A stretch of 64,000 nucleotides of DNA, from contig NZ_CP160402.1 in assembly GCF_040730185.1 (NCBI RefSeq), forward strand, positions 6,262,001 through 6,326,000, in the 5' to 3' direction. The DNA is from Streptomyces sp. Je 1-332 (lineage in GTDB: Bacteria; Actinomycetota; Actinomycetes; Streptomycetales; Streptomycetaceae). Position 1 is the stretch's first letter. Each line of letters starts with the position of its first letter. Of the stretch, positions 1 through 64,000 are shown one piece after another. The position numbers were made by a program, and so were the translations under genes. The notes beneath the pieces were generated by a model. It worked only from the letters and a program-made list of their open reading frames with translations, was not told the DNA's origin and made no database searches.

Positions 1-503
1 GGGCTGCGGTGCGCCAAGTCGCCCAGGACATACCAAAATTGTTCGACGATGGCTCCACCTTCCCTGCCGGGCACCGCGCGGCCCTCTCCGACTTCTTCGT
101 CTTCGCGGGCATGGGGCCGGTGCTGGTGGACCTGCTGGCCCAGTGGATAGCGCCCGGCGCACCGATCACCACCAATGTGGAGTTCGCCCGTTACGGGACG
201 GACGACTACCTGGGCGAACACTCCGACACGGGCTCCGACACCCTCTTCGTCCTCAACCTCTACCTGGACGAGGCCTACAAGCAGAGCGACGGCGGCGTAC
301 TGGGCTTTCGCAACGAGGAGGGTGAGGAGTTCCTGATGCCCGCGCGGTACAACAGCCTCTCCGTGATGCCGATCCGCCGAGGCTGCGTGCACTGGGTCTC
401 CCCGTGGCGCCGCGACAGCGTCGGCCGCCACACGGTGAGCATCGCCGCGACGCCGACGGCGGATCGGGACGAGACGGCGGAGAAGGCGGTCCGGCATGCC
501 TGA
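1..503 (+). CDS. 2-oxoglutarate/Fe(II)-dependent oxygenase, N-terminus outside window
   Basis: The frame is open back to the first base, so the gene is truncated by the window edge. The visible ~166 residues align with the last two thirds of the protein at 2572-3324, including an LFxDG segment, an FFVFA segment, a NxYLDE segment and a FNSLS/YNSLS segment. An HxD pair (in GEHSDTG) and a distal His (CVHWV) followed by an Arg (GRHTVS) match the Fe(II) and 2-oxoglutarate ligands of the prolyl-hydroxylase-like superfamily. It overlaps the start of the radical SAM gene by 8 bp, so the two are translationally coupled. The role is inferred to be hydroxylation of the cluster's substrate; the substrate itself is unknown. 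Confidence 0.8.
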   Translation, partial: AAVRQVAQDIPKLFDDGSTFPAGHRAALSDFFVFAGMGPVLVDLLAQWIAPGAPITTNVEFARYGTDDYLGEHSDTGSDTLFVLNLYLDEAYKQSDGGVLGFRNEEGEEFLMPARYNSLSVMPIRRGCVHWVSPWRRDSVGRHTVSIAATPTADRDETAEKAVRHA

Positions 504-2481
504 GGCCCCCGTGTTGCTCGGAATGCCCGAGCTGCCCGCCCGGCCCGGAGCGGCGGCGGGTGCCCCGTACTCCGTCGTCCTGAGCTTCCCGCCGCTCGTC
601 GAGCTCAGCTTCGGCCGCTACTTCCCGTCCCTCGCAGTGCTCGGCGGCTTCCTCACCAGCCGCGGCGTCGGCTCCCACCAGTGGGACCTCAATGAGGAGT
701 TCGCCCTGCACCTGCTGGAGCCCGCACACCTGGAGGCCGCCGGGCAGGGCCGTCCGACCGGGATCGAGGGCGACTTCGTCGAGGAGATGAGCGCCGTCGC
801 GGGCCGCTGGCTGAAGGAGGGCCGTGACCAACTGTTCGATGCGGAGGGACGTCACGACTTCGCTTCGGTGACCGGACCCGCGTACCTGCTCACCGCGCTT
901 GCCCGGCCCTACCTCATCGACCCGGAACCGGAGTGGCTGAGCGACCCCTGCCTGCTCGACTCGGACCGCACTCTGGTGTATCGCCGCTACTTCGACAGCC
1001 TCGACCTCGCCGCTCGCATCCCGGCGGACGCCGCCCTCTTCGGGATCTCCCTGCCGATGGGTCCGCAGCTCGTCCCCGGGCTGATCCTGGCCCGCGAGGT
1101 CAAGCGCGTGAGACCCGACATCAAGGTCGTGCTCGGCGGCCCGACGGTGTCGCTGATGGACGATGAACTGCTGACCACCCTGCTGACCGTGCACCGGCAG
1201 ATCGACGCGGTCGTCCGTTACGACGGTGAACTCCCCCTCGCCACATTGTGCAAGCAGGTTGCGCCCGGTGGCGCCTGGCAGCCGACGCTGGTGCCGGGCG
1301 TCTCCGCTCTGACCGGCGAGAACGGTGTCGTGCACGCCTCTCCGGGGCCGGGCCTCCACCCGAACGTACTGCCGCCCGCGGAGTACGACCCGCAACTGCT
1401 GGGCCGTCTCGCCGACGCCGAACTCGGCATCGTGCAGGCGCGCGGCTGCTACTGGGGCAAGTGCGACTACTGCGACTTCGTCGAGCAGTACGACGGAAGC
1501 CCCGCCTACCGGGGCAGGTCAGTGAAGTCCTTCGTCGCGGAAATCGAGCACCAGGTCGACACCCACGGCGTCCGACAGTTCGAGCTGATCACCGAGTCCA
1601 TCCCGCCGGCCTTCTCCCGCCGTTTCTCCCAGGAAGTGCTGGACCGGGGGCTGAACATCTCCTGGAGCTCGTTCGCCATGGTGGACCGGCGGTTCGACGC
1701 CGAGACCCTCGAACTCATGGCCCGGGCCGGCTGCGCGTTCCTCGTCATCGGCATGGAGACCACCAACACGCGTGTGCTGAAGCTGGTCCACAAGTCCGCC
1801 GACCGAGAGGAGAACCTCCGCTTCATCCGGGACGCGCACCGGGCGGGAGTGAACCTGCGGATCAACCTCATCCCCGACCTGCCCTCCACGACACTGACCG
1901 AGGCAATGGAGGCTCTGGACGACATCTCCCAGGTCGCGGAGTGCGTGGAGGCGTTCTCCATCTTCCCCTTCGAAGCCACCCGGTCCTCCGAAGTGGGCCG
2001 CAACCCGGAGAAGTTCGGCCTGGTCGTCGCGGAGAACGCGTCGGGTCTCGCGAACCAGGCCCAGTACGCACTGAACCACCTGGGCAACATCGACCCCGCC
2101 ATGACCGACGAGGAACGCGGTCGGGTCCACCGCACCTACCAAGACTTCGCGATCCGGCACGGCTCCGGGCACATGCGGGAGACGGGTCCAGGCTTCCTGT
2201 CCGAACTGCCGGACGATGACCAGCTGTTCAGGTTCGCCGTCGGCCACCTCGACGTCCTGCCACGCGGCCATGAACTGCTGGTCACTCAGGTGCTGCGGCG
2301 CGAGAGGACCGTCCTGCCGGCCGCCGTGGCATCGCGCCTGACGCCGTGGCTGAGCGGATCGCCCCTCTCACTGCGGGAGCTGACCGAGGTGTTCGGGGAG
2401 GCGGCGGCACACCAGGTGCTGACGGCGCTGATCGAGTCGCGGTTGCTGACGGCCGCTCCGGCGAGGGCCCTCGTCGCGTGA
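496..2481 (+). CDS. B12-binding-type radical SAM enzyme
   Basis: 661 residues starting at an ATG that overlaps the previous stop. The N-terminal ~270 residues have the Rossmann-like pattern of cobalamin-binding radical SAM proteins (FPPL near the start, then GISLPMG and KVVLGGPTVS), though no DxHxxG cobalamin ligand motif is evident. The radical SAM cluster motif is CYWGKCDYC, a CX4CX2C spacing rather than the usual CX3CX2C, similar to the CxWGxxxxC forms in RiPP-maturation C-methyltransferases. The last ~70 residues look like a small winged-helix tail. The family performs C-methylation or other radical chemistry on peptides and small molecules. In this operon, next to an E1 enzyme and peptidases, a peptide substrate is the likeliest inference. 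Confidence 0.85.
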   Translation: MPEAPVLLGMPELPARPGAAAGAPYSVVLSFPPLVELSFGRYFPSLAVLGGFLTSRGVGSHQWDLNEEFALHLLEPAHLEAAGQGRPTGIEGDFVEEMSAVAGRWLKEGRDQLFDAEGRHDFASVTGPAYLLTALARPYLIDPEPEWLSDPCLLDSDRTLVYRRYFDSLDLAARIPADAALFGISLPMGPQLVPGLILAREVKRVRPDIKVVLGGPTVSLMDDELLTTLLTVHRQIDAVVRYDGELPLATLCKQVAPGGAWQPTLVPGVSALTGENGVVHASPGPGLHPNVLPPAEYDPQLLGRLADAELGIVQARGCYWGKCDYCDFVEQYDGSPAYRGRSVKSFVAEIEHQVDTHGVRQFELITESIPPAFSRRFSQEVLDRGLNISWSSFAMVDRRFDAETLELMARAGCAFLVIGMETTNTRVLKLVHKSADREENLRFIRDAHRAGVNLRINLIPDLPSTTLTEAMEALDDISQVAECVEAFSIFPFEATRSSEVGRNPEKFGLVVAENASGLANQAQYALNHLGNIDPAMTDEERGRVHRTYQDFAIRHGSGHMRETGPGFLSELPDDDQLFRFAVGHLDVLPRGHELLVTQVLRRERTVLPAAVASRLTPWLSGSPLSLRELTEVFGEAAAHQVLTALIESRLLTAAPARALVA

Positions 2482-2571
2482 GCCTCCGCCTCCAACCTGC
2501 CCGTACCCCGTACTCAACATCGCGAACGTCCGGGACGCGTCCGACGACCGATTCGACGACCGAGGAGAACC

Positions 2572-3324
2572 ATGACCACGGGTGAGACCCTCCAGCAGCC
2601 TGCGGCCGTCCCGACAGCCGCCGCCCGGCACATCGCCCACGCCCACCTCACCGAAGCGGCCTTGGGCTCCGTACGCGACTGGTACGGAGCGGAACACGCC
2701 ACGCCGCTGCACCTCACCGACTTCCTGGTGCCGGAGCTGGCCACGCGGCTCTCCGCCGCGCTGCGTGCCGTACCCACCTGGGCGCGGCACGCCTCCTTGA
2801 TCGAGAAGGGCCAGGAGCCGACCGAGTACTGGGGAGAGGAGGCGGACACGGCGACGGACGCCACCGCGTCCCAGTTCCGGGTCCCCGACATCCACGAACT
2901 CTTCGCCGACGGCGTCCTGCCGCCGGAACACCGCCGGACTCTGGAGGAGTTCTTCGTCTTCGCCGTCCTTTCCGACACCTTCCGGGACTGGTTGAGGGCC
3001 GGAACGGGCCTGCGCCTGCGCAAGCGCACCGCCATGGAACTGGCCGCCTACCGGAACTCCGACGGGCTCGGCGACCACCAGGACCTCATGCCGGGGCGGG
3101 TGTTCGCCGTCAACTTCTATCTCGACGAGGGCTACCGGGCCGAGCACGGCGGACGGCTGGGCTACCGCAACGGACGGGGCGAGGAGTTCCGTGCCGCACC
3201 GCTCTTCAACAGCCTTTCCATCATCCCGATCCGCGAGGACTGCTGGCACTGGGTCGAACCCTTCAGCGGTGACCGGGTCGGCCGGTACACCATCGCCATG
3301 GCGCAACACCTGGAGGAGAGCTGA
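2572..3324 (+). CDS. 2-oxoglutarate/Fe(II)-dependent oxygenase, full length
   Basis: 250 residues. GAGGAG lies 5 bp before the ATG. The core fold motif is H-Q-D in GDHQDLMPG, then NFYLDEGY, and a distal His in DCWHWVEP followed by an Arg in VGRYTIA. This gives a complete facial triad and 2-oxoglutarate anchor. It is a clear paralogue of the truncated first gene and shows what that gene has lost: about 95 N-terminal residues. Having two non-identical copies in one operon suggests two successive oxidations or oxidation at two sites. No precursor-like small ORF with an obvious start is seen in the 90 bp between this gene and the radical SAM gene. Confidence 0.85.
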   Translation: MTTGETLQQPAAVPTAAARHIAHAHLTEAALGSVRDWYGAEHATPLHLTDFLVPELATRLSAALRAVPTWARHASLIEKGQEPTEYWGEEADTATDATASQFRVPDIHELFADGVLPPEHRRTLEEFFVFAVLSDTFRDWLRAGTGLRLRKRTAMELAAYRNSDGLGDHQDLMPGRVFAVNFYLDEGYRAEHGGRLGYRNGRGEEFRAAPLFNSLSIIPIREDCWHWVEPFSGDRVGRYTIAMAQHLEES

Positions 3325-3362
3325 CCCGGGAACGGCGCGGTACGGTACGGCTGATCCCTGCG

Positions 3363-4376
3363 GTGGCCGTCCAGGAGACCGCGCGGGAGACGCTGTTGAG
3401 CCTGGGGGACCGTCTCCTGCGCATCCAGGGGGCCACCCTCCAGGCTCCGCTGCGCGACGCCCTGCGGAGCCTGCGCCGGGGCACCGACGCCGAGGCGCTG
3501 GCCGATGCCTGGGGGCGGAAGGAGGCCACCGCCCTGCTCACGGAGCTCGACGCCCTCGGCTGGCTGACGTCCGAACCCCGCGACGCGCTGGGCGAGTTCG
3601 CGGGCGAGACGTACCAGCGGCAGCTGGATTACCTGGGCCTGTTCACCCCGGACACGGCCGCCGCGCAGCGTCGGCTGTTGTCCGCCCGAGTGGGCATCCT
3701 CGGACTGGGCGGACTGGGCGGGATCGTGGCCCAGCACCTGGTGGCCGCCGGGATCTGCACTTTCCGTCTCGTCGACCACGACACGGTGGCCCGGCACAAC
3801 CTCAATCGGCAGTTCACGTACGGTCCGTCGGACGTGGGCAGCCCCAAGGCCGACACACTGGCCCGGTACCTGCGGACGATGCGTCCGGACGTGGACGTCA
3901 CCACCCATCGGCGGCGGATCACCGACGTGGCCGGCCTGGAGGCGGTGTTCGGTCCTCGCCGGAGTCTCGACCTGCTGATCATCGCCGCGGATTCGCCTCC
4001 CGGGCTCCCGGACACGGTCGCGCGCTGGGCGTCCGGAACGGGAACCCCGTTCACCATGGGGGCCGTTGGCGTGGGGGTGGGCTTCTGGGGTCCGCTCGTC
4101 GATCCGGCCCACGGCGGCTGCTGGACCTGTTTCGAGCGGGACCGGCGGGCGGCACTGACCGCACGGGAGCGCCTGATCGAGGACCACTCGGCGGACCCCG
4201 CTCCCTTCTCCTTCGGCCCCAGCAATACCGCTGTCGCGGCCATGCTCGCGCATGACATGATCCAGTTCCTGTGCGGTGAGAGGTGTCCCACCGTGGGTCG
4301 GCGGGCGGCACTGGACTTCGCACGACAGCGCATCACTCACACCACAGAGAGTACGTGCACGTGTCAGACGATCTGA
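3363..4376 (+). CDS. MccB-like E1 adenylating enzyme (ThiF/MoeB fold)
   Basis: 337 residues, GTG start; no strong Shine-Dalgarno and no better in-frame start between it and the previous stop. Residues 1-105 form a small alpha/beta N-terminal domain like the peptide-clamp region of MccB and related RiPP E1 enzymes. QRQLDYLG then leads into the nucleotide-binding glycine loop GLGGLGG (residues 114-120), and VDHDTVARHNLNRQF carries the conserved Asp and Asn/Arg of ThiF proteins. One CXXC (C253, C256) and a C-terminal CTC could bind zinc. Unlike housekeeping MoeB/ThiF it sits with oxygenases, an exporter and peptidases. Family knowledge suggests it adenylates a peptide C-terminus, or an Asn/Glu side chain, for cyclisation or P-N bond chemistry; the exact reaction is not predictable. 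Confidence 0.8.
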   Translation: MAVQETARETLLSLGDRLLRIQGATLQAPLRDALRSLRRGTDAEALADAWGRKEATALLTELDALGWLTSEPRDALGEFAGETYQRQLDYLGLFTPDTAAAQRRLLSARVGILGLGGLGGIVAQHLVAAGICTFRLVDHDTVARHNLNRQFTYGPSDVGSPKADTLARYLRTMRPDVDVTTHRRRITDVAGLEAVFGPRRSLDLLIIAADSPPGLPDTVARWASGTGTPFTMGAVGVGVGFWGPLVDPAHGGCWTCFERDRRAALTARERLIEDHSADPAPFSFGPSNTAVAAMLAHDMIQFLCGERCPTVGRRAALDFARQRITHTTESTCTCQTI

Positions 4377-5917
4377 TAGCCGAACCACAGGCCGAGAAAC
4401 CTCGTGCGGCCGAGAAGCCTCGTGCGGCCAAGAAGCAGAAGCCCTTCAAGGGCACCGGGTTCCTGCGCCTGTGGACGGGAGAATCCGTCTCGCTCGTCGG
4501 GACCGAGATCACCTTCATGGCTATGGGCATCATCGCCGTGACCACTCTGGCCGCAACTCCATGGCAAATGGGCCTACTTGAAGCCGCCGAGTCGGCGGCC
4601 GTACTGCTGCTGGGGCTCTCGGCCGGAGTGTGGGCGGACCGGTACGAACGCCGACGCATCATGCTGGTCGCGAACCTGGCGCGCAGTGTGCTCGTGCTGA
4701 TCGTTCCGGTGCTGTTCTGGCTGGATCTGCTCACCATGGGAGCGCTGTACGCCGTCGTCTTCCTCGTCGGAGCGCTGAGCCTGCTGTTCGACAGCGCCAT
4801 GTCCGCGTACCTGCCCAGGCTGCTGCCGCGGAGCCAGCTGGAGCGGGCCAACTCGTGGATGGAAGGCAGCGCTTCGGTTGGCATGGTCGCGGGGCCGGGC
4901 CTCGCCGGCCTCCTCGTGCAGATCGTGAGCGCACCGATCGCCCTGATCGTCGACAGCGTCAGCTATCTGGTCAGCTACGCGACGCTGTCCCGCCTCCCGA
5001 AGGCCCCGCCCTCGGAGGATCCGGCCGACCCGGCGGAGGACGCCGAGGAGGTCAAGGCGGTCAAGGCGGACAAGGGCACGGACGGAACCGCCGCGTCCGA
5101 CAGGACCGTCGGGCCCGCACACGAGACCCGACCCGCGCGGGCCGAGACCGTGCCCGTGCCCGTGCCCGCGTCCGTGGGGGAACAGCGGGAAGCGCCTGCC
5201 GTCCCGCCTCAGGAGACCCACCGCGCGCAGGTCCTCAAGGGGCTGCGCGTATTGCGTCACGACCCCGTTCAGCGACCGATGACGCTCGCCGCCGCGCACT
5301 TCAACATCTTCCACTCGATGTTCTTCGCGGTGAACGTCCTGTTCCTCCTGCGAGTCCTCGACTTCAGCCCCGGTCTGCTGGGCGCCACCAGCATGGCGGG
5401 AGGTGTCGCCGGACTGGTCGGTGCCTCCTGCACCCCCTTCCTCACCCGGAAGCTCGGCCAGGGGCCCGCGCTGATCGTGGTGTACGCCGTCCCGGGGCTG
5501 GCCGCGGTCCTGGTGCCGCTCTCGGCGGGTACCGGGCGGGCGCTCGCCGTCGTGCTGGTGTCCGTCTCGACGTTCGTCTACACCTTCGCGGTCGTGGTCA
5601 ACCTCGTCATCAGCGACACCGTCAAGCAGACGCTCGTACCAGACCACCTGCTGGGCCGGGTCACCGCCTCTACGCGCTTCATCAGCTGGGGCGTCCAACC
5701 GGTCGGCGCGCTCCTCGGCGGCTGGCTCGGCACCCGGTTCGGCCTGGTCGAGGTGATGGTGACGGCCTCCATCGGCCTGTCCGCCTCGGCGCTCTGGCCT
5801 CTGCTCAGCCCCGTGCGCAGGCTCATCACCCTGCCCGACGACGAATCCGACGACGACACGCTTACGGCGGACGAGGCGGACACCGAACCAGGCGAAGGAA
5901 CCGGCAGGAGCGTCTGA
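4361..5917 (+). CDS. MFS exporter of the EntS-like (MFS_3) type
   Basis: About 518 residues from the GTG at 4361, which overlaps the E1 gene by 16 bp. An upstream in-frame ATG at 4283 would lie deep inside the E1 gene and add a His-rich stretch with no membrane helix, so it is less likely. FLRLWTGESVSLVGTEIT begins the first helix, and ADRYERRR is the loop 2-3 signature of major facilitator transporters. Between the two six-helix halves there is an unusually long, charged, low-complexity cytoplasmic loop at about residues 200-290, rich in D/E/K then P/V. As the only transporter in the operon it is the probable product exporter or self-immunity pump. Confidence 0.85.
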   Translation: MSDDLIAEPQAEKPRAAEKPRAAKKQKPFKGTGFLRLWTGESVSLVGTEITFMAMGIIAVTTLAATPWQMGLLEAAESAAVLLLGLSAGVWADRYERRRIMLVANLARSVLVLIVPVLFWLDLLTMGALYAVVFLVGALSLLFDSAMSAYLPRLLPRSQLERANSWMEGSASVGMVAGPGLAGLLVQIVSAPIALIVDSVSYLVSYATLSRLPKAPPSEDPADPAEDAEEVKAVKADKGTDGTAASDRTVGPAHETRPARAETVPVPVPASVGEQREAPAVPPQETHRAQVLKGLRVLRHDPVQRPMTLAAAHFNIFHSMFFAVNVLFLLRVLDFSPGLLGATSMAGGVAGLVGASCTPFLTRKLGQGPALIVVYAVPGLAAVLVPLSAGTGRALAVVLVSVSTFVYTFAVVVNLVISDTVKQTLVPDHLLGRVTASTRFISWGVQPVGALLGGWLGTRFGLVEVMVTASIGLSASALWPLLSPVRRLITLPDDESDDDTLTADEADTEPGEGTGRSV

Positions 5918-5951
5918 GCCGAGCGGAACCGACCCACGACAGGAGCCGCAC

Positions 5952-7232
5952 GTGCCCTTGAACCCTGAAGTCCGTACGCTTCCGGGCGGACTGAGGCTGA
6001 TCGTCTCCAGGGATGACACGGCTCCGGTCGTGTCCGTCTGCCTCTGGCTCCCGGTCGGTTCCCGCGACGACCCCGCCGGAAAGACGGGACTGGCCCACCT
6101 CTTCGAGCACTTGATGTTCCAGGGCTCGACGCACGTCCCGGCGAACGGGCACACCGCGGCTATTGAGGACTGCGGAGGATTCACCAATGCCTCCACGGGC
6201 TTCGAACGCACCACCTTCTACTCGGTCGTCCCGGCGGGAATGCTGGAACTGGTGCTGTGGCTGGAGGCGGACCGACTGGGCGGCATGCTGGACGCCCTCG
6301 GCCCCGAGAGCCTCGACAACCAGCGCGACGTCGTCCTCAACGAACGCCGCGAGCGTTACGACAACGTGGCGTACGGGACGGGCTGGGAACAGCTCCTCAC
6401 CATGTCCTTCCCTCCGGGGCTCCCCTTTCGCGACCTGCCCGCGGGACGCCCCGAGGACCTGGCGACCGTGACGGAAGACGACTGCCGTGCCTTCTTCCGC
6501 CGCCACTACCGGCCGGACCGGGCACTGCTCTGCGTGGTCGGCGACGTCGATCCCGATGCGGTGGCCGCACTGGTGGAACGCCATTTCGGGCATCTGCCGC
6601 CACCCCCGGCCGAGGTCACCCCGGCGGCGCGGCCCGGATGTGCGCGGCCACCGGCCGAGGCGCGGCGGCGCAGTGCCGAGAGGGTGCCTGCCCCGGCCTT
6701 CATGGCCGCGTACCAGCTTCCCCCGCACGGCGAACCGGCCGGGGAGGCCGCCGACCTGGCGGTCACCCTCCTCGGCGGCATGAGCAGCAGGGGGCTCCAT
6801 CACCGGCTGGTGCGCGGCGACCAGCTCGCGCACCGGGCCAGGGCCTCGTTGATGCCGCTGTACGCGGCACCCTCCCTGTGCAGGCTCGACGTGCGTGCCC
6901 TCCCCGGAGCCGATCTCGCCCTGGTCGAGAAGACGGTGGACGAGGAGACGGAGCGGCTCGTCGGGACGGGCGTGACCGCAACGGCGCTGAAGGGTGCCCA
7001 GGCGCAACTGCGCCGCGACTGGCTGGACCGGCTCGCCCATCCCGGCAGCCGGGCCGAGGAGTTGTGCGCCCAGGAGGCGTACCTCGGAAACGCGGCCGGG
7101 GTCGACGGACGGCTGGAGCGGCTTTCGGCGATCACCATCGACGAGGTGCGTAGCGCGGCTTCCACGTACCTCACGCCGGGGAACCGTGCGGTCCTGACGT
7201 ACGAGCAGTACGAGGACGGAGCACCCCTGTGA
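5952..7232 (+). CDS. M16 family zinc metallopeptidase, catalytic subunit
   Basis: 426 residues, GTG start with an AGGAG 8 bp upstream. The inverted zinc motif HLFEH (HXXEH) is intact within GLAHLFEHLMFQG. The third ligand fits the Glu in VVLNERRERYDN, about 75 residues later. This subunit lacks the RxxxxY-type C-terminal substrate motif found in the partner. M16B enzymes work as heterodimers that enclose small unfolded peptides, as with AlbE/AlbF in subtilosin or PqqF/PqqG in PQQ synthesis. The expected role here is removal of a leader or trimming of the modified peptide. It ends with a 4-bp GTGA overlap with the next gene. Confidence 0.9.
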   Translation: MPLNPEVRTLPGGLRLIVSRDDTAPVVSVCLWLPVGSRDDPAGKTGLAHLFEHLMFQGSTHVPANGHTAAIEDCGGFTNASTGFERTTFYSVVPAGMLELVLWLEADRLGGMLDALGPESLDNQRDVVLNERRERYDNVAYGTGWEQLLTMSFPPGLPFRDLPAGRPEDLATVTEDDCRAFFRRHYRPDRALLCVVGDVDPDAVAALVERHFGHLPPPPAEVTPAARPGCARPPAEARRRSAERVPAPAFMAAYQLPPHGEPAGEAADLAVTLLGGMSSRGLHHRLVRGDQLAHRARASLMPLYAAPSLCRLDVRALPGADLALVEKTVDEETERLVGTGVTATALKGAQAQLRRDWLDRLAHPGSRAEELCAQEAYLGNAAGVDGRLERLSAITIDEVRSAASTYLTPGNRAVLTYEQYEDGAPL

Positions 7233-8617
7233 ATCCCGAATCTGCCACCGTTCCGGCGCTCCCGGCACGACCCCGTCCGCCCCGCCCTGCCCTGCTGCGG
7301 GCCAAGCCCTGGCGGTTTCCCACCGTCCACCACGCCGAGCTGGCCAACGGCCTCACCCTGCACACCTGCCACCGGCCTGGTCAGGAGGTGCTGAGCATCG
7401 AGATCGTCATCGGTGTCCCCCTCGCGGTCGAACCGCGTGAGCTGGAAGGCATCATGGGCATCACGACCAGGGCCCTCGCGGAGGGCACCCCGGCACTGGC
7501 CTCGCTCGACTTCATCCAGGAGCTGGAGCATTGCGGGGCCACCCTGGGGGCGGGGGCGGAGCACGCGGGCATGCGTGTCACTCTCGACGTCCCCGGCACC
7601 CTGGCCGAACGAGCCCTCTGCCTGGTGGTGGCCGCGTTGCGCGAGCCGCTGTTCCCGCACCGGGCGATCAGCCGGCTGGCCAGGTCGCAGGCCGCCGCCC
7701 ACCGGCGCCATCTCGCGGATCCCGAGCGTCGGGCGTCCCTCGAAATACACCGCGCCCTCTTCGACTGCCGGGATCGGCGTTCCCGGCCCGCGCTCGGTGA
7801 CGCCGAGTCCGTGCTGCGGGTGGACCGGGACACCGTGGTCGATTTCCACGCACAGTACGCCCGGCCGGGAGCGACCACCGTGGTCGTCGCCGGGGACCTG
7901 GCCCGGTTCGATGTCGAGGCGATGCTGCACAGGGTCCTCGGCGGCTGGGAGGGCGATCCGTACGTCGTTGCGGTGCCGCAGACTCCACCGGTCCCCGAAG
8001 TGCCGGGTGTCGTCCTGGTCGACCGGCCGGGCGCGGTCCAGACGCGACTCGTGCTAGGCAGGGTCGCGCCAGGTGCCGCGGACCCGGCCTGGGACGCGAT
8101 GCTGATCGGCAACCATTGCCTGGGCGGCTCGGTCAACGCACGTCTCGACAGGGTGCTGCGCGAGCGGAAGGGCTACACGTACGGTTTCCACAGCCGGCTG
8201 GTCGGGGTGGTCGACCACTGTCTGGCGGTGGTGACGGGCGCGGTGGAGACTTCCGTCACCAGCGCGGCCCTTACAGACATCGGGACGATCCTGGGCGCGT
8301 TGGCGCGGGAGGGCCTCACTGATGCCGAGCACCGGGCCGCGCTCGCACAGATCGTCGACGCGGCTCCTTTGCGCTACCTCGTCCCCGCCAACGTCGCCGA
8401 GGAGATCGCCATGATGGTGCTCGACGGGCGCGACCCGACGGATCTCAGCGACGTGTTCCCACGGGCGGCGGAGGTCACTGCGGCGGAGGCGTCGGCGGCG
8501 CTGCGCTCCGCCTTCCCGCCGCACCCCGTGGCAACTGTGGCGGTCGGTGACGCGTCGCGCATCGAAAACGGGATACGGGAGTGCGCCGAGGCCCCCGTCA
8601 CAGTCCTGCGCAGCTAG
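7229..8617 (+). CDS. M16 family peptidase, non-catalytic partner subunit
   Basis: 462 residues, start codon overlapping the previous stop (GTGA). The M16 fold is recognisable, for example TRALAEGT, FIQELEHCGATLGAGA and the C-terminal LGGSVNARLDRVLRERKGYTYG. The zinc HXXEH motif is absent: the equivalent region reads GIMGITTRALAEGT. It does carry the R...GYTYG motif (R and Y that position substrate in M16 dimers). The pair therefore divides its active site between two chains, the standard M16B heterodimer arrangement. It is the last gene of the operon; the downstream strand is non-coding for several hundred bases. Confidence 0.88.
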   Translation: MNPESATVPALPARPRPPRPALLRAKPWRFPTVHHAELANGLTLHTCHRPGQEVLSIEIVIGVPLAVEPRELEGIMGITTRALAEGTPALASLDFIQELEHCGATLGAGAEHAGMRVTLDVPGTLAERALCLVVAALREPLFPHRAISRLARSQAAAHRRHLADPERRASLEIHRALFDCRDRRSRPALGDAESVLRVDRDTVVDFHAQYARPGATTVVVAGDLARFDVEAMLHRVLGGWEGDPYVVAVPQTPPVPEVPGVVLVDRPGAVQTRLVLGRVAPGAADPAWDAMLIGNHCLGGSVNARLDRVLRERKGYTYGFHSRLVGVVDHCLAVVTGAVETSVTSAALTDIGTILGALAREGLTDAEHRAALAQIVDAAPLRYLVPANVAEEIAMMVLDGRDPTDLSDVFPRAAEVTAAEASAALRSAFPPHPVATVAVGDASRIENGIRECAEAPVTVLRS

Positions 8618-8963
8618 CCCAGCGAGGTGAAGGGGCCCCGCTTACCGACGCGGGTCGTCGTGGGGGCGAGGTGGAGGTCGTCGGCATCCGGGCGGCACCT
8701 CGCAGGCTCCCCGGGCTGCGTGGCCGAGCGTCAAGGTGGGGCTTGAGTTCCTTAGGTGCCCCGCGCTCCCGGTGTGGCGGCGCCGCAGAGCTACTGGTCC
8801 GTTATAGACCCCAAGGAGTCTGGTCGGGAAGTGCTATTCCTCGGCGAGAAGCGAACTTACGTATGCGGCGGTCGTTCGGCGCTCACCTCCCGACCCCAGA
8901 AGGACCGGGATGGTTCCGAGCCCGCTGCCCCGCTGCCCCGCGGTCCGCGCGCCGACGTACGTG
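8618..8963. other. Intergenic stretch without a convincing gene
   Basis: About 345 bp separate the peptidase operon from a minus-strand gene. The part from about 8745 to 8900 is visibly less GC-rich than its surroundings. A plus-strand open frame from the GTG at 8756 begins with plausible composition (WSVIDPKESGREVLFLGEKR) but runs into the antisense of the next gene with low-complexity sequence, so it may be a fragment of a former gene rather than a working one. No terminator with a clear stem was found. Confidence 0.4.
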
Positions 8964-9488
8964 CTACGAGATCTCGTCGGCGCGCGTCCTCGCGGAATCG
9001 GAGGGTTGCCGGGGTTCCGGCAGACCGGGAGGGGTGGAGGAGCTCCGCAGCCCCCACGGTCGGCGGAGTCCCATCGCCTTCTGGGCCGCGGACACCATGT
9101 CGTGGCGCCCTGTTGACGCCGCTGCCAGCGCCTCCGCTCGCCCGGACGCGGACCCCGCGTCCTTCACTCGGCGCTGAAGACGAAGGAGCGCCTCGCCGGC
9201 GCGCACCACGTCGGGGGGCGACAGCAGACGCAGCCGCGTCAGCTGATTGCGCATCTCGCCGTACTGCGCGTCCATCGCCTCGGCCGATGAGATGTCAGGC
9301 GGCGTCGCCGACACCTTCGCGAGGTCGGAATGCTGCCAACTCGCCGCTAGGAACGCGACGAACGCGTCCGTCAGGGCGTCGCGCGCCCATTGACGTTTCT
9401 CCCTCCGTCCCCCGACGACCGTCGTCACCACCAACGTGGCGGCACTCGTCACCGCAGCGGCCCACGCCGCGTACCCACCCGCGTCCAT
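8964..9488 (-). CDS. Small membrane-anchored protein of unknown function
   Basis: 174 residues from the ATG at 9488; GGAG stands 2 bp before it and AGGA about 10 bp before it, and a GTG one codon upstream is equally possible. Longer in-frame extensions run into the divergent gene. Residues 5-27 (YAAWAAAVTSAATLVVTTVVGG) form one membrane helix followed by RREKRQ, which places the rest in the cytoplasm. The remainder is helical with charged heptad-like segments. I do not recognise a family. It is transcribed divergently from the 1610-residue NTPase protein with about 130 bp between starts, so shared control or joint function is possible. Confidence 0.65.
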   Translation of the reverse strand: MDAGGYAAWAAAVTSAATLVVTTVVGGRREKRQWARDALTDAFVAFLAASWQHSDLAKVSATPPDISSAEAMDAQYGEMRNQLTRLRLLSPPDVVRAGEALLRLQRRVKDAGSASGRAEALAAASTGRHDMVSAAQKAMGLRRPWGLRSSSTPPGLPEPRQPSDSARTRADEIS

Positions 9489-9621
9489 CACTCCAGTATT
9501 CCTGGCCGCGTCCCGCTGCCCAACCTGAGCAAACATCTCCTGCCCCACCTTGCAGCAACGGTCGGCCAAGTGGTCGCGAACACCGAGTGGTTGGGAGGAG
9601 ATGGTTCTACGATCGGGCGGC

Positions 9622-12600
9622 ATGACGCGCCTCTTTGAGCAGGACGGTACCGGCACCGTGGACGAGGAGGAGGTGAAGTGGCGGGAACGGGTGGCGCAGA
9701 TCGTCGAGCGTGAGCTGGGCACGCCCGTGAAGATCACATACCTGGACGACTTCGCCGACGGATTCACCGCCGCCCGGGTCACCCGCTGCGACCTGATGGG
9801 TTACGGCCGGGCCCGACTGGAGGGCCAGTACATCCTCAAGGTGTCGCGTGACCCCGACGACCGTCAGAACGAGGCGCACCGGCTCTTCACCGAGCGGCTC
9901 ACCTCCTTCGCCGACCGGCGCGTGCCGTCCCTGGAGCTCTCCGGACACGACGAACAGCTCCGCGTCGACATCTACAAAGTCGCCGGAGAGACGCGCGGCG
10001 TGCGCCCGGCCCGCGTGGCGACCACTGCGGTCTCGATCGATGCCCTGTCGGAAGTGAGCCGCGAACTGCTGGAAGCGCAGTTCGGGCACCACGCCGGTGG
10101 TGGGCTCATGACCGTCCGCCAGACTCTCGAAGCATGGATGGGAGCGGGCTTCCTCGGCGGCCGGAAGGGGGACGCGCTTCGGGAGGCCCGGCGGTTGGCC
10201 GGCAGCGCCGGCACCACGTTTGTTTTCACCACGCAGGTGTTGCCCGACCCCGTATCCGTACTGGAACAGGACAACGAGCTGTCCGGCGAGGTCGAGTTCG
10301 TCATGCGGGGCTATAACCACGGCGACCTGCACACGCGCAACATCCTTCTGGACGGGGTGAGTGCGGACGAGGTGGGGTACTGGCTCATCGACATCGCCTC
10401 GGACAGTGACGCGCCGCTCCTGTACGACCACGCCTATCTGGAGACGGCCACCCTGCTCGTGGGGCAAGAGCTGCTGCGGCGACAACTCCCGCTCGAAATC
10501 CTCCAGGACTGCGACCTCCGGGACCCGAGAAGAGCCGTACCCCTCGCCTGGGAGGGAAACGTCAGGCTCGTCGAGAGCATCCGCCGGGGCAAGGACGAAG
10601 CGATCGAGGCGCTCCAATCAGCCCGTAAGGGATCGCTCCGGCACCAGTACCTGGTCGGGCGGCTCGGCGCCGCGCTGAACTACGCGGCCAAGCGGAAGTC
10701 ACCGGACCAGCAGCGCGTCACGGCATACCGGCTGGCCGGATGGGCCACACACCTCCTCCTCACCGAGTACCACCCGACGCTCCTGGAACGGGTTCTCGCC
10801 GACGCCCACCAGCCGCAGACCCTCGCGCCCAGCAGGGCGGCCGCGGCAGCCAGCGCGAAGGCGGCGGCCGCGGAGGAAATGGTGGAACAGGTGAAGCCGT
10901 TCGTGGCCGACACCCACAACGGGTTCGACCGCTTCCTCGTCGTGGAGAACGGAGTGACACACGAGGACCTCGCCTGCCTGCCCGACCACCGCTGGTCGGT
11001 GATCATCGACCTCAACCCCGACAGCGAGACGACCGGCCTTGCCCACGGATTCGTTCGGGAGACGGCCGAGCACCAGATCGTCGTCTCGGGGCGGCACAGA
11101 GGGCCCGCGCCCGGCCGCAACACGGTGTCGTGGCTGATGGCGGGTGGCTGGGAGCGCCTGGGCGAACAAACGCCGGCGGACTTCCGGAGCTGGCGCTCGA
11201 CGTATCAGGACCTCGTCCGAGAGGTCTTTGAGCGGCACAGCAGGAACAGTGTCAACCGTGCGGCAGCCGTCATGTGCCTCACCGCGGGGGACGAGCCAGA
11301 CCAACGCGCGGAGCGCGTACTGGAGTTCATCGACGATCTCTACGAACCGCCGGTGAAGCTCCTCCGCGCCAGCCCCGGCGACGGACGGTTCGAGGCTCTC
11401 CTCAACGTCTTCGCGGACAACGGAGCCCTGCCGCGCCTCGAACGACTCGCCTCGCTCCCTGGCGCGAAAGGACCGATCCGTTTTTCCCGCCCCGGGCTCG
11501 CCGAACTGGAAGCCGACCTCGTCGTGCTGCACTCCCAAATCCTGGACGAGGAACTGCACGACCAGGCGGTCGACGCGTTCTGGAGGGGTCGCCCGGCGAA
11601 CTGGCTGGACCTCGACGCCGGTCAGGACGTTCCCCGGGCGCTGCAGCCCTCGTTGCAGACTGCGATCGCCGACGTCCTGGGCCGCCAAAGCTCGGCCAAC
11701 TTCGAACTGTTCCACGCGCCGGGCGCGGGCGGCACCACGCTGGCCCGCCGCATCGCCTGGGACCTGCACCGCGAACATCCGGTGCTGCTGCTGCATCACT
11801 ACAGCCCAGACACGGTCGAGCGCGTCGACAGCGTCTACCGGCGCACCGAGCGGTCGCTCGTGCTGGTGGCGGAGAGCGCCGACATGGGGCAGAGCGACCG
11901 GGAGGACCTCTACCGCAAGCTGCACGAGCGCAACACCCCTGTCGTGGTGCTCTGGGTGACGCGGAGTAACGACTCGGCGCCGGACAACGGGGGCGAGCGC
12001 ATCAACAACGTCATGTACCGCCTGGCCGAGCCGATGACCCGGGAGGAAGCGCGGGAGTTCCGTACCAGCTTCGGCCCCCGCGCCCGCTCTCCCAAGGCGA
12101 AAGCGGCAGTGGAGGCGCTGGTCCCATACGGCGTACCAGACCAACAGGTGACTCCGTTCTACTTCGGTCTGTGCGCCTTCGAGACGGAATTCTCAGGAAC
12201 GGCGAAGTACGTCGAGAGCCACGTCAGCGAGTTCACCGAGGTGCAGCGACGCGTGGCCTCCTACCTGGCCCTCGTGACCCGGTACGGACAGATCGGGCTG
12301 CCGTACTCGCTTGTCCACCGGTGGATCACCGGAGAGTGGGGCGGGCATGCCGCGTCCCTCGCGGAGTACACGGCCGACCTGGAGAACATCCTCGGCCCGG
12401 ACCTTCGTCACCTGGTCGTCGAGGACGGCCGACAACTGCGCATCCTGCACCCGTCCATCGCCGACACCCTCCTGGAGGTGCTTCTGGAGGCGAAGACGGG
12501 GGACGCCAGGTGGCCGTCGAGGCTGGCGAACACGGCCATCGAGTTGATTGGGCAGCTGGTCGGCCACCTCGGATCCGCCAACGTGGAGACGCGGGCGATC

Positions 12601-14454
12601 CTCGACAACCTCTTCATCCGTCGCGACAGATCAGGCTCGGGAACGCACCAGTTCGCCGAACTGATCAGAGCCTTCGGCACCGGTCAGCAGCCGGGCCGGG
12701 AGCAGGCGTACCGAATCTTCCAGGAGCTCACGCGCCGGTGCTCCGAAGAGCCGCACTACTGGCTGCACCTGGCTCGCTACCACCTGGACTTCAAAAAGCA
12801 CGAGGATGGGCAGGCGGAGAAGTTCATCAACCGGGCGATCGAACTCTCCAAGGAACAGGATCACGTGCAGTTCCACGCCCTGGGGATGCTGCACCGGGAG
12901 TGGGTGTACGCGGGGCTGCGTCAATTCAGTTCTGGTACCGGCCGCGAGGCTGCCCTCATCGAGTACGTACGCGACCGGTACGACGCGGCGCTCAGCGTGT
13001 TCGCCAGGGCCCGCAAGCTCAAACCCGAGGACGAGCACAACTACGTCTCGGCGATCCAGATGATCGTCAAGGTCCTCAGCAAGCTGGTCAGGGTTTCCCT
13101 GAACATGAGCCTCGTCGACCTCCTGACCGCGGGCGGCGATGTCGGGAGCTGGGCGGACGAGCAGTTGAGGGTGGCGCTCTCGCTGCTGGACGAGTGCGAG
13201 TCGGTACGCCCCGACAGCGCCGACAGCCGGTACCTCCAGCGCTGTCGTGAGGAGATCGAGGTCGCGCATGGCGAGATCGAGACCATGGTCCGGGCCTGGC
13301 GCGACGTGATCGTGAACTCCCGCAGTCGCTCGGGGCTGGCGCTGGTCCTGGCCCGCGAGTTCCTCAAGGAGCAGGGCCGCGACTGGAAGGAAACGCCCAC
13401 CGAGGTCTTCCGGACCGTCGTGGAGTTCTTCGACGCGGCGTTCGAGGAACGTGGCGATCTCGCCGACCACGACGTGGAGTTGTGGTTCCGCTGCTACCGC
13501 AGACTTCCGGAGTACGACGACCTCGCCGCCCTTGAACGCCTCTCGTTCATCGCCGGATCGCGTACGAGTCCGATGTGTAGCTACTACCTGTACGTCGTGC
13601 ACTTCCTGCGCTGGCTGAACCAGGAGGAGTACTCGCAGGACGAGGCGCTGCGCCACTGCAACGAGGCCGCGCGGCTCAACCCCGGCCGCGACAGGCGGTG
13701 GAACTACGAGTGGGTGGCGAAGGGCGTGTCCGACGGCCATGCGGCGGCGCGTCTGGCGAACTTCAGGGAGCTCGGGGAGTACCGGCCCACGAGTCGGGAC
13801 TGGCAGCTTTCCGGGCAGGTCTGTCAGCGCGTCCGCGGCGTGGTCCGGCAGATTGAAGGACAGCGGTCGGGGCAGGTCGCCGTGGAGGACGGCGACATGA
13901 AGGCGTTCTTCGTACCCCGTGAGGACTTCACGAACTTCGAGCATCAGGGGAAGGTGGTCGAGTTCGATCTCGGGTTCGCCCATGACGGACTGAGGGCCTG
14001 GCGCATGACGCTGGCCAAGGAGCAGAGGCTGTTCCGCAATGACGGGGTACGACTTCCGGATGTGGCTTTCCCGCCGGTGCCGCTGCCCTCCCAGGTCGGT
14101 CCGGCGCGACAGGTGAATTCCGCAAGAGTGGTGCCCTCACCCTCACCGGCGCCACGTCCGAGGCCCGCGGCGGCGACGCCGGAGGTTCGCCAGGAGGCCC
14201 GTCGGCGGGCGGAGGCCGACGGCCTGGAGGAGGCAGGCCGGTTCGTCATCGGCCATCTGCTGTCCCCCGAGACCGGCGGACTCGATGTCACCTCCTTTCA
14301 GGTTGGCAAGGCCCTCACGGACACCCTCGGAAAGGAGAGTTATCAGCAGCTGCGCGCCGGCTCCTCGCTCGGTGCCCTCGTCGAACGGCTCGGCTTTACC
14401 GTGCGACCTACGGCGAACGGACAGTTCGTGGTGAAGCCCGCGACGACAGGCTGA
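9622..14454 (+). CDS. Large kinase-NTPase-helical repeat-OB-OST-HTH protein, SAMD9-like
   Basis: 1610 residues from the ATG at 9622. An ATG at 9601 right after GGGAGGAG is the alternative and adds seven residues. Residues 30-400 resemble an aminoglycoside-phosphotransferase/choline-kinase fold: Lys73 (YILKVSR), HGDLHTRN at 233-240 with catalytic Asp235 and Asn240, and LIDIA with Asp257; all look competent. Residues ~430-690 are an alpha/beta region. A P-loop GAGGTTLAR starts at 701 and a Walker-B-like LVLVAES at 746. The GGTTLA form of the loop and the order NTPase, then TPR-like helices (~1000-1390), then OB-like strands (~1404-1460), match the published SAMD9-family architecture. Residues 1533-1608 (VGKALTDTLG, LGALVERLGF) resemble an OST-HTH/LOTUS RNA-binding domain. 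Function is inferred: an NTP-driven sensor in antiviral or stress response. Confidence 0.75.
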   Translation: MTRLFEQDGTGTVDEEEVKWRERVAQIVERELGTPVKITYLDDFADGFTAARVTRCDLMGYGRARLEGQYILKVSRDPDDRQNEAHRLFTERLTSFADRRVPSLELSGHDEQLRVDIYKVAGETRGVRPARVATTAVSIDALSEVSRELLEAQFGHHAGGGLMTVRQTLEAWMGAGFLGGRKGDALREARRLAGSAGTTFVFTTQVLPDPVSVLEQDNELSGEVEFVMRGYNHGDLHTRNILLDGVSADEVGYWLIDIASDSDAPLLYDHAYLETATLLVGQELLRRQLPLEILQDCDLRDPRRAVPLAWEGNVRLVESIRRGKDEAIEALQSARKGSLRHQYLVGRLGAALNYAAKRKSPDQQRVTAYRLAGWATHLLLTEYHPTLLERVLADAHQPQTLAPSRAAAAASAKAAAAEEMVEQVKPFVADTHNGFDRFLVVENGVTHEDLACLPDHRWSVIIDLNPDSETTGLAHGFVRETAEHQIVVSGRHRGPAPGRNTVSWLMAGGWERLGEQTPADFRSWRSTYQDLVREVFERHSRNSVNRAAAVMCLTAGDEPDQRAERVLEFIDDLYEPPVKLLRASPGDGRFEALLNVFADNGALPRLERLASLPGAKGPIRFSRPGLAELEADLVVLHSQILDEELHDQAVDAFWRGRPANWLDLDAGQDVPRALQPSLQTAIADVLGRQSSANFELFHAPGAGGTTLARRIAWDLHREHPVLLLHHYSPDTVERVDSVYRRTERSLVLVAESADMGQSDREDLYRKLHERNTPVVVLWVTRSNDSAPDNGGERINNVMYRLAEPMTREEAREFRTSFGPRARSPKAKAAVEALVPYGVPDQQVTPFYFGLCAFETEFSGTAKYVESHVSEFTEVQRRVASYLALVTRYGQIGLPYSLVHRWITGEWGGHAASLAEYTADLENILGPDLRHLVVEDGRQLRILHPSIADTLLEVLLEAKTGDARWPSRLANTAIELIGQLVGHLGSANVETRAILDNLFIRRDRSGSGTHQFAELIRAFGTGQQPGREQAYRIFQELTRRCSEEPHYWLHLARYHLDFKKHEDGQAEKFINRAIELSKEQDHVQFHALGMLHREWVYAGLRQFSSGTGREAALIEYVRDRYDAALSVFARARKLKPEDEHNYVSAIQMIVKVLSKLVRVSLNMSLVDLLTAGGDVGSWADEQLRVALSLLDECESVRPDSADSRYLQRCREEIEVAHGEIETMVRAWRDVIVNSRSRSGLALVLAREFLKEQGRDWKETPTEVFRTVVEFFDAAFEERGDLADHDVELWFRCYRRLPEYDDLAALERLSFIAGSRTSPMCSYYLYVVHFLRWLNQEEYSQDEALRHCNEAARLNPGRDRRWNYEWVAKGVSDGHAAARLANFRELGEYRPTSRDWQLSGQVCQRVRGVVRQIEGQRSGQVAVEDGDMKAFFVPREDFTNFEHQGKVVEFDLGFAHDGLRAWRMTLAKEQRLFRNDGVRLPDVAFPPVPLPSQVGPARQVNSARVVPSPSPAPRPRPAAATPEVRQEARRRAEADGLEEAGRFVIGHLLSPETGGLDVTSFQVGKALTDTLGKESYQQLRAGSSLGALVERLGFTVRPTANGQFVVKPATTG

Positions 14455-14568
14455 CAGGATCCCGGAGGCTGAGGGGCACGTGCGATGCGAGGCCGTGGCC
14501 AGCTGGCGTGGAGATCCGGTCCCGCCCGACATCCGCCAGGAGCTGTGTGTGCAGCTCTGGCATGTCGG

Positions 14569-14910
14569 TCACACTGCTGCCCGGGTGCGGGGAGCGAGCT
14601 GGGGGAAGGTGTCCTTCCACACAGTGCGGACGGTGCGACCGACCAGGGCGTGCAGCATCGGCCACATCTGGAGGAGCAGGTCCTGGTTGAGGTAGCGGGG
14701 CAGGTCGTCGCGCAGTCCCTCATGTAGGGCAGTGCGGTACAGGCTCATGCGCTGGCGAGGCTTGCTCATGTCGTACGAGGTCATTGCCGACCGAGCTATG
14801 CGCAGTGGCAGCTGCACGACCCCCTGAGTCGGGCCCCAGCTCGTCCGCGACTCCGGCAGGCGCCGTCGGATTTTTGCCCGATACAGCGTGAAGTCCTCGG
14901 CGACCGCGCC
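14569..14910 (-). pseudogene. Remnant of a hypothetical gene, in-frame stop at its 5' side
   Basis: Reading the minus strand, a protein-like segment of about 110 residues (VAEDFTLYRAKIRRRLPES through RYLNQDLLLQMWPMLHALV and TVWKDTFPQLAPR) is bounded upstream by an in-frame TAG at 14911-14913. The composition is ordinary protein, unlike the low-complexity antisense frames around it, but there is no good start: the first usable codon is a GTG at 14817, which would remove a third of the segment. I take it as the C-terminal remnant of a decayed gene. A short active gene of 82 codons cannot be excluded. Confidence 0.45.
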
Positions 14911-14962
14911 CTAGAGGTCGCTCGGCGTGGGTGCGGGATGCCGTGGGCTGGAGGGCATGAGT

Positions 14963-15021
14963 CTCACTCCGGACGCAGACGCGGTGAGGGCCATGATGTG
15001 CGAGCCTGCGTCCGGAGTGAG
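14963..15021. repeat. Perfect 16-bp inverted repeat in intergenic DNA
   Basis: CTCACTCCGGACGCAG at 14963-14978 is exactly repeated in inverse orientation at 15006-15021, with a 27-bp spacer. It lies in the ~430 bp between the gene remnant and the methyltransferase gene, where I see no convincing coding sequence. The arms could be a regulatory stem-loop or the end of a lost mobile element. There is no T-tract, so a classical terminator is not indicated. Confidence 0.6.
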
Positions 15022-15342
15022 TGGGAGCGGGCTCGTGGAGGGGAGCTGGTCTTGGCAGCCTGTTCCGCCCGAAGAGGAGGACGGGCCGTTGGTTGTGAGG
15101 CTCGTTTGACGCTCTGGGTACCGGCACGCGGGTCAGCGAGCCGTGAAACAGGTGCTGACCTGGTCTTTTCCGTGACTCGTTCAGGCGACACCTTCCCGAT
15201 GACGCATCACGCGGAGTACATCGCGATCCCGGACCCGGCGGCCCCGTAAGCCTCAACACGCTGACCGCCAACGGCAGTTGGCATGGCACACTACTCAACA
15301 CCAGCCGCCCCTCCCGCCTTTCCGTGATGATGGAGTCCGCCC

Positions 15343-16128
15343 ATGACGGCACCCTCTCCCGACCCCCGAATCAACACCGGTCAGGCCCACCCCGCGCGGG
15401 TCTACGACTGGTTGCTCGGCGGCAAGGACAACTACCCCGTCGACGAGGCGGTGGGTGAGAAGCTGCCGCCCGAGGTGCGCATCGGGGCGCTGCAGAACCG
15501 CGCGTTCATGAACCGCGCCGTCGCTCATCTCGCGGGGCTGGGCGTCGACCAGTTCCTCGACATTGGCACCGGTATCCCCACCGCGCCCAATCTGCATCAG
15601 ATCTTGCAGCGCGTCGTGCCGTCCGCGAAGGTCGTCTACACCGACAACGACCCCATCGTGCTGCGCCACGCGGAGGCTCTCCTGGTCAGCAGTACCGAAG
15701 GCGCGACCGATTACATCCAGGCCGATGTGCGCGAGCCGGAGGCGATACTTGATCATGCGCGTACCGTCCTGGACTTCGGCCGTCCGATCGGCCTCTCGCT
15801 GCTCGCGCTGATGCATTTCGTCGCTGACGAGCAGGACCCGTACGGCATCGTCGCCACGCTGGTCTCGGCCCTGCCGTCCGGCAGTTACCTGGTGCTCTCG
15901 CACGCCTCCAACGACATCTTCCCCGAGGTGGCGGAGCAGGCGACCGAGCAGTACGCGAGGAGCGGCATGACGCTCGCCCTCCGCTCCCGCGGGGAGGTGG
16001 CCCGCTTCATCGAGGGCATGGAGCCCGTCGCGCCCGGCCTGGTGACGGCCCCCGAGTGGTTCCGCGAGCAGCCCGCGCCGCAGCCCGCGCCGAGCGGGAT
16101 GTACGCAGTGGTGGCACGGTTGCCGTGA
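15343..16128 (+). CDS. SAM-dependent methyltransferase, DUF574 (Methyltransf_19) family
   Basis: 261 residues, ATG with GGAG 9 bp upstream. The N-terminus PDPRINTGQAHPARVYDWLLGGKDNY is the hallmark of a family found in many copies in Streptomyces. The SAM-binding loop is FLDIGTGIPTAPN, and YTDNDPIVLRHAEALL carries the acidic residue that holds the ribose. The family is known by fold; physiological substrates are largely undefined. Its stop overlaps the putative 36-codon membrane peptide by 4 bp, and it lies just upstream of the sigma-factor module, which gives no firm functional clue. Confidence 0.88.
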   Translation: MTAPSPDPRINTGQAHPARVYDWLLGGKDNYPVDEAVGEKLPPEVRIGALQNRAFMNRAVAHLAGLGVDQFLDIGTGIPTAPNLHQILQRVVPSAKVVYTDNDPIVLRHAEALLVSSTEGATDYIQADVREPEAILDHARTVLDFGRPIGLSLLALMHFVADEQDPYGIVATLVSALPSGSYLVLSHASNDIFPEVAEQATEQYARSGMTLALRSRGEVARFIEGMEPVAPGLVTAPEWFREQPAPQPAPSGMYAVVARLP

Positions 16129-16235
16129 GTTCCCCGCAGGCAGCAGCGATAACTGACAACTGGCCAGTGACGACAGGCATGCTCCTCATCGGAGCCGTCG
16201 TCATCGCATTCTTCGTCGTCAGGAGCAGGAAGTAG
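16125..16235 (+). CDS. Putative 36-residue single-helix membrane peptide
   Basis: A GTG at 16125 overlaps the methyltransferase stop (GTGA) and opens a 36-codon frame ending at TAG 16233-16235. The product has a short polar N-terminus and one hydrophobic helix, MLLIGAVVIAFFVV, followed by RSRK, the layout of a tail-anchored or single-pass small membrane protein with the positive end inside. The overlap suggests translational coupling. No family is recognised, and such a short frame could arise by chance. Confidence 0.4.
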   Translation: MSSPQAAAITDNWPVTTGMLLIGAVVIAFFVVRSRK

Positions 16236-16396
16236 TAGGAAGTAGTGGGAAGTAGTAGGAGGAGGCGGCCCGCCCTCATCCCTTTCGCGTTCGTGGGTGG
16301 GAGTGTCGCGTGCGGTGGCTCGGGCAGACGGGATGACAGGAAGGTGTGTCTGTCGCCATACGAGTAGCAACGCTGCAGAGAGGGGCGGAGGTCTTC

Positions 16397-16786
16397 ATGA
16401 CCAGTCATACGGCGCCCGAGATCCAGGACATGGCCTGTCACGACGCGCGCGCCGAGGTCAGGGCAGTCCTGGAGTCCGTCTGCCTGCCTCTGTCCTCGCT
16501 CCAGGCCAGGCGTTTTCGTGAGGACGCTCTGCTGGTGACCAGCGAGCTGACGTCCAACGCCATTCTGCACGGCGGAGGGCTCTCTCTGTTCAGCGCCTGT
16601 GTCGAGGACGGGTTCCTGGTGGTGCGGGTGGGCGACCGCAGCACGGCCGCGCCTCACCTCGTACGCCAGAACCCAGGACTGCCCGGCGGTTTCGGCTGGA
16701 TGATCGCCCAGCGTCTCGCCTCGCACGTCTCCGTCGACGTACAGCCCGAGGGCAAGACCGTCACAGCCGTCCTGGCCCTGCCCTGA
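16397..16786 (+). CDS. ATP-binding anti-sigma factor kinase, RsbW-like
   Basis: 129 residues from the ATG at 16397, preceded by GGAGG at a 5-bp spacing; an upstream GTG at 16346 would add 17 residues and is weaker. It has the GHKL/HATPase_c signature: the N-box ELTSNAILHGG, the G1 box VRVGDRST and the G2-like GGFGWMIAQRL. Such proteins bind and inhibit SigB-type sigma factors and phosphorylate a Ser or Thr on the STAS antagonist. The neighbouring sigma factor (16930) and STAS protein (17959) are the natural partners, making a full partner-switching set in three consecutive genes. Confidence 0.88.
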   Translation: MTSHTAPEIQDMACHDARAEVRAVLESVCLPLSSLQARRFREDALLVTSELTSNAILHGGGLSLFSACVEDGFLVVRVGDRSTAAPHLVRQNPGLPGGFGWMIAQRLASHVSVDVQPEGKTVTAVLALP

Positions 16787-16850
16787 ACCACCGCTCGCTT
16801 CTTCGCTCACGCACCACCGGCCACTCGTGACGATCACTTGGGTTTTGTGT

Positions 16851-16875
16851 GCATGATCGTCTCTCTGCCGGGTAC
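16851..16875 (+). promoter_or_regulatory. SigB-type promoter upstream of the sigma factor gene
   Basis: GCAT at 16851-16854, 15 bp, then GGGTAC at 16870-16875 fits the Streptomyces SigB-family consensus GNNT-N14-16-GGGTAC/T. It sits 55 bp before the sigma-factor start. The same element with identical 15-bp spacing precedes dps, so the sigma factor probably autoregulates and drives dps. Confidence 0.65.
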
Positions 16876-16929
16876 CCGCGCCAGCACGGGGTGGACAGGC
16901 AAGCTCGAACGACAAAAGGGGCAGGGTGC

Positions 16930-17793
16930 ATGACGACCGTGACGACGCAGGAGAAGACCCAGGCCGCTCAGGCCCAGGAGGACCTCGTCGAGCAGGCTCT
17001 CGCGGATCCGTCCTCCATCGCGCCGAGGGACGCGCGAGAGATCGGCAAGCGGTTCTTCGACCGGCTGACCCAGCTGGAGGAGGGTACGCACGAGTACCAG
17101 TACGTGCGTAACACCCTGATCGAAATGAACCTCTCCCTCGTGCAGTACGCGGCTTCCCGGTTCCGGCACCGTGGCCAGGAGGAGATGGAGGACATCGTTC
17201 AGGTCGGCACGATCGGCCTGATCAAGGCGATCGACCGGTTCGAGCTGACCCGCGAGGTCGAGTTCGCCACCTTCGCCGTCCCCTACATCACCGGCGAGAT
17301 CAAGCGGTTCTTCCGCGACACCAGCTGGGCCGTGCACGTGCCGCGCCGTCTGCAGGAAGCCCGCATCGAACTGTCCAAGGCCACCGAGGAGTTGCGCACG
17401 CGTCTGGGGCGCAATCCCTCCACGGCCGAGCTGGCCGAGCTGATGCAGCTGGAACCGGCTGAGGTCGCCCAGGCCCAGATGGCGTCCAACGGCTACAACG
17501 CCGCCTCCCTGGATGCCGCGGTGATGAATGGAAGTGAGGAATCCGACACGGCGCTGGCCGACTTCATCGGCTTCGAAGAGGATTCCTACGAGCTGATCGA
17601 CAACTTCAACTCCCTGGCCCCGCTCATCGCCGGCCTCGACGAGCGGGAGCGCACGCTGATCCATCTCCGCTTCGTCGAGGAGCAGACCCAGGCGCAGATC
17701 GGCGAAGTGCTGGGCATCTCGCAGATGCACGTCTCGCGGCTGATCACCCGCGTCGTGGCCAAGCTCCGCACCGGCCTGATGGCCAACAACTAG
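16930..17793 (+). CDS. RNA polymerase sigma factor, SigB/SigF family
   Basis: 287 residues from the ATG at 16930 preceded by AGGGGCAGGG; an in-frame ATG 81 bp upstream falls within the promoter. Region 2 is intact (RHRGQEEMEDIVQVGTIGLIKAIDRFE, then EFATFAVPYITGEIKRFFRD), region 3 follows (WAVHVPRRLQEAR) and region 4 has the helix-turn-helix QAQIGEVLGISQMHVSRLI. Members direct general-stress, osmotic and developmental genes in Streptomyces. The preceding RsbW-like kinase and the following STAS protein are its predicted inhibitor and anti-inhibitor. Downstream the dps gene carries a matching promoter. Confidence 0.93.
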   Translation: MTTVTTQEKTQAAQAQEDLVEQALADPSSIAPRDAREIGKRFFDRLTQLEEGTHEYQYVRNTLIEMNLSLVQYAASRFRHRGQEEMEDIVQVGTIGLIKAIDRFELTREVEFATFAVPYITGEIKRFFRDTSWAVHVPRRLQEARIELSKATEELRTRLGRNPSTAELAELMQLEPAEVAQAQMASNGYNAASLDAAVMNGSEESDTALADFIGFEEDSYELIDNFNSLAPLIAGLDERERTLIHLRFVEEQTQAQIGEVLGISQMHVSRLITRVVAKLRTGLMANN

Positions 17794-17881
17794 GCAGGTC
17801 CGGCTCCTCCGGATAGGCGAACTCAGCTTCTCCGGAAGGCAGGCCCGCCCCTCCGGATAGTCAGGTCCCGCTCCTGCGGAC
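17794..17881. repeat. Four 22-bp imperfect tandem repeats directly after the sigma gene stop
   Basis: Units 17794-17815, 17816-17837, 17838-17859 and 17860-17881 share the pattern GNCAGGTCC-GCTCCTCCGGA with several mismatches. They start on the first base after the TAG. A 22-bp period is not a multiple of three, so this is not a duplicated coding segment. Confidence 0.75.
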
Positions 17882-17887
17882 CCGGCA

Positions 17888-17920
17888 CCGCCCTCCGTCA
17901 CCCTCAGTGGCGGAGGGCGG
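17888..17920 (+). terminator. Stem-loop terminator after the sigma factor gene
   Basis: CCGCCCTCCG at 17888-17897 pairs with CGGAGGGCGG at 17911-17920 around a 13-nt loop. There is no T-run, which is normal for Streptomyces terminators. It separates the sigma gene from the STAS gene. Confidence 0.7.
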
Positions 17921-17958
17921 GGTGCATTGAGGGCAGACTCTGTGCCAGGGTGCCTTTC

Positions 17959-18363
17959 ATGACATCAGGCAGACCGAAAGTACGTCTCGACCAGCAGGAA
18001 CGCGTGGCGATGATCACGCTCCACGGTGACGTGGACCTGCACGATCTCACCGAGGTCACCGGCGCCCTCACGCAGGCGCTGTCCGACATCACGACGGACG
18101 CCACCCTGATCGGCCTGTCGGAAGTGACCTTCGCCGACAGCACCTTCCTCAACCAGCTCCTCCAGACGTTCTCCGAGCACACCGCACAGGGCAGGCCGCT
18201 CGTCCTCACCGGACCCCTGCACTCGGCCGTGCAACGACTGCTGCAGATCACCGGCACCGACGCGATCCTGCCACTCGCCCCCACCGTGCAGGAGGGACTG
18301 CGGCAACTCCGAGCTGCCTCCCTTTCCACGGCAAGCGACCAGGGGCCCGAAGTCGGCATCTGA
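17959..18363 (+). CDS. STAS-domain anti-anti-sigma factor
   Basis: 134 residues from the ATG at 17959, AGGG 8 bp upstream; a GTG three codons earlier is the alternative. One STAS domain: VAMITLHGDVDLHDL, then LSEVTFADSTFLNQLL, where the Ser of ADS is the site normally phosphorylated by the RsbW-type kinase. Unphosphorylated protein would sequester the kinase at 16397 and free the sigma factor. It is separated from the sigma gene by repeats and a hairpin and probably has its own promoter. Confidence 0.88.
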   Translation: MTSGRPKVRLDQQERVAMITLHGDVDLHDLTEVTGALTQALSDITTDATLIGLSEVTFADSTFLNQLLQTFSEHTAQGRPLVLTGPLHSAVQRLLQITGTDAILPLAPTVQEGLRQLRAASLSTASDQGPEVGI

Positions 18364-18384
18364 CCGACGCCGGCCAGGCGCGGA

Positions 18385-18426
18385 AAGGGACGGTACGTGG
18401 ACCGGAAGGGACGGTACGTGGACCGG
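18385..18426. repeat. Perfect 21-bp tandem duplication carrying RBS and start codon
   Basis: The 21 bases at 18385-18405 are repeated exactly at 18406-18426. Each copy holds AAGGGA followed after 6 bp by a GTG (18397 and 18418). Because 21 is a multiple of three both GTGs are in frame with the downstream lyase-like gene, giving two equivalent initiation sites. Confidence 0.9.
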
Positions 18427-19623
18427 TCGGCGGCGGGATCCGGCTCGGGGGAGCCGGAGCAGCCCGAGCAGCAGGCGCTTTTCGAGTGGTCGGACGCCCC
18501 GTCGGCGCCGGGCACCCCGTCGGCGCCGGACGCCGCGCACGGGGCCGTCCGGGACAGCCTGCAGGCCCGGCGTCTGCTCGACGTGCGGGAGGTCTACGCG
18601 GAGCCCGCGGCTCTCGCGTCTCCGCGTGGGCAACAGATCATGGCCCGGCTGCCGGGCGTGAGCGTGACCGAGGTCGACAGCCACTGGCGCATCCCCTCCC
18701 TGCACGGCAACGACGGCAACATCGCCCGGTGGGTCCGCGTCAAGACCGGGACGCTCGTCCTCGGGGTCAAGCACACGCTCGCCACGCGCCCCAACGGCCG
18801 GTCGGCCGACTGGATCGCGCCGGGCCCCTCCAACGGGTGCGCGATGGCCTGCGCCTACTGCTACGTACCCCGCCGCAAGGGCTACGCCAACCCCATCACC
18901 CTGTTCACCAACATCGAGGCGATCGTCGCCCATGTCCGGCGCCACGTACGGGCCCAGGGGCGCAAGACAGAACCCAACCAATGCGATCCCCTGTCATGGG
19001 TCTACGACATCGGGGAGAACGGCGACTGCTCCGTCGACGCCCTGGTCTGCGACAACACCGCCGATCTGGTGGCCGCGTTCCGCGGCCTGCCGACGGCGAA
19101 GGCCTCCTTCGCCACCAAGTTCGTCAACCCCGATCTGCTCGCACTCGACCCGCAGGGGCGCACCCGGGTGCGGTTCTCCCTCATGCCTGCCGTCGATGCC
19201 CGACTGCTGGACATCCGCACCAGCCCGATCGCCGAGCGGATCGCCGCGGCCGCCGACTTCCTCGATGCCGGCTACGAGGTTCACTTCAACCTCTCACCGG
19301 TCGTGCTGCGTCCGGGATGGCAGCAGGACTGGGCCGATCTGTTCGACCATCTCGACGATGTCCTGCCCGCCCGTGTGAAGGAACAGGCAGCTGCCGAGAT
19401 CATCATGCTGACCCACAACCGGTCGCTGCATGAGGTCAATCTGGGCTGGCATCCTCGCGCGGAGGAAGTGCTGTGGCAGCCGGACGCCCAGGAGACCAAG
19501 CGCTCCCAGAACGGGGCCCTCAACGTGCGCTACGCCCAGGACGTCAAGCAGCACTCCCTGGTACGCCTCAAGCAGCTGCTGGCGGACCACGCGCCTTGGC
19601 TGCGCGTCAGGTACGCCTTCTGA
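18397..19623 (+). CDS. Spore photoproduct lyase family radical SAM protein
   Basis: 408 residues from the first of two duplicated GTG starts (18397); the second, at 18418, gives 401. The radical SAM motif CAMACAYC has cysteines 148, 152 and 155, in the context PSNGCAMACAYCYV typical of spore photoproduct lyase. The following RRKGYANPITLFTNIE, FATKFVNPDLL and FNLSPVVLRPGW agree with the family. B. subtilis SplB repairs the spore photoproduct in DNA. Actinobacterial relatives are common but their substrate is less certain; UV or stress DNA repair is the reasonable inference, consistent with the stress-gene surroundings. Confidence 0.85.
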   Translation: MDRKGRYVDRSAAGSGSGEPEQPEQQALFEWSDAPSAPGTPSAPDAAHGAVRDSLQARRLLDVREVYAEPAALASPRGQQIMARLPGVSVTEVDSHWRIPSLHGNDGNIARWVRVKTGTLVLGVKHTLATRPNGRSADWIAPGPSNGCAMACAYCYVPRRKGYANPITLFTNIEAIVAHVRRHVRAQGRKTEPNQCDPLSWVYDIGENGDCSVDALVCDNTADLVAAFRGLPTAKASFATKFVNPDLLALDPQGRTRVRFSLMPAVDARLLDIRTSPIAERIAAAADFLDAGYEVHFNLSPVVLRPGWQQDWADLFDHLDDVLPARVKEQAAAEIIMLTHNRSLHEVNLGWHPRAEEVLWQPDAQETKRSQNGALNVRYAQDVKQHSLVRLKQLLADHAPWLRVRYAF

Positions 19624-19768
19624 TCTTCTCCGGCGGGGTGCGCATGACCGGGGCGGAAGGGGGCACTCCACGGTGCGGCACATGCCCTGCAACTCGTGAA
19701 AGAAACGCGCCTTTTGTGTGTTTGTAGGCTGGGGTTAAGAGCACATGGCGGTCAGGAGGTTGATAACA

Positions 19769-19939
19769 ATGGTTCCCCTGATTCTGGTTCTTCTTCTGGC
19801 TCTTCTGCTCTTCGGTGCGGGCTTCGCACTCAAGGCGCTGTGGTGGATCGCCGTCATCGTGCTCGTGGTGTGGCTGCTCGGCTTCGTGATCCGGCCCGCC
19901 GCGAGTGGCGGCCGAAAGGGCCGCTGGTACCGATGGTGA
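19769..19939 (+). CDS. Small hydrophobic membrane protein
   Basis: 56 residues from the ATG at 19769, with AGGAGG 9 bp upstream; an upstream ATG at 19745 would include the ribosome binding site and is rejected. The protein is two hydrophobic helices (MVPLILVLLLALLLFGAGFALKALWW and IAVIVLVVWLLGFVI) and a basic GGRKGRWYRW tail. Short hydrophobic proteins of this form are widespread in Streptomyces near stress genes. Their function is unknown. Confidence 0.8.
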   Translation: MVPLILVLLLALLLFGAGFALKALWWIAVIVLVVWLLGFVIRPAASGGRKGRWYRW

Positions 19940-19971
19940 TCCGCGTCGCACGGCATATCGCATGACGCATC

Positions 19972-20003
19972 GCATGACCGCATGACCGCATGACCGCATG
20001 ACA
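19972..20003. repeat. 8-bp tandem repeats GCATGACC
   Basis: GCATGACC occurs at 19972, 19980 and 19988, with GCATGACA at 19996 and a separate GCATGACG at 19960. They follow the stop of the small hydrophobic protein by about 30 bp and the last unit runs into the terminator stem. Confidence 0.85.
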
Positions 20004-20050
20004 CGGGGCGGGCCCGGCCTTCAGAAGGCCGGGCCCGCCCCGTGTCATGC
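19996..20050. terminator. Perfect 26-bp stem terminator
   Basis: Bases 19996-20021 are exactly complementary in reverse to 20025-20050 with only CAG between them. This is an exceptionally long and GC-rich hairpin. It would stop transcription leaving the small hydrophobic protein gene and insulate the dps promoter. Confidence 0.85.
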
Positions 20051-20100
20051 CCGTCCACCCCCGCGGGGCTGCGGGGGTGCGATTTTCGTCCGCCCTCCCC

Positions 20101-20144
20101 GATTGCATACGAGGACCCTGATTGCGTACGAGGATCACGGGTAC
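20101..20144 (+). promoter_or_regulatory. SigB-type promoter of dps, with direct repeats
   Basis: GATT at 20120-20123, 15 bp, then GGGTAC at 20139-20144 fits GNNT-N14-16-GGGTAC, the same spacing as at the sigma gene. The -35 region is part of a 15-bp direct repeat (GATTGCRTACGAGGA at 20101 and 20120). Further down GGGCAAAACCC is repeated at 20152 and 20170. The repeats may be regulator sites. Confidence 0.65.
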
Positions 20145-20218
20145 TGGGAGGGGGCAAAACCCCGGTATCGGGCAAAACCCGGCACGGGGTGAAACCGCAC
20201 GAGACAGGAGTGACAGCC

Positions 20219-20779
20219 ATGGCTTCCGAGACCACCCCCCGCTACACCGTCCCGGGACTCACGGTGCAGGACGCCGGCTCGGTCATCGAAGTGCTGCAGC
20301 AGCGCCTGCACTCCCTCAACGACCTCCATCTCACGCTCAAGCACGTCCACTGGAACGTGGTCGGTCCGCACTTCATCGCCGTGCACGAAATGCTCGACCC
20401 GCAGGTCGACCGGGTGCGCGACATGGCCGACGACGTCGCCGAGCGCCTCGCCGCCCTGGGCGGTGTCGCCCACGGCACGCCCGGCGCGCTCGTCGCTGAG
20501 CGCTCCTGGCAGGACTACAGCGTGGGCCGCGCGGACGCGATAGCCCACCTCGGTGCGCTCGACCTCGTGTACACCGGCCTGGTCCAGGACCTGCGCCTCG
20601 CGATCAAGACCGTGGGGGACATCGACCCGGCCACCGAGGACCTGCTGATCGGGCAGCTGCGCGACCTGGAGCAGTTCCAGTGGTTCGTACGGGCGCACCT
20701 GGAAACCGCTGGCGGCACCCTCGCCACGGCCGACGCCAGCACCGAGAAGGAAGCCGCCGAGCAGTCCGTCGACCGGTGA
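20219..20779 (+). CDS. dps: Dps ferritin-like DNA-protection protein
   Basis: 186 residues from the ATG at 20219, GGAG 8 bp upstream. The Dps ferroxidase signature is complete: LKHVHWNVVGPHF with its His, then HEMLDPQVDRVRDMADDVAER with Asp/Glu ligands. Dps dodecamers oxidise ferrous iron with peroxide and shield DNA in stationary phase and osmotic stress. The C-terminus has an extra polar tail after the helical bundle (TADASTEKEAAEQS). A SigB-type promoter upstream and the adjoining PfpI gene on the same strand make a two-gene stress operon likely. Confidence 0.93.
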   Translation: MASETTPRYTVPGLTVQDAGSVIEVLQQRLHSLNDLHLTLKHVHWNVVGPHFIAVHEMLDPQVDRVRDMADDVAERLAALGGVAHGTPGALVAERSWQDYSVGRADAIAHLGALDLVYTGLVQDLRLAIKTVGDIDPATEDLLIGQLRDLEQFQWFVRAHLETAGGTLATADASTEKEAAEQSVDR

Positions 20780-20827
20780 CGGTCACGGTCGCCACGCGGT
20801 CCACGAACGAGAGAAAGGCACATCATC

Positions 20828-21415
20828 ATGTCCGACAAGCCGCTCGACGGTCGACGCGTGCTGGTACTCGTCTCCAACTACGGCGTTGAGCAGGACGAGT
20901 TGCTGGTGCCGACCCGTCGGTTGCAGGAGGACGGCGCGGACGTCACCATCGCGGCCGTGACCTCGGATCCGGTCCAGACCCTGGTGGGTGACCGGGATCC
21001 CGGCGAGGCGGTGAAGCCCACCACCACGCTCGAGGCGCTGGATCCCGGCGCGCACGAGCTCCTGCTGATCCCTGGCGGCACCATCAACGCCGACCAGCTC
21101 CGCCTGGAGTCCAAGGCCCTCGAGACGATCAGGGCGTTCGCGGAGTCGGGGCGTCCGATCGCCGCGATCTGCCACGGCCCCTGGGCCCTGGTGGAGGCCG
21201 ACGTCCTGCGCGGCAAGACCCTGACCTCCTACCCGTCGGTCCGTACCGACGCCCGCAACGCAGGGGCCAAGAGCTGGGTGGACGAGGCTGTCGTGAGCGA
21301 CAGTGCCAACGGCTACACCCTGATCACGTCACGGACGCCGAAGGACCTCGACGACTTCCTGGGCGCCGTCCGCCAGTCCCTGGCCGGCTCCGGCGAAAGG
21401 CCTGCCGACGGCTGA
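20828..21415 (+). CDS. DJ-1/PfpI family protein, YhbO/GSP18-like
   Basis: 195 residues. The nucleophile elbow AAICHGPW contains the reactive Cys, and an upstream Glu (GVEQDEL) and the His after Cys are in place; LLIPGGTINADQLR is the conserved glycine-rich strand. The family includes general stress proteins and glyoxalase/deglycase-like enzymes; peptidase activity is doubtful for most members. It starts 48 bp after dps and shares its strand, so it is probably expressed from the same SigB-type promoter. Confidence 0.88.
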   Translation: MSDKPLDGRRVLVLVSNYGVEQDELLVPTRRLQEDGADVTIAAVTSDPVQTLVGDRDPGEAVKPTTTLEALDPGAHELLLIPGGTINADQLRLESKALETIRAFAESGRPIAAICHGPWALVEADVLRGKTLTSYPSVRTDARNAGAKSWVDEAVVSDSANGYTLITSRTPKDLDDFLGAVRQSLAGSGERPADG

Positions 21416-21434
21416 GGAGTCGGACGAGCGTGGC

Positions 21435-21470
21435 CCGTGCCCGGCCGGAGGGGAGTCCGGCCGGGCACGG
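21435..21470. terminator. 15-bp stem-loop between convergent genes
   Basis: CCGTGCCCGGCCGGA at 21435-21449 pairs exactly with 21456-21470 around a 6-nt loop. It lies after the PfpI gene and before the end of the minus-strand beta-helix gene, so it may act in both directions. Confidence 0.75.
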
Positions 21471-21552
21471 GGTCTGAAGGAGATTTCAGGCAACGGGAGT
21501 TGAGCGCGAGACGGTCAGGAAGGGCGTCCGTCAGCGCCGTGCGCAGGTCGGT

Positions 21553-23367
21553 TCAGGGATACGAGACCACCGTGGACGGCACCGTGTCGGAGCCCGATGT
21601 GGGAGACCCGATTCCGTTGATGACGTGCGCGTACTGGCCCTTGCCGCCGAGCGAGACGACGAGCAGGTGGTGGAACTTCACGTCCGGCTTGTTCGGCGCG
21701 GCGAAGCCGTGTTCCTGCACGATGGTCGGGTCGACGTTGTAGAAGCAGTAGCTGCCGAGGCCCCAGCCCTCATGGGTGTTGACGGAGTCGGCGACCTTGT
21801 ACGCGGCGAAGCCCCGCAGGCTGCCGTTCTGGATGGCGGCCTGGTTGGGGGCGTCGTACGCCTTCTCGTTCTGGTAGAAGATCGTGCGACCGCGCTCGCC
21901 GTTCCACTGCACGTCGTACTTGTTGAAGTGCTCCACGAACAGGCCCGTGGCCAGGACGTCCGCGCCGTTGACGACCACGCCGTAGTCGGCCCGGTTGGTC
22001 TCCCAGCCGACGCCGTCACCGTGGTCGGCGCGCCAGACCCAGGTGTGGTCGACGATGGTGTGGCGGCTGTTGATCACCATGCTGGTGGTGGCCTTGCCCG
22101 CGCCCGCGCCGCCGATACGGACGAACACGTCCTGGACGGTGGTCGGGTTGCCGACGTGCGAGGCGCTCGCGCCCGCGGGACCGACCTCTACGAGTATCTG
22201 GGAGTTCTGCGGTCCCGCGTCGACCAGGAACCCGGCGAGCCGCACCCCGTCCACGTCGGCGGTCTTCACCGCGGTGACCCCGCCGTCCGGGATGAGGGTG
22301 GCGTAACCGATGCCGAGGACGACGGCGTTCGCCCGCTTGACCTCGATCGGCCGGTCGAGGTGGTAAATGCCGGGCGTGAGCAGGAGGTTGAGGCCCTGGT
22401 CGAGGGCGGCGTTGAGGGTGGCCGCGCTGTCGCCCGGCTTGGCGAGGTAGAAGGCGGAGAGGGAGAGGGACTGGCCCTGCGGGGTGCCGCTGCCCCAGCT
22501 CGTGCCGCGGGCGTTGGTGCGCAGGGCGGGCAGGAAGACCTTGTACTCCGCGCCGTCGAGGTAGATGAAGGGCTTCTCGCGGGAGTACGGGGTGTTGTTC
22601 AGGGTGGTGTACGGCGGGTTGGGGAAGGAGTCGCCGGGCGCTCCCTCCACCCCCGAGAACACCATGTTCCACACCGCGTTCAGCCAACCGCCGATCGAGC
22701 TGTCGCGGGTGTACCACTGCTGCTGGGAGTACGGCTGGACGGTGCCGTCGATGCGGCTGTCGGCGATGTAGCCGCCGCTGGCCCAGCCGTAACCGTTGGG
22801 GGCGAGGTTCAGGTCGCCGCGGATGTGCATGCGGCGGAACGGGGCGGCCTGGGAGACCGCCCAGCGGTTGGCGCCGCTGACCGGGGAGAGGGAGAGATTC
22901 TCCGCCGAGCGCCAGAAGTTCTGCGTCGCGTTTCCGTTGAACCAGCCCGCGTCGACGGTGACGTCGCCGTTGAAGTGCGTGTCGTCGGGGGAGAGGCCGA
23001 GGCCCATGATCGAGGTGTAGAAGCCGATCTGGGCGTTGAGGCCGCTGTAGTTGCCGGGCTTGAACAGCAGGGCGTAGCGGGCCGAGCCGAACTGCGCCGA
23101 CTCCTGCTGCTTGAAGATCTCGTCCAGTTTCGCCTGGATACCGCCGGTGGACGGGTCGAAGACGATGACGTTCGGGCCGAAATCGGGGGCGAGGGCGTTC
23201 GCCGCCTGTGGGCGTCGGGCGGCGGGGGCCTGAGCCGGGGGCGTGTCGGGAGCGGCGACCGCCTGCGAGGCGAGCAGGCCGGTGGCCGGGACGGCGAGGG
23301 CGGCGGCCAGGGCGGAGCGGCGGGAGAGGGTGGATCTCGGGGCGGGCGAAGGCTGGTGCTCGGACAT
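21553..23367 (-). CDS. Secreted right-handed beta-helix protein, GH55/pectate-lyase-like
   Basis: 604 residues, AAGGAC 7 bp before the ATG. The N-terminus has a twin-arginine signal (LSRRSALAAALAVPATGLLA) with a likely cut after AVAA, so it is exported folded. The mature part opens with NVIVFDPSTGGIQAKLDEIF and LLFKPGNY, the start of the pectate-lyase/GH55 beta-helix superfamily, and continues as repeated short strands with N- and D-rich turns. Similar Streptomyces proteins are often mislabelled adenylyl cyclase. A polysaccharide-acting enzyme is the best inference; catalytic residues cannot be assigned by eye. It faces a LacI regulator with an operator between, which suggests sugar-induced expression. 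Confidence 0.75.
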   Translation of the reverse strand: MSEHQPSPAPRSTLSRRSALAAALAVPATGLLASQAVAAPDTPPAQAPAARRPQAANALAPDFGPNVIVFDPSTGGIQAKLDEIFKQQESAQFGSARYALLFKPGNYSGLNAQIGFYTSIMGLGLSPDDTHFNGDVTVDAGWFNGNATQNFWRSAENLSLSPVSGANRWAVSQAAPFRRMHIRGDLNLAPNGYGWASGGYIADSRIDGTVQPYSQQQWYTRDSSIGGWLNAVWNMVFSGVEGAPGDSFPNPPYTTLNNTPYSREKPFIYLDGAEYKVFLPALRTNARGTSWGSGTPQGQSLSLSAFYLAKPGDSAATLNAALDQGLNLLLTPGIYHLDRPIEVKRANAVVLGIGYATLIPDGGVTAVKTADVDGVRLAGFLVDAGPQNSQILVEVGPAGASASHVGNPTTVQDVFVRIGGAGAGKATTSMVINSRHTIVDHTWVWRADHGDGVGWETNRADYGVVVNGADVLATGLFVEHFNKYDVQWNGERGRTIFYQNEKAYDAPNQAAIQNGSLRGFAAYKVADSVNTHEGWGLGSYCFYNVDPTIVQEHGFAAPNKPDVKFHHLLVVSLGGKGQYAHVINGIGSPTSGSDTVPSTVVSYP

Positions 23368-23487
23368 GGCAAGTCCTTCTGTCGGCTGGGCGGTTGGTGC
23401 GCTGCGTGCTCGTGGTGGGGGCGGTGCGGCTCCGGAGTGGTTGGGGCGGAGCGGGAGTCCCGTACCTGAGTTCAGTCGTCGTTACTT

Positions 23488-23500
23488 AGGTTCAGAACCT
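23488..23500. promoter_or_regulatory. 13-bp palindrome AGGTTCAGAACCT
   Basis: AGGTTC-A-GAACCT is a perfect inverted repeat about the central A, 15 bp from the LacI-type operator and in the same promoter region of the beta-helix gene. It could be a second regulator site or the start of a transcript stem. Confidence 0.4.
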
Positions 23501-23514
23501 GAACAGTGAGCTGG

Positions 23515-23530
23515 GAGAGAGCGCTCTCTC
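23515..23530. promoter_or_regulatory. LacI-family operator palindrome
   Basis: GAGAGAGCGCTCTCTC is a perfect 16-bp palindrome with the central AGCGCT typical of actinobacterial LacI operators such as the CebR site. It lies 148 bp upstream of the beta-helix gene and about 255 bp upstream of the LacI gene, which are divergent. Confidence 0.7.
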
Positions 23531-23798
23531 GCGTTGGATAGTTGTGTCTCGGACGAGGCGCGTCAAGGGGGTGCGCACGATGTCGCGCTGACTGGGTGGA
23601 GAGAAGTCAACTAGGTTCCGCTGTGGGAAAGTTGACGTCAAACGGGGGTACGTGGGTGAAATGTCCGCCCGGGTGGAGGTGCTGACACAACCGAGGCTGT
23701 GCGCACGGGAGTTGACGAGACGCCGGCCTCGGAGAACCGAGCGATCACCCAACCGGTCGCTGTCCGGTTGCTATAAAGACCCGGTGACTGCCGACGCC

Positions 23799-24836
23799 AT
23801 GCGCCCCGCCCGCCCCGTGACCCTGGAGGACGTGGCCCGGACGGCCGGGGTGTCGCGTGCCACCGTCTCCAGGGTCGTGAACGGCGCGCCCACCGTCGAC
23901 CCTGTGCTGCGCCGCAAGGTGGAGGAAGCGGTCGAGGCCACCGGTTACGTCCCCAATCAGGCCGCCCGCTCCCTGGTGACCCAGCGGACCGACTCCATGG
24001 CCCTGGTGGTGTCCGAGCGGGAGCGCCGGCCGATCGAGGCTCCCTTCGTGGGCCGGATGTTCACCGACCCGCACTTCGGGCGGGTGGTCGGCGGGCTCCT
24101 GGACGTGCTGCGCCCGGCAGGGGTCCAGATGGTCCTGATGCTGGTCGACGACGACACCTCGCGCCGGCAGCTGCTGTCGTATCTGCGCCAGGGTCACGTG
24201 GACGGCGCGGTGCTCGTCTCCTCGCACGCCTCCGATCCACTGCCGCGGCTGCTCGCGGAGACCGGCCTGCCCGCCGTGCTCGCGGGGCGCCCGGCGGAGA
24301 CGGTCCCGCTGCCGTACGTCGAGGTGGATCAGCGGGTGGGTGCGCGGATGGCCGTCGACCGCCTCGTCGCCGGTGGCCGTCGCAGGATCGCTACGATCGC
24401 CGGCCCGCAGGACATGCCGGCCGCCCAGGAGCGCCTCGAAGGTTTCCGCGAGGCGCTGGCCGCGCACGGGATCACCGAAGCTCCCTGGACCGAGGCGGAT
24501 TTCACCCGGGTGGGCGGGGCCGACGCGATGCGGCGCCTCTTGTCCCAACACCCGGACGTGGACGGCGTGTTCGTCGCATCGGACCTGATGGCGCAGGGCG
24601 CGCTGCAGACGCTGCTGCGGGCGGGCAGGGTGCTGCCACGGGACGTGGCGGTGGTCGGCTTCGACGACAGCGAGGCCGCCCGATCCTGCGAGCCCGCACT
24701 GACGACGGTCCGGCAGCCGGTGGAGGAAATGGCCGCCGAGATGGCCCGACTGCTGCTGGCCCGGATCAAGCAGCCGGGGGAGGCACCGCTGTCGATGGTG
24801 TTCCGTCCGGTGTTGGTCGAGCGGGCTTCGGGGTGA
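23799..24836 (+). CDS. LacI family transcriptional repressor
   Basis: 345 residues from the ATG at 23799; a GTG at 23784 (five codons earlier) is equally acceptable. The LacI headpiece is complete: VTLEDVARTAGVSRATVSRVVNG for the helix-turn-helix and AARSLVTQRTDSMALVV for the hinge. A periplasmic-binding-type sugar domain follows, with GVFVASDLMAQGAL and VAVVGFDDSEAARSCEPALTTVRQP near the end. It is divergent from the secreted beta-helix protein with a palindromic operator in the gap. It most likely represses that gene until a sugar derived from its substrate binds. Confidence 0.92.
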   Translation: MRPARPVTLEDVARTAGVSRATVSRVVNGAPTVDPVLRRKVEEAVEATGYVPNQAARSLVTQRTDSMALVVSERERRPIEAPFVGRMFTDPHFGRVVGGLLDVLRPAGVQMVLMLVDDDTSRRQLLSYLRQGHVDGAVLVSSHASDPLPRLLAETGLPAVLAGRPAETVPLPYVEVDQRVGARMAVDRLVAGGRRRIATIAGPQDMPAAQERLEGFREALAAHGITEAPWTEADFTRVGGADAMRRLLSQHPDVDGVFVASDLMAQGALQTLLRAGRVLPRDVAVVGFDDSEAARSCEPALTTVRQPVEEMAAEMARLLLARIKQPGEAPLSMVFRPVLVERASG

Positions 24837-24932
24837 GGGGTGGGGGAGTGGTCCCGGAAGCCCGGCGCTTGACGGCCCGCCTCCCCGATAAATTCGTTGC
24901 CGGGCGGGTTCGCGCGAGGCGATGATCCCCCC

Positions 24933-25877
24933 ATGGCTCCGACTCCTCCTGCGAACCCGAGTCCCCCCGAAGCCCCGTCTCCCCCCGACGGCCGTGCCGG
25001 GATTGACGTCGGGCTGGTGAAACGTCTGGTCGCCGCGCAGTTTCCGCAGTGGCGTGACCTGCCCGTCAGGCCCGTGGAGGTTGACGGTTGGGACAACCGG
25101 ACCTACCGCCTGGGCGAGACCCTGACCGCCCGGCTGCCCACCGCCGCCGGTTACGTTCCCGCGGTGGCCAAGGAGAACGAATGGCTGCCCCGGCTCGCGC
25201 CGTCCCTGCCGTTCGACGTTCCGCCGATCATGGGCGAGGGCGTCCCTGGCGAGGGGTATCCCTACCCGTGGTCCGTGCGTGGTTGGCTGGACGGCGAGAC
25301 GGCTGCTCGCGGACGCATCGACGACATGGAGCAGTTCGCCGTTTCCGTCGCCGACTTCATCCTCGCTCTTCAGGGCTGCGACACCACTGGAGGCCCGCTC
25401 GCGGGCGAGCACAGCTGGTACCGAGGGGCGTCCCCGGCGTACTACGACGAGGAGACCCGGCGGTGCCTCGCCGCACTCGACGGCCGTGTCGACACGGGCA
25501 GGGCGGCGGCCGTCTGGGAAGCCGCCCTCGACGCCGAGTGGCGCGGGGAGCCCGTGTGGTTCCACGGCGACATCGCTTCGGGCAACCTCCTTGTCGCCGA
25601 CGGCAAGTTGACCGCCGTCATCGACTTCGGCACATCGGGCGTCGGGGACCCGGCCTGCGATCTGGTGATCGCGTGGGGGATGTTCTCGGGCGACAGCCGG
25701 GAGACGTTCCGGCGCGCGGTCGGCCAGGACGAAGGCACCTGGGCGCGGGCCCGCGGCTGGCTGCTGTGGAAGTGCCTGCTGACCCTGACCGGGCACATCG
25801 ACACCGACCCGGAGCGGGCAGCCGTCGACCAGCGGCTCATCGCCCAGGTCCTGGCCGACCACGAGCGCTTCGGCTGA
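24933..25877 (+). CDS. Aminoglycoside phosphotransferase (APH) family protein
   Basis: 314 residues from the ATG at 24933; an upstream TTG 12 codons earlier is less likely. A proline-rich N-terminus precedes the kinase fold. WFHGDIASGNLL gives the catalytic Asp and Asn (HGDxxxxN) and AVIDFGTSGVGDPACDL the metal-binding Asp. RLPTAAGYVPAVAKENEWL holds the acidic helix residue. The family phosphorylates aminoglycosides, macrolides or other small molecules; the WDNRTYRLG start resembles the broad group often annotated as possible resistance or metabolite kinases. No resistance can be claimed from sequence alone. Confidence 0.82.
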   Translation: MAPTPPANPSPPEAPSPPDGRAGIDVGLVKRLVAAQFPQWRDLPVRPVEVDGWDNRTYRLGETLTARLPTAAGYVPAVAKENEWLPRLAPSLPFDVPPIMGEGVPGEGYPYPWSVRGWLDGETAARGRIDDMEQFAVSVADFILALQGCDTTGGPLAGEHSWYRGASPAYYDEETRRCLAALDGRVDTGRAAAVWEAALDAEWRGEPVWFHGDIASGNLLVADGKLTAVIDFGTSGVGDPACDLVIAWGMFSGDSRETFRRAVGQDEGTWARARGWLLWKCLLTLTGHIDTDPERAAVDQRLIAQVLADHERFG

Positions 25878-25955
25878 GGCGGAGTTGAGCGGGGCGAGGT
25901 CCGGCGGGGCGGAGTTGGGCGGGGCGAGGCCCGGCGGGGCGGAGTCCGGCGGGGG
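25878..25955. repeat. 30-bp tandem repeats, 2.6 copies, immediately after a stop codon
   Basis: Units 25878-25907, 25908-25937 and a partial 25938-25955 start GGCGGAGTTGRGCGGGGCGA and differ at very few positions. They begin on the base after the TGA of the phosphotransferase-like gene and end just before the stop of the convergent modBC gene. Confidence 0.85.
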
Positions 25956-25960
25956 AAGCC

Positions 25961-27985
<2,025 letters not shown>

Positions 27986-28098
27986 CGTGGTCCCTGGGGT
28001 GCGCGCGGGATGGTTCGCGAGGTGAGGGGGCGTACGGGGCGTTCCGGGGGACGGCCCGGAGCACCCCGACCGGGGAGGCGGTCGGCCCCCTCACCTCG

Positions 28099-28198
28099 GC
28101 ATGCGGGCCACGGCTTCTCGCAGCCCGCGGGCATGCGGGCCACGACTCTGCGAAGCCGGCCCGCGGGGCATGCGGGCTACGGCTTCTCGAAGCCCGCG
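28099..28198. repeat. Three degenerate copies of the modA 3' end
   Basis: Copies at 28099-28130, 28131-28167 and 28168-28198 each begin GCATGCGGGC and contain GGCTTCTC-GAAGCC-like inverted arms. The third copy is the true end of modA, encoding GFEKP and the stop; the other two lie just downstream. Each folds into a hairpin, so this is a tandemly repeated terminator. Confidence 0.8.
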
Positions 28199-28983
28199 TC
28201 CTTGAGGATCTTCTGCGCGGCGGGCGTCGAGAGCCACTTCACGAAGGCGTTCGCGGCCTCCGTGTGCTTCGACGTCTTCAGGGTGGCCGCGGGGTACGAG
28301 GCGATCGCGTTCTGGCCGTCGGGGATCTTGACCGCGTCGACCTTCTTGGGGGCGGTGGCGGCGTCGGTCTTGTAGACGAGCCCGGCGTCGGCCTCGCCCA
28401 GTTCGACCTTGCTCAGGACCGAGCGGACGTCGAGCTCCTGCGACACCGGCTGCACGTCGATCTTCTGGTCGTCCAGGATCTGCTTGCTGTAGCGGCCGAC
28501 CGGCACCTCGGGCGCGGCGAGCACGACCTTCAGCTTGCTGTCCGAGAGGTCCTTCAGCTCGGCGACCTTCTTCGGGTTGCCCTCGCCGACCGCGATGACC
28601 AGGCGGTTCTTGGCGATGACGGACGGCTTCCCGGTGTCGGCCTTCAGCCCGTCCATCGTCTTGGTGTCGGCGGTGACCAGGGCGTCGGCCGGAGCGCCCT
28701 GCTTGACCTGGGCGGCCAGCTGCTGGGAGCCACCGAAGGAGAAGTCGACCTTCGTCCCCGGGTTCTCCTTCTCGTACGCGGCTCCGGCGGCCTTGAACAC
28801 ATCGGTGAGCGAGGCGGCGGCGAGCACCATCAGGTCGGCCTTCGGGGCGGCGGCGCCGGCGGGCTTCTTGCCGCTGTCGTCCTTGCTGTCGTCGTTGCCG
28901 CAGGCGGCGAGCGGGACGAGCAGGGCGGCCGTGAGCACGGCGGCGGCGGTGCGGCGCCGGGCGGGGGTGAGAGCGAGGGACAT
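28177..28983 (-). CDS. modA: Molybdate-binding lipoprotein ModA
   Basis: 268 residues. A signal peptide with lipobox LVPLAAC anchors it to the membrane. The mature protein begins with a charged linker and then LMVLAAASLTDVFKAAGAAYEKENPGTKVDFSFGGSQQLAAQVKQGAPADALVTAD, the oxyanion-binding N-lobe of ModA with Ser residues at the expected positions. VPVGRYSKQIL and DAGLVYKTDA are family signatures. It delivers molybdate or tungstate to the ModBC transporter encoded 190 bp downstream. It starts 77 bp after the TOBE regulator, so the three genes are probably one operon. Confidence 0.93.
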   Translation of the reverse strand: MSLALTPARRRTAAAVLTAALLVPLAACGNDDSKDDSGKKPAGAAAPKADLMVLAAASLTDVFKAAGAAYEKENPGTKVDFSFGGSQQLAAQVKQGAPADALVTADTKTMDGLKADTGKPSVIAKNRLVIAVGEGNPKKVAELKDLSDSKLKVVLAAPEVPVGRYSKQILDDQKIDVQPVSQELDVRSVLSKVELGEADAGLVYKTDAATAPKKVDAVKIPDGQNAIASYPAATLKTSKHTEAANAFVKWLSTPAAQKILKDAGFEKP

Positions 28984-29060
28984 GAGTGTGGGACTCCTAG
29001 GGGCGAGGCCGGCGGAGCGGTCCGGCCGTGGTTGCGGACCCTGGGGTGCGGACCAGGGGG

Positions 29061-29468
29061 TCAGGTGCGGTCGATGTGCACGCTGGTGGACTTCACGCGG
29101 GCGGTTGCCTGCATGCCGACCTCCAGGCCCAGCTCCTCCACGGCCTCCCGGGTCAGGAGCGAGACGAGCCGGTGCGGACCCGCCTGGATCTCGACCTGGG
29201 CCGCGACGTCACCGAGCTTCACGGCGGTGACGATGCCGGGAAAGGCGTTGCGGGCGGAGGTGTAGGGGACGTCGTCCTCGCCGTTGCCCCCCTGTGCCTG
29301 CCCCTGCGCGACCTCGACGGAGAACGCGGCGAGATCGCGGCCGTCGATGAGCCGGCGGCCGCCTTCGTCCCGGTGGGTGGCGACCCGTCCGGCGTCCGCC
29401 CAGCGTCGAGCGGTGTCGGGGCTTACGCCGAGCAGGCGCGCCGCCTGTCCGATGGTGTAGGACTGCAT
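29061..29468 (-). CDS. HTH-TOBE molybdate-binding regulator
   Basis: 135 residues from the ATG at 29468 (YTIGQAARLLGVSPDTARRW); an in-frame upstream start adds eight residues. Residues 3-50 are a MerR/excisionase-type winged helix. Residues 68-133 form a TOBE (molbindin) domain (ARNAFPGIVTAVKLGDVAAQVEIQAG, then LVSLLTREAVEELGL and ATARVKSTSVHI). This arrangement is known in actinobacteria as a one-component molybdate sensor. Being first in the modA-modBC operon it likely represses uptake when molybdate is plentiful. A DNA site was not identified. Confidence 0.85.
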   Translation of the reverse strand: MQSYTIGQAARLLGVSPDTARRWADAGRVATHRDEGGRRLIDGRDLAAFSVEVAQGQAQGGNGEDDVPYTSARNAFPGIVTAVKLGDVAAQVEIQAGPHRLVSLLTREAVEELGLEVGMQATARVKSTSVHIDRT

Positions 29469-29548
29469 GCGCGACACGATAGGCCGCTTCACCTGGCATC
29501 TACAACACTTCTGGGTCTTTCTACGTCGCAGATGCGACCCCTCTTGGA

Positions 29549-29638
29549 GGAAGTGTCAAGACGCGGATTCCGTGGGGCCTCCTTCGGGGAACCGGAAGTG
29601 TCAAGAGGCGGATTCCGTGCGGCCGCCCCCAGGGAACA
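29549..29638. repeat. 45-bp tandem duplication of the acetyltransferase 3' end
   Basis: GGAAGTGTCAAGACGCGGAT at 29549 recurs, with a few changes, at 29594 (45-bp period). The upper copy contains the natural end of the acetyltransferase gene (codons for TESAS and the stop); the lower copy lies beyond the stop. Confidence 0.8.
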
Positions 29639-30419
29639 GGGCCTCCCGTACCTGCGGCACCTGCCCCAGAACGATGCCGAAGTGGGTGGCGTACGCGTCG
29701 AGCACCTCGGCGTCCGTGGCCAGTTCGACGCTCCCGCGCTCACCGCCCGCCGTCGTGGTGGTGAGGGTGCGGCCGCTGAGGGTGATCCGCCCGGTCCCGG
29801 TGAGCATCGAGCAGACCAGTGACCGCGTGAAGTGGGACCGGGGCGAAGTGCGGTGCCACCAGGCGCCGGCCGTGAAGTCGCCGAGGGCGCGCGGGCGCCG
29901 GTCGACCACGTACTGCCGCTTGCCGTCCCTGCTGACGTCCAGATCGCCTTCGGGGGTCTCGTCGATACGGAAGGTGCCGCCGGGGTCCTGCTGGTCCGCG
30001 CGTTCGCCGAAGGCCAGCGGGAAATGGCTGTGAGTTCCGAAGCCGACGTCCGCCAGCCGGTCACCGCCGTCGGAGGTACGCACGTGCAACGCCAGGTGGT
30101 CGTAGGGGATTCCGGGGTGCCCCTCGGCGTCGTACACACGGGCTTGCAACAAGGTGACCTCGAAGCCGAGCGCGGTGAGCAGCGCGCCGAACGCCCCGTT
30201 GAGTTCGTAGCAGAAGCCGCCGCGGTGGGCGCCGACGACCTTCGCGACCAAGGAATCCTCGGTGAGTTCGATGTCCTCGCCGAGATGGATGGAGAGGTTC
30301 TCGAAGGGGACGGCGCGCAGATGCGCGACGTGCAGATCGTGCAGGGCGCGCGTGGTGGGAGCGGCGGGACGCTCGGTACCGATGCGGCGCAGGTAGGCAT
30401 CCGTCTGATCAGAATCCAT
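29601..30419 (-). CDS. nat: Arylamine N-acetyltransferase
   Basis: 272 residues. The NAT catalytic triad is visible: Cys in RGGFCYELNGAF, His in YDHLALHV and Asp in ADVGFG. VPFENLSIHLGE is the conserved N-terminal motif. These cytosolic enzymes transfer acetyl from acetyl-CoA to arylamines or hydrazines; relatives also catalyse amide formation in natural product pathways. The length is standard. It is divergent from the enterochelin esterase-like gene; the shared 143-bp gap contains an iron box nearer the esterase side, so the two need not be co-regulated. Confidence 0.92.
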   Translation of the reverse strand: MDSDQTDAYLRRIGTERPAAPTTRALHDLHVAHLRAVPFENLSIHLGEDIELTEDSLVAKVVGAHRGGFCYELNGAFGALLTALGFEVTLLQARVYDAEGHPGIPYDHLALHVRTSDGGDRLADVGFGTHSHFPLAFGERADQQDPGGTFRIDETPEGDLDVSRDGKRQYVVDRRPRALGDFTAGAWWHRTSPRSHFTRSLVCSMLTGTGRITLSGRTLTTTTAGGERGSVELATDAEVLDAYATHFGIVLGQVPQVREALFPGGGRTESAS

Positions 30420-30467
30420 GGGCAGATTCTCGTCCCCGGGCGCGTCATGGGCCTGCCCGGAGTGGTG

Positions 30468-30499
30468 TTGACTTTTTGACTTAGGTTAGGCTTAGCTAA
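30468..30499 (+). promoter_or_regulatory. Iron box overlapping a promoter
   Basis: TTAGGTTAGGCTTAGCTAA at 30481-30499 matches the actinobacterial IdeR/DmdR iron box (TTAGGTTAGGCTAACCTAA) at 16 of 19 positions. A TTGACT -35-like hexamer is at 30468-30473, so the box covers the -10 area. Iron-loaded DmdR would repress the downstream esterase gene. Confidence 0.8.
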
Positions 30500-30562
30500 G
30501 TTGATGTTGCTGTGTGCTGGGCCAGGAAGGCGGGGAACGATGCGGGTCCTCTTCGTGTGCGG

Positions 30563-31855
30563 ATGACGGTCACCACGGGGGTGCTCGCGGCCGACGCGGC
30601 GCCCCGCAGGCTCGCGGGCGCCACGCCCCACATCGAGCGCGTCGCAGCACGCGCCGCCGACGCCACCGAGGCCGAACGTGCCGTCATCCTGGAGGAGTTC
30701 TGGGCGGATGCCGCGCGCCGCGGCACCCCCCTGGTCGAGGCGCTCGACGGCGACCCGGACCATTGCGCAGTGACCTTCCTGTGGCGCGGCCACCGGGCCA
30801 CCCGCCAGGTCCTGCTGCTCGCCGAAGGCCTCGCGGACCCTGCCGGCCTCGCAGCGTCCCGGCTGAGCCCGCTGCCCGGCACGGACATCTGGCACCTCAC
30901 CTACCGGCTGCGCGCCGACCACCGCGGCTCGTACCGCATGGCCTCCGACATCTCGCCCGGCGAACCGCCCGCCTCTCCCGATCTCCTCCAGCGGCGGCTG
31001 CTGTCCCTGTCCGCGCACGCCGCGCCCGACCCGCTCAACCACCGGCGTACTCCCGGCCGTTGGCCGGGCGCCGACACCTCCGTCTTCGAGCTGCCGCGGG
31101 CGCCCGCGCGGGCATGGACCGAGCGGCGCTCGGGAGTGGCCCGGGGGAAGGTCGAGCGGCACCGGCTGCCCGCAGGGGTGCTCGGCGCCGAGCGTGACGT
31201 GTGGGCGTACCTCCCGCCGGGCAGCCGGGAGGCCGAACTGCCGGTGCTCGTGCTGAACGACGGCGACATGTGGTTCGGGCGGCTCGCCTTCCAGGACGTG
31301 CTGGACGCCCTCATCGCCGACGGCGCGGTGCCGCCGCTCGCCGTCCTCGCCCCGGACTCCGTCGACAGGGCCACGCGCAGCCGTGAACTGGGCGCGCCCG
31401 ACAGCCACGTGCGATTCCTCGCCGACGAGCTGCTGCCGTGGGCGGCGGGCCGCTGGCCCCTCACCACCGACCCCGCGCGCACGCTCGTCGCGGGCCAGGG
31501 CCTCGGAGGGCTGACCTCCCTGCACGCGGGATTCCGCCGGCCGGAACGCTTCGGCAAGGTCCTGGCCCAGTCGGCACCCCTCTCCGCACCCTCCTCTGTG
31601 GCCCTCAGCGAACCTTTCGCCGCGCCCTTCACCTCGCCCCCTTCGCGCCTCGGTGACGGCGCGTTCCGGCCCGTCACCGTGCGCCTCGACGTCGGACTGC
31701 GCGAGGGCGCGATTCTCGGCCACCACCGCGATCTGTACGAGACTCTGCGCTCGCGCGGCTGCCCGGTGACCCTGAACGAGTACAACGGCGGCCATGACTG
31801 GGCCTGTTGGCGTGCCTGCCTGGCCGAAGGGCTTGTGGGACTCCTGGGACACTGA
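30563..31855 (+). CDS. Enterochelin esterase (Fes) family protein with altered nucleophile
   Basis: 430 residues from the ATG at 30563. An N-terminal beta-sandwich (VTFLWRGHRATRQVLLL, GTDIWHLTYRL) precedes the alpha/beta-hydrolase esterase domain (VWAYLPPGSREAELPVLVLNDG). The nucleophile elbow, GxSxGG in Fes and IroE, reads AGQGLGGLTSLHAG: the Ser codon is GGC (Gly313). The Asp/His side (YNGGHDWACWR) is intact. Fes-type proteins hydrolyse ferric-siderophore trilactones to release iron. The iron box upstream fits this role, but hydrolytic activity is doubtful unless another Ser substitutes. Confidence 0.85.
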   Translation: MTVTTGVLAADAAPRRLAGATPHIERVAARAADATEAERAVILEEFWADAARRGTPLVEALDGDPDHCAVTFLWRGHRATRQVLLLAEGLADPAGLAASRLSPLPGTDIWHLTYRLRADHRGSYRMASDISPGEPPASPDLLQRRLLSLSAHAAPDPLNHRRTPGRWPGADTSVFELPRAPARAWTERRSGVARGKVERHRLPAGVLGAERDVWAYLPPGSREAELPVLVLNDGDMWFGRLAFQDVLDALIADGAVPPLAVLAPDSVDRATRSRELGAPDSHVRFLADELLPWAAGRWPLTTDPARTLVAGQGLGGLTSLHAGFRRPERFGKVLAQSAPLSAPSSVALSEPFAAPFTSPPSRLGDGAFRPVTVRLDVGLREGAILGHHRDLYETLRSRGCPVTLNEYNGGHDWACWRACLAEGLVGLLGH

Positions 31856-31973
31856 CCCGCCGGCCCTGGCAGACTGGTCCGCTCGCTCCGTGTCGCTGTT
31901 GGGCTGAACGGGTGAGGTCGCGTAAGAATGAGCCAGTGCAGATATCGAGTGCGAGCCAGGACGGGGTGGAGCG

Positions 31974-32354
31974 TTGAACAGCCACGACGTCACCGATGAA
32001 CAGTGGGAAGGGCTCGCCCAGGTCGTACCGCTGCGCAGCCGCAACGAATGGCCGTCCTGGCCCGGACACCGCGCGATGCCCGAAGCGGAGACCGAGGCGC
32101 GGCGGCGTTTTGTGGTGATGCGGGTGAACATCTTCGCGGACGCCCGCGAGGTCGCCGAGACGGTGATGGCGCAGATTCCGGTCCTGCTCGACCTGACCGG
32201 TGCGGAGACGGAAGTCGCCAAGCGGGTCCTTGACTTCAGCAGCGGCGTGGTCCTCGGCCTCGGTTGCGGGATGCACCGCGTCGACAAGAACGTCTTCCTG
32301 CTCGCGCCGCCCGGGACCGAGGTACAGGGGCTCGTCGCGGCCGCACAGTCGTAG
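31974..32354 (+). CDS. SepF-like cell division protein, TTG start
   Basis: 126 residues from TTG at 31974 with GGTGGAG just upstream; no in-frame ATG or GTG precedes it. ARRRFVVMRVNIFADAREVAETVMAQIPVLLDLTGAETEVAKRVLDFSSGVVLGLGCGMHRVDKNVFLLAPPGTEV is the compact alpha/beta SepF core that dimerises and binds FtsZ. The N-terminal membrane-targeting helix of housekeeping SepF is missing or short. Streptomyces carry several SepF paralogues; this is one outside the division cluster and its role in septation is inferred. Confidence 0.82.
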   Translation: MNSHDVTDEQWEGLAQVVPLRSRNEWPSWPGHRAMPEAETEARRRFVVMRVNIFADAREVAETVMAQIPVLLDLTGAETEVAKRVLDFSSGVVLGLGCGMHRVDKNVFLLAPPGTEVQGLVAAAQS

Positions 32355-32449
32355 GCGCTGCGGGAGTCGCTCCCTGGAAATCCCTCATTCGTAGGAAGGT
32401 CACTCGGGCGGAACGGTTCCCCAGATCCGTCGCCGCCTACCGTCCGGAC

Positions 32450-33616
32450 ATGACTGTGCATCTCCCGGCGGCGGGCGCCGAGCCACTGTCGGGTCCGGAC
32501 CGGAGCCGCGTCACCGAGCTGCGGCTCTCGGCTTTCGCCTCGCATCGGGGCGCCGTGTTCCCGCTCGGCCCGCTGACCCTGCTCGCGGGGCCGAGTGGGA
32601 GCGGCAAGTCCACCGCGCTCGCCGCGTACGAGGCGCTGGCGCGGCTGGGCGGGGGTGAGGAACTCGTCGACGTCTTCGCCGATCCCGTGGCCTGCGTGCC
32701 CGACCGCGCACGGGGCGACGAGCAGCAGCGGCGCGGCTTCCGCATCGGTTGCACGGTCGAGGGCCCCGTCGGAGCGGTGCGGCTCGACGTCGCCGTACAG
32801 GCCGAGCCCGAACTGCGCGTCGTGGGGGAGCGGCTGACCCGGGGCGGGCTCACGCTGCTCGAGACGGCGCTGCGCGATCCGGGGCGGCGCGCGGTGCAGG
32901 CCGCCTGGCACACGGCGGGCATGACGCCGGTCACGCGCGGACCGCTGCCGGACGACCGGCTCGGCACGGCGCTGCTCCCGCTGCGCGTCGCGGGCAAGAC
33001 CGAGGGGCAGCGCCTGGTGCTCGCCGCTGCTGAGCAGGTGGTCGTCGCGCTGCGCTCGGTGTTCCCGTGCGCTCCACGGCCGGGCCTCATGCGACTGCCC
33101 GTGCCGCCCGGACTCATCGGCGCTGGGCGCCTGTTGAGCGGCTGCGACAACCTCGCGGAGGTCCTTCTCCGAACGCGGCAGGAGTGCGGCCACCGGCACG
33201 CGCGGCTCGTGGCGGCGGTGCGGGCGGGGTGTGCGGGGCCGGTCGCCGATGTGTTCGCGGAAGTGACCGACGACGGATCGGTCCACGCGCTCATCGACCG
33301 GGGCGGCGGGATCAGGTCGCCCGTCGGACGCCTCGGGGACGGCGAGTTGAGGTTTCTGGCGCTCGCTCTGGTGCTGCTGACGGGGCCCGGAGTGCTCGAG
33401 GTGGACCCGGTGGCCGAGGTGCCGTCGGCCTACCAGAGCCTCACCGTGCTCGCCGACGGCCTCGACCACTTCCTCGACCAGCGCCAGAAGCGCGCACTGG
33501 CCGAACTGGCCAGGAGCACCTGCGAACGCGGCCACATCCGCCTCGTCGGGACGGTGAGCGACGCGTCATGGGCCGCTCAGGTGGGCGGGGCCACGATGGT
33601 AGACCTTGGGGCGTGA
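32450..33616 (+). CDS. AAA/ABC-type ATPase of unknown role
   Basis: 388 residues from the ATG at 32450. LTLLAGPSGSGKSTALAAYEALARLG is a Walker A in the setting of SMC/RecF-like AAA proteins (FASHRGAVFPLGPLTLLAG). Late in the protein, VGRLGDGELRFLALALVLL resembles the ABC-type signature, followed by a Walker-B-like VLEVDPVAEV, though Glu/Asp positions are unusual. The C-terminus HFLDQRQKRALAELARSTCERGHIRLVGTVSD fits the switch region. It overlaps the MazG gene by 4 bp (GTGA), so the two are coupled. Similar small ATPases are common hypotheticals in Streptomyces. Confidence 0.75.
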   Translation: MTVHLPAAGAEPLSGPDRSRVTELRLSAFASHRGAVFPLGPLTLLAGPSGSGKSTALAAYEALARLGGGEELVDVFADPVACVPDRARGDEQQRRGFRIGCTVEGPVGAVRLDVAVQAEPELRVVGERLTRGGLTLLETALRDPGRRAVQAAWHTAGMTPVTRGPLPDDRLGTALLPLRVAGKTEGQRLVLAAAEQVVVALRSVFPCAPRPGLMRLPVPPGLIGAGRLLSGCDNLAEVLLRTRQECGHRHARLVAAVRAGCAGPVADVFAEVTDDGSVHALIDRGGGIRSPVGRLGDGELRFLALALVLLTGPGVLEVDPVAEVPSAYQSLTVLADGLDHFLDQRQKRALAELARSTCERGHIRLVGTVSDASWAAQVGGATMVDLGA

Positions 33617-33936
33617 CGGAACTTGATGTAGCGGGACTGCAGCGCAGGCTGGCCGATTTCGCGGCGAAGCGGGACTGGGAGCAGTACCACACGCCGAAGA
33701 ACCTGGCCGCCGCGCTCAGCGTGGAGGCCTCCGAACTCCTGGAAATCTTCCAGTGGTTGACCCCTGACGAGTCGGCGCGGGTGATGGCGGATCCGGACTC
33801 GGCGCACCGGGTGACGGACGAGGTCGCCGACGTGCTCGCCTATCTGCTGCAGTTCTGCGAGGTGCTCGGCATCGACGCGCTGGCGGCGCTCGCCGAGAAG
33901 ATCGACCGCAATGAACAGCGTTTTCCGGCGACGTGA
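33613..33936 (+). CDS. MazG-like nucleotide pyrophosphohydrolase
   Basis: 107 residues, GTG start overlapping the upstream stop. The all-alpha NTP-PPase motif is complete: VEASELLEIFQW (ExxEx), then DEVADVLAYLLQF (ExxD). The family (RS21-C6/MazG-like) hydrolyses dNTPs, often non-canonical ones such as dCTP derivatives, to monophosphates and pyrophosphate. Coupling with an ATPase is unusual and suggests joint function in nucleotide sanitation or stress; this is inference. Confidence 0.88.
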   Translation: MTELDVAGLQRRLADFAAKRDWEQYHTPKNLAAALSVEASELLEIFQWLTPDESARVMADPDSAHRVTDEVADVLAYLLQFCEVLGIDALAALAEKIDRNEQRFPAT

Positions 33937-33975
33937 GTGGATGGATCGTCCACTGGCTATCCGTGGGCTGCCGAT

Positions 33976-34011
33976 GGGCCTTTCGGGCCTTCCGGGCCTT
34001 CCGGGCCTTCC
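33976..34011. repeat. 9-bp tandem repeats GGGCCTTCC
   Basis: GGGCCTTTC at 33976 is followed by three exact GGGCCTTCC units to 34011, about 40 bp after the MazG stop. Confidence 0.85.
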
Positions 34012-34069
34012 GTCGGTCACCGTGATCTCTCCGCAGCGCGTAGATCCGTCACTCTCCGGAGTGGGCGAG

Positions 34070-34096
34070 TTATCCCCACTCGATAACTTGTCCACA
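34070..34096. promoter_or_regulatory. Pair of DnaA-box-like 9-mers
   Basis: TTATCCCCA at 34070-34078 and TTGTCCACA at 34088-34096 lie 18 bp apart. The second equals the Streptomyces DnaA box; the first differs from the E. coli box by one base. GATAAC between them is a partial inverse copy. They are in the ~210-bp gap before a hypothetical gene. Confidence 0.45.
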
Positions 34097-34206
34097 GATT
34101 TCCTGGTTGCTCTGGCTTTTCGTCCGGCTGGCACTCACTCTGGGTAGTGGGCAGAGCAGTTCGGGCGAACGTGCGGCGGGCGCGCGCGGGTTGGGTGGTG
34201 GTGCGC

Positions 34207-34689
34207 ATGGAGGCGATGCGGCTCATCGAGGCGAGCAGGCACGCTCTGGCGCGGAGCCAGGAACCGTCGGACGTGGTCGCCGAGGTGTGGCAGTCCCAGG
34301 CTCTGGCACAGGCGATCGGCAGCCGCCTCGCGATCGCGGGACCTCCGGAGTTACGGGGCGAGGCGCTCGGTCTGAGCGAAGGCGGCGGCAGGGGACGCGG
34401 GGCTTTCGTCGCACCCGGCCTCGGGATGGAGGGGATACGGGCGTCGCGACTGACGGGCATCGGCCGGCCGCACGAGGTGTTGCGAGGCCTTGACGAACTG
34501 CTCGGCGATGTGGGCATCGCGCTCGTCGGCGTGGCCATGGGCGCGGACGACGAGGGGGTGTACTGGCAGTGCATGGAAGCGATCGACGCCGCCGACGAGT
34601 CGAGGGACCGGGTGCTCGAGATGCTGCGGCGGCTCGCGGTGCGCGAACAGAGCCTGCCCGAGCCCGACTCGGCGGCGGGGCCGCCATGA
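34207..34689 (+). CDS. Hypothetical protein, conserved Streptomyces type
   Basis: 160 residues from the ATG at 34207; an ATG three codons later with GGAGG 3 bp before it, or an upstream start at 34147, are alternatives. The sequence begins EAMRLIEASRHALARSQEPSDVVAEVWQSQALAQAIG, an amphipathic helical region, and ends with a second helical part (EAIDAADESRDRVLEMLRRLAVREQS). A central segment is glycine-rich. I recognise the general type (DUF6099-like) only tentatively and no function is known. It has no obvious operon partner. Confidence 0.65.
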   Translation: MEAMRLIEASRHALARSQEPSDVVAEVWQSQALAQAIGSRLAIAGPPELRGEALGLSEGGGRGRGAFVAPGLGMEGIRASRLTGIGRPHEVLRGLDELLGDVGIALVGVAMGADDEGVYWQCMEAIDAADESRDRVLEMLRRLAVREQSLPEPDSAAGPP

Positions 34690-34754
34690 TCCGGCGCTGT
34701 GACGGCGGCCGTTACCGGCCGGGTGGCACAGGGGCCGGGGGAGTGCCGGTGCCG

Positions 34755-35051
34755 TCAGAAGCGGGTGGGCTCGTCGCCGGTGGAGGGGCGAGGAGCAGGG
34801 GGCGCGGTGTCGTCTGCAGGGGGGCGCGGGGTGGAGGTCGTGGTGTCGTCTGCAGGGGGGCGCGGGGTGGAGGTCGTGGTGTCGCCGTCCGTCGTGGACT
34901 GCTGCAGATCCGCGTCGAGCTGCGTCAGGTCCGCGTTGAGCGCTGCCATCAGCTCCTCCATCTGCTGGAGCAGGCCCTTGGGTGGGCCCTGCTGCTCGGG
35001 CACGGACGTCTCGCGCGCGGCCTCCTGCTCGGGTACGGCTTCCTGCGACAT
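34755..35051 (-). CDS. Hypothetical protein with coiled coil and repeat tail
   Basis: 98 residues from the ATG at 35051; an upstream start adds a 20-residue basic stretch. Residues 25-55 (GLLQQMEELMAALNADLTQLDADLQQ) form a short coiled coil. The tail is low complexity with TTTSTPRPPADD twice, encoded by a perfect 36-bp duplication. No family is recognised. Confidence 0.55.
   Translation of the reverse strand: MSQEAVPEQEAARETSVPEQQGPPKGLLQQMEELMAALNADLTQLDADLQQSTTDGDTTTSTPRPPADDTTTSTPRPPADDTAPPAPRPSTGDEPTRF
34806..34877. repeat. Perfect 36-bp tandem repeat inside the hypothetical gene
   Basis: Bases 34806-34841 are repeated exactly at 34842-34877. The period is a multiple of three, so the frame is preserved and twelve residues are duplicated in the protein tail. 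Confidence 0.92.
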
Positions 35052-35339
35052 GGCGGCCTCCTCGGCCCTCGCCCTCGCGGTGCCGGAGGGCTGCTGATGC
35101 GAGCGACGCACCAGCAGCGGCCGCCGGCGCGGGTGCCGGGCGGTCCGGCTCCGCCCGAGCCAACGATCACCCGCGTCGGCGGGTCACTGGGGCGGAGCCA
35201 CCCCGGATGCCGGGTTGACGCGTTTTCACCCTGCCGGGGCCGCGCGGGACCGGCGCGGCCGGCGGAGTTGACGGGAGCGTCCGGTCCCTCGCGCCCTGGC
35301 CGGTCGCGGCCGGGTCGGTCGTGCTCGGGCGGGGCGCTG

Positions 35340-36263
35340 TCAGGTCAGCTGCGACATGACCTGGGAGGAGATCAGCTCCAGGTGGTCGAGATCGTCCAGG
35401 TCGAGGATCTGGAGATACATGCGCTGCGAGCCGACGGCCTGGTAGGCGGCGATCCTCTCGACGACCTCCGCCGGGGAGCCGGCGAGCCCGTTCGCCTTCA
35501 GGTCCTCCACCTCGCGCCCGATGGCGTCGGCGCGGCGCTTCACCTCCGCGTCCGTCTTGCCCACGCAGGCCACCAGGGCGTTGGAGTAGGTGAGGTCGTC
35601 GCCCTTGCGGCCGACCTCCTCCGCGGCGGCGCGTACGCGCTTGAACTGCTGCTCGGTATCGGAAAGAGAGGCAAAGGGAATGTTGAACTCGCTCGCGTAG
35701 CGGGCCGCGAGGGCGGGGGTCCGCTTGGCGCCGTGGCCGCCGATGAGGACGGGCACCTTGGGCTGCGCGGGCTTGGGAAGGGCGGGGGAATCGGAGAGTT
35801 GGTAGTAGGTGCCGTCAAAGGTGAAGCTCTCGCCGACCGGGGTCTCCCACAGGCCGGTGACGATGGCGAGTTGCTCCTCCAGGCGACCGAACTTCTCCTT
35901 CGGGAAGGGAATTCCGTACGCGGAGTGCTCCGCCTCGTACCACCCCGAGCCGAGGCCGAGCTCGATGCGGCCGCCCGACATCTGGTCGACCTGCGCCACC
36001 TGGATCGCGAGGACCCCCGGCAGTCGGAACGTGCCCGCGGTCATCAGCGTGCCGAGCCGGATCCGCCGCGTCTCACGGGCCAGTCCCGCGAGGGTGATCC
36101 AGGCGTCCGTGGGGCCGGGGAGGCCGTCGGAGGAGCCCATCACGAGATAGTGGTCGGAGCGGAAGAAGGCGCTGTAGCCGAGGTCCTCGGTGGCCTTGGC
36201 GACGCGCAGGAGCGTCTCGTAGGTCGCGCCCTGCTGCGGTTCGGTGAAGATTCGAAGGTCCAT
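35340..36263 (-). CDS. LLM-class F420-dependent oxidoreductase
   Basis: 307 residues from the ATG at 36263 (MDLRIFTEPQQGATYETLLRVAKATEDLGYSAFFRSDHY). The luciferase-like TIM barrel is clear: PTDAWITLAGLARETRRIRLGTLMTAGTFRLPGVLAIQVAQVDQMSGGRIELGLGSGWYEAEH is the classic F420-binding LLM signature. The C-terminus has the SPAEVVERIAAYQAVGSQRMYLQILD pattern of this group. The substrate is unknown. About 290 bp upstream of its end, between it and the hypothetical gene, nothing recognisable is seen. Confidence 0.9.
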   Translation of the reverse strand: MDLRIFTEPQQGATYETLLRVAKATEDLGYSAFFRSDHYLVMGSSDGLPGPTDAWITLAGLARETRRIRLGTLMTAGTFRLPGVLAIQVAQVDQMSGGRIELGLGSGWYEAEHSAYGIPFPKEKFGRLEEQLAIVTGLWETPVGESFTFDGTYYQLSDSPALPKPAQPKVPVLIGGHGAKRTPALAARYASEFNIPFASLSDTEQQFKRVRAAAEEVGRKGDDLTYSNALVACVGKTDAEVKRRADAIGREVEDLKANGLAGSPAEVVERIAAYQAVGSQRMYLQILDLDDLDHLELISSQVMSQLT

Positions 36264-36445
36264 GCACCCATCTTGCCCGGTTGCCGGATCCACTTTCAGT
36301 CCCGAGCAAGCCGTGTTGCCGCTGCTCGGGAGCGGGGCCGCAAGGAGCCGCTCGGCCGTACGGCGCCGGGGGCCGGAGGTTAGGCTTCGGCACTGGCTGT
36401 CCGGGCGAGGGGCCCGGAGGTGGTGTTGAGGTTGGGGTGGTTGAG

Positions 36446-36901
36446 ATGGTCGCCGGCAGGGTTATCCGGTTCGACGGCGCGCGGGGGTACGGCTTCATCG
36501 CCCCCGAGGATGGTGGCGAGGACGTCTTCCTGCACGCCAACGACCTGCTGATCCCGGAGCCTTTGGTGCACACGGGAGCGCGGGTCGAGTTCGAGATCGA
36601 GGAGGGCGAGCGCGGGCCCAAGGCGTCATCCGTCCGGCTGCCCAAGGGGGCGCAGACGCCGACGGCGCGGCTGCCGTTCGCGGGTGGCAGGGCCGAGGTG
36701 CCTCCGTCGATTCAGGCGTCCGCTCCGGGGTTCGACGACGGGGAGGAGCCGACCTGCGATGTGCTCAGCGTCGCGGAGTACTCGTTCGAGGTGACCGAGC
36801 TGCTGCTCGACGTGGCTCCGTGGATGACCGGTGAGCAGGTCAAGCAGCTGCGCGAGCAACTGGTGCAGCACGGAAAGGGCCACGGCTGGGTGGAGGGATG
36901 A
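36446..36901 (+). CDS. Cold-shock domain protein with C-terminal extension
   Basis: 151 residues from the ATG at 36446. Residues 2-65 are a cold-shock OB-fold with RNP1-like GYGFIAPEDGG and RNP2-like DVFLHANDL motifs. The remaining ~85 residues are specific to a Streptomyces subgroup: a proline/glycine linker and a helical domain (VAEYSFEVTELLLDVAPWMTGEQVKQLREQLVQHGKGHGW). The domain binds single-stranded RNA or DNA; a role in RNA chaperoning is inferred. It lies just before the RNA-repair pair but about 130 bp apart. Confidence 0.88.
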   Translation: MVAGRVIRFDGARGYGFIAPEDGGEDVFLHANDLLIPEPLVHTGARVEFEIEEGERGPKASSVRLPKGAQTPTARLPFAGGRAEVPPSIQASAPGFDDGEEPTCDVLSVAEYSFEVTELLLDVAPWMTGEQVKQLREQLVQHGKGHGWVEG

Positions 36902-37034
36902 CGGGACGCGGGGCAGGTTCCCGGGGCGGCTAAAACCCCTGAGTGACTCGGTGATGTTCGCTGTACGGTCTACAGGCGCGCTGGAGCCGCAACCGTAAGT
37001 TTCCGCAGTTCAGATTGCGTTTCGAGGCATACCC

Positions 37035-38564
37035 GTGTTCCTGACGATCAGTACCTCCGGTACCCCCGACAGCCCCGCGACCGACCTCGGTTTCCTGCTG
37101 CACAAGCATCCCGAGAAGGCGCAGGCGTTCTCCACTTCCTACGGCACCGCGCACGTCCTCTACCCCGAGGCGTCCGAGGAGCGTTGCACGGCCGCGCTGC
37201 TGCTCGAGGTGGATCCCGTGGCGTTGGTGCGGCGGGGAAAGGGTAAGGGCCGGGGCGGGGCGCCCGACGCGGCGCTCGCGCAGTACGTGAACGACCGGCC
37301 CTACGCCGCTTCGTCGCTGCTCGCGGTCGCGCTGAGCGCGGTGTTCTCCAGCGCCATGCGCGGGGTGTGCAACGCGCGGCCCGAGCGGGCGCGGCGGCCG
37401 CTGCCGCTGCGCATCGAGGTGCCCGCGCTGCCCGCGCGCGGCGGCGCCGACCTGGTGCGGGGGCTGTTCGAGCCGCTGGGCTGGACGGTCGCGGTGACGC
37501 GGATCCCGTTGGACGAACAGTTCCCGGAGTGGGGCGACTCGCGGTACGTCCACCTCGTACTCGACGTGCCGGATGGGAAGTTGACCCTGGGCGAGGCGCT
37601 TCGGCACCTCTATGTCCTCCTCCCTGTGCTCGACGACGCCAAGCACTACTGGGTGTCGCCGGACGAGGTCGACAAGCTGTTGCGGGCAGGTGAGGGCTGG
37701 CTAGCGGACCACCCGGAGCAGAAGGTCATCACCAGCCGCTATCTGGCGCGGCGCTGGTCGCTGACCCGGGAGGCCACGCAGCGTCTCGAACTGGCGCGGC
37801 TCGCCGAAGCGGACGACACGGGAGTCGACGACCTCGACAACGCGGTCGACGAGGAAAGTGACACAGAGGAAAAGCCCGTGCCGCTCGCCGTGCTGCGGCG
37901 CGAGGCGATCATCGCGGCGCTGGCCGGCGCCGGTGCCGGGCGCGTGCTCGATCTCGGGTGCGGGCAGGGCCAGTTGGTACAGGCGCTGCTCAAGGACACG
38001 CGGTTCACCGAGATCGCCGGTGTCGATGTGTCGATGCGGGCGCTGACCGTCGCGTCACGGCGGCTGAAGCTCGACCGCCTGGGTGAGCGGCAGGCCGAGC
38101 GCGTCAAGCTCTTCCAGGGCTCGCTGGCGTACACGGACAAGCGGCTCAAGGGATACGACGCCGCAGTGCTCAGCGAAATCATCGAGCACCTCGACCTGGA
38201 GCGGCTGCCCGCCCTGGAGTACGCGGTGTTCGGCTCCGCGCGGCCGCGCACGGTGCTCGTGACGACGCCGAACGTCGAGTACAACGTCCGCTGGGAGACG
38301 CTCCCCGCCGGGCACGTGCGGCACGGGGACCACCGGTTCGAGTGGACGCGCGAGGAGTTCCGCGACTGGGCCGCGCGCGTGGCCGAACGGCACGGGTACG
38401 ACGTGGAGTTCGTGCCCGTAGGGGACGACGACCCCGAGGTGGGGCCGCCGACCCAGATGGCCGTGTTCACACAGGCCGACAAGAACGAGAAGAACGAGAA
38501 GAACGACATGAGCGTCAAGTGCGACGCGAACGCCAAGACCACGAAGGAGGTGCAGGCAGCATGA
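37035..38564 (+). CDS. hen1: 3'-terminal RNA ribose 2'-O-methyltransferase Hen1
   Basis: 509 residues, GTG start. The first ~240 residues match the bacterial Hen1 N-terminal domain (MFLTISTSGTPDSPATDLGFLLHKHPEKAQ, EERCTAALLLEVDP). The C-terminal methyltransferase has the SAM loop VLDLGCGQGQLV and the metal ligands of Hen1 (EIIEHLDLERLPALE and RHGDHRFEWTREEF). It methylates the 2'-OH at the break during RNA repair so the site cannot be cleaved again. A Lys/Asn-rich tail (KNEKNEKND) with repeats precedes the stop, which overlaps the pnkp start by 4 bp. The two proteins form the known Pnkp/Hen1 complex. Confidence 0.95.
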   Translation: MFLTISTSGTPDSPATDLGFLLHKHPEKAQAFSTSYGTAHVLYPEASEERCTAALLLEVDPVALVRRGKGKGRGGAPDAALAQYVNDRPYAASSLLAVALSAVFSSAMRGVCNARPERARRPLPLRIEVPALPARGGADLVRGLFEPLGWTVAVTRIPLDEQFPEWGDSRYVHLVLDVPDGKLTLGEALRHLYVLLPVLDDAKHYWVSPDEVDKLLRAGEGWLADHPEQKVITSRYLARRWSLTREATQRLELARLAEADDTGVDDLDNAVDEESDTEEKPVPLAVLRREAIIAALAGAGAGRVLDLGCGQGQLVQALLKDTRFTEIAGVDVSMRALTVASRRLKLDRLGERQAERVKLFQGSLAYTDKRLKGYDAAVLSEIIEHLDLERLPALEYAVFGSARPRTVLVTTPNVEYNVRWETLPAGHVRHGDHRFEWTREEFRDWAARVAERHGYDVEFVPVGDDDPEVGPPTQMAVFTQADKNEKNEKNDMSVKCDANAKTTKEVQAA

Positions 38565-41125
38565 CGCACGAAACCGGCACCAGCACCGAAGCCGTGAGCG
38601 CGGGACGCGTGCTGCCCGTCACCGATCTCTCCCTCGTCGTCCTCGTCGGCGCCACAGGCTCCGGCAAGTCCACCTTCGGCCGCAAGCACTTCAAGCCCAC
38701 CGAGGTGCTCTCCAGCGACTTCTGCCGCGGCCTCGTAGCCGATGACGAGAACGACCAGGGCGCGAGCCGTGACGCCTTCGACGTGCTGCACTACATCGCG
38801 GGCAAGCGCCTCGCCGCGGGCCGCCGCACCGTCGTCGACGCGACCAACGTGCAGAGCGAGAGCCGCAAGCAGCTGATCGAGCTCGCCAGGCAGTACGACG
38901 TGCTGCCCATCGCCATCGTCCTGGACGTGCCCGAGGAGGTCTGCGCCGCGCGCAACGCCGAGCGCGCCGACCGGTCCGGTATGCCCCGCCGCGTCATCCA
39001 GCGCCACCAGCGCGAACTGCGGCGCTCGCTCAAGCACCTGGAGCGTGAGGGCTTCAGAAAGGTCCACGTCCTCAAGGGAGTCGAGGAGGTCGAGCACGCC
39101 ACCATCGTCACCGAGAAGCGCTACAACGACCTCTCGCACCTCACCGGCCCCTTCGACATCATCGGCGACATCCACGGCTGCGCCACCGAGCTGGAGACCC
39201 TGCTCGGCAAGCTCGGTTACGCCGACGGCGCGCACCCCGAAGGGCGTACGGCCGTGTTCGTGGGCGACCTCGTCGACCGCGGCCCGGACTCGCCGGGCGT
39301 GCTGCGCCGCGTGATGTCCATGGTCGCCGACGGCACGGCCCTGTGCGTACCGGGCAACCACGAGAACAAGCTCGGGCGTCACCTCAAGGGCCGCAAGGTC
39401 CAGCTCACCCACGGACTCGCCGAGACGGTCGAGCAGTTGGGGGCCGAGAGCGAGGAATTCCGCGCGAGCGTGGGGAAGTTCGTGGACGGCCTAGTCTCGC
39501 ACTACGTCCTCGACGGCGGCAAGCTCGTCGTCTGCCACGCGGGCCTGCCCGAGAAGTACCACGGCCGTACGTCGGGGCGGGTGCGCTCGCACGCGCTGTA
39601 CGGCGACACCACCGGCGAGACCGACGAGTTCGGCCTGCCGGTGCGCTACCCGTGGGCGGAGGACTACCGCGGCAGCGCCGCCGTCGTCTACGGCCACACG
39701 CCCGTGCCCACGGCGACCTGGCTGAACAACACCATCTGCCTGGACACCGGCGCGGTCTTCGGCGGCAGCCTCACCGCGCTGCGCTGGCCGGAGCGCGAAC
39801 TGGTCGACGTACCGGCGGAAAAGGTCTGGTACGAGCCCGCCAAGCCGCTGCGCACGGAGGGGCCCGGCGGCCACGACGGCCGGCCGCTCGACCTGAACGA
39901 CGTGCACGGCCGCCGCGCGGTGGAGACCCGCCACGCCGGCCGCGTCGCGGTGCGCGAGGAGAACGCGGCGGCGGCCCTTGAGGTCATGAGCCGGTTCGCC
40001 GTCGACCCGCGGCTGCTCCCGTACCTCCCGCCGACGATGGCGCCGACCGCGACCTCGCAGCGCGAGGGTTACCTGGAACACCCCGCCGAGGCCTTCGCGT
40101 CGTACGCCGCGGACGGTGTCGGCCGGGTCGTGTGCGAGGAGAAGCACATGGGCTCGCGCGCCGTGGCCCTGGTGTGCCGGGACGCGGACGTGGCCCGCGA
40201 GCGCTTCGGCGTGGACGGCCCGACCGGCTCGCTCTGCACCCGTACGGGCCGCCCTTTCTTCGACGATGTAGAGGTCACCGAGGAGATACTCGGGCGCCTG
40301 TGCGCCGCCGTCACCGAGGCGGGCCTGTGGCAGGAGCTGGACACCGACTGGCTGCTGCTCGACGCCGAGTTGATGCCCTGGTCACTGAAGGCTTCAGGGC
40401 TGCTGCGGTCGCAGTACGCGGCCGTGGGCGCGGCGTCCGGTGCCGTCTTCCCCGGTGCGATCGCCGCCCTGCAGGCCGCGACGGCGCGCGGGGTGGACAC
40501 CGGAGGGCTCCTCGCCGAGCAGCGCGAACGAGCCGCGGACGCCGCCGCGTTCACGGACGCCTACCGCCGCTACTGCTGGCCGACCGACGGCCTGGAGGGC
40601 GTGCGTCTCGCGCCCTTCCAGATCCTGGCCGTCCGGGGCCGCAGCCTCGCCGCGCTCCCGCACGACGCGCAGCTCGCCCTGATCGACCGCATGGTGGAGC
40701 ACGACGGCAGCGGCCTGCTGCAGACCACCCGGCGGCTGTACGTCGACACGGGCGACGAGGCGTCGGTCCAGGCAGGCATCGACTGGTGGCTGGAGATGAC
40801 GAGCCGCGGCGGCGAGGGCATGGTCGTCAAGCCGGTCGAGGCGCTGGTCCGCGACGGGAAGGGCCGGATCGTGCAGCCCGGCATCAAGTGCCGCGGTCGC
40901 GAGTACCTCCGGATCATCTACGGCCCGGAGTACACCCGCCCCGACCACCTCGACAAGCTGCGCGGCCGTTTCCTCGGCCACAAGCGCTCACTCGCGATCC
41001 GTGAGTACGCGCTCGGCCTCGAGGCCCTGGACCGGCTCGCGGCGGGCGAGCCGCTGTGGCGGGTGCACGAGGCGGTGTTCGCGGTCCTGGCCCTGGAGTC
41101 GGAGCCGGTGGACCCGCGGCTCTAG
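38561..41125 (+). CDS. pnkp: Polynucleotide kinase-phosphatase-ligase Pnkp
   Basis: 854 residues from the ATG at 38561 (ATGA overlap with hen1). Three modules are visible: a kinase with P-loop GATGSGKST and DATNVQ; a metallophosphatase with [18 protein letters not shown] and GNHENK; and an adenylyltransferase ligase with [10 protein letters not shown], where Lys528 is the predicted nucleotide acceptor, plus EGMVVKP. Bacterial Pnkp with Hen1 reseals tRNAs and other RNAs cut by ribotoxins. The gene is intact. Its stop lies within a 19-bp tandem repeat. Confidence 0.95.
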
Positions 41126-41192
41126 CCAAGCCCGACGGCTCTGGCCAAGCCCGACGGCTCTGGGCAAGCCCGACGGCTTTGGGCAACAGCGG
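41117..41192. repeat. 19-bp tandem repeats spanning the pnkp stop codon
   Basis: Four copies with a 19-bp period: CGGCTCTAGCCAAGCCCGA at 41117, near-identical ones at 41136 and 41155, and a degenerate one at 41174. The pnkp TAG is inside the first unit. The first copy is therefore coding and the rest untranslated. Confidence 0.85.
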
Positions 41193-41217
41193 GCGTCGGC
41201 CGCCCGGCAGGGGAAAG

Positions 41218-42453
41218 ATGGACCCCATGGGATTCCATGTCGACTCCGAGGCCGGGCGGCTGCGCCGCGTGATACTGCACCGCCCCGATCTGGAGCTCAA
41301 GCGACTCACCCCGTCCAACAAGGACGCGTTGCTCTTCGACGACGTGTTGTGGGTCCGCAGGGCCCGCCAGGAACATGACGGATTCGCCGACGTACTGCGC
41401 GACCGAGGCGTGGCCGTGCACCTCTTCGGCGACCTGCTGACCGAGGCCATGGACGTGCCCGGCGCCCGCCTCCTCGTCCTCGACCGGGTCTTCGACGAGA
41501 AGGAGTACGGTCCGCTGGCGACGGACCACCTGCGGGCCACGTTCGAGAGCATGCCGTCGGCCGAGCTCGCCGACGCGCTGATCGGCGGGATGACCAAGCG
41601 CGAGTACCTGGAGCGCCACCCCGAGCCGACGTCCGTGCGCTTCCACTGCATGGACCTGGACGACTTCCTGCTCGGCCCGCTGCCCAACCACCTCTTCACC
41701 CGCGACACCTCGGCGTGGATCTACGACGGCGTCTCGATCAACGCGATGCGCTGGCCCGCGCGGCAGCGCGAGACCGTGCACTTCGAGGCGATCTACCAGC
41801 ACCACCCGCTCTTCCGGGCCGAGGAGTTCCACATGTGGTCCCAGGGGCAGTCGGACTACCCCTCCACCATCGAGGGCGGTGACGTCCTGGTGATCGGCCG
41901 GGGCGCGGTCCTCATCGGCATGAGCGAGCGCACCACCCCGCAGGCGGTCGAGATGCTGGCGCACAAACTCTTCGCCGCGGGTTCCGCGCAGACGATCGTG
42001 GCCCTGGACATGCCGAAGAGACGCGCGTTCATGCATCTCGACACGGTGATGACGATGGTCGACAGCGACACCTTCACGCAGTACGCGGGCCTCGGCATGC
42101 TCCGCTCGTACACCATCGAACCCGGCGTCGACGGACGGGAGTTGAAGGTCACCGACCATCCGCCCGAGCACATGCACCGGGCGATAGCGGCGGCCCTCGG
42201 GCTGAGCGGCATCCGGGTTCTCACGGCCACCCAGGACGTGCACGCGGCCGAGCGCGAGCAGTGGGACGACGGGTGCAACGTGCTCGCCGTCGAGCCGGGC
42301 GTCGTGGTGGCGTACGAACGGAACTCGACCACGAACACGCATCTGCGCAAGGAGGGCATCGAGGTGATCGAGATCCTGGGCAGCGAGCTGGGGCGCGGCC
42401 GGGGCGGCCCGCGGTGCATGAGCTGCCCGGTGCAGCGGGATGCCGTCGACTGA
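41218..42453 (+). CDS. arcA: Arginine deiminase
   Basis: 411 residues from the ATG at 41218 preceded by GGGGAAAG; a second ATG three codons later is possible. N-terminal [30 protein letters not shown] is the family start. [42 protein letters not shown] and [11 protein letters not shown] hold the Asp and His residues, and RCMSCP near the C-terminus holds the nucleophilic Cys. It converts arginine to citrulline and ammonia. The next gene is an ornithine carbamoyltransferase and then a permease; no carbamate kinase gene is in the window. Confidence 0.95.
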
Positions 42454-42457
42454 CGCC

Positions 42458-42500
42458 GTATATAAATGTGGGGCATCGTATAGACTTCCAGCGTCCCCGT
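42458..42500 (+). promoter_or_regulatory. AT-rich promoter region of the carbamoyltransferase gene
   Basis: TATATAAATG at about 42459 and CGTATAGACT at about 42477 stand out in otherwise GC-rich DNA, 45-65 bp before the start. They may be -10 elements or an arginine-repressor-like site. I cannot assign a specific factor. Confidence 0.4.
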
Positions 42501-42523
42501 ACGCGTACCCCTGGAGCGCCATC

Positions 42524-43522
42524 ATGGCCATCGACCTCACCGGCCGCCACTTCCTCAAGGAGCTGGACTTCACCGCCGAGGAGTTCCGCGGCCTGATCGA
42601 GCTGGCCGCCGAGCTGAAGGCGGCCAAGAAGGCGGGGACCGAGACGCGGCGTCTGCAGGGCAGGAACATCGCGCTGATCTTCGAGAAGCCCTCCACGCGG
42701 ACCCGCTGCTCCTTCGAGGTCGCGGCGGCCGACCAGGGTGCTTCGACGACGTACATAGACCCGACCGGCTCGCACATCGGCGGCAAGGAGTCCGCCAAGG
42801 ACACCGCGCGGGTGCTCGGCCGGATGTTCGACGCCATCGAGTTCCGCGGCGCCGCCCAGGCGACGGTGGAGGAGCTCGGCGCCCACGCGGGCGTGCCGGT
42901 CTACAACGGCCTGACGGACGACTGGCACCCCACCCAGATGCTCGCCGACGTGCTCACGATGACCGAGCACAGCAACAAGCCCCTCACCGAGATGGCCTTC
43001 GCCTACCTCGGTGACGCCCGTTACAACATGGGCAACTCGTACCTGATCACCGCCGCGCTCCTCGGCATGGACGTGCGCATGGTCGCGCCCAAGGCCTACT
43101 GGCCCGCCGACGAGATCGTGGCCAAGGCGCGCGAGCTCGCGGAGAACAGCGGCGCCCGGATCACCCTCAGCGAGGACGTCGCCGAGGGCGTCGCGGGCGC
43201 CGACTTCGTCGTGACCGACGTCTGGGTCTCCATGGGCGAGCCCAAGGAGATCTGGGACGAGCGCATCGCGGCCCTCGCGCCGTACGCCGTGACCATGGAC
43301 GTCCTGCGCGCCACGGGCGACGCCGACGTGAAGTTCCTGCACTGCCTGCCGGCCTTCCACGACCTGGGCACGCAGGTCGGCCGCGAGATCCACGCCCGGC
43401 ACGGTCTAAGCTCTCTCGAGGTCACCGACGAGGTCTTCGAGTCGGCGCACTCCGTCGTCTTCGACGAGGCCGAGAACCGTCTGCACACGATCAAGGCGGT
43501 CCTCGTCGCCACGCTCGCCTGA
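42524..43522 (+). CDS. argF: Ornithine carbamoyltransferase
   Basis: 332 residues from the ATG at 42524. The carbamoyl-phosphate loop [27 protein letters not shown] and [10 protein letters not shown] are all intact. Enzymes of this length and sequence act either in arginine synthesis or, as catabolic ArcB, in citrulline phosphorolysis. Placement directly after arginine deiminase (70 bp gap) favours the catabolic direction, but Streptomyces often use one enzyme for both. A separate AT-rich promoter region lies in the gap. Confidence 0.95.
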
Positions 43523-43548
43523 ACGCGTTACCGCACGCTCACACGGGT

Positions 43549-43586
43549 GGGGCCGGGGAACACCTTCCCCCGGCCCCGCTTTTTTC
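43549..43586 (+). terminator. Intrinsic terminator after argF
   Basis: GGGGCCGGGG at 43549-43558 pairs with CCCCGGCCCC at 43568-43577, followed by GCTTTTTT. This is a textbook Rho-independent terminator and separates argF from the permease gene. Confidence 0.9.
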
Positions 43587-43634
43587 GCGGCATACCCCCG
43601 CCGCTCCCCGCACCACCGAAATGAGAACCACCGC

Positions 43635-45080
43635 ATGCGCCCGACCGGTCCGGCAGGACTCCGCATCAAGTCCCCCGAACTCCTCGTCGCCGAATCGGGC
43701 GCCGACCTCGAAGGCCATGGCCTGAAGCGCACCATGGGCCTGTTCCAGCTGGTGTGCTTCGGTGTCGGCGCGATCGTCGGCACCGGCATCTTCGTCGGCC
43801 TGTCCGACAGCGTCGCCGAGGCGGGCCCCGCGGTCGCCGTCTCGTACTTCCTGGCCGCCGTCACCTGCATCTTCACCGCCTTCTCGTTCGCCGAGCTGGG
43901 CGGCGCGATCCCCGTCTCCGGCAGCTCGTACTCCTTCGCGTACGCCTCGCTCGGCGAGCGCACCGCGTTCCTCGTCGGGTGGTGCCTGCTCCTGGAGTAC
44001 GGCGTCTCCGTCTCGGCGGTGGCGGTGGGCTGGAGCCAGTACCTGAACGAGCTGCTCGAAAGCCTCACCGGCTGGCACCTGCCCGACGCGCTGTCCGCGG
44101 GTCCCGGTGAGGGCGGCGTCGTGAACCTGCCCGCCGTGGTCGTGATCCTGCTGGCCGCGGTGCTTCTCGTGCGCGGCATCCGCGAGAGCGCGCGGGCGAC
44201 GGCCGCCATGGCCATCCTCAAGATCGGGATCCTGCTGTTCTTCCTGGCGATCGCGTTCACCGCGTTCAAGGCCGGCAACCTCACCCCCTTCGCGGGCGCC
44301 GGAGCATCCGGTATCACCGCGGGCGCCTCGCTCGCCTTCTTCTCGTTCATCGGCTTCGACGCGATCACCACGGCGGGCGAAGAGGTCAAGAACCCGCGGC
44401 GCAACATCCCCATCGCCATCCTGATCTGCATCGGCGTCGCCACGCTCCTGTACGTCGCCGTCGCCCTCGGAGCGATCGGCGCGCTGGGCGCGGACGCGGT
44501 CGCCGACAAGCCCGCCGCGCTCTCGCTGGTCGTCGACCAGGTCACCGACTCGTCGGTCGGCGGCGGCATCATCGCCTTCGGCGCCGTCGTGGCCATCGCG
44601 TCCGTCGTGCTGGCCGTGATGTACGGGCAGACCCGCATCCTGATGTCGATGTCCCGCGACGGGCTCATCCCGCGGGTCTTCGAGCGCGTCTCGCCGAAGA
44701 CGTCGACGCCGGCGGCCAACACCTGGATCGTCGCCGCGGTCTTCGCCGTGCCCGCCGCCTTCTCGTCGCTCGACGTGGTGGTCAACCTGACGACGATCGG
44801 CACGCTGGCGATCATGGTCGCGGTGAACGTCGCGGTGCTCGCGCTGCGCCGCTCGGCGCCGGAGCTCAAGCGCACCTTCCGGGTGCCGCTGTACCCGCTG
44901 AGCCCGCTCCTGGGTGTGGGCTTCTGCCTCTATCTGATCTGGGGCACGGGCTGGACGACGTGGGTGCAGTTCGCGGTGTTCCTGATCGTGGGCTCGCTGG
45001 TGTACGCGCTGTACGGGCGCCGTCACTCACGGCTCGGCAAAGCCGCCGACGCCGACGCGCCTACGCCGCGGGAAGCGTGA
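43635..45080 (+). CDS. APC family amino acid permease
   Basis: 481 residues. Twelve or more membrane helices; the first helical segment LFQLVCFGVGAIVGTGIFVGLSD has the GxGIxxGxG-type motif of APC transporters. FSFAELGGAIPVSGSSYSFAYASLGE and GFDAITTAGEEVKNPRRNIP are typical of the cationic amino acid transporter (CAT/YfnA) subgroup. By context after arginine deiminase and carbamoyltransferase it could move arginine or ornithine, but a strong terminator intervenes, so co-transcription is not expected. Its 3' end overlaps the convergent ATPase-domain gene by about 20 bp. Confidence 0.9.
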   Translation: MRPTGPAGLRIKSPELLVAESGADLEGHGLKRTMGLFQLVCFGVGAIVGTGIFVGLSDSVAEAGPAVAVSYFLAAVTCIFTAFSFAELGGAIPVSGSSYSFAYASLGERTAFLVGWCLLLEYGVSVSAVAVGWSQYLNELLESLTGWHLPDALSAGPGEGGVVNLPAVVVILLAAVLLVRGIRESARATAAMAILKIGILLFFLAIAFTAFKAGNLTPFAGAGASGITAGASLAFFSFIGFDAITTAGEEVKNPRRNIPIAILICIGVATLLYVAVALGAIGALGADAVADKPAALSLVVDQVTDSSVGGGIIAFGAVVAIASVVLAVMYGQTRILMSMSRDGLIPRVFERVSPKTSTPAANTWIVAAVFAVPAAFSSLDVVVNLTTIGTLAIMVAVNVAVLALRRSAPELKRTFRVPLYPLSPLLGVGFCLYLIWGTGWTTWVQFAVFLIVGSLVYALYGRRHSRLGKAADADAPTPREA

Positions 45081-45516
45081 ACCAGACCGCCTTGCCGGAG
45101 TCGGTCGGGCGGTGACCGCAGGACGAGCTGAGGGTGCGGATCAGGAGCAGGCCGCGCCCGTGTTCCTGCCAGGGGTCGGGCTCGCTCATCGGCGCCGGGT
45201 TGCTGAGGTTGCCGGGCGGCAGCGGGTTCGAGTCGTGGACCTCGACCTGGCAGCCGGTCGGCAGGAGCTCGATGACGAGCTCTATCGGGTCCTGCCCCGA
45301 GGTGTGCTCCACCGCGTTGGCCACCAGCTCGGCCGTGAGCAGCTCGGCGGTATCGCTGTCGGCGGAGGACTCGATCTCCGCGAGCGCGGTACGCACGAGC
45401 GCGCGGGCGATCGGTACGGCCGCAGCGGTGTGCGGCAGCGCGATGCGCCACGAGGCAGGAGCGGGTGGTTCGTGCAAGGCGGGTCCGTTCAGGGCAGCAG
45501 GCGATCCTGCTTTCAA
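45061..45516 (-). CDS. ATP-binding regulatory protein, RsbW-like (HATPase_c)
   Basis: 151 residues from a TTG at 45516 with no clear ribosome binding site; an internal start is possible. Residues 60-150 have GHKL features: ELVANAVEHTSG (N-box), EVHDSN (G1) and EHGRGLLLIRTLS (G2). Streptomyces encode dozens of these anti-sigma-kinase-like proteins, mostly without an adjacent sigma factor, and this one has none. It ends convergently inside the last codons of the permease gene. Confidence 0.82.
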   Translation of the reverse strand: MKAGSPAALNGPALHEPPAPASWRIALPHTAAAVPIARALVRTALAEIESSADSDTAELLTAELVANAVEHTSGQDPIELVIELLPTGCQVEVHDSNPLPPGNLSNPAPMSEPDPWQEHGRGLLLIRTLSSSCGHRPTDSGKAVWFTLPAA

Positions 45517-45602
45517 CCGTACGAATCTTAAGCGCTATGTCGACAGGGTCGACGGTCGGGCTTGTCCAGGACGTCCGGCCCTTGAGCGCGCCTTGTTTAT
45601 CG

Positions 45603-45623
45603 CGTGCTCGTGACGGTAGTCAC
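45603..45623. promoter_or_regulatory. Operator-like element 1 (GTGACGGTAGTCAC)
   Basis: GTGAC-GGTA-GTCAC at 45610-45623 is a palindrome. The 20 bases 45603-45622 match 17 of 20 in the segment 58621-58640, which lies between the CoA ligase and the acyl-CoA dehydrogenase genes. It is about 90 bp upstream of the enoyl-CoA hydratase gene. A PaaX-type regulator encoded in the second half is the candidate binder. Confidence 0.6.
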
Positions 45624-45714
45624 GGATGAGTGATAACTTCGAATACGGAGAGCACTCCACGCTGTAGCACGAGGTGGACCGCCGCCGCCCCGACCGAGGA
45701 GGCCGCACGTCGTC

Positions 45715-46542
45715 ATGAGTCCCTTCACCGGCTCCGCCCCCCGCACCCCCGACTGGCAGCACCTGCGCTTCGAGGTGGACGACGGGGTCGCCACGGTCAC
45801 CCTCGCCCGCCCGGACAAACTGAACGCCCTCACCTTCGGCGCCTACGCCGACCTGCGCGATCTCCTGGCCGAGCTGTCCCGCGACAAGTCCGTACGCGCC
45901 CTGGTGCTCGGCGGAGAGGGGCGCGGCTTCTGCTCGGGCGGTGACGTCGACGAGATCATCGGCGCGACCCTCGGCATGGACACCGCCCAGCTGCTCGACT
46001 TCAACCGCATGACGGGCCAGGTCGTACGGGCCATCCGCGAGTGCCCCTTCCCGGTGATCACCGCCGTGCACGGGGTGGCCGCCGGCGCGGGAGCCGTGCT
46101 CGCCCTCGCCTCGGACTTCCGGGTGGCGGACCCCTCGGCGCGGTTCTCCTTCCTCTTCACGCGGGTCGGCCTTTCGGGTGGCGACATGGGGGCGGCGTAT
46201 CTCCTGCCTCGCGTCGTCGGGCTCGGCCACGCCACCCGCATCCTGATGCTGGGCGACCCGGTGCGTGCCCCGGAGGCCGAACGGATCGGCCTGATCAGCG
46301 AGTTGACGGACGAGGGCAAGGCCCCCGAGGCCGCACAGGCCCTGGCCCGCCGCCTCGCCGAAGGCCCCGCGCTCGCGTACGCGCAGACCAAGGCGCTGCT
46401 GACCTCCGAACTGGACATGCCGCTCGCCGCGGCCGTGGAACTGGACGCGGCGACGCAGGCCCTCCTGATGACGGGCGAGGACTACAAGGAATTCCACACG
46501 GCGTTCACGGAGAAGCGCCCGCCCAAGTGGCAGGGGCGCTGA
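45715..46542 (+). CDS. Enoyl-CoA hydratase/isomerase family protein
   Basis: 275 residues. The crotonase fold is clear: ATVTLARPDKLNALTFGAY, then LVLGGEGRGFCSGGDVDEI (first oxyanion-hole strand) and AVHGVAAGAGAVLALASDFRVADPSARFSFLFTRVGLSGGDMGAAYLLPRVVG (second oxyanion hole and catalytic region). The place of the second catalytic Glu reads GLSGGDMG, so a different acid may serve. It sits 2 bp before the bifunctional monooxygenase gene and is the ring-opening or beta-oxidation-like partner in an aromatic CoA pathway. Confidence 0.92.
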   Translation: MSPFTGSAPRTPDWQHLRFEVDDGVATVTLARPDKLNALTFGAYADLRDLLAELSRDKSVRALVLGGEGRGFCSGGDVDEIIGATLGMDTAQLLDFNRMTGQVVRAIRECPFPVITAVHGVAAGAGAVLALASDFRVADPSARFSFLFTRVGLSGGDMGAAYLLPRVVGLGHATRILMLGDPVRAPEAERIGLISELTDEGKAPEAAQALARRLAEGPALAYAQTKALLTSELDMPLAAAVELDAATQALLMTGEDYKEFHTAFTEKRPPKWQGR

Positions 46543-46544
46543 CG

Positions 46545-49343
46545 ATGAGTGAGCCGCGAGGAAGCGAGCTGCCGGCGCCGGGCGAGGGGCCGCCGCCTGG
46601 CGAGCGGCCTGCGGCCGGCGGGCGGCCCGTGTCCGGCGAGGCACCCGCGCCCGGCGAATCGCCCTTGTCCGGCGAGCGGCCTGTGCCCGGTGAGCGGCCT
46701 GCGGCCGACGGGCGGCCCGTGTCCGGCGAGGCACCCGCGCCCGGCGAATCGCCCCTGTCCGGCGAACCGCCCGCGTCCGGCGAATCGCCCGTGCCCGGTG
46801 AGCGGCCTGCGGCCGACGGGCGGCCCGTGTCCGTCGAAGCACCCGTGCCCGGCGGGCGGCCCGCGTCCGTCGAAGCACCCGTGCCCGGCGGGCGGCCCGT
46901 GCCCGGCGAACCACCCGTGCCCGTCGAGCCGCCCGCGCCCGGTGAGGCGACCGTCCCCGCAGCCGGGTCCGCGGCCGCCGCCCGGTCCGCGCGCGGTCGG
47001 CCGGGTAGCTTCGCCGAGGTAGTCGGGGCCGCCCGGAGGCCCACGCCCCCCACGCCGCCCGCGGCGCACCGTATCGCTGTCATCGGCGGTGGTCCCGGTG
47101 GGCTCTACGCCGCTGCCCTGCTCAAGCGGCTCGACCCGGAGCGTGAGATCACCGTCTGGGAGCGCAACGCCCCGGACGACACCTTCGGCTTCGGCGTCGT
47201 CCTCTCGGATGAGACGCTCGGCGGCATCGAGCACGCCGACCCCGTCGTCTATGCCGCGCTCCAGGTGGAGTTCGTGCGCTGGGACGACATCGACATCGTG
47301 CACCGGGGGACCCGCCACACCTCGGGCGGGCACGGCTTCGCGGCGCTCGGGCGGCGCAGGCTGCTCGGCATCCTGCATGAGCGGTGCCGGGAGCTCGGCG
47401 TCGACCTGCGCTTCCGTGCCGAGGCGCCGCCCGCCGCCGAGCTGGCCACCGCGTACGACCTGGTGATCGCGGCGGACGGCGTGCACAGCCTCACACGCGA
47501 GGCGCACGCCGAGGCCTTCGGGCCGAGCATCGAGACGCACCGCTGCCGTTACATCTGGCTCGCCGCCGACTTCGCCTTCGAGGCCTTCCGCTTCGAGATC
47601 GCCGAGACCGAGCACGGCGTGATGCAGCTGCACGGCTATCCGTTCTCCACGGCGGACGGCGGCGAGTCCACCGTCATCGTCGAGATGCGCGAAGAGGTGT
47701 GGGAGGCAGCCGGGTTCGCGGAACTCGACGAGCGTGACGCGACCGAGCGCTGCGCCAAGATCTTCGCCGACGCCCTCGGCGGCAGGACCCTGCGCGGCAA
47801 CAAGTCCTCCTGGATCAACTTCCGCACGGTCGTCAACAAGCGCTGGTCGCACGGCAATACGGTGCTGCTCGGCGACGCCGCCCACACCGCCCACTTCTCC
47901 ATCGGCTCCGGCACCAAGCTCGCCGTCGAGGACGCCCTCGCGCTCGCCGCCTGCCTTCAGGAGCAGCCCGGCATCCCCGAGGCGCTCGCCGCGTACGAGA
48001 CGGAGCGCCGTCCTGTCGTCGAGTCCACGCAGCGTGCGGCCCGCGCGAGCCTGGAGTGGTTCGAGCGGCTCCCGGACCATCTCGGCCAGCCGCCGCGCCA
48101 GTTCGCGTTCAACCTCCTCACCCGCAGCCGCCGCGTCACCCACGACAACCTCCGCCTGCGCGACGCCCACTTCACCGAGTCCGTCGAGCGAGAATTCGGC
48201 TGCCCGGACGGTACGCCGCCGATGTTCACGCCCTTCCGCCTGCGCGACCTCACCCTGCGCAACCGCGTGGTCGTGTCCCCCATGGACATGTACTCCGCGG
48301 TGGACGGCGTCCCCGGCGACTTCCACCTCGTCCACCTGGGCGCACGGGCGCTCGGCGGCGCCGGTCTGGTCATGACCGAGATGGTGTGCGTCAGCGAGCG
48401 CGGCCGCATCACGCCGGGCTGCGCCGGGCTCTACACCGACCAACAGGCCGGCGCCTGGCGCCGGATCACCGACTTCGTGCACGCGCAGGCGCCGGGCACC
48501 GCGATCGGCCTCCAGCTGGGCCACTCGGGCCGCAAGGGCTCGACGAAGCTGATGTGGGAGGGCATCGACGAGCCCCTCGACGAGGGAAACTGGCCGCTGG
48601 TCGCCCCCTCGCCCCTCCCGTACAAGGCGAACAGCCAACGCCCGCACGAGCTGGACCGGGCCGGGCTCACCGAGATCCGCGAGCAGTTCACCGACGCGGC
48701 CCGGCGGGCCGAGCGCGGCGGCTTCGACCTCCTCGAACTGCACTGCGCACACGGCTATCTGCTCTCCGGTTTCCTCTCGCCGCTGACCAACCACAGGACG
48801 GACGAGTACGGCGGCTCCCTGGAGAACCGGCTCCGCTTTCCCCTCGAAGTATTCGACGCGATACGGGAGTTGTGGCCCGACGGCAAACCCATGACCGTCC
48901 GCATCTCCGCCACCGACTGGGCCGACGGCGGTACCACCGCGGACGACGCCGTCGAGATCGCCCGCGCCTTCGCCGCGCACGGTGCCGACGCGATCGACGT
49001 CTCCACCGGTCAGGTCGTCTCCGACGAGCGCCCCGCGTACGGCCGCTCCTACCAGACCCCGTTCGCCGACCGCATCCGCAACGAAACCGGTGTCCCCGTC
49101 CTCACCGTCGGCGCCATCTCCTCCTGGGATGACGTCAACTCGCTGATCCTGGCTGGCCGTACGGACCTGTGCGCGCTGGCCCGCCCGCACCTGTACGACC
49201 CGAACTGGACGCTGCACGCCGCAGCCGAGCAGGGGTACGCGGGCCCTGGCGTCGCCTGGCCCCAGCAGTACCGCGCGGGCAGCCGCCGCCCGCAGACGGG
49301 ACGCACGGACGCACCCAAGCCTCGCCTCAGGCTGGGGAGTTGA
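46545..49343 (+). CDS. Bifunctional FAD monooxygenase/old-yellow-enzyme reductase acting on aryl-CoA
   Basis: 932 residues from the ATG at 46545. Residues 1-165 are a degenerate P/G/E repeat (for example GERPAADGRPVSGEAP). Residues ~173-550 are a salicylate-hydroxylase-like FAD monooxygenase (IAVIGGGPGGLYAA; GDAAHTAHFSIGSG). Residues ~565-910 are an FMN oxidoreductase of the NADH:flavin type (VVVSPMDMYSAVDG, DLLELHCAHGYLLSGFLSPLTNHRTDEYGG). This two-domain order is that of 2-aminobenzoyl-CoA monooxygenase/reductase and of enzymes annotated as salicylyl-CoA 5-hydroxylase. With a 2-aminobenzoate-type CoA ligase elsewhere in the locus, hydroxylation and reduction of 2-aminobenzoyl-CoA is the favoured reading. 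It overlaps the convergent permease gene by 17 bp. Confidence 0.88.
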   Translation: MSEPRGSELPAPGEGPPPGERPAAGGRPVSGEAPAPGESPLSGERPVPGERPAADGRPVSGEAPAPGESPLSGEPPASGESPVPGERPAADGRPVSVEAPVPGGRPASVEAPVPGGRPVPGEPPVPVEPPAPGEATVPAAGSAAAARSARGRPGSFAEVVGAARRPTPPTPPAAHRIAVIGGGPGGLYAAALLKRLDPEREITVWERNAPDDTFGFGVVLSDETLGGIEHADPVVYAALQVEFVRWDDIDIVHRGTRHTSGGHGFAALGRRRLLGILHERCRELGVDLRFRAEAPPAAELATAYDLVIAADGVHSLTREAHAEAFGPSIETHRCRYIWLAADFAFEAFRFEIAETEHGVMQLHGYPFSTADGGESTVIVEMREEVWEAAGFAELDERDATERCAKIFADALGGRTLRGNKSSWINFRTVVNKRWSHGNTVLLGDAAHTAHFSIGSGTKLAVEDALALAACLQEQPGIPEALAAYETERRPVVESTQRAARASLEWFERLPDHLGQPPRQFAFNLLTRSRRVTHDNLRLRDAHFTESVEREFGCPDGTPPMFTPFRLRDLTLRNRVVVSPMDMYSAVDGVPGDFHLVHLGARALGGAGLVMTEMVCVSERGRITPGCAGLYTDQQAGAWRRITDFVHAQAPGTAIGLQLGHSGRKGSTKLMWEGIDEPLDEGNWPLVAPSPLPYKANSQRPHELDRAGLTEIREQFTDAARRAERGGFDLLELHCAHGYLLSGFLSPLTNHRTDEYGGSLENRLRFPLEVFDAIRELWPDGKPMTVRISATDWADGGTTADDAVEIARAFAAHGADAIDVSTGQVVSDERPAYGRSYQTPFADRIRNETGVPVLTVGAISSWDDVNSLILAGRTDLCALARPHLYDPNWTLHAAAEQGYAGPGVAWPQQYRAGSRRPQTGRTDAPKPRLRLGS

Positions 49344-50016
49344 CCAACCCGCGAGCGGCGAGGACGCGTCGCTCCACCGGCGTGAACAACAGCCACTCCA
49401 CCGCCACGCCGATGGCGAGGATGACCGCGACGGCGGCGAGCACCAGGGCCAGATCGTCCTGCTGCTTGCCCGCGTCGAGAAGGCGGCCGACGCCGGGCAG
49501 CGGCACGGACGTGATGAGTTCGGCGGTCATCAGCGCACGCCAGCCGAAGGTCCAGCCCTGCCGGACGGCGGCCACGAACCCGGGCAGCGCGGCGGGCACC
49601 CGTACATGCAGGATCTGGTGGAGCCCGCCCGAGCCCAGCGACCAGCCGGCGCGGGCGAGCAGGGGCGGCACCTGGTCGAGCGAGGCCGCGACACCCACGG
49701 CGATCGAAGGCACCGCGCCGAGCAGCACCACGGCGTACACGGCCCACTCGCTCTCGCCGAGCAAAACGACCGCCACCGGCACCAGCGCCGCCGCGGGCAG
49801 TGACTGCACCGCCGAGAGGGCCGGCCGCACGACTCTGCGCAGGAGTGCGCTGAGGGGAAGCAGGACACCGAGAGGCACGCCGATCGCCACCGACGCTCCG
49901 AATCCGTACAGACAGCGCAGCAGGCTGTGGCCGATCGCAGGAAGCAGCGTGCCGTCGGACCAGAGCCCGCCGAGAGCCCGCAAGGAGTCCGCGAGTGCCT
50001 GTAGGAAAGCCATCAT
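49327..50016 (-). CDS. ABC transporter permease, SsuC/TauC type
   Basis: 229 residues. Six predicted helices and the EAA-type loop (HVRVPAALPGFVAAVRQGWTFGWRALMTAELI) of nitrate/sulfonate/taurine permeases. The preceding ATPase overlaps it by 4 bp. The substrate-binding lipoprotein that such systems need is not next to it; the plus-strand monooxygenase gene follows at once. It ends the eight-gene minus-strand operon. Import of sulfonate or sulfate is the usual role; given the operon, sulfate for PAPS synthesis is the fit. Confidence 0.85.
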   Translation of the reverse strand: MMAFLQALADSLRALGGLWSDGTLLPAIGHSLLRCLYGFGASVAIGVPLGVLLPLSALLRRVVRPALSAVQSLPAAALVPVAVVLLGESEWAVYAVVLLGAVPSIAVGVAASLDQVPPLLARAGWSLGSGGLHQILHVRVPAALPGFVAAVRQGWTFGWRALMTAELITSVPLPGVGRLLDAGKQQDDLALVLAAVAVILAIGVAVEWLLFTPVERRVLAARGLVNSPA

Positions 50017-50738
50017 TCACCGATCTCCTCGCGCAGCCGTGCCGTGATGTCACGGGCGAGCGCCGAAACGTCCGCGTCCTCGGACCTGCGCGGATAGGGG
50101 ATGTCGACGTCCCAGACGTGCGCGACACGTCCGGGCCGTGCCGCCATCAGGACGATCCGCTGCCCGAGCCGCACCGCCTCGCGCACGTTGTGCGTGACGA
50201 ACAGGACGGCCGGCTTGCGCTCGCTCCACACCCCGGTCAGCTCGTCATGTAGCAGATCGCGGGTGATCGCGTCGAGAGCGGCGAACGGCTCGTCCATCAG
50301 GAGCACTTCGCTGCCCTGGGCGAGCGCCCGCGCGAGGGCGACGCGCTGGCGCATACCGCCGGACAGCTCGTGGACGCGACGCCTGTAAGCTTCCGGAAGC
50401 CGTACGAGACGCAGCAACTCCGCTGCCTCCTCACGACGTTGCCCCTTGGCAACCCCCCGGCGCTCCAGAGCGAACTCGATGTTCCCGCCCGCCGTGAGCC
50501 ACGGGAACAGGGCATGCTCCTGGAACATCAGGGCGGGCCGCCCACCGGGTACGTGGACGGAACCTGACGACGGGGCGTCGAGCCCCGCGACGAGGTTCAG
50601 CAAGGTCGACTTACCGCAGCCGGACGCACCCAGAACGCACACGAACTCGCCGGGTGCCACGCCGAGGTGGACGTCCCGCAGGATGGTGTTCCCTTCGACA
50701 CTCCAGGAGGCGCCGCAGACAGTGATCGCGTTCGTCAT
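50013..50738 (-). CDS. ABC transporter ATP-binding protein, SsuB/TauB type
   Basis: 241 residues. Walker A GASGCGKST, Q-loop MFQEHALFPWLT, signature ELSGGMRQRVALARAL, Walker B VLLMDEPFAALD and switch FVTHNVREAV are complete. The group energises nitrate, taurine and alkanesulfonate permeases. It overlaps cysN upstream and the permease downstream by 4 bp each, so the transporter is translated together with the sulfate-activation enzymes. Confidence 0.92.
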   Translation of the reverse strand: MTNAITVCGASWSVEGNTILRDVHLGVAPGEFVCVLGASGCGKSTLLNLVAGLDAPSSGSVHVPGGRPALMFQEHALFPWLTAGGNIEFALERRGVAKGQRREEAAELLRLVRLPEAYRRRVHELSGGMRQRVALARALAQGSEVLLMDEPFAALDAITRDLLHDELTGVWSERKPAVLFVTHNVREAVRLGQRIVLMAARPGRVAHVWDVDIPYPRRSEDADVSALARDITARLREEIGE

Positions 50739-51997
50739 GCGGCCCGTGCGGGTTCGGTGGTCTGCGCCATGCCCGCGGTGAGGGTCGCCCCGTCGACCGG
50801 GTCGATGAGCAGGAAGGCGCCGGTGCGGCGCACGTCGGCGTAGTCGTCGAGCACGAGGGGATCGGCGGTGCGCAGGGTGACGCGCCCCAGGTCGTTGGCG
50901 GCGAGTTCGGACACGCCGTCGCCGAGCTCCCGGACGATGGCACGGACCGTACGGGTCGTATGCCTGACCAGCACGGACTGCCCGACCCGCAGCGGCCGTT
51001 CGGCGAGGTGGCAGGCGCGGCCCGACAGGTACCGGGTGACGGCGGGCGACTGCGCGCCCGTGCTGATCAAATCCCCGCGTGCCACGTCGAGGTGATCGGC
51101 CAGCCGCAGGGTGAGCGACGAGCCCGCCTGCGCCGTGGTGACCTCCGTCCCCAGCACGTCAAGGGCGGTGATCACCGACGTACGCCCCGAGGGGTGCACG
51201 ACGACGGGATCGCCGACTCGAAGCGCACCGGAGACCAACTGACCTGCGTAATAACGGCATTCGCCGTGCCGGATGACGTACTGAACGGGAAACCGTGGTG
51301 GCGCTTCGGTGAGATCGGCGCCGACGGGGACGGTCTCCAGGTGTTCGAGCAGCGAAGGGCCCTCGTACCACCCCATGGCGGGGGAGCGGGTGACGACATT
51401 GTCGCCCCGCAGGGCGGAGACCGGAATCGCGGTGAAGCAGGGAAGCCCGAGCCCGGCGGCGCAAGCCGCGAAATCCTCCACGATCTCGGTGAAGCGATGC
51501 TCGTCGTAGCCGCACAGGTCCATCTTGTTGACGGCGAGCACGAGGTGCGGGACGCGCAGGAGCGCGGCGACGGCAGCGTGCCTGCGGGTCTGTTCGATGA
51601 CGCCGTTGCGGGCGTCGATGAGGACGACGGCGAGGTCGGCGGTGGAGGTGCCGGTGACCATGTTGCGGGTGTACTGCACGTGTCCCGGGGTGTCGGCCAG
51701 GATGAACCGTCGCCGGGGCGTCGCGAAGTAGCGGTACGCGACGTCGATGGTGATGCCCTGCTCGCGCTCGGCGCGCAGGCCGTCGGTGAGCAGCGCCAGG
51801 TCGGGGACGTCACCCGAAGAAGCCCGGGTGACGGCTTCGAGCTGGTCGGCAAGGACGGACTTGGAGTCGTGAAGCAGCCGCCCCACCAGGGTGGACTTGC
51901 CGTCGTCGACAGAGCCCGCGGTGGCCAGACGGAGAGTGTCGGTGGTGCTGGTGCTGGTGCTGGGAGTGGTCGTGGTTGTGGGCATGGGCCTGGTCAT
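50735..51997 (-). CDS. cysN: Sulfate adenylyltransferase subunit 1 (GTPase)
   Basis: 420 residues from the ATG at 51997; a Thr/Ser/Pro-rich leader precedes the GTPase. The G motifs are AGSVDDGKST (G1), EREQGITIDVAYRYF (G2), LADTPGHVQYTRNM (G3) and AVNKMDL (G4). Two EF-Tu-like barrels follow. It lacks a fused APS kinase, which is supplied separately by the cysC gene. With CysD it forms ATP sulfurylase, coupling GTP hydrolysis to APS synthesis. It starts 2 bp after cysD ends. Confidence 0.95.
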   Translation of the reverse strand: MTRPMPTTTTTPSTSTSTTDTLRLATAGSVDDGKSTLVGRLLHDSKSVLADQLEAVTRASSGDVPDLALLTDGLRAEREQGITIDVAYRYFATPRRRFILADTPGHVQYTRNMVTGTSTADLAVVLIDARNGVIEQTRRHAAVAALLRVPHLVLAVNKMDLCGYDEHRFTEIVEDFAACAAGLGLPCFTAIPVSALRGDNVVTRSPAMGWYEGPSLLEHLETVPVGADLTEAPPRFPVQYVIRHGECRYYAGQLVSGALRVGDPVVVHPSGRTSVITALDVLGTEVTTAQAGSSLTLRLADHLDVARGDLISTGAQSPAVTRYLSGRACHLAERPLRVGQSVLVRHTTRTVRAIVRELGDGVSELAANDLGRVTLRTADPLVLDDYADVRRTGAFLLIDPVDGATLTAGMAQTTEPARAA

Positions 51998-51999
51998 GG

Positions 52000-52902
52000 T
52001 TAGAAATACCCCTCGCGCTTGCGGTCTTCCATCGCGGCCTCGGACATCTTGTCGTCGGCTCTCGTCGCGCCTCGCTCCGTCAGGCGGGACGCCGCGATCT
52101 CGGAGATGACCGAATCCAGGGTCATCGCCTCCGAGTCGACGGCTCCGGTGCAGGACATGTCGCCGACGGTGCGGTAGCGCACGAGCCGCTTCTCGACCGT
52201 CTCGCACTCCGTGGGGCTGCCCCAGTCGCCCGGCGTCAGCCACATACCGTGCCGTCGGAACACCTCGCGGCGGTGTGCGAAGTAGATCTGCGGCAGCTCG
52301 ATGCCCTCGCGGGCGATGTACTGCCACACGTCCAGCTCGGTCCAGTTGGACAGGGGGAAGACACGGACGTGCTCGCCGGCGGCGTGGCGGCCGTTGTAGA
52401 GCTGCCACAGCTCGGGGCGCTGGCGGCGCGGGTCCCACTGCGAGAACTCGTCCCGCAGCGAGAACACCCGCTCCTTGGCGCGGGCCTTCTCCTCGTCACG
52501 GCGTCCGCCGCCGAAGACCGCGTCGAACTTCTCGCTCTGGATCTTCTCGGTGAGCGGCACGGTCTGGAGCGGGTTTCGCGTCCCGTCCGGGCGCTCGCGC
52601 AGCTTGCCCGCGTCGATGTAGTCCTGCACGGAGGCGACGTGCAGCCGCAGGCCGTGCTCGGCGACGACGCGGTCGCGGTATTCGAGGACCTCGGGGAAGT
52701 TGTGCCCGGTGTCGACGTGAAGGAGGGAGAAGGGGATCGCCGCGGGGGCGAACGCCTTCAGCGCCAGGTGCAGCATGACGATCGAGTCCTTGCCGCCGGA
52801 GAAGAGGATCACCGGCCGCTCGAACTCGCCCGCCACCTCGCGGAAGATGTGCACCGCCTCGGACTCAAGGGCGTCCAGATGCGAGAGAGTCACGCCCCTC
52901 AT
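52000..52902 (-). CDS. cysD: Sulfate adenylyltransferase subunit 2
   Basis: 300 residues from the ATG at 52902, overlapping the cysC stop (ATGA). The PP-loop ILFSGGKDSIVMLHLALKAF binds ATP, followed by LLHVDTGHNFPEVLEYRD and FDAVFGGGRRDEEKARAKERVFS, the CysD signatures. It catalyses adenylation of sulfate to APS together with CysN. C-terminal EDRKREGYF is the conserved end. Longer in-frame extensions upstream run inside cysC and are not used. Confidence 0.96.
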   Translation of the reverse strand: MRGVTLSHLDALESEAVHIFREVAGEFERPVILFSGGKDSIVMLHLALKAFAPAAIPFSLLHVDTGHNFPEVLEYRDRVVAEHGLRLHVASVQDYIDAGKLRERPDGTRNPLQTVPLTEKIQSEKFDAVFGGGRRDEEKARAKERVFSLRDEFSQWDPRRQRPELWQLYNGRHAAGEHVRVFPLSNWTELDVWQYIAREGIELPQIYFAHRREVFRRHGMWLTPGDWGSPTECETVEKRLVRYRTVGDMSCTGAVDSEAMTLDSVISEIAASRLTERGATRADDKMSEAAMEDRKREGYF

Positions 52903-53447
52903 ACGAGCCCCCTCCCCGCGAGAACCGCGTACACCGCGGACGCCGACTCCTCCGGAGTCTGATGCTGCGTCGCCAGGGTGACATCGGGGTCGACCGGCGC
53001 CTCGTAGGGATCGTCGACGCCGGTGAGTCCCTTCAGCGCGCCTGCCGCGTGGCGGGCGTACAGACCCTTGACGTCGCGCTCGCCGCACACCTCGACCGGT
53101 GTGGCCACATGCACCTCGAGGTACGTCGTGCCGCTCGCCTCATGCCGCTTGCGCACCGCGTCCCTGCTGTCCGCGTAGGGCGCGATCACCGGAGCGACGA
53201 CCAACACCCCGTTCCGGGCCAGAACTTCGGCCACCAGGCCGATCCGATGCACATTGGTGTCGCGGTCCGCGCGGCTGAAGCCGAGCCCCGCCGAGAGGAA
53301 GCGCCGTATCTCGTCGCCGTCGAGCACCTCCACCCGATGCCCCTCCGTCCGCAGCCGTCCCGCGAGTCCGCGCGCGATGGTCGTCTTGCCCGCGCTCGGC
53401 AGTCCGGTGAGCCAGATCGTGGCGCCCGGCGTCCGTGCCGTGGTCAT
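52899..53447 (-). CDS. cysC: Adenylylsulfate kinase
   Basis: 182 residues. P-loop GLPSAGKTT, VLDGDEIRRFLSAGLGFSRADRDTNVHRIGLVAEVLARNG and the lid region RDVKGLYARHAAGALKGLTGVDDPYE are those of APS kinase. It phosphorylates APS to PAPS, the universal sulfuryl donor. In assimilatory clusters a PAPS or APS reductase (cysH) usually follows; here the neighbour is a glycosyltransferase and then a sulfotransferase, which implies that PAPS is made for sulfation. Confidence 0.95.
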   Translation of the reverse strand: MTTARTPGATIWLTGLPSAGKTTIARGLAGRLRTEGHRVEVLDGDEIRRFLSAGLGFSRADRDTNVHRIGLVAEVLARNGVLVVAPVIAPYADSRDAVRKRHEASGTTYLEVHVATPVEVCGERDVKGLYARHAAGALKGLTGVDDPYEAPVDPDVTLATQHQTPEESASAVYAVLAGRGLV

Positions 53448-54694
53448 CCGTCAGAGTCCTTTCGTGGCGCGATGCGCCTGTCTTTCCCGTGCCCGTGCCC
53501 GTGCCCCTGCTCGTGCCGCTCCGAGAGTTCACCGAAGAGCGCCTCCCACCGCGGGTGCACCGCGTCAGGGCCGTACGCCGACGCTGCCAGCAGTGCCGCG
53601 GTCCCCATCTCCGAGCGCAGCTCCTGATCTCCCATGAGCCGGCCCAGCGCGTCGGCGAGCGCGTCGGGGTCCTCAGGGGGCACGAGCAGTCCGTCCACGC
53701 CGTGGGTGAGCACGTCCGCGGGGCCGGTCGGGCAGTCGAAGCTCACCACCGGCAGCGCGTGGCTCATCGCCTCGATCATCACCATCGGCAGTCCCTCGAA
53801 GCGCGAACTCAGCACGTAGATCGACGCTTTGGCGAGCTCGTCGTCCAGACGGTCCGTGTGTCCCATCAGGAAGACGTGGTTGTACAGGTGGTGTTCCTCG
53901 ATCAGCGCCCGTAGCTCCGCCTTCTTCTCGCCGCTGCCGTAGACCCTCAACTGCCAGTCGGGGAAGGTCTCGACGAGCTTCGCCCAGGCGGGGACGAGCA
54001 GGTCGAACCCCTTCTGCGGGAAGAGCCGGCCGGCCGCGAGCACGATCTTCGTGTGGTGGTCGGAGGGCACCTGGTCCAAGGAGTGGACAGCGTTCGGGAT
54101 GCGTTCGATCCGGGTGCCGGGCAGCAGGTGGGCGTACTCCGCGCGGTCGCGCTCCGTCAGGACGGCCACCGCGTCGAAGCGGGGATAGGTCTCCAGGATG
54201 CGCTGACGCACGTCAGAGCGGTGCGTGCCGTGGTTCATGTGCTCCTGCGCGACCCGGACGACCCCTCCCGTGGCGTGCTCGGCGGAGAGGAAGTTCAGGC
54301 CGGGTCGTGTCGTCACCAGGATGCCGTCGCCGGCGCGGAGGGAGCGCAGATAGCAGATGATCGCGTCCTCGACGTACCGGCTGAAGTAGCGGTAGCCGAA
54401 CTCGCCGCTCGGTATCTCCCGTGCAGGCGACTTCAGTTGGTGCGCTCTGCGCCGGTCGCGCAGCCGGGCGGCGAGGCCGCGCGGGGGTTCCTCGTACGGG
54501 CTCTCGCGCAGGTCGGCGAGTGTGGAGACGGTCACCCGGGCGTCGAGCGGGAACTGCACCGCGTCCCGGCGGCGGATCGCGCTCACCACCTCGACGTCGT
54601 GCCCGGCGGCCACCAGGGAGTTGGCCTGGTTCATGACGGTACGGACGGTGCCGCCACGGCCGTACGCGTGCAGGAGCAGATAGCGGATCCTCAT
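53444..54694 (-). CDS. GT4-type glycosyltransferase
   Basis: 416 residues from the ATG at 54694 (ATGA overlap with the upstream gene). GT-B fold: GRGGTVRTVMNQANSLVAAGHDVEVVS near the start, AAGRLFPQKGFDLLVPAWAKL for the donor domain, and FEGLPMVMIEAMSHALPVVSFDCPTGP with the E-x7-E of retaining GT4 enzymes. The C-terminus ends in a His-Gly-rich tail (EQGHGHGHGKD). Genes of this type in Streptomyces often decorate cell-wall or extracellular polymers. Coupling to cysC and a sulfotransferase points to assembly of a sulfated glycoconjugate. Confidence 0.88.
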   Translation of the reverse strand: MRIRYLLLHAYGRGGTVRTVMNQANSLVAAGHDVEVVSAIRRRDAVQFPLDARVTVSTLADLRESPYEEPPRGLAARLRDRRRAHQLKSPAREIPSGEFGYRYFSRYVEDAIICYLRSLRAGDGILVTTRPGLNFLSAEHATGGVVRVAQEHMNHGTHRSDVRQRILETYPRFDAVAVLTERDRAEYAHLLPGTRIERIPNAVHSLDQVPSDHHTKIVLAAGRLFPQKGFDLLVPAWAKLVETFPDWQLRVYGSGEKKAELRALIEEHHLYNHVFLMGHTDRLDDELAKASIYVLSSRFEGLPMVMIEAMSHALPVVSFDCPTGPADVLTHGVDGLLVPPEDPDALADALGRLMGDQELRSEMGTAALLAASAYGPDAVHPRWEALFGELSERHEQGHGHGHGKDRRIAPRKDSDG

Positions 54695-55098
54695 GCCCGG
54701 CACTCCAACGACAGATTGTCCTCGACGGTGAAGTACGGCCGGACCAGAACGGCGCCCGAGTGCTGCGCCGGATAGACCATGATCTGCTTCTTGCCGCGTA
54801 TGTCGTCGAGCCGCCGCCCGGCCCGCAGCCGTGTCTCCCCGTCGCTGAGATGCAGGTCCCAGCGGCCGGCGCCCTCGGCGTCGTGGCCGGCGAGATCCGC
54901 GACCGGCAGCTCGCAGTCGAAGCGCTCGTCGTCCGACACCCGCGCCGGGTACGCCAGTTGCTGCCCGCTGTGTCCCCTATGGACGAGAAGCAGCCGCCAC
55001 TGGGGGGAGGCCGCCGCGCCGTGCAGCCTTCCCACCACCCGGATCATGCCGTCGCGCGGCCACACCTGCTCGATCTCCGCGTGCGGCTTCGGCTTCAC
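54691..55098 (-). CDS. Small beta-rich protein of unknown function
   Basis: 135 residues overlapping both neighbours by 4 bp. The sequence is rich in short strands (IRVVGRLHG, WRLLLVHRG, RWDLHLSDGETRLRAGRRLDDI) and ends YPAQHSGAVLVRPYFTVEDNLSLE. This end resembles the small beta domain appended to Streptomyces teichoic-acid-type glycerophosphotransferases, with PYFTVxNNLS. It may be a free-standing version that binds polymer or helps the transferases. No signal peptide. Confidence 0.75.
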   Translation of the reverse strand: MKPKPHAEIEQVWPRDGMIRVVGRLHGAAASPQWRLLLVHRGHSGQQLAYPARVSDDERFDCELPVADLAGHDAEGAGRWDLHLSDGETRLRAGRRLDDIRGKKQIMVYPAQHSGAVLVRPYFTVEDNLSLECRA

Positions 55099-56021
55099 GT
55101 CCGGTCACCGCCGTAGCCCCACGCCTCACACATCGGCCGCAGGACGGCAGGGATCTCGTCACCGGACGGCAGGGGCCGTCCCGCCTGGACGGTGCCGGTG
55201 CGGATCTTCTCGCGCCAGTCGCCGAGACCCTTGTGGACCTGGGTCTCGTCCCGCTTGCCGTACTCCAGCATCGACGGCTCGAAGCGGACGCCGAGGAAGG
55301 TGCACAGGGCGCGCAGCCTCTCCTCGGGGGCTTCGGTCAGCTCCTCGTAGCGCAGGGTGTGACCTCCCGTGAGTCCCTTGCGGGCGTTGTCCACGGCCTT
55401 CATGTAGCGCAGGGCGTCGGCCGCCGCCTCCTCGAAGGTCCGCTTCTCGGGGTCGGCCTCGTGCCAGGAGCGGGCGATGGACACCGGGTGGCGGAGCAGG
55501 AACACGAAGCGCGCGTCGGGCCAGCAGTCCTTGATGCGCCGGTAGGCGAACGCGTTGCTCGGTGTCTTCTCGACCATGAAGTCCTTGCCGGACCGCACCA
55601 GTTCACGGTGCAGGACGCGGTCCCAGAGGAGGTGCTCCAAGTCGCCGCGGCCCAGGTCGAGGGCGTTCATGGCGCGCTCGGAGAGCTTGCTGCCGTATCC
55701 GACCTCCAGCCTGCGGATGTGCAACTCGTGCGGCGAGTGCAGCTGGGAGTGGGAGCTGAGCAGCATCCGCAGCAGGGTCGAGCCGGAGCGTACCGGCGAC
55801 ATGATGAAGACGGGACGGCGCAGCAGCCGGTCGGTGGCGAGGTCGTCGGGACATCGGTAGGCGGGCGCGGCTCTGGGCGCCGTGACAGGGGCCGTGCCGG
55901 TGGCCGTGGGCTTCGGAGTGGACTTCGGCCTTGGCTTGGGCGGTGTGGTGGCAGGGGCTCTGCGCACCTGGAGGCCGGTGGTGGCGGTGAGCGCCCGGTT
56001 CAGACTGCGCTTCAGACTCAT
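55095..56021 (-). CDS. PAPS-dependent sulfotransferase
   Basis: 308 residues. A basic, proline-rich N-terminus (residues 20-55) precedes the fold. The 5'-phosphosulfate-binding loop is SPVRSGST (75-82) and the 3'-phosphate-binding strand-helix is FVFLLRHPVSIARSW (~171-185); YEELTEAPEERLRALCTFLG is also typical. It transfers sulfate from PAPS to a hydroxyl or amine; carbohydrate-type acceptors are plausible. It is the first gene of the operon; the 80 bp to the PaaX gene presumably hold its promoter. Confidence 0.9.
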   Translation of the reverse strand: MSLKRSLNRALTATTGLQVRRAPATTPPKPRPKSTPKPTATGTAPVTAPRAAPAYRCPDDLATDRLLRRPVFIMSPVRSGSTLLRMLLSSHSQLHSPHELHIRRLEVGYGSKLSERAMNALDLGRGDLEHLLWDRVLHRELVRSGKDFMVEKTPSNAFAYRRIKDCWPDARFVFLLRHPVSIARSWHEADPEKRTFEEAAADALRYMKAVDNARKGLTGGHTLRYEELTEAPEERLRALCTFLGVRFEPSMLEYGKRDETQVHKGLGDWREKIRTGTVQAGRPLPSGDEIPAVLRPMCEAWGYGGDRT

Positions 56022-56101
56022 GCGTCCGGACGCTAGGCGCGCAATCTGAGAGGAGGGCCTGAGGATGCTGAGCGTTCCCTTAGGGCGCCCTCAAGGAGCC
56101 C

Positions 56102-56920
56102 TCAAGGACCCTCGGCTGTCACAAACCCCGCCCCCGCGTCCCGCAGCCGTCCGTCGAGTGCCGTGAACACCTCGGCGGACCGGTCCCCGGGCCACCCCTC
56201 CGGCAGGAGCTCACCCGGCAGCCCGGGGTCGGCGTACGGCAGTCGGCGCCAGGAGTCCAGGGCGAGGAGATAGTCGCGGTACGCCTCTTCCGGCGGGGTG
56301 TCCGGCCGTCGCTGCCAGGCCCTGAGTACCGGCTCGTGGCGGTCGAGGAACGCCTCGTGCTCCTTGGCGATGGAGGACAGGTCCCACCAGCGGGCCACCG
56401 CGTCCGCCGTCGCCGCGAAACCCAGGTGCTCGCCCCGGAACAGGTCGACGTACGAGTCGAGTTGGAGGCGCTCCAGGGTGTGCCGGGTCTCCTCGTACAG
56501 GTGCGCGGGGGCGATCCACACCCCCGGGGCGGCCGTCCCGAAGCCGAGTCCGGCCAGGCGTGAGCGCAGCACGTGCCGCTTCTGCCGCTCCGACTCCGGC
56601 ACGGAGAAGACAGCGAGGACCCAGCCGCCGCCCTGCCGCGCGGCCGGGGGGGAGGCGTAGATACGCCGGTCGCCGTCCTCCAGGAGCTGGCGCGCGTCCG
56701 GCGACAGGGCGTACCCCGCCGCGCCCGCGGCCGTCCGTGCGGGGACGAGGAGGCCGCGCCGCTTGAGCCGGGACACCGACGAGCGCACGGAGGGGGCGTC
56801 CACGCCGACCGGGGCGAGGAGCCTGACGAGCTCGGCGACGGGCACCGGGCCGGGGGCCGCGCGCCCGTAGGCGCCGTAGAAGGTGACGATCAGGGACCGT
56901 GGAGTGTGCTGCTCGGACAC
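56102..56920 (-). CDS. PaaX family transcriptional regulator
   Basis: 272 residues. PRSLIVTFYGAYGRAAPGPVPVAELVRLLAPVGVDAPSVRSSVSRLKRRGLLVP is the PaaX winged helix; WVLAVFSVPESERQKRHVLRSRLAGLGFGTAAPGVWIAP is the conserved central domain. PaaX proteins are repressors released by an aryl-CoA ligand, originally phenylacetyl-CoA. It begins 4 bp after the CoA ligase ends and so is co-transcribed with it. An aryl-CoA made by that ligase is the probable ligand. Confidence 0.92.
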   Translation of the reverse strand: MSEQHTPRSLIVTFYGAYGRAAPGPVPVAELVRLLAPVGVDAPSVRSSVSRLKRRGLLVPARTAAGAAGYALSPDARQLLEDGDRRIYASPPAARQGGGWVLAVFSVPESERQKRHVLRSRLAGLGFGTAAPGVWIAPAHLYEETRHTLERLQLDSYVDLFRGEHLGFAATADAVARWWDLSSIAKEHEAFLDRHEPVLRAWQRRPDTPPEEAYRDYLLALDSWRRLPYADPGLPGELLPEGWPGDRSAEVFTALDGRLRDAGAGFVTAEGP

Positions 56921-56924
56921 GTGA

Positions 56925-58565
56925 TCACTCTACGGGGCCCGGCTCCCGCAGCCGGAACCGTTGCAGCTTGCCTGTCGCGGTGCGCGGCAGCGCGTCCAGA
57001 TAGACGATCTCGCGCGGGCACTTGTACGGCACCAGCTCGCCCTTCACGAACTCGCGCAGCCGGTCGGGGTCGCGTCGCGTGCCCTCGCGCTGGACCACGT
57101 ACGCGACGACCGTCTGCCCGCGCAGCTCGTCCGGGCGCCCCACGACGGCCGTCTCCAGGACGTCGGGGTGGCGCATGAGCGCCTCCTCGACCTCCGGGCC
57201 CGCGATGTTGTACCCGGCCGAGATGATCATGTCGTCCGCGCGGGCCACGTAGGTGAAATAGCCGTCGGCGTCACGTACGTAGGTGTCGCCGGTGACGTTC
57301 CAGCCGTGGCGCACGTACTGGAGCTGCCGCTCGTCGCCCAAGTACCGGCAGCCGACGGGGCCGCGCACGGCGAGCAGACCGGGCTCGCCGTCCGGCACCG
57401 GCGCCCCCGAGTCGTCGACCACGCGCGCGTGCCACCCCGGCACGGGCCGGCCCGTGGTGCCGGGCCTGATCTCCTCGTCGGCGGCGGAGATGAAGATGTG
57501 GAGCAGCTCCGTCGCCCCGATGCCGTTGATGATGCGGTGCCCGGTGCGCTCGTGCCAGGCCTGCCAGGTGGCCGCGGGCAGGTTCTCGCCCGCGGAGACG
57601 CACCGCCGCAGCGAGGAGACCCCGGGCGCACCCGGCTTGCCCAGCTCGTCGAGCATCGCGCGGTACGCGGTCGGCGCGGTGAAGAGCACCGTCACGCCGT
57701 GCTCGGCGATCGCGGGCAACAGCTGCTTCGGGCCCGCCTGTTCGAGCAGGAGCGAGGAGGCGCCGACCCGCAGCGGGAAGATGACGAGCCCGCCGAGCCC
57801 GAAGGTGAAACCGAGCGGAGGGCTGCCCGCGAACACGTCGTCGGGCCCCGGCTTCAGGACGTGGCGGCCGAAGGTGTCGGCGATGGCGAGCACGTCACGG
57901 TGAAAGTGCATGCACCCCTTGGGGCGGCCCGTGGTGCCGGACGTGAAGGCGATGAGGGCGACGTCGTCGGCGGAGGTGGCGACGGGTTCGTAGACGTCGG
58001 GCTGCCGGGCGGCGCGCGCAAGGAGGTCGTCGTCCGCGTCCCCGCCGAAGGTGGTGACGGCGAGCCCGGGAATCCCGGCCTTGATCAGGTCGTCCACGGC
58101 GCGGGCGTCGCACAGCGCGTGGCGGACCTCGGCGATCTCGCAGATCGCGGTCAGCTCGTTCGGGCGCTGCTGGGCCAGGACGGTGACCGCGACGGCGCCC
58201 GCCTTCATCACCGCGAGCCAGCAGGCCGCGAGCCAGGGGGTGGTGGGGCCGCGCAGCAGGACGCGCTGACCGGGCCGTACGTCCAGTTCGCGGGTCAGGA
58301 CGTGCGCGACGCGATCGACGTGCCGCTGAAGCTCGCCGTACGTCCACACCTCGCCGGAGCCCGTACGGAACGCGGGCCGGTCGCCGCCGAGCCGCTCCAC
58401 CGTGCGGTCGAGGAGCTCGGCGCCGCAGTTGAGGCGATCGGCGTAGTGCAGTTCGGGCCGGTCGCGGACGAACGCGGGCCACTGCTCCGGCGGCGGGAGA
58501 TGATCCCGGGCGAAGGTGTCCACGTGAGCCGATGGGTGGAGTCGCAGTGCACTCTTGGCGTCCAC
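56925..58565 (-). CDS. Aryl-CoA ligase, 2-aminobenzoate/benzoate type
   Basis: 546 residues. AHVDTFARDHLPPPEQWPAF and LNCGAELLDRTVERLGGDRPAF at the N-terminus are typical of benzoate/2-aminobenzoate CoA ligases. The adenylate-forming motifs are IAFTSGTTGRPKG (P-loop), INGIGATELLHIF (A5), YVARADDMIISAGYNIAGPEVEE (A8) and LPRTATGKLQRF with the A10 Lys. It activates an aromatic acid to its CoA thioester in two steps with ATP. Adjacent acyl-CoA dehydrogenase, RidA and the distant two-domain monooxygenase/reductase support 2-aminobenzoate as substrate; benzoate or salicylate remain possible. Confidence 0.9.
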   Translation of the reverse strand: MDAKSALRLHPSAHVDTFARDHLPPPEQWPAFVRDRPELHYADRLNCGAELLDRTVERLGGDRPAFRTGSGEVWTYGELQRHVDRVAHVLTRELDVRPGQRVLLRGPTTPWLAACWLAVMKAGAVAVTVLAQQRPNELTAICEIAEVRHALCDARAVDDLIKAGIPGLAVTTFGGDADDDLLARAARQPDVYEPVATSADDVALIAFTSGTTGRPKGCMHFHRDVLAIADTFGRHVLKPGPDDVFAGSPPLGFTFGLGGLVIFPLRVGASSLLLEQAGPKQLLPAIAEHGVTVLFTAPTAYRAMLDELGKPGAPGVSSLRRCVSAGENLPAATWQAWHERTGHRIINGIGATELLHIFISAADEEIRPGTTGRPVPGWHARVVDDSGAPVPDGEPGLLAVRGPVGCRYLGDERQLQYVRHGWNVTGDTYVRDADGYFTYVARADDMIISAGYNIAGPEVEEALMRHPDVLETAVVGRPDELRGQTVVAYVVQREGTRRDPDRLREFVKGELVPYKCPREIVYLDALPRTATGKLQRFRLREPGPVE

Positions 58566-58620
58566 AGCGGGTCGCCCCCTTGCCGTTCGGGCTTGTGGTG
58601 AGCTCGCGCAACGAGCGTAT

Positions 58621-58640
58621 CGTGTTGGTGACGGCAGTCA
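58621..58640. promoter_or_regulatory. Operator-like element 2 between ligase and dehydrogenase
   Basis: CGTGTTGGTGACGGCAGTCA resembles element 1 at 45603-45622 in 17 of 20 positions. It lies 29 bp before the acyl-CoA dehydrogenase start and 56 bp upstream of the divergent ligase, so it could regulate both directions. Confidence 0.6.
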
Positions 58641-58668
58641 ACGGTGCGCGATAGAGGAGGGGCCCGGC

Positions 58669-59919
58669 ATGACGGCATTCTCGCTCAATCCGGAACAAAC
58701 CGCCTGGTGTGCGGAGCTGCGCACCCTCGCCGACGAGCGGCTGCGCCCGCTGGCGGAGAAGGGTGAGCCGGGGCGCGTGAACCGGCCGCTGCTGGAGGCG
58801 CTGGGGGAACTGGGGCTGCTCGAAGTGCTTTTCGCGGGGGAGGCCCCCGGCGCCGGGCCCGCATCCCGCGCCCCGCACGCCACCTCCCGCACCCCGCACG
58901 CCACATCCGGAGCCCTAGGTCTCTGCCTCCTGCGCGAGTCCCTCGCCTACGCCTGTACGGAGGCCGAGACCGCCCTGGCCCTGCAAGGCCTCGGCGCACA
59001 CCCGGTCGCCGCCCACGGCTCCGCGCGCCAGCGCGAACAGTGGCTCGCGCCCGCCCGCGCGGGGCGCGCCGTCGCCGCCTTCGCGCTCTCCGAGCCCGGG
59101 GCGGGCTCGGACGCCGCCGCGCTGGCCCTGAGCGCCGCGCCGGACGGCGCGTCCACCTGGCGGCTCACCGGCGAGAAGTGCTGGATCTCGAACGCGCCCG
59201 AAGCCGACTTCTACACCGTCTTCGCCCGTACGACCCCCGGCGCCGGCGCCCGCGGTGTCACCGCGTTCCTCGTGCCCGCCGACCGGGCGGGCCTCACCGG
59301 CACCCCGCTGGACATGCTCTCCCCGCACCCGATCGGCTCCCTCGCCTTCGACGGCGTGACGGTCACCGGCGAGGACGTACTCGGCGAACCCGACCGCGGC
59401 TTCCGCGTCGCCATGACCACCCTCAACCGTTTCCGCCCCAGCGTCGGCGCCTTCGCGGTCGGCATGGCGGCGGCGGCCCTCGACGCGACACTCGCGCACA
59501 CCGCGGGGCGGGACGCGTTCGGCGGCAAGCTGAAGGACCTCCAGGCGGTGGCCCACCAGGTCGCGGAGATGGCCACCCGGACCGAGGCGGCCCGCCTCAT
59601 GGTGCACGCGGCGGCAGCGGCGTACGACCGCGGCGAGCCGGACATCGCCCGGCGCGCCGCCATGGCGAAGCTCCTGGCCACGGAGACGGCGCAGTACGTC
59701 GTGGACGCCGCGGTCCAACTGCACGGCGCGCGCGCCCTGCAACGGGGGCACCTCCTGGAACACCTGTACCGCGAGGTGCGGGCACCGCGCATCTACGAAG
59801 GAGCGAGCGAGGTGCAACGCACCATCATCGCCAAGGAGTTGTACGCGACCCGGTCAGCCGACCAGTCCGCCGAGCAGTCCACCCCTCAGTCCGCCACCCG
59901 TGAGGAGCCCTCCGTATGA
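58669..59919 (+). CDS. Acyl-CoA dehydrogenase
   Basis: 416 residues from the ATG at 58669; GGAGGGG is a strong Shine-Dalgarno. The core is standard: AFALSEPGAGSDAAAL, WRLTGEKCWISNAPEADFYTVFA and the catalytic Glu in IYEGASEVQRTIIAKEL. A low-complexity insert (APHATSRTPHATS) lies at about residue 67, encoded by an imperfect 24-bp tandem repeat. It oxidises an acyl-CoA or cyclic enoyl-CoA with FAD; in an aryl-CoA pathway it would act after the ring is dearomatised. The stop overlaps the RidA start (ATGA). Confidence 0.92.
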   Translation: MTAFSLNPEQTAWCAELRTLADERLRPLAEKGEPGRVNRPLLEALGELGLLEVLFAGEAPGAGPASRAPHATSRTPHATSGALGLCLLRESLAYACTEAETALALQGLGAHPVAAHGSARQREQWLAPARAGRAVAAFALSEPGAGSDAAALALSAAPDGASTWRLTGEKCWISNAPEADFYTVFARTTPGAGARGVTAFLVPADRAGLTGTPLDMLSPHPIGSLAFDGVTVTGEDVLGEPDRGFRVAMTTLNRFRPSVGAFAVGMAAAALDATLAHTAGRDAFGGKLKDLQAVAHQVAEMATRTEAARLMVHAAAAAYDRGEPDIARRAAMAKLLATETAQYVVDAAVQLHGARALQRGHLLEHLYREVRAPRIYEGASEVQRTIIAKELYATRSADQSAEQSTPQSATREEPSV

Positions 59920-60314
59920 GCGTCGAGCGCGTCAACCCCACCGAACTCTCCCCGGCCACCGGCTTCTCGCACGCCGTCACCGCGACCGGCGGCCGCCTCG
60001 TCTTCCTCGCGGGGCAGACCGCGCTCGACACCGAAGGCAAAGTCACCGGCACCACCCTCCCCGAGCAGTTCGAGCAGGCACTGACCAACCTCCTCACGGC
60101 CCTGCGCCACGCGGGAGGTGCCCCCGCCGACCTCGCCCGCGTCACTGTCTACGCCACGGACGTGGCCGACTACCGCGAGCAGGCGGGCCAACTCGGCCGC
60201 ATCTGGCGGAAGTTGGCGGGCCGCGACTACCCCGCCATGGCGGTGATCGGCGCGGTCCGCCTCTGGGACGAGGAGTGCCTGGTGGAACTGGACGGGGTGG
60301 CGGTCCTCGACTGA
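59916..60314 (+). CDS. RidA family protein, lacking the usual Arg
   Basis: 132 residues. VNPTELSPATGFSHAVTATGGRLVFLAGQTALD and LTNLLTALRHAGGAPADLARVTVYATDVADY are the YjgF/RidA signatures. The active-site Arg of RidA (in RxCVEV) is not present: the strand reads YPAMAVIGAVRLWDEECLVEL. It is therefore one of the Rid subgroups without proven imine hydrolase activity. In a 2-aminobenzoyl-CoA pathway a protein handling an enamine or imine intermediate would be useful; this is inference. Confidence 0.85.
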   Translation: MSVERVNPTELSPATGFSHAVTATGGRLVFLAGQTALDTEGKVTGTTLPEQFEQALTNLLTALRHAGGAPADLARVTVYATDVADYREQAGQLGRIWRKLAGRDYPAMAVIGAVRLWDEECLVELDGVAVLD

Positions 60315-60359
60315 GCCGCATAGCGTCGGGGCCACCATCGGCGAGGAAACGGGGAGGCC

Positions 60360-61196
60360 ATGGCACGGATCGAGCTCACGGCGGGACCGATCGAGTACGA
60401 GGACACCGGAGGGGCGGGCACCCCGCTCGTCCTGCTGCACGGCCTCGTCCAGGACGGCAGCGTATGGCGTCATGTCGTCGAGGAATTGCGGGACCAGTTC
60501 CGCTGCCTGGTGCCGACCCTCCCGTACGGCAGCCATCGCGTCCCGCTGAAGCCGGGCGCCGAGCTGACGCCGCTGACCATGGCGCGGCTGATCGGCGAGT
60601 TCGCCGACGTGCTGGAACTCGGCGACGACGCGGTGTTCGTCGAGAACGACGCCGGGCGGCTCCAGCAGCTGGCGGCCGAGCGCCCCGACCGCGTCGGCCG
60701 GATGGTCATCGCGGGCTGCGAGGCCTTCGACAACTACCCGCCGGGCGCGGGCGGCAAGATGCTGGACACCGCCGCGCGCGTCCCGGGCGGTATCGCGTTC
60801 CTGGTTCGCGTCCTGTCCGTACGCGCCCTGCGCCGCGTCCCGGGCACGGGATACGCCCTCATGGCCCACCGCCCGGTCCCTCATGACCTGACGGACCGCT
60901 GGATCGCACCCCTGCGCACCGACCCCGTGGCCCGTCAGATCCTGATCCACTATCTGCGCTCGGCACGCAGGACGGAGATGCTGGAGGCGGCCGAGGCCCT
61001 ACGCACGTACGACAGGCCGGCCCTGGTCGTCTGGGGCAAGCAGGACAGGATGCTGCCGCCGGAACACGGCCGCAGATTCGCCGAGTTGCTCCCCAAGAGC
61101 CGTCTGGTGGAACTGGACGACTGCCGCACTCTGATCCCGCTGGATCGCCCCGACGGCCTGGCGGCGGCGATCCGGGAGTTCGTGGCGGCAACGTGA
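60360..61196 (+). CDS. Alpha/beta hydrolase with an incomplete triad
   Basis: 278 residues. LVLLHGLVQDGSVWRHVVEEL is the oxyanion-hole region and VFVENDAGRLQQLAAERPDRVGRMVIAG the nucleophile elbow with Asp, as in haloalkane dehalogenase-like members. The motif near the C-terminus where His is expected reads DDCRTLIPLDRP, so the catalytic His is not evident. ALVVWGKQDRMLPPEHGRRF gives the acid. Function is uncertain; it may hydrolyse a CoA-pathway product or be non-catalytic. It follows RidA by 46 bp. Confidence 0.82.
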   Translation: MARIELTAGPIEYEDTGGAGTPLVLLHGLVQDGSVWRHVVEELRDQFRCLVPTLPYGSHRVPLKPGAELTPLTMARLIGEFADVLELGDDAVFVENDAGRLQQLAAERPDRVGRMVIAGCEAFDNYPPGAGGKMLDTAARVPGGIAFLVRVLSVRALRRVPGTGYALMAHRPVPHDLTDRWIAPLRTDPVARQILIHYLRSARRTEMLEAAEALRTYDRPALVVWGKQDRMLPPEHGRRFAELLPKSRLVELDDCRTLIPLDRPDGLAAAIREFVAAT

Positions 61197-61205
61197 ACCG
61201 GCGCC

Positions 61206-62570
61206 TCAGTCGCGCCTCCCGAACCCCATCGTGGCGAACGCGGCATTGTCCCGGTCCGTGGTGCCGTCCGTGATCCACCAGTGCGACGGCTCTTCGCCGT
61301 AAACGCCGAAGAGCCGGCTCTGGCCCCAGCCCAGGATCAGCTCCTCCTTGCCGTCGGCGTCGAAGTCGGCGGCGGCGCATGGATGCGCCTGACGCGAACG
61401 TGCCCTGGTCTTCTTGCCGTTCACCCAGGCCGGGCCTTCCCGGAGCACCTCGGTGGGGTCCTCGTCGCCGTCGATCAGGAGCGCGCCGTCGTCCGTGGAG
61501 ACGAGGATGCCGTCCGTGCCGTCGCCGTCCGGGTCCGCGGACATGTAACCGCCGGGCCCGTAATAGGAGTTCTCGTCGCTCGCCGGGATCTCGTGCGTGG
61601 TCGGGGTGCCTCCCTTGCCGGGGTAGACCGCGAGCGAGGAGGCCACCTCTGGGTCTTCCACCCCGGCGTCCGGCTCGTTGTTGCGGCTTCCGTTGTCGCC
61701 GATGGCCACATCGCCGATGCCGTCACCGTCATAGTCGCCGAACGCCACCGCATTGCCCTCGCGCAGCTCGATGGAGGTGCGGGAGAGGCCGCTTCCATCG
61801 CGCGCCGGGTAGAAAACCGCTCCCGTCTGCTCGCCGTCGTCACTCTTGTGGACGAGGAGACCGGTCGCGTGCGGCTCGCCCGCGGGGTCGATGTCATCCG
61901 CGGCCAGCCAACTCCCCTTGCCGGGGCGGGTGTCGGTGCGTGCCGGGGCACCGGATCGGGTGAAGGGTCCGTACAGCAGGGTCGCCGTTCCGTCCTGCCG
62001 GACCGCCGCGATGTCGTGGTGCCCGTCCCCGTCGAAGTCGCCGCGCACCGGACCGGACAGGCCCTCGTACGGGGTGTCGGCCGGTATCCGGATCCGGGTC
62101 GCTTCCGCACCGGGCTTCGGTCCGCTCGGGCCGCCCCAGTCCACGGTCGGCACCGCCCGCTGCGCGGAATGGTCGGTCGAGACGAAATCGGGATAGCCGT
62201 CGCCGTCCAGGTCGGCGGTGGTGACGGTACCCGGACCGTAGTCGTAGACCGCGTGCGTCGAAGGGTCGAGCCCCTTGGCCGAGCCGAACACGACGGCGGT
62301 ACGACCGTCTTCGGCCTGGCTGCGGGAGGGCAGCGGGATGAGCAGATCGCGGTGCCCGTCTCCGTTGATGTCGTCCGGGTCCTTGGAGCCCTTGCCGTCG
62401 GAGGGCACGGGACGGGAAGCGGTCGGCGTCGACACGGGGTTGCCGTCGCCCTTGGAGGGCGACGGCTTGCCGCGGTCGGCCTGCTCACCGCACCCCGCCG
62501 CGAGAAGGGCGAGCGAGGCACAGAGCACGACGAGGGCGCGTGTGCCGGGGACGGGGGTGCGTTCTGCCAT
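61206..62570 (-). CDS. FG-GAP/VCBS repeat lipoprotein
   Basis: 454 residues with a lipoprotein signal (LVVLCASLALLAAGC). Several beta-propeller blades contain calcium-binding DxDxDGxxD loops: DINGDGHRDL, DLDGDGYPDF, DFDGDGHHDI, DYDGDGIGDV, DPDGDGTDG and DFDADGKEEL. It is an extracytoplasmic propeller; binding partners are unknown. The ~90 bp upstream gap to the MurA-like gene on the same strand should hold its promoter. Confidence 0.88.
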   Translation of the reverse strand: MAERTPVPGTRALVVLCASLALLAAGCGEQADRGKPSPSKGDGNPVSTPTASRPVPSDGKGSKDPDDINGDGHRDLLIPLPSRSQAEDGRTAVVFGSAKGLDPSTHAVYDYGPGTVTTADLDGDGYPDFVSTDHSAQRAVPTVDWGGPSGPKPGAEATRIRIPADTPYEGLSGPVRGDFDGDGHHDIAAVRQDGTATLLYGPFTRSGAPARTDTRPGKGSWLAADDIDPAGEPHATGLLVHKSDDGEQTGAVFYPARDGSGLSRTSIELREGNAVAFGDYDGDGIGDVAIGDNGSRNNEPDAGVEDPEVASSLAVYPGKGGTPTTHEIPASDENSYYGPGGYMSADPDGDGTDGILVSTDDGALLIDGDEDPTEVLREGPAWVNGKKTRARSRQAHPCAAADFDADGKEELILGWGQSRLFGVYGEEPSHWWITDGTTDRDNAAFATMGFGRRD

Positions 62571-62663
62571 GCGCCCACCCCAGCACCGCGCCTTCGTACA
62601 TCTCCAGACAGGACCGGCGATCGTTGCCCAGTCGTGTCGGGGGAGCCGGGCCGCAGACCGTTC

Positions 62664-63977
62664 CTAGATGTCCCGGAACGTCTCGATCTGCGCGCCCACC
62701 GAGTTGAGCCGCTCGGCCAGCTCCTCATAGCCGCGGTTGATCACGTACACGTTGCGCAGGACGGACGTGCCCTCGGCCGCCATCATCGCTAGCAGCACGA
62801 CCACGGCGGGCCGCAGCGCGGGCGGGCACATCATCTCGGCGGCGCGCCAGCGGGTCGGGCCCTCCACCAGCACCCGGTGTGGGTCCAGGAGTTGGAGACG
62901 GCCGCCGAGGCGGTTCAGGTCGGTCAGATAGATGGCGCGGTTGTCGTAGACCCAGTCGTGGATCAGCGTCTTGCCCTGCGCCGCCGCCGCGATGGCCGCG
63001 AAGAAGGGGACGTTGTCGATGTTCAGGCCGGGGAACGGCATCGGGTGGATCTTGTCGATCGGCGCCTCCAGCTTGGAGGGCCGGACGGTGAGGTCGATCA
63101 GGCGCGTACGGCCGTTGTCGGCGAAGTACTCCGCCGTACGGTCGTGGTCGAGCCCCATCTCCTCCAGGACCGCGAGCTCGATCTCCAGGAACTCGATCGG
63201 GACGCGGTTGACGGTCAGTTCGGACTCCGTGACGACCGCCGCGGCGAGCAGGCTCATCGCCTCGACCGGGTCCTCGGACGGCGAGTAGTCGACGTCGACG
63301 TCGATGTCCGGGACGCCGTGCACGGTGAGGGTGGTCGTGCCGATGCCCTCGACCTGCACGCCGAGCGCCTCCAGGAAGAAGCACAGGTCCTGGACCATGT
63401 AGTTCGACGAGGCGTTGCGGATGACGGTCGTGCAGTCGCTGCGCGCCGCGGCGAGCAGGGCGTTCTCGGTCACGGTGTCGCCGCGCTCGGTCAGCACGAT
63501 CGGCCGGTCGGGGACGACGTCACGCGCGACCTCCGCGTGGTAGAGCCCCTCGGTCGCCGCGATGTCGAGCCCGAAGCGGCGCAGCGCGATCATGTGCGGC
63601 TCGATCGTGCGGGTGCCGAGGTCGCAACCGCCCGCGTACGGCAGCTTGAAGCGGTCCATGCGGTGGAGGAGCGGACCCAGGAACATGATGATCGAGCGGG
63701 TCCGGATCGCGGCCTCCGCGTCGATCGCCTCCATGTCGAGCTTGGCCGGCGGCACGATCTCCAGGTCGACCCCGTCGTTGATCCAACGGGTGCGGACGCC
63801 GATCGAGCCGAGGACTTCGAGGAGGCGGTAGACCTCCTCGATGCGCGCCACGCGGCGCAGCACCGTGCGTCCCTTGTTGAGCAGGGAGGCGCAGAGCAGC
63901 GCCACGCAGGCGTTCTTGCTCGTCTTGACGTCGATGGAGCCGGACAGCCGGCGATTGCCGACCACTCGCAGATGCAT
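62664..63977 (-). CDS. murA: MurA-family enolpyruvyl transferase
   Basis: 437 residues. SKNACVALLCASLL has the Lys-Asn pair (21-22) and PYAGGCDLGTRTIEPHMIALRRFGL the Cys118 of the MurA loop, where phosphoenolpyruvate adds; IHPMPFPGLNIDNVPFFAAIAAAAQG is conserved. The reaction is UDP-N-acetylglucosamine plus PEP to its enolpyruvyl ether, the first step in peptidoglycan synthesis. Several residues differ from canonical MurA (for example GCDLGTRT against GCTIGARP), so this may be the second MurA-type paralogue often found in Streptomyces rather than the essential enzyme. The start lies 23 bp from the window edge. Confidence 0.85.
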   Translation of the reverse strand: MHLRVVGNRRLSGSIDVKTSKNACVALLCASLLNKGRTVLRRVARIEEVYRLLEVLGSIGVRTRWINDGVDLEIVPPAKLDMEAIDAEAAIRTRSIIMFLGPLLHRMDRFKLPYAGGCDLGTRTIEPHMIALRRFGLDIAATEGLYHAEVARDVVPDRPIVLTERGDTVTENALLAAARSDCTTVIRNASSNYMVQDLCFFLEALGVQVEGIGTTTLTVHGVPDIDVDVDYSPSEDPVEAMSLLAAAVVTESELTVNRVPIEFLEIELAVLEEMGLDHDRTAEYFADNGRTRLIDLTVRPSKLEAPIDKIHPMPFPGLNIDNVPFFAAIAAAAQGKTLIHDWVYDNRAIYLTDLNRLGGRLQLLDPHRVLVEGPTRWRAAEMMCPPALRPAVVVLLAMMAAEGTSVLRNVYVINRGYEELAERLNSVGAQIETFRDI

Positions 63978-64000
63978 CGGCCCCGCATACCCGAGCGAGA

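Follow-up and report, generated by a model that had tools for sequence, protein, structure and literature searches.

The window, that is, the whole stretch of 64 000 nucleotides analysed here, carries a two-gene cassette composed of a gene for a large SAMD9 family member, the SIR2-like, P-loop, TPR and OB parts of which make up the SAMD9 chassis, and a gene for a small transmembrane (TM) protein that is inherited together with it. We consider it fairly probable that the cassette is a horizontally mobile two-gene immune receptor of the STAND-like kind with a putative kinase effector. The following features were assigned (positions in the window):

8886–14508, no strand: cassette (TM gene and SAMD9-like kinase gene), with borders common to other Streptomyces loci
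8964–9488, minus strand: small TM protein, type a, 174 aa, with an N-terminal hydrophobic segment (residues 7–25)
9489–9621: divergent intergenic region, 133 bp between both start codons, aligned in five loci
9622–14454, plus strand: large SAMD9-like gene, 1610 aa, ATG start (the ORF could run upstream to TTG 9550)
9667–10809, plus strand: APH/choline-kinase-fold kinase domain (TCAD9), residues about 16–396, with K73, H233-G-D235, N240 and D257
10864–11571, plus strand: SIR2-like domain, residues about 415–650
11575–11976, plus strand: STAND-like P-loop domain (nSTAND_NTPase5), residues 652–785, from Pfam and residue counts
11713–11745: Walker A without lysine, within the nSTAND_NTPase5 domain
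12511–13677, plus strand: TPR-like helical repeats in the predicted model, within the stretch aligned to SAMD9
13828–14013, plus strand: OB-fold domain, a beta barrel in the model, inside the alignment with SAMD9
14179–14439, plus strand: probable OST-HTH/LOTUS tail, from model and profile match
15095–15250, plus strand: right island border, a degenerate duplicate of rlmD-like 3′-terminal sequence, with a dyad at 15096–15114

Gene starts and coding status

The ATG codon at 9622 was identified as the conserved start of the large gene (ORF 9550–14454, plus strand) and sets the residue numbering of a preliminary description of this locus; the start of the gene, ATGACGCGCCTCTT, is conserved in the alignment of five loci. 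The large multidomain protein divergent from a small TM gene that had been described is real, with the starts corrected, and the overall reading of protein and partner given at the time is partly supported. An overlap of the TM ORF with the large gene was ruled out by the conserved starts at 9488 and 9622. Values of dN/dS were 0.20–0.25 for the large gene (three comparisons) and 0.20–0.36 for the TM gene (four comparisons), so neither is a chance ORF. None of the PADLOC models matched either protein.

SAMD9-like chassis and C-terminal tail

The predicted model (pLDDT 86.9) aligns with human SAMD9 as far as SAMD9 residue 1589, and predicted models were aligned to SAMD9 across 486 and 736 residues. 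When profile A1 (built from seven rows) was run against the PDB sequences, SAMD9 chains were matched with E=1.1e-31 (profile positions 419–1135), and the only other match at E≤0.01 was one TPR design (0.0035). The NTPase–TPR–OB order previously likened to that of SAMD9 is thus borne out in order and fold, and the helical repeats and the OB barrel are both visible in the model; the SIR2-like domain had been overlooked. The Pfam nSTAND_NTPase5 profile was matched with 1.7e-8 and 34.8 bits, barely over the cut-off of 34, which places the domain within a STAND profile; elsewhere in the same genome there are three matches at E≤0.001, all under the cut-off. A lack of STAND or OB homology had been named as evidence against the assignment, and what was found is this match together with the OB barrel aligned to SAMD9.

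The P-loop noted earlier as GxGGTTLA is present as HAPGAGGTTLA. Residues were counted in 45 rows (the window protein and 44 selected relatives): the Walker A lysine position is occupied by Gly in 44 and by Ala in one, the canonical STAND lysine is found in 0/45, and the upstream His698 is kept throughout. According to the accessible part of Mekhedov, Makarova and Koonin 2017 (PMC5445408), GGT/S instead of GKT/S in the P-loop, together with an upstream His, is a signature of the SAMD9 family, and NTP binding without hydrolysis was considered for the family. Because the Walker A lysine is missing from every aligned row, the P-loop may bind NTP without hydrolysing it, and the earlier label “NTP-switched” needs this caveat.

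The C-terminal tail is probably an OST-HTH/LOTUS domain. Its model is a helical domain ending in a beta hairpin, with pLDDT >80 up to residue 990 of the modelled slice, and the profile–profile comparison of window-type tails with relatives carrying Pfam OST-HTH gave prob 78 and E=1.8e-5, the tail of P0233 having been removed from the overlap. An initial value of prob 97.8 was dropped, as the P0233 tail had been present in both alignments. C-terminal Pfam OST-HTH domains were found in the relatives P0232 and P0235 (6e-6 and 1.5e-5). The window tail itself has no match to Pfam OST-HTH (PF12872), and one of 12 tails has (3.2e-6); the OST-HTH-like end of the preliminary description therefore stands as probable, from model and profile match. 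Tail profiles run against the PDB sequences gave nothing significant and no chain named LOTUS. Three distantly related proteins with a kinase front (P0023, P0024 and P0029) lack the tail.

Small TM partner gene

The type-a TM gene adjoins the large gene in 6/6 close loci (in pieces in L053). In each of the ten Streptomyces genomes with a type-a match below 1e-30, the present one included, it lies beside, or grouped with, an APH/TCAD9 kinase, on three backbones; six further matches are weak (E=2.5e-5 to 6.4e-4). These counts support the suggestion that the small protein is a partner. Neither the window copy nor the L063 copy has a Pfam match.

A small gene with an N-terminal TM segment is adjacent in 11/11 loci of relatives of about 1600 aa; as background, genes for proteins of ≤300 aa whose one and only hydrophobic segment begins within the first 80 residues make up 25 of the 279 genes called in 20 loci, the partners being counted in (window alone: 2/50). 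A single homologous TM family across the 11 loci was rejected, since types a, b and c are without detectable homology (hhalign prob 0.4, 0.2 and 0.2 percent, with shallow profiles). Type b is frequent without the large gene (95/246 genomes; ten short loci looked at), and the link of types b and c therefore rests on adjacency. In the six long relatives, a NUDIX gene takes the position of the TM gene.

Mobility and neighbourhoods

In blastn comparisons of the window with L050, L051, L052, L053 and L063, identity of 85–93 % starts at 8886–8997 and ends at 14458–14509. Beyond these borders there are short matches only: 8745–8834 (inverted, L050) on the left, and 14529–15229 (77 %, L050) and 15055–15238 (76 %, L053) on the right. 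The cassette lies at the 3′ end of an rlmD-like gene, or at duplicates thereof, in 5/6 close loci; the intact rlmD-like gene is found at G000:C1:6253305-6254702. L051 and L053 are 98–99 % identical to the right of the rlmD 3′-end repeat and dissimilar to the left. As the cassette occupies one and the same chromosomal site in the window, L050 and L051, these three are not independent placements. No clean empty site was found: in G010 the M16 gene upstream is present and the cassette missing, but the sequence beyond matches nothing in the window. The system occurs in 15/392 Streptomyces genomes, the present one included; where conservation in core positions with no variability would have spoken against a defence gene, the distribution is patchy and mobile. 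These observations speak for horizontal mobility of the two-gene unit.

Conflict genes near the cassette are an adjoining AbiEii gene in L050 and an RHH–PIN pair in L063, and a PIN gene is located elsewhere within the island of the window. An AlbA_2-type relative (L048) stands among type I R-M, AbiU-like and PD-T4-6-like genes, and GmrSD is two genes away from a long relative (L066). Against an immune role, there are no defence genes among the five scanned neighbours in the window, and three of the six long relatives share a neighbourhood including a gene which, from its N-terminus, we take to be methionyl-tRNA synthetase-like, these three being less variable in that sense.

The constant adjacency of the small gene, the sharp borders of the inherited cassette, and the PIN and AbiEii genes in the islands would also fit a selfish toxin–antitoxin-like unit, in which the kinase is a growth-arresting toxin, the TM protein its dedicated inhibitor, and defence a by-product. 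We regard this as unlikely: the P-loop/TPR/OB receptor half is rather elaborate for a toxin–antitoxin kinase, the TM protein accompanies VMAP-linked systems too, and the long relatives have the NUDIX gene where the TM gene would be.

N-terminal kinase and exchange of fronts

The kinase domain has the APH-superfamily fold, small-molecule kinases being its best fold matches. The superfamily uses a catalytic Lys, an HGD...N motif and a metal-binding Asp. Lys73, Asp235, Asn240 and Asp257, as listed in the preliminary description, are present, and these residues and the HGD motif are invariant in 45/45 rows. Pfam TCAD9 (PF19974) was matched with 2e-10 and 40.8 bits, barely over the gathering threshold of 40, and over profile positions 259–340 of 429 only. 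An APH-like kinase with intact active-site residues thus occupies the place of the usual N-terminal effector, as had been proposed. Among 396 genomes of the phylum, TCAD9 exceeds the cut-off in one (the present genome), and 28 others at E≤1e-5 fall under it. N-terminal TCAD9 is also found on NB-ARC/AAA backbones (two scanned: P0054 over the cut-off, P0044 slightly under), and the SAMD9-like chassis elsewhere bears AlbA_2, PNP_UDP_1 or Metallophos at its N-terminus. In a FastTree tree of the chassis (133 rows, 25 of them unlabelled, with long branches P0247, P0237 and P0238), at least four front-label changes were counted among the 108 labelled rows, the minimum being three; this is taken as showing more than one front exchange and nothing beyond.

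Because APH-fold kinases act mostly on small molecules, the role may be metabolic or regulatory, and the cassette might be a membrane-linked kinase switch for Streptomyces stress or differentiation rather than immunity, in keeping with the sigma-70-type and SAM-methyltransferase genes that come after it in the window. Those genes, however, lie outside the duplicated-3′-end border at about 15250 and are unmatched in the 12 other loci compared, and the presence in no more than 15 of the 392 Streptomyces genomes likewise makes such a regulator improbable. Least probable of all is a scaffold whose kinase fold merely binds a nucleotide or partner, for although catalysis is reported to be disrupted in the majority of S/T/Y kinase domains of related ternary conflict systems, APH-type domains were singled out as active (accessible part of Kaur et al. 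2020, PMC7159879), and the invariant active site described above argues the same way.

Relation to known systems

Animal SAMD9/SAMD9L (human: PDB 9zjr) share the SIR2-like domain, the lysine-less STAND-like P-loop, TPR and OB in order, fold and sequence homology. The human proteins start with SAM and tRNase-SA (AlbA), whereas the Streptomyces protein starts with the APH-fold kinase, and it alone has the probable OST-HTH end and the TM partner gene. The N-terminal AlbA_2/tRNase of the family was not found, the TCAD9 kinase standing there instead, which excludes the tRNase-bearing type only. In the accessible part of Mekhedov 2017, bacterial, notably actinomycete, members without AlbA_2 and with an N-terminal “Ser/Thr protein kinase” are described, such kinase-fronted proteins are counted as SAMD9 members, and AlbA_2 is taken as lost in some. 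A kinase at the N-terminus of bacterial SAMD9-type proteins has therefore been published before, and those actinomycete proteins probably have the present architecture; the same part of the paper makes no mention of the APH fold, TM partner, OST-HTH tail, mobile cassette or other fronts.

TCAD9–STAND proteins encoded beside VMAP genes have the same N-terminal PF19974 kinase family and the same small TM family adjoining, but their backbone, which differs from the SAMD9 chassis, matches NACHT/nSTAND3/AAA only weakly and below the cut-off; VMAP ternary systems were treated by Kaur et al. 2020 (PMC7159879), and “TCAD9” is absent from the main text. In Avs5 (SIR2–STAND antiphage filaments, PDB 9jap and 9nc9), SIR2 is the N-terminal effector, whereas the SIR2-like domain here lies between the kinase and P-loop domains and an OB fold follows the repeats. 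The APH/choline kinase/LxmK family has fold and catalytic residues in common with the N-terminal domain, but its members are enzymes of metabolism, resistance or RiPP synthesis and not receptor fronts.

Three points look new: the APH-fold domain in the SAMD9 tRNase slot, which also takes AlbA_2, nucleosidase or phosphoesterase; the TM gene travelling with the large gene and with APH/TCAD9 kinases on three backbones; and the position of the cassette at the rlmD-like 3′ end or its duplicates. In the literature searched (mostly freely accessible), no experimental paper on the kinase-fronted SAMD9-like branch was found, be it on antiphage, kinase or binding activity; phosphorylation-based killing is foreseen in outline (kinases as conflict-system effectors), an experimental demonstration for the SAMD9-like family being absent from that literature.

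Proposed mechanism and implications

For the immune receptor favoured here, the kinase is assigned as effector because TCAD9 is N-terminal on other backbones and the chassis carries other fronts in that slot. The TPR/OB/OST-HTH part would recognise a signal stemming from an invader or from damage, either a protein or an RNA, so that the RNA sensing suggested in the preliminary description is one possibility, whereupon the lysine-less P-loop module, closed with bound nucleotide, would open or oligomerise. The released kinase could then phosphorylate a component of the host cell, be it a translation factor, a tRNA, a small metabolite or the TM protein, and so halt growth before the phage cycle is complete. 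For the TM partner, the likeliest roles are those of a membrane tether or restraint for the kinase, or else of a kinase substrate, since the TM gene follows the kinase and not the receptor backbone. More tentatively, the APH-fold kinase and the TM protein might form a portable effector module, used by SAMD9-type proteins, VMAP-linked STAND proteins and a gene group that includes an HD-domain protein, that on the SAMD9 chassis kills or arrests through phosphorylation at the membrane rather than by cleaving tRNA.

In humans, SAMD9 and SAMD9L act against viruses and are involved in disease, and their regulation is difficult to study; with a bacterial relative that shares the core but has another effector, the receptor half could be studied separately from tRNA cleavage. 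The N-terminal slot is suggested to be exchangeable between kinase, AlbA_2, nucleosidase and phosphoesterase, the TM protein that tracks the kinase across receptor backbones is a concrete, testable partner, and the rlmD 3′-end island is a place where further such cassettes may be sought.

The gene pair and its active sites

The genome of Streptomyces sp. Je 1-332 (8.27 Mb) is a single contig, in which the window occupies C1:6262001-6326000. The structure, homology, mobility and partnership of the following two-gene cassette were established by computation; the nearest named relatives of its SAMD9-like gene are also found in Streptomyces.

9622-14454, +, SAMD9-like kinase gene, 1610 aa (ORF 9550-14454, conserved ATG at 9622)
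9488 (start) to 8964 (end), -, small transmembrane (TM) gene, 174 aa, one N-terminal hydrophobic segment

The start codons lie 133 bp apart on opposite strands, and the ATG at 9622 reproduces the residue numbering of the preliminary description. Both ORFs are regarded as real genes because dN/dS is 0.20-0.36 in four comparisons of the small one and 0.20-0.25 in three of the large one.

The window protein was aligned with 44 hand-chosen kinase-fronted proteins (alignment A2, 45 rows). K73, H233, G234, D235, N240, and D257 were invariant, so the kinase residues named in the preliminary description (Lys73, Asp235, Asn240, and Asp257) are present and conserved in every row; judged by its residues, the kinase domain looks active. 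The Walker-A lysine position was Gly in 44 rows and Ala in one, and His698, upstream of Walker A, was invariant. According to the portion of Mekhedov 2017 (PMC5445408) consulted, a lysine-less Walker A with an upstream His is a signature of the SAMD9 family, and kinase-fronted bacterial members have been known since 2017; the family is therefore not new. The P-loop domain of the window protein may serve for NTP binding alone.

Cassette borders and the rlmD island

The window matched five loci of other genomes (L050, L051, L052, L053, and L063) at 85-93% identity from 8886-8997 to 14458-14509, where similarity ended; beyond these edges only short matches were found, the longest at 14529-15229 (L050, 77%). 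Such sharp shared edges around both genes indicate that they travel together. The cassette occupies the same chromosomal site in the window, L050, and L051, and the left flanks of L125, L050, and L051 are collinear as far as the rlmD-like gene. L051 and L053 are 98-99% identical from a repeat at 8183/8188 to approximately 15540, and unlike to the left of the repeat.

The repeats near the cassette code for FPMTHHVECVAILEPA, the C-terminal end of an rRNA methyltransferase resembling RlmD/RumA, recognised in L050 by TIGR00479 (E 7.8e-59, above cut-off) and in the own genome by tRNA_U5-meth_tr and TRAM domains.

ends at C1:6254702, intact own rlmD-like gene
window 15095-15250, degenerate duplicate of the rlmD 3' end

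The own island (approximately 22.5 kb) extends from the intact 3' end at 6254702 to the duplicate (window 15250) and includes PIN-domain, ABC-type ATPase, radical SAM, MFS, and M16 peptidase genes together with the cassette; the right neighbours in the window (methyltransferase, sigma factor) fall outside it. The radical SAM protein, MFS transporter, and M16-type peptidase genes, at window 496-8617, look like a peptide-natural-product cluster. A dyad, TGACGCTCNNNTGACGCTC, occurs exactly once genome-wide, at 6254779; a copy differing at one position lies at window 15096.

An rlmD-like 3' end was found at the cassette in five of the six close loci, with duplicates in four. L050 carries the cassette and an AbiEii gene along with the intact rlmD-like gene (7150-8523) and one duplicate, near 16464; duplicates flank the cassette on both sides in L053; in L063 two duplicates enclosing an RHH-PIN pair lie to its left; in L051 an intact rlmD end lies to the left, the contig stopping 0.7 kb right of the cassette. 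No rlmD repeat was seen near the cassette in L052. Integration at the 3' end of a gene leaves this kind of pattern, but no integrase was present among the eight own-genome island genes scanned.

Distribution and the longer subfamily

The SAMD9-type chassis was present in 15 of 392 Streptomyces genomes, the own genome included (8 of 295 in an earlier, overlapping sample). Eight of the 15 carried the kinase-fronted kind of approximately 1600 aa (in pieces in genome G383), six a longer kind of approximately 2000-2080 aa (split in G174, 1719 as called), and one the AlbA_2 type. TCAD9 exceeded the cut-off in one of 396 genomes of the phylum, namely the own, which holds one copy of the P-loop family above cut-off.

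Immediately downstream of the longer relatives, a NUDIX-gene match took the place of the TM gene in all six loci (L045, L046, L047, L066, L067, and L068). In L066 it was confirmed by Pfam (13323-14297) and is followed by a GmrSD gene. A gene near three longer relatives, recognised from its N-terminus, is presumably methionyl-tRNA-synthetase-like.

Two other neighbourhoods were recorded. An AlbA_2-type relative (L048, 351-16379) lies in a defence island with type I R-M, AbiU-like, and PD-T4-6-like genes, and in L043 SIR2-family and Macro-domain genes (1168-1893, 17593-18111) lie approximately 5 kb either side of the gene pair.

The TM partner

A small gene with an N-terminal hydrophobic segment adjoined the large gene in all 11 loci of the 1600-aa kind examined (window, L042, L043, L044, L050-L053, and L063-L065). 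Three partner types were distinguished (a in six, b in three, c in two), with no homology detectable on comparison among them. A type-a search of the 392 genomes gave matches in 16 at E <= 0.001, ten of them below 1e-30. Three of these ten (own, G387, and G383) have SAMD9-like loci. In six others (L108-L113) the TM gene directly adjoins the gene of a large protein, with called lengths of 1667-1909 aa (in L112 the contig ends within it). All six large proteins contain a TCAD9 domain (E 6.5e-72 to 5.9e-142) and give weak AAA/NACHT/nSTAND3 matches below cut-off; VMAP-type genes lie nearby, Pfam-confirmed in L108 and L111 and identified from BLAST similarity in the remaining four. In L107 a TM protein 85% identical to that of the window is encoded in a gene group, all on one strand, that also holds a kinase of APH type (APH above cut-off; TCAD9 38.9 bits, slightly below; HGDxxxxN present), with an HD-domain gene between the two. 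This group (5889-10606, -) comprises genes for the kinase, a radical SAM-like ORF (by-eye likeness), the HD-domain protein, and the TM protein. Since the ten strong type-a genomes pair the TM protein with APH/TCAD9 kinases on different backbones, it tracks the kinase and not the receptor.

In the portions of the literature consulted (Kaur 2020, Kaur 2021, PMC12169576, and PMC12931631 included), no description was found of the kinase of SAMD9-like proteins as an APH-type one, of the TM partner and the way it follows the kinase from one backbone to another, or of the rlmD island.

Exchange of N-terminal effectors

Protein searches found AlbA_2, TCAD9, Metallophos (P0157), and PNP_UDP_1 (P0237) N-termini on the SAMD9-like chassis; P0157 bears a calcineurin-like phosphoesterase front and P0237 a nucleoside phosphorylase front. 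The length ahead of the chassis is 358-435 residues in AlbA_2 proteins versus 610-658 in kinase proteins. On a FastTree phylogeny of 133 chassis (66 AlbA, 40 kinase, 1 + 1 others, and 25 unlabelled), the front labels required at least four changes, the minimum for four states being three.

N-terminal TCAD9 was also found on NB-ARC/AAA-TPR proteins, two of which were scanned: P0044 (39.4 bits, slightly below cut-off) and P0054 (41.2 bits, plus a cyclase domain). P0054 combines TCAD9 kinase, guanylate/adenylate cyclase domain, AAA/STAND-type ATPase, and TPR in a single protein, and several further such proteins are listed by precomputed Pfam.

The activation and the target of the SAMD9-like kinase are matters that we infer. 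The AlbA-type domain of human SAMD9 is a tRNA anticodon nuclease, according to the part of a review consulted (PMC13245274). Because chassis fronts are exchanged and the human AlbA-type front is such a nuclease, the kinase occupies the slot of a known effector.
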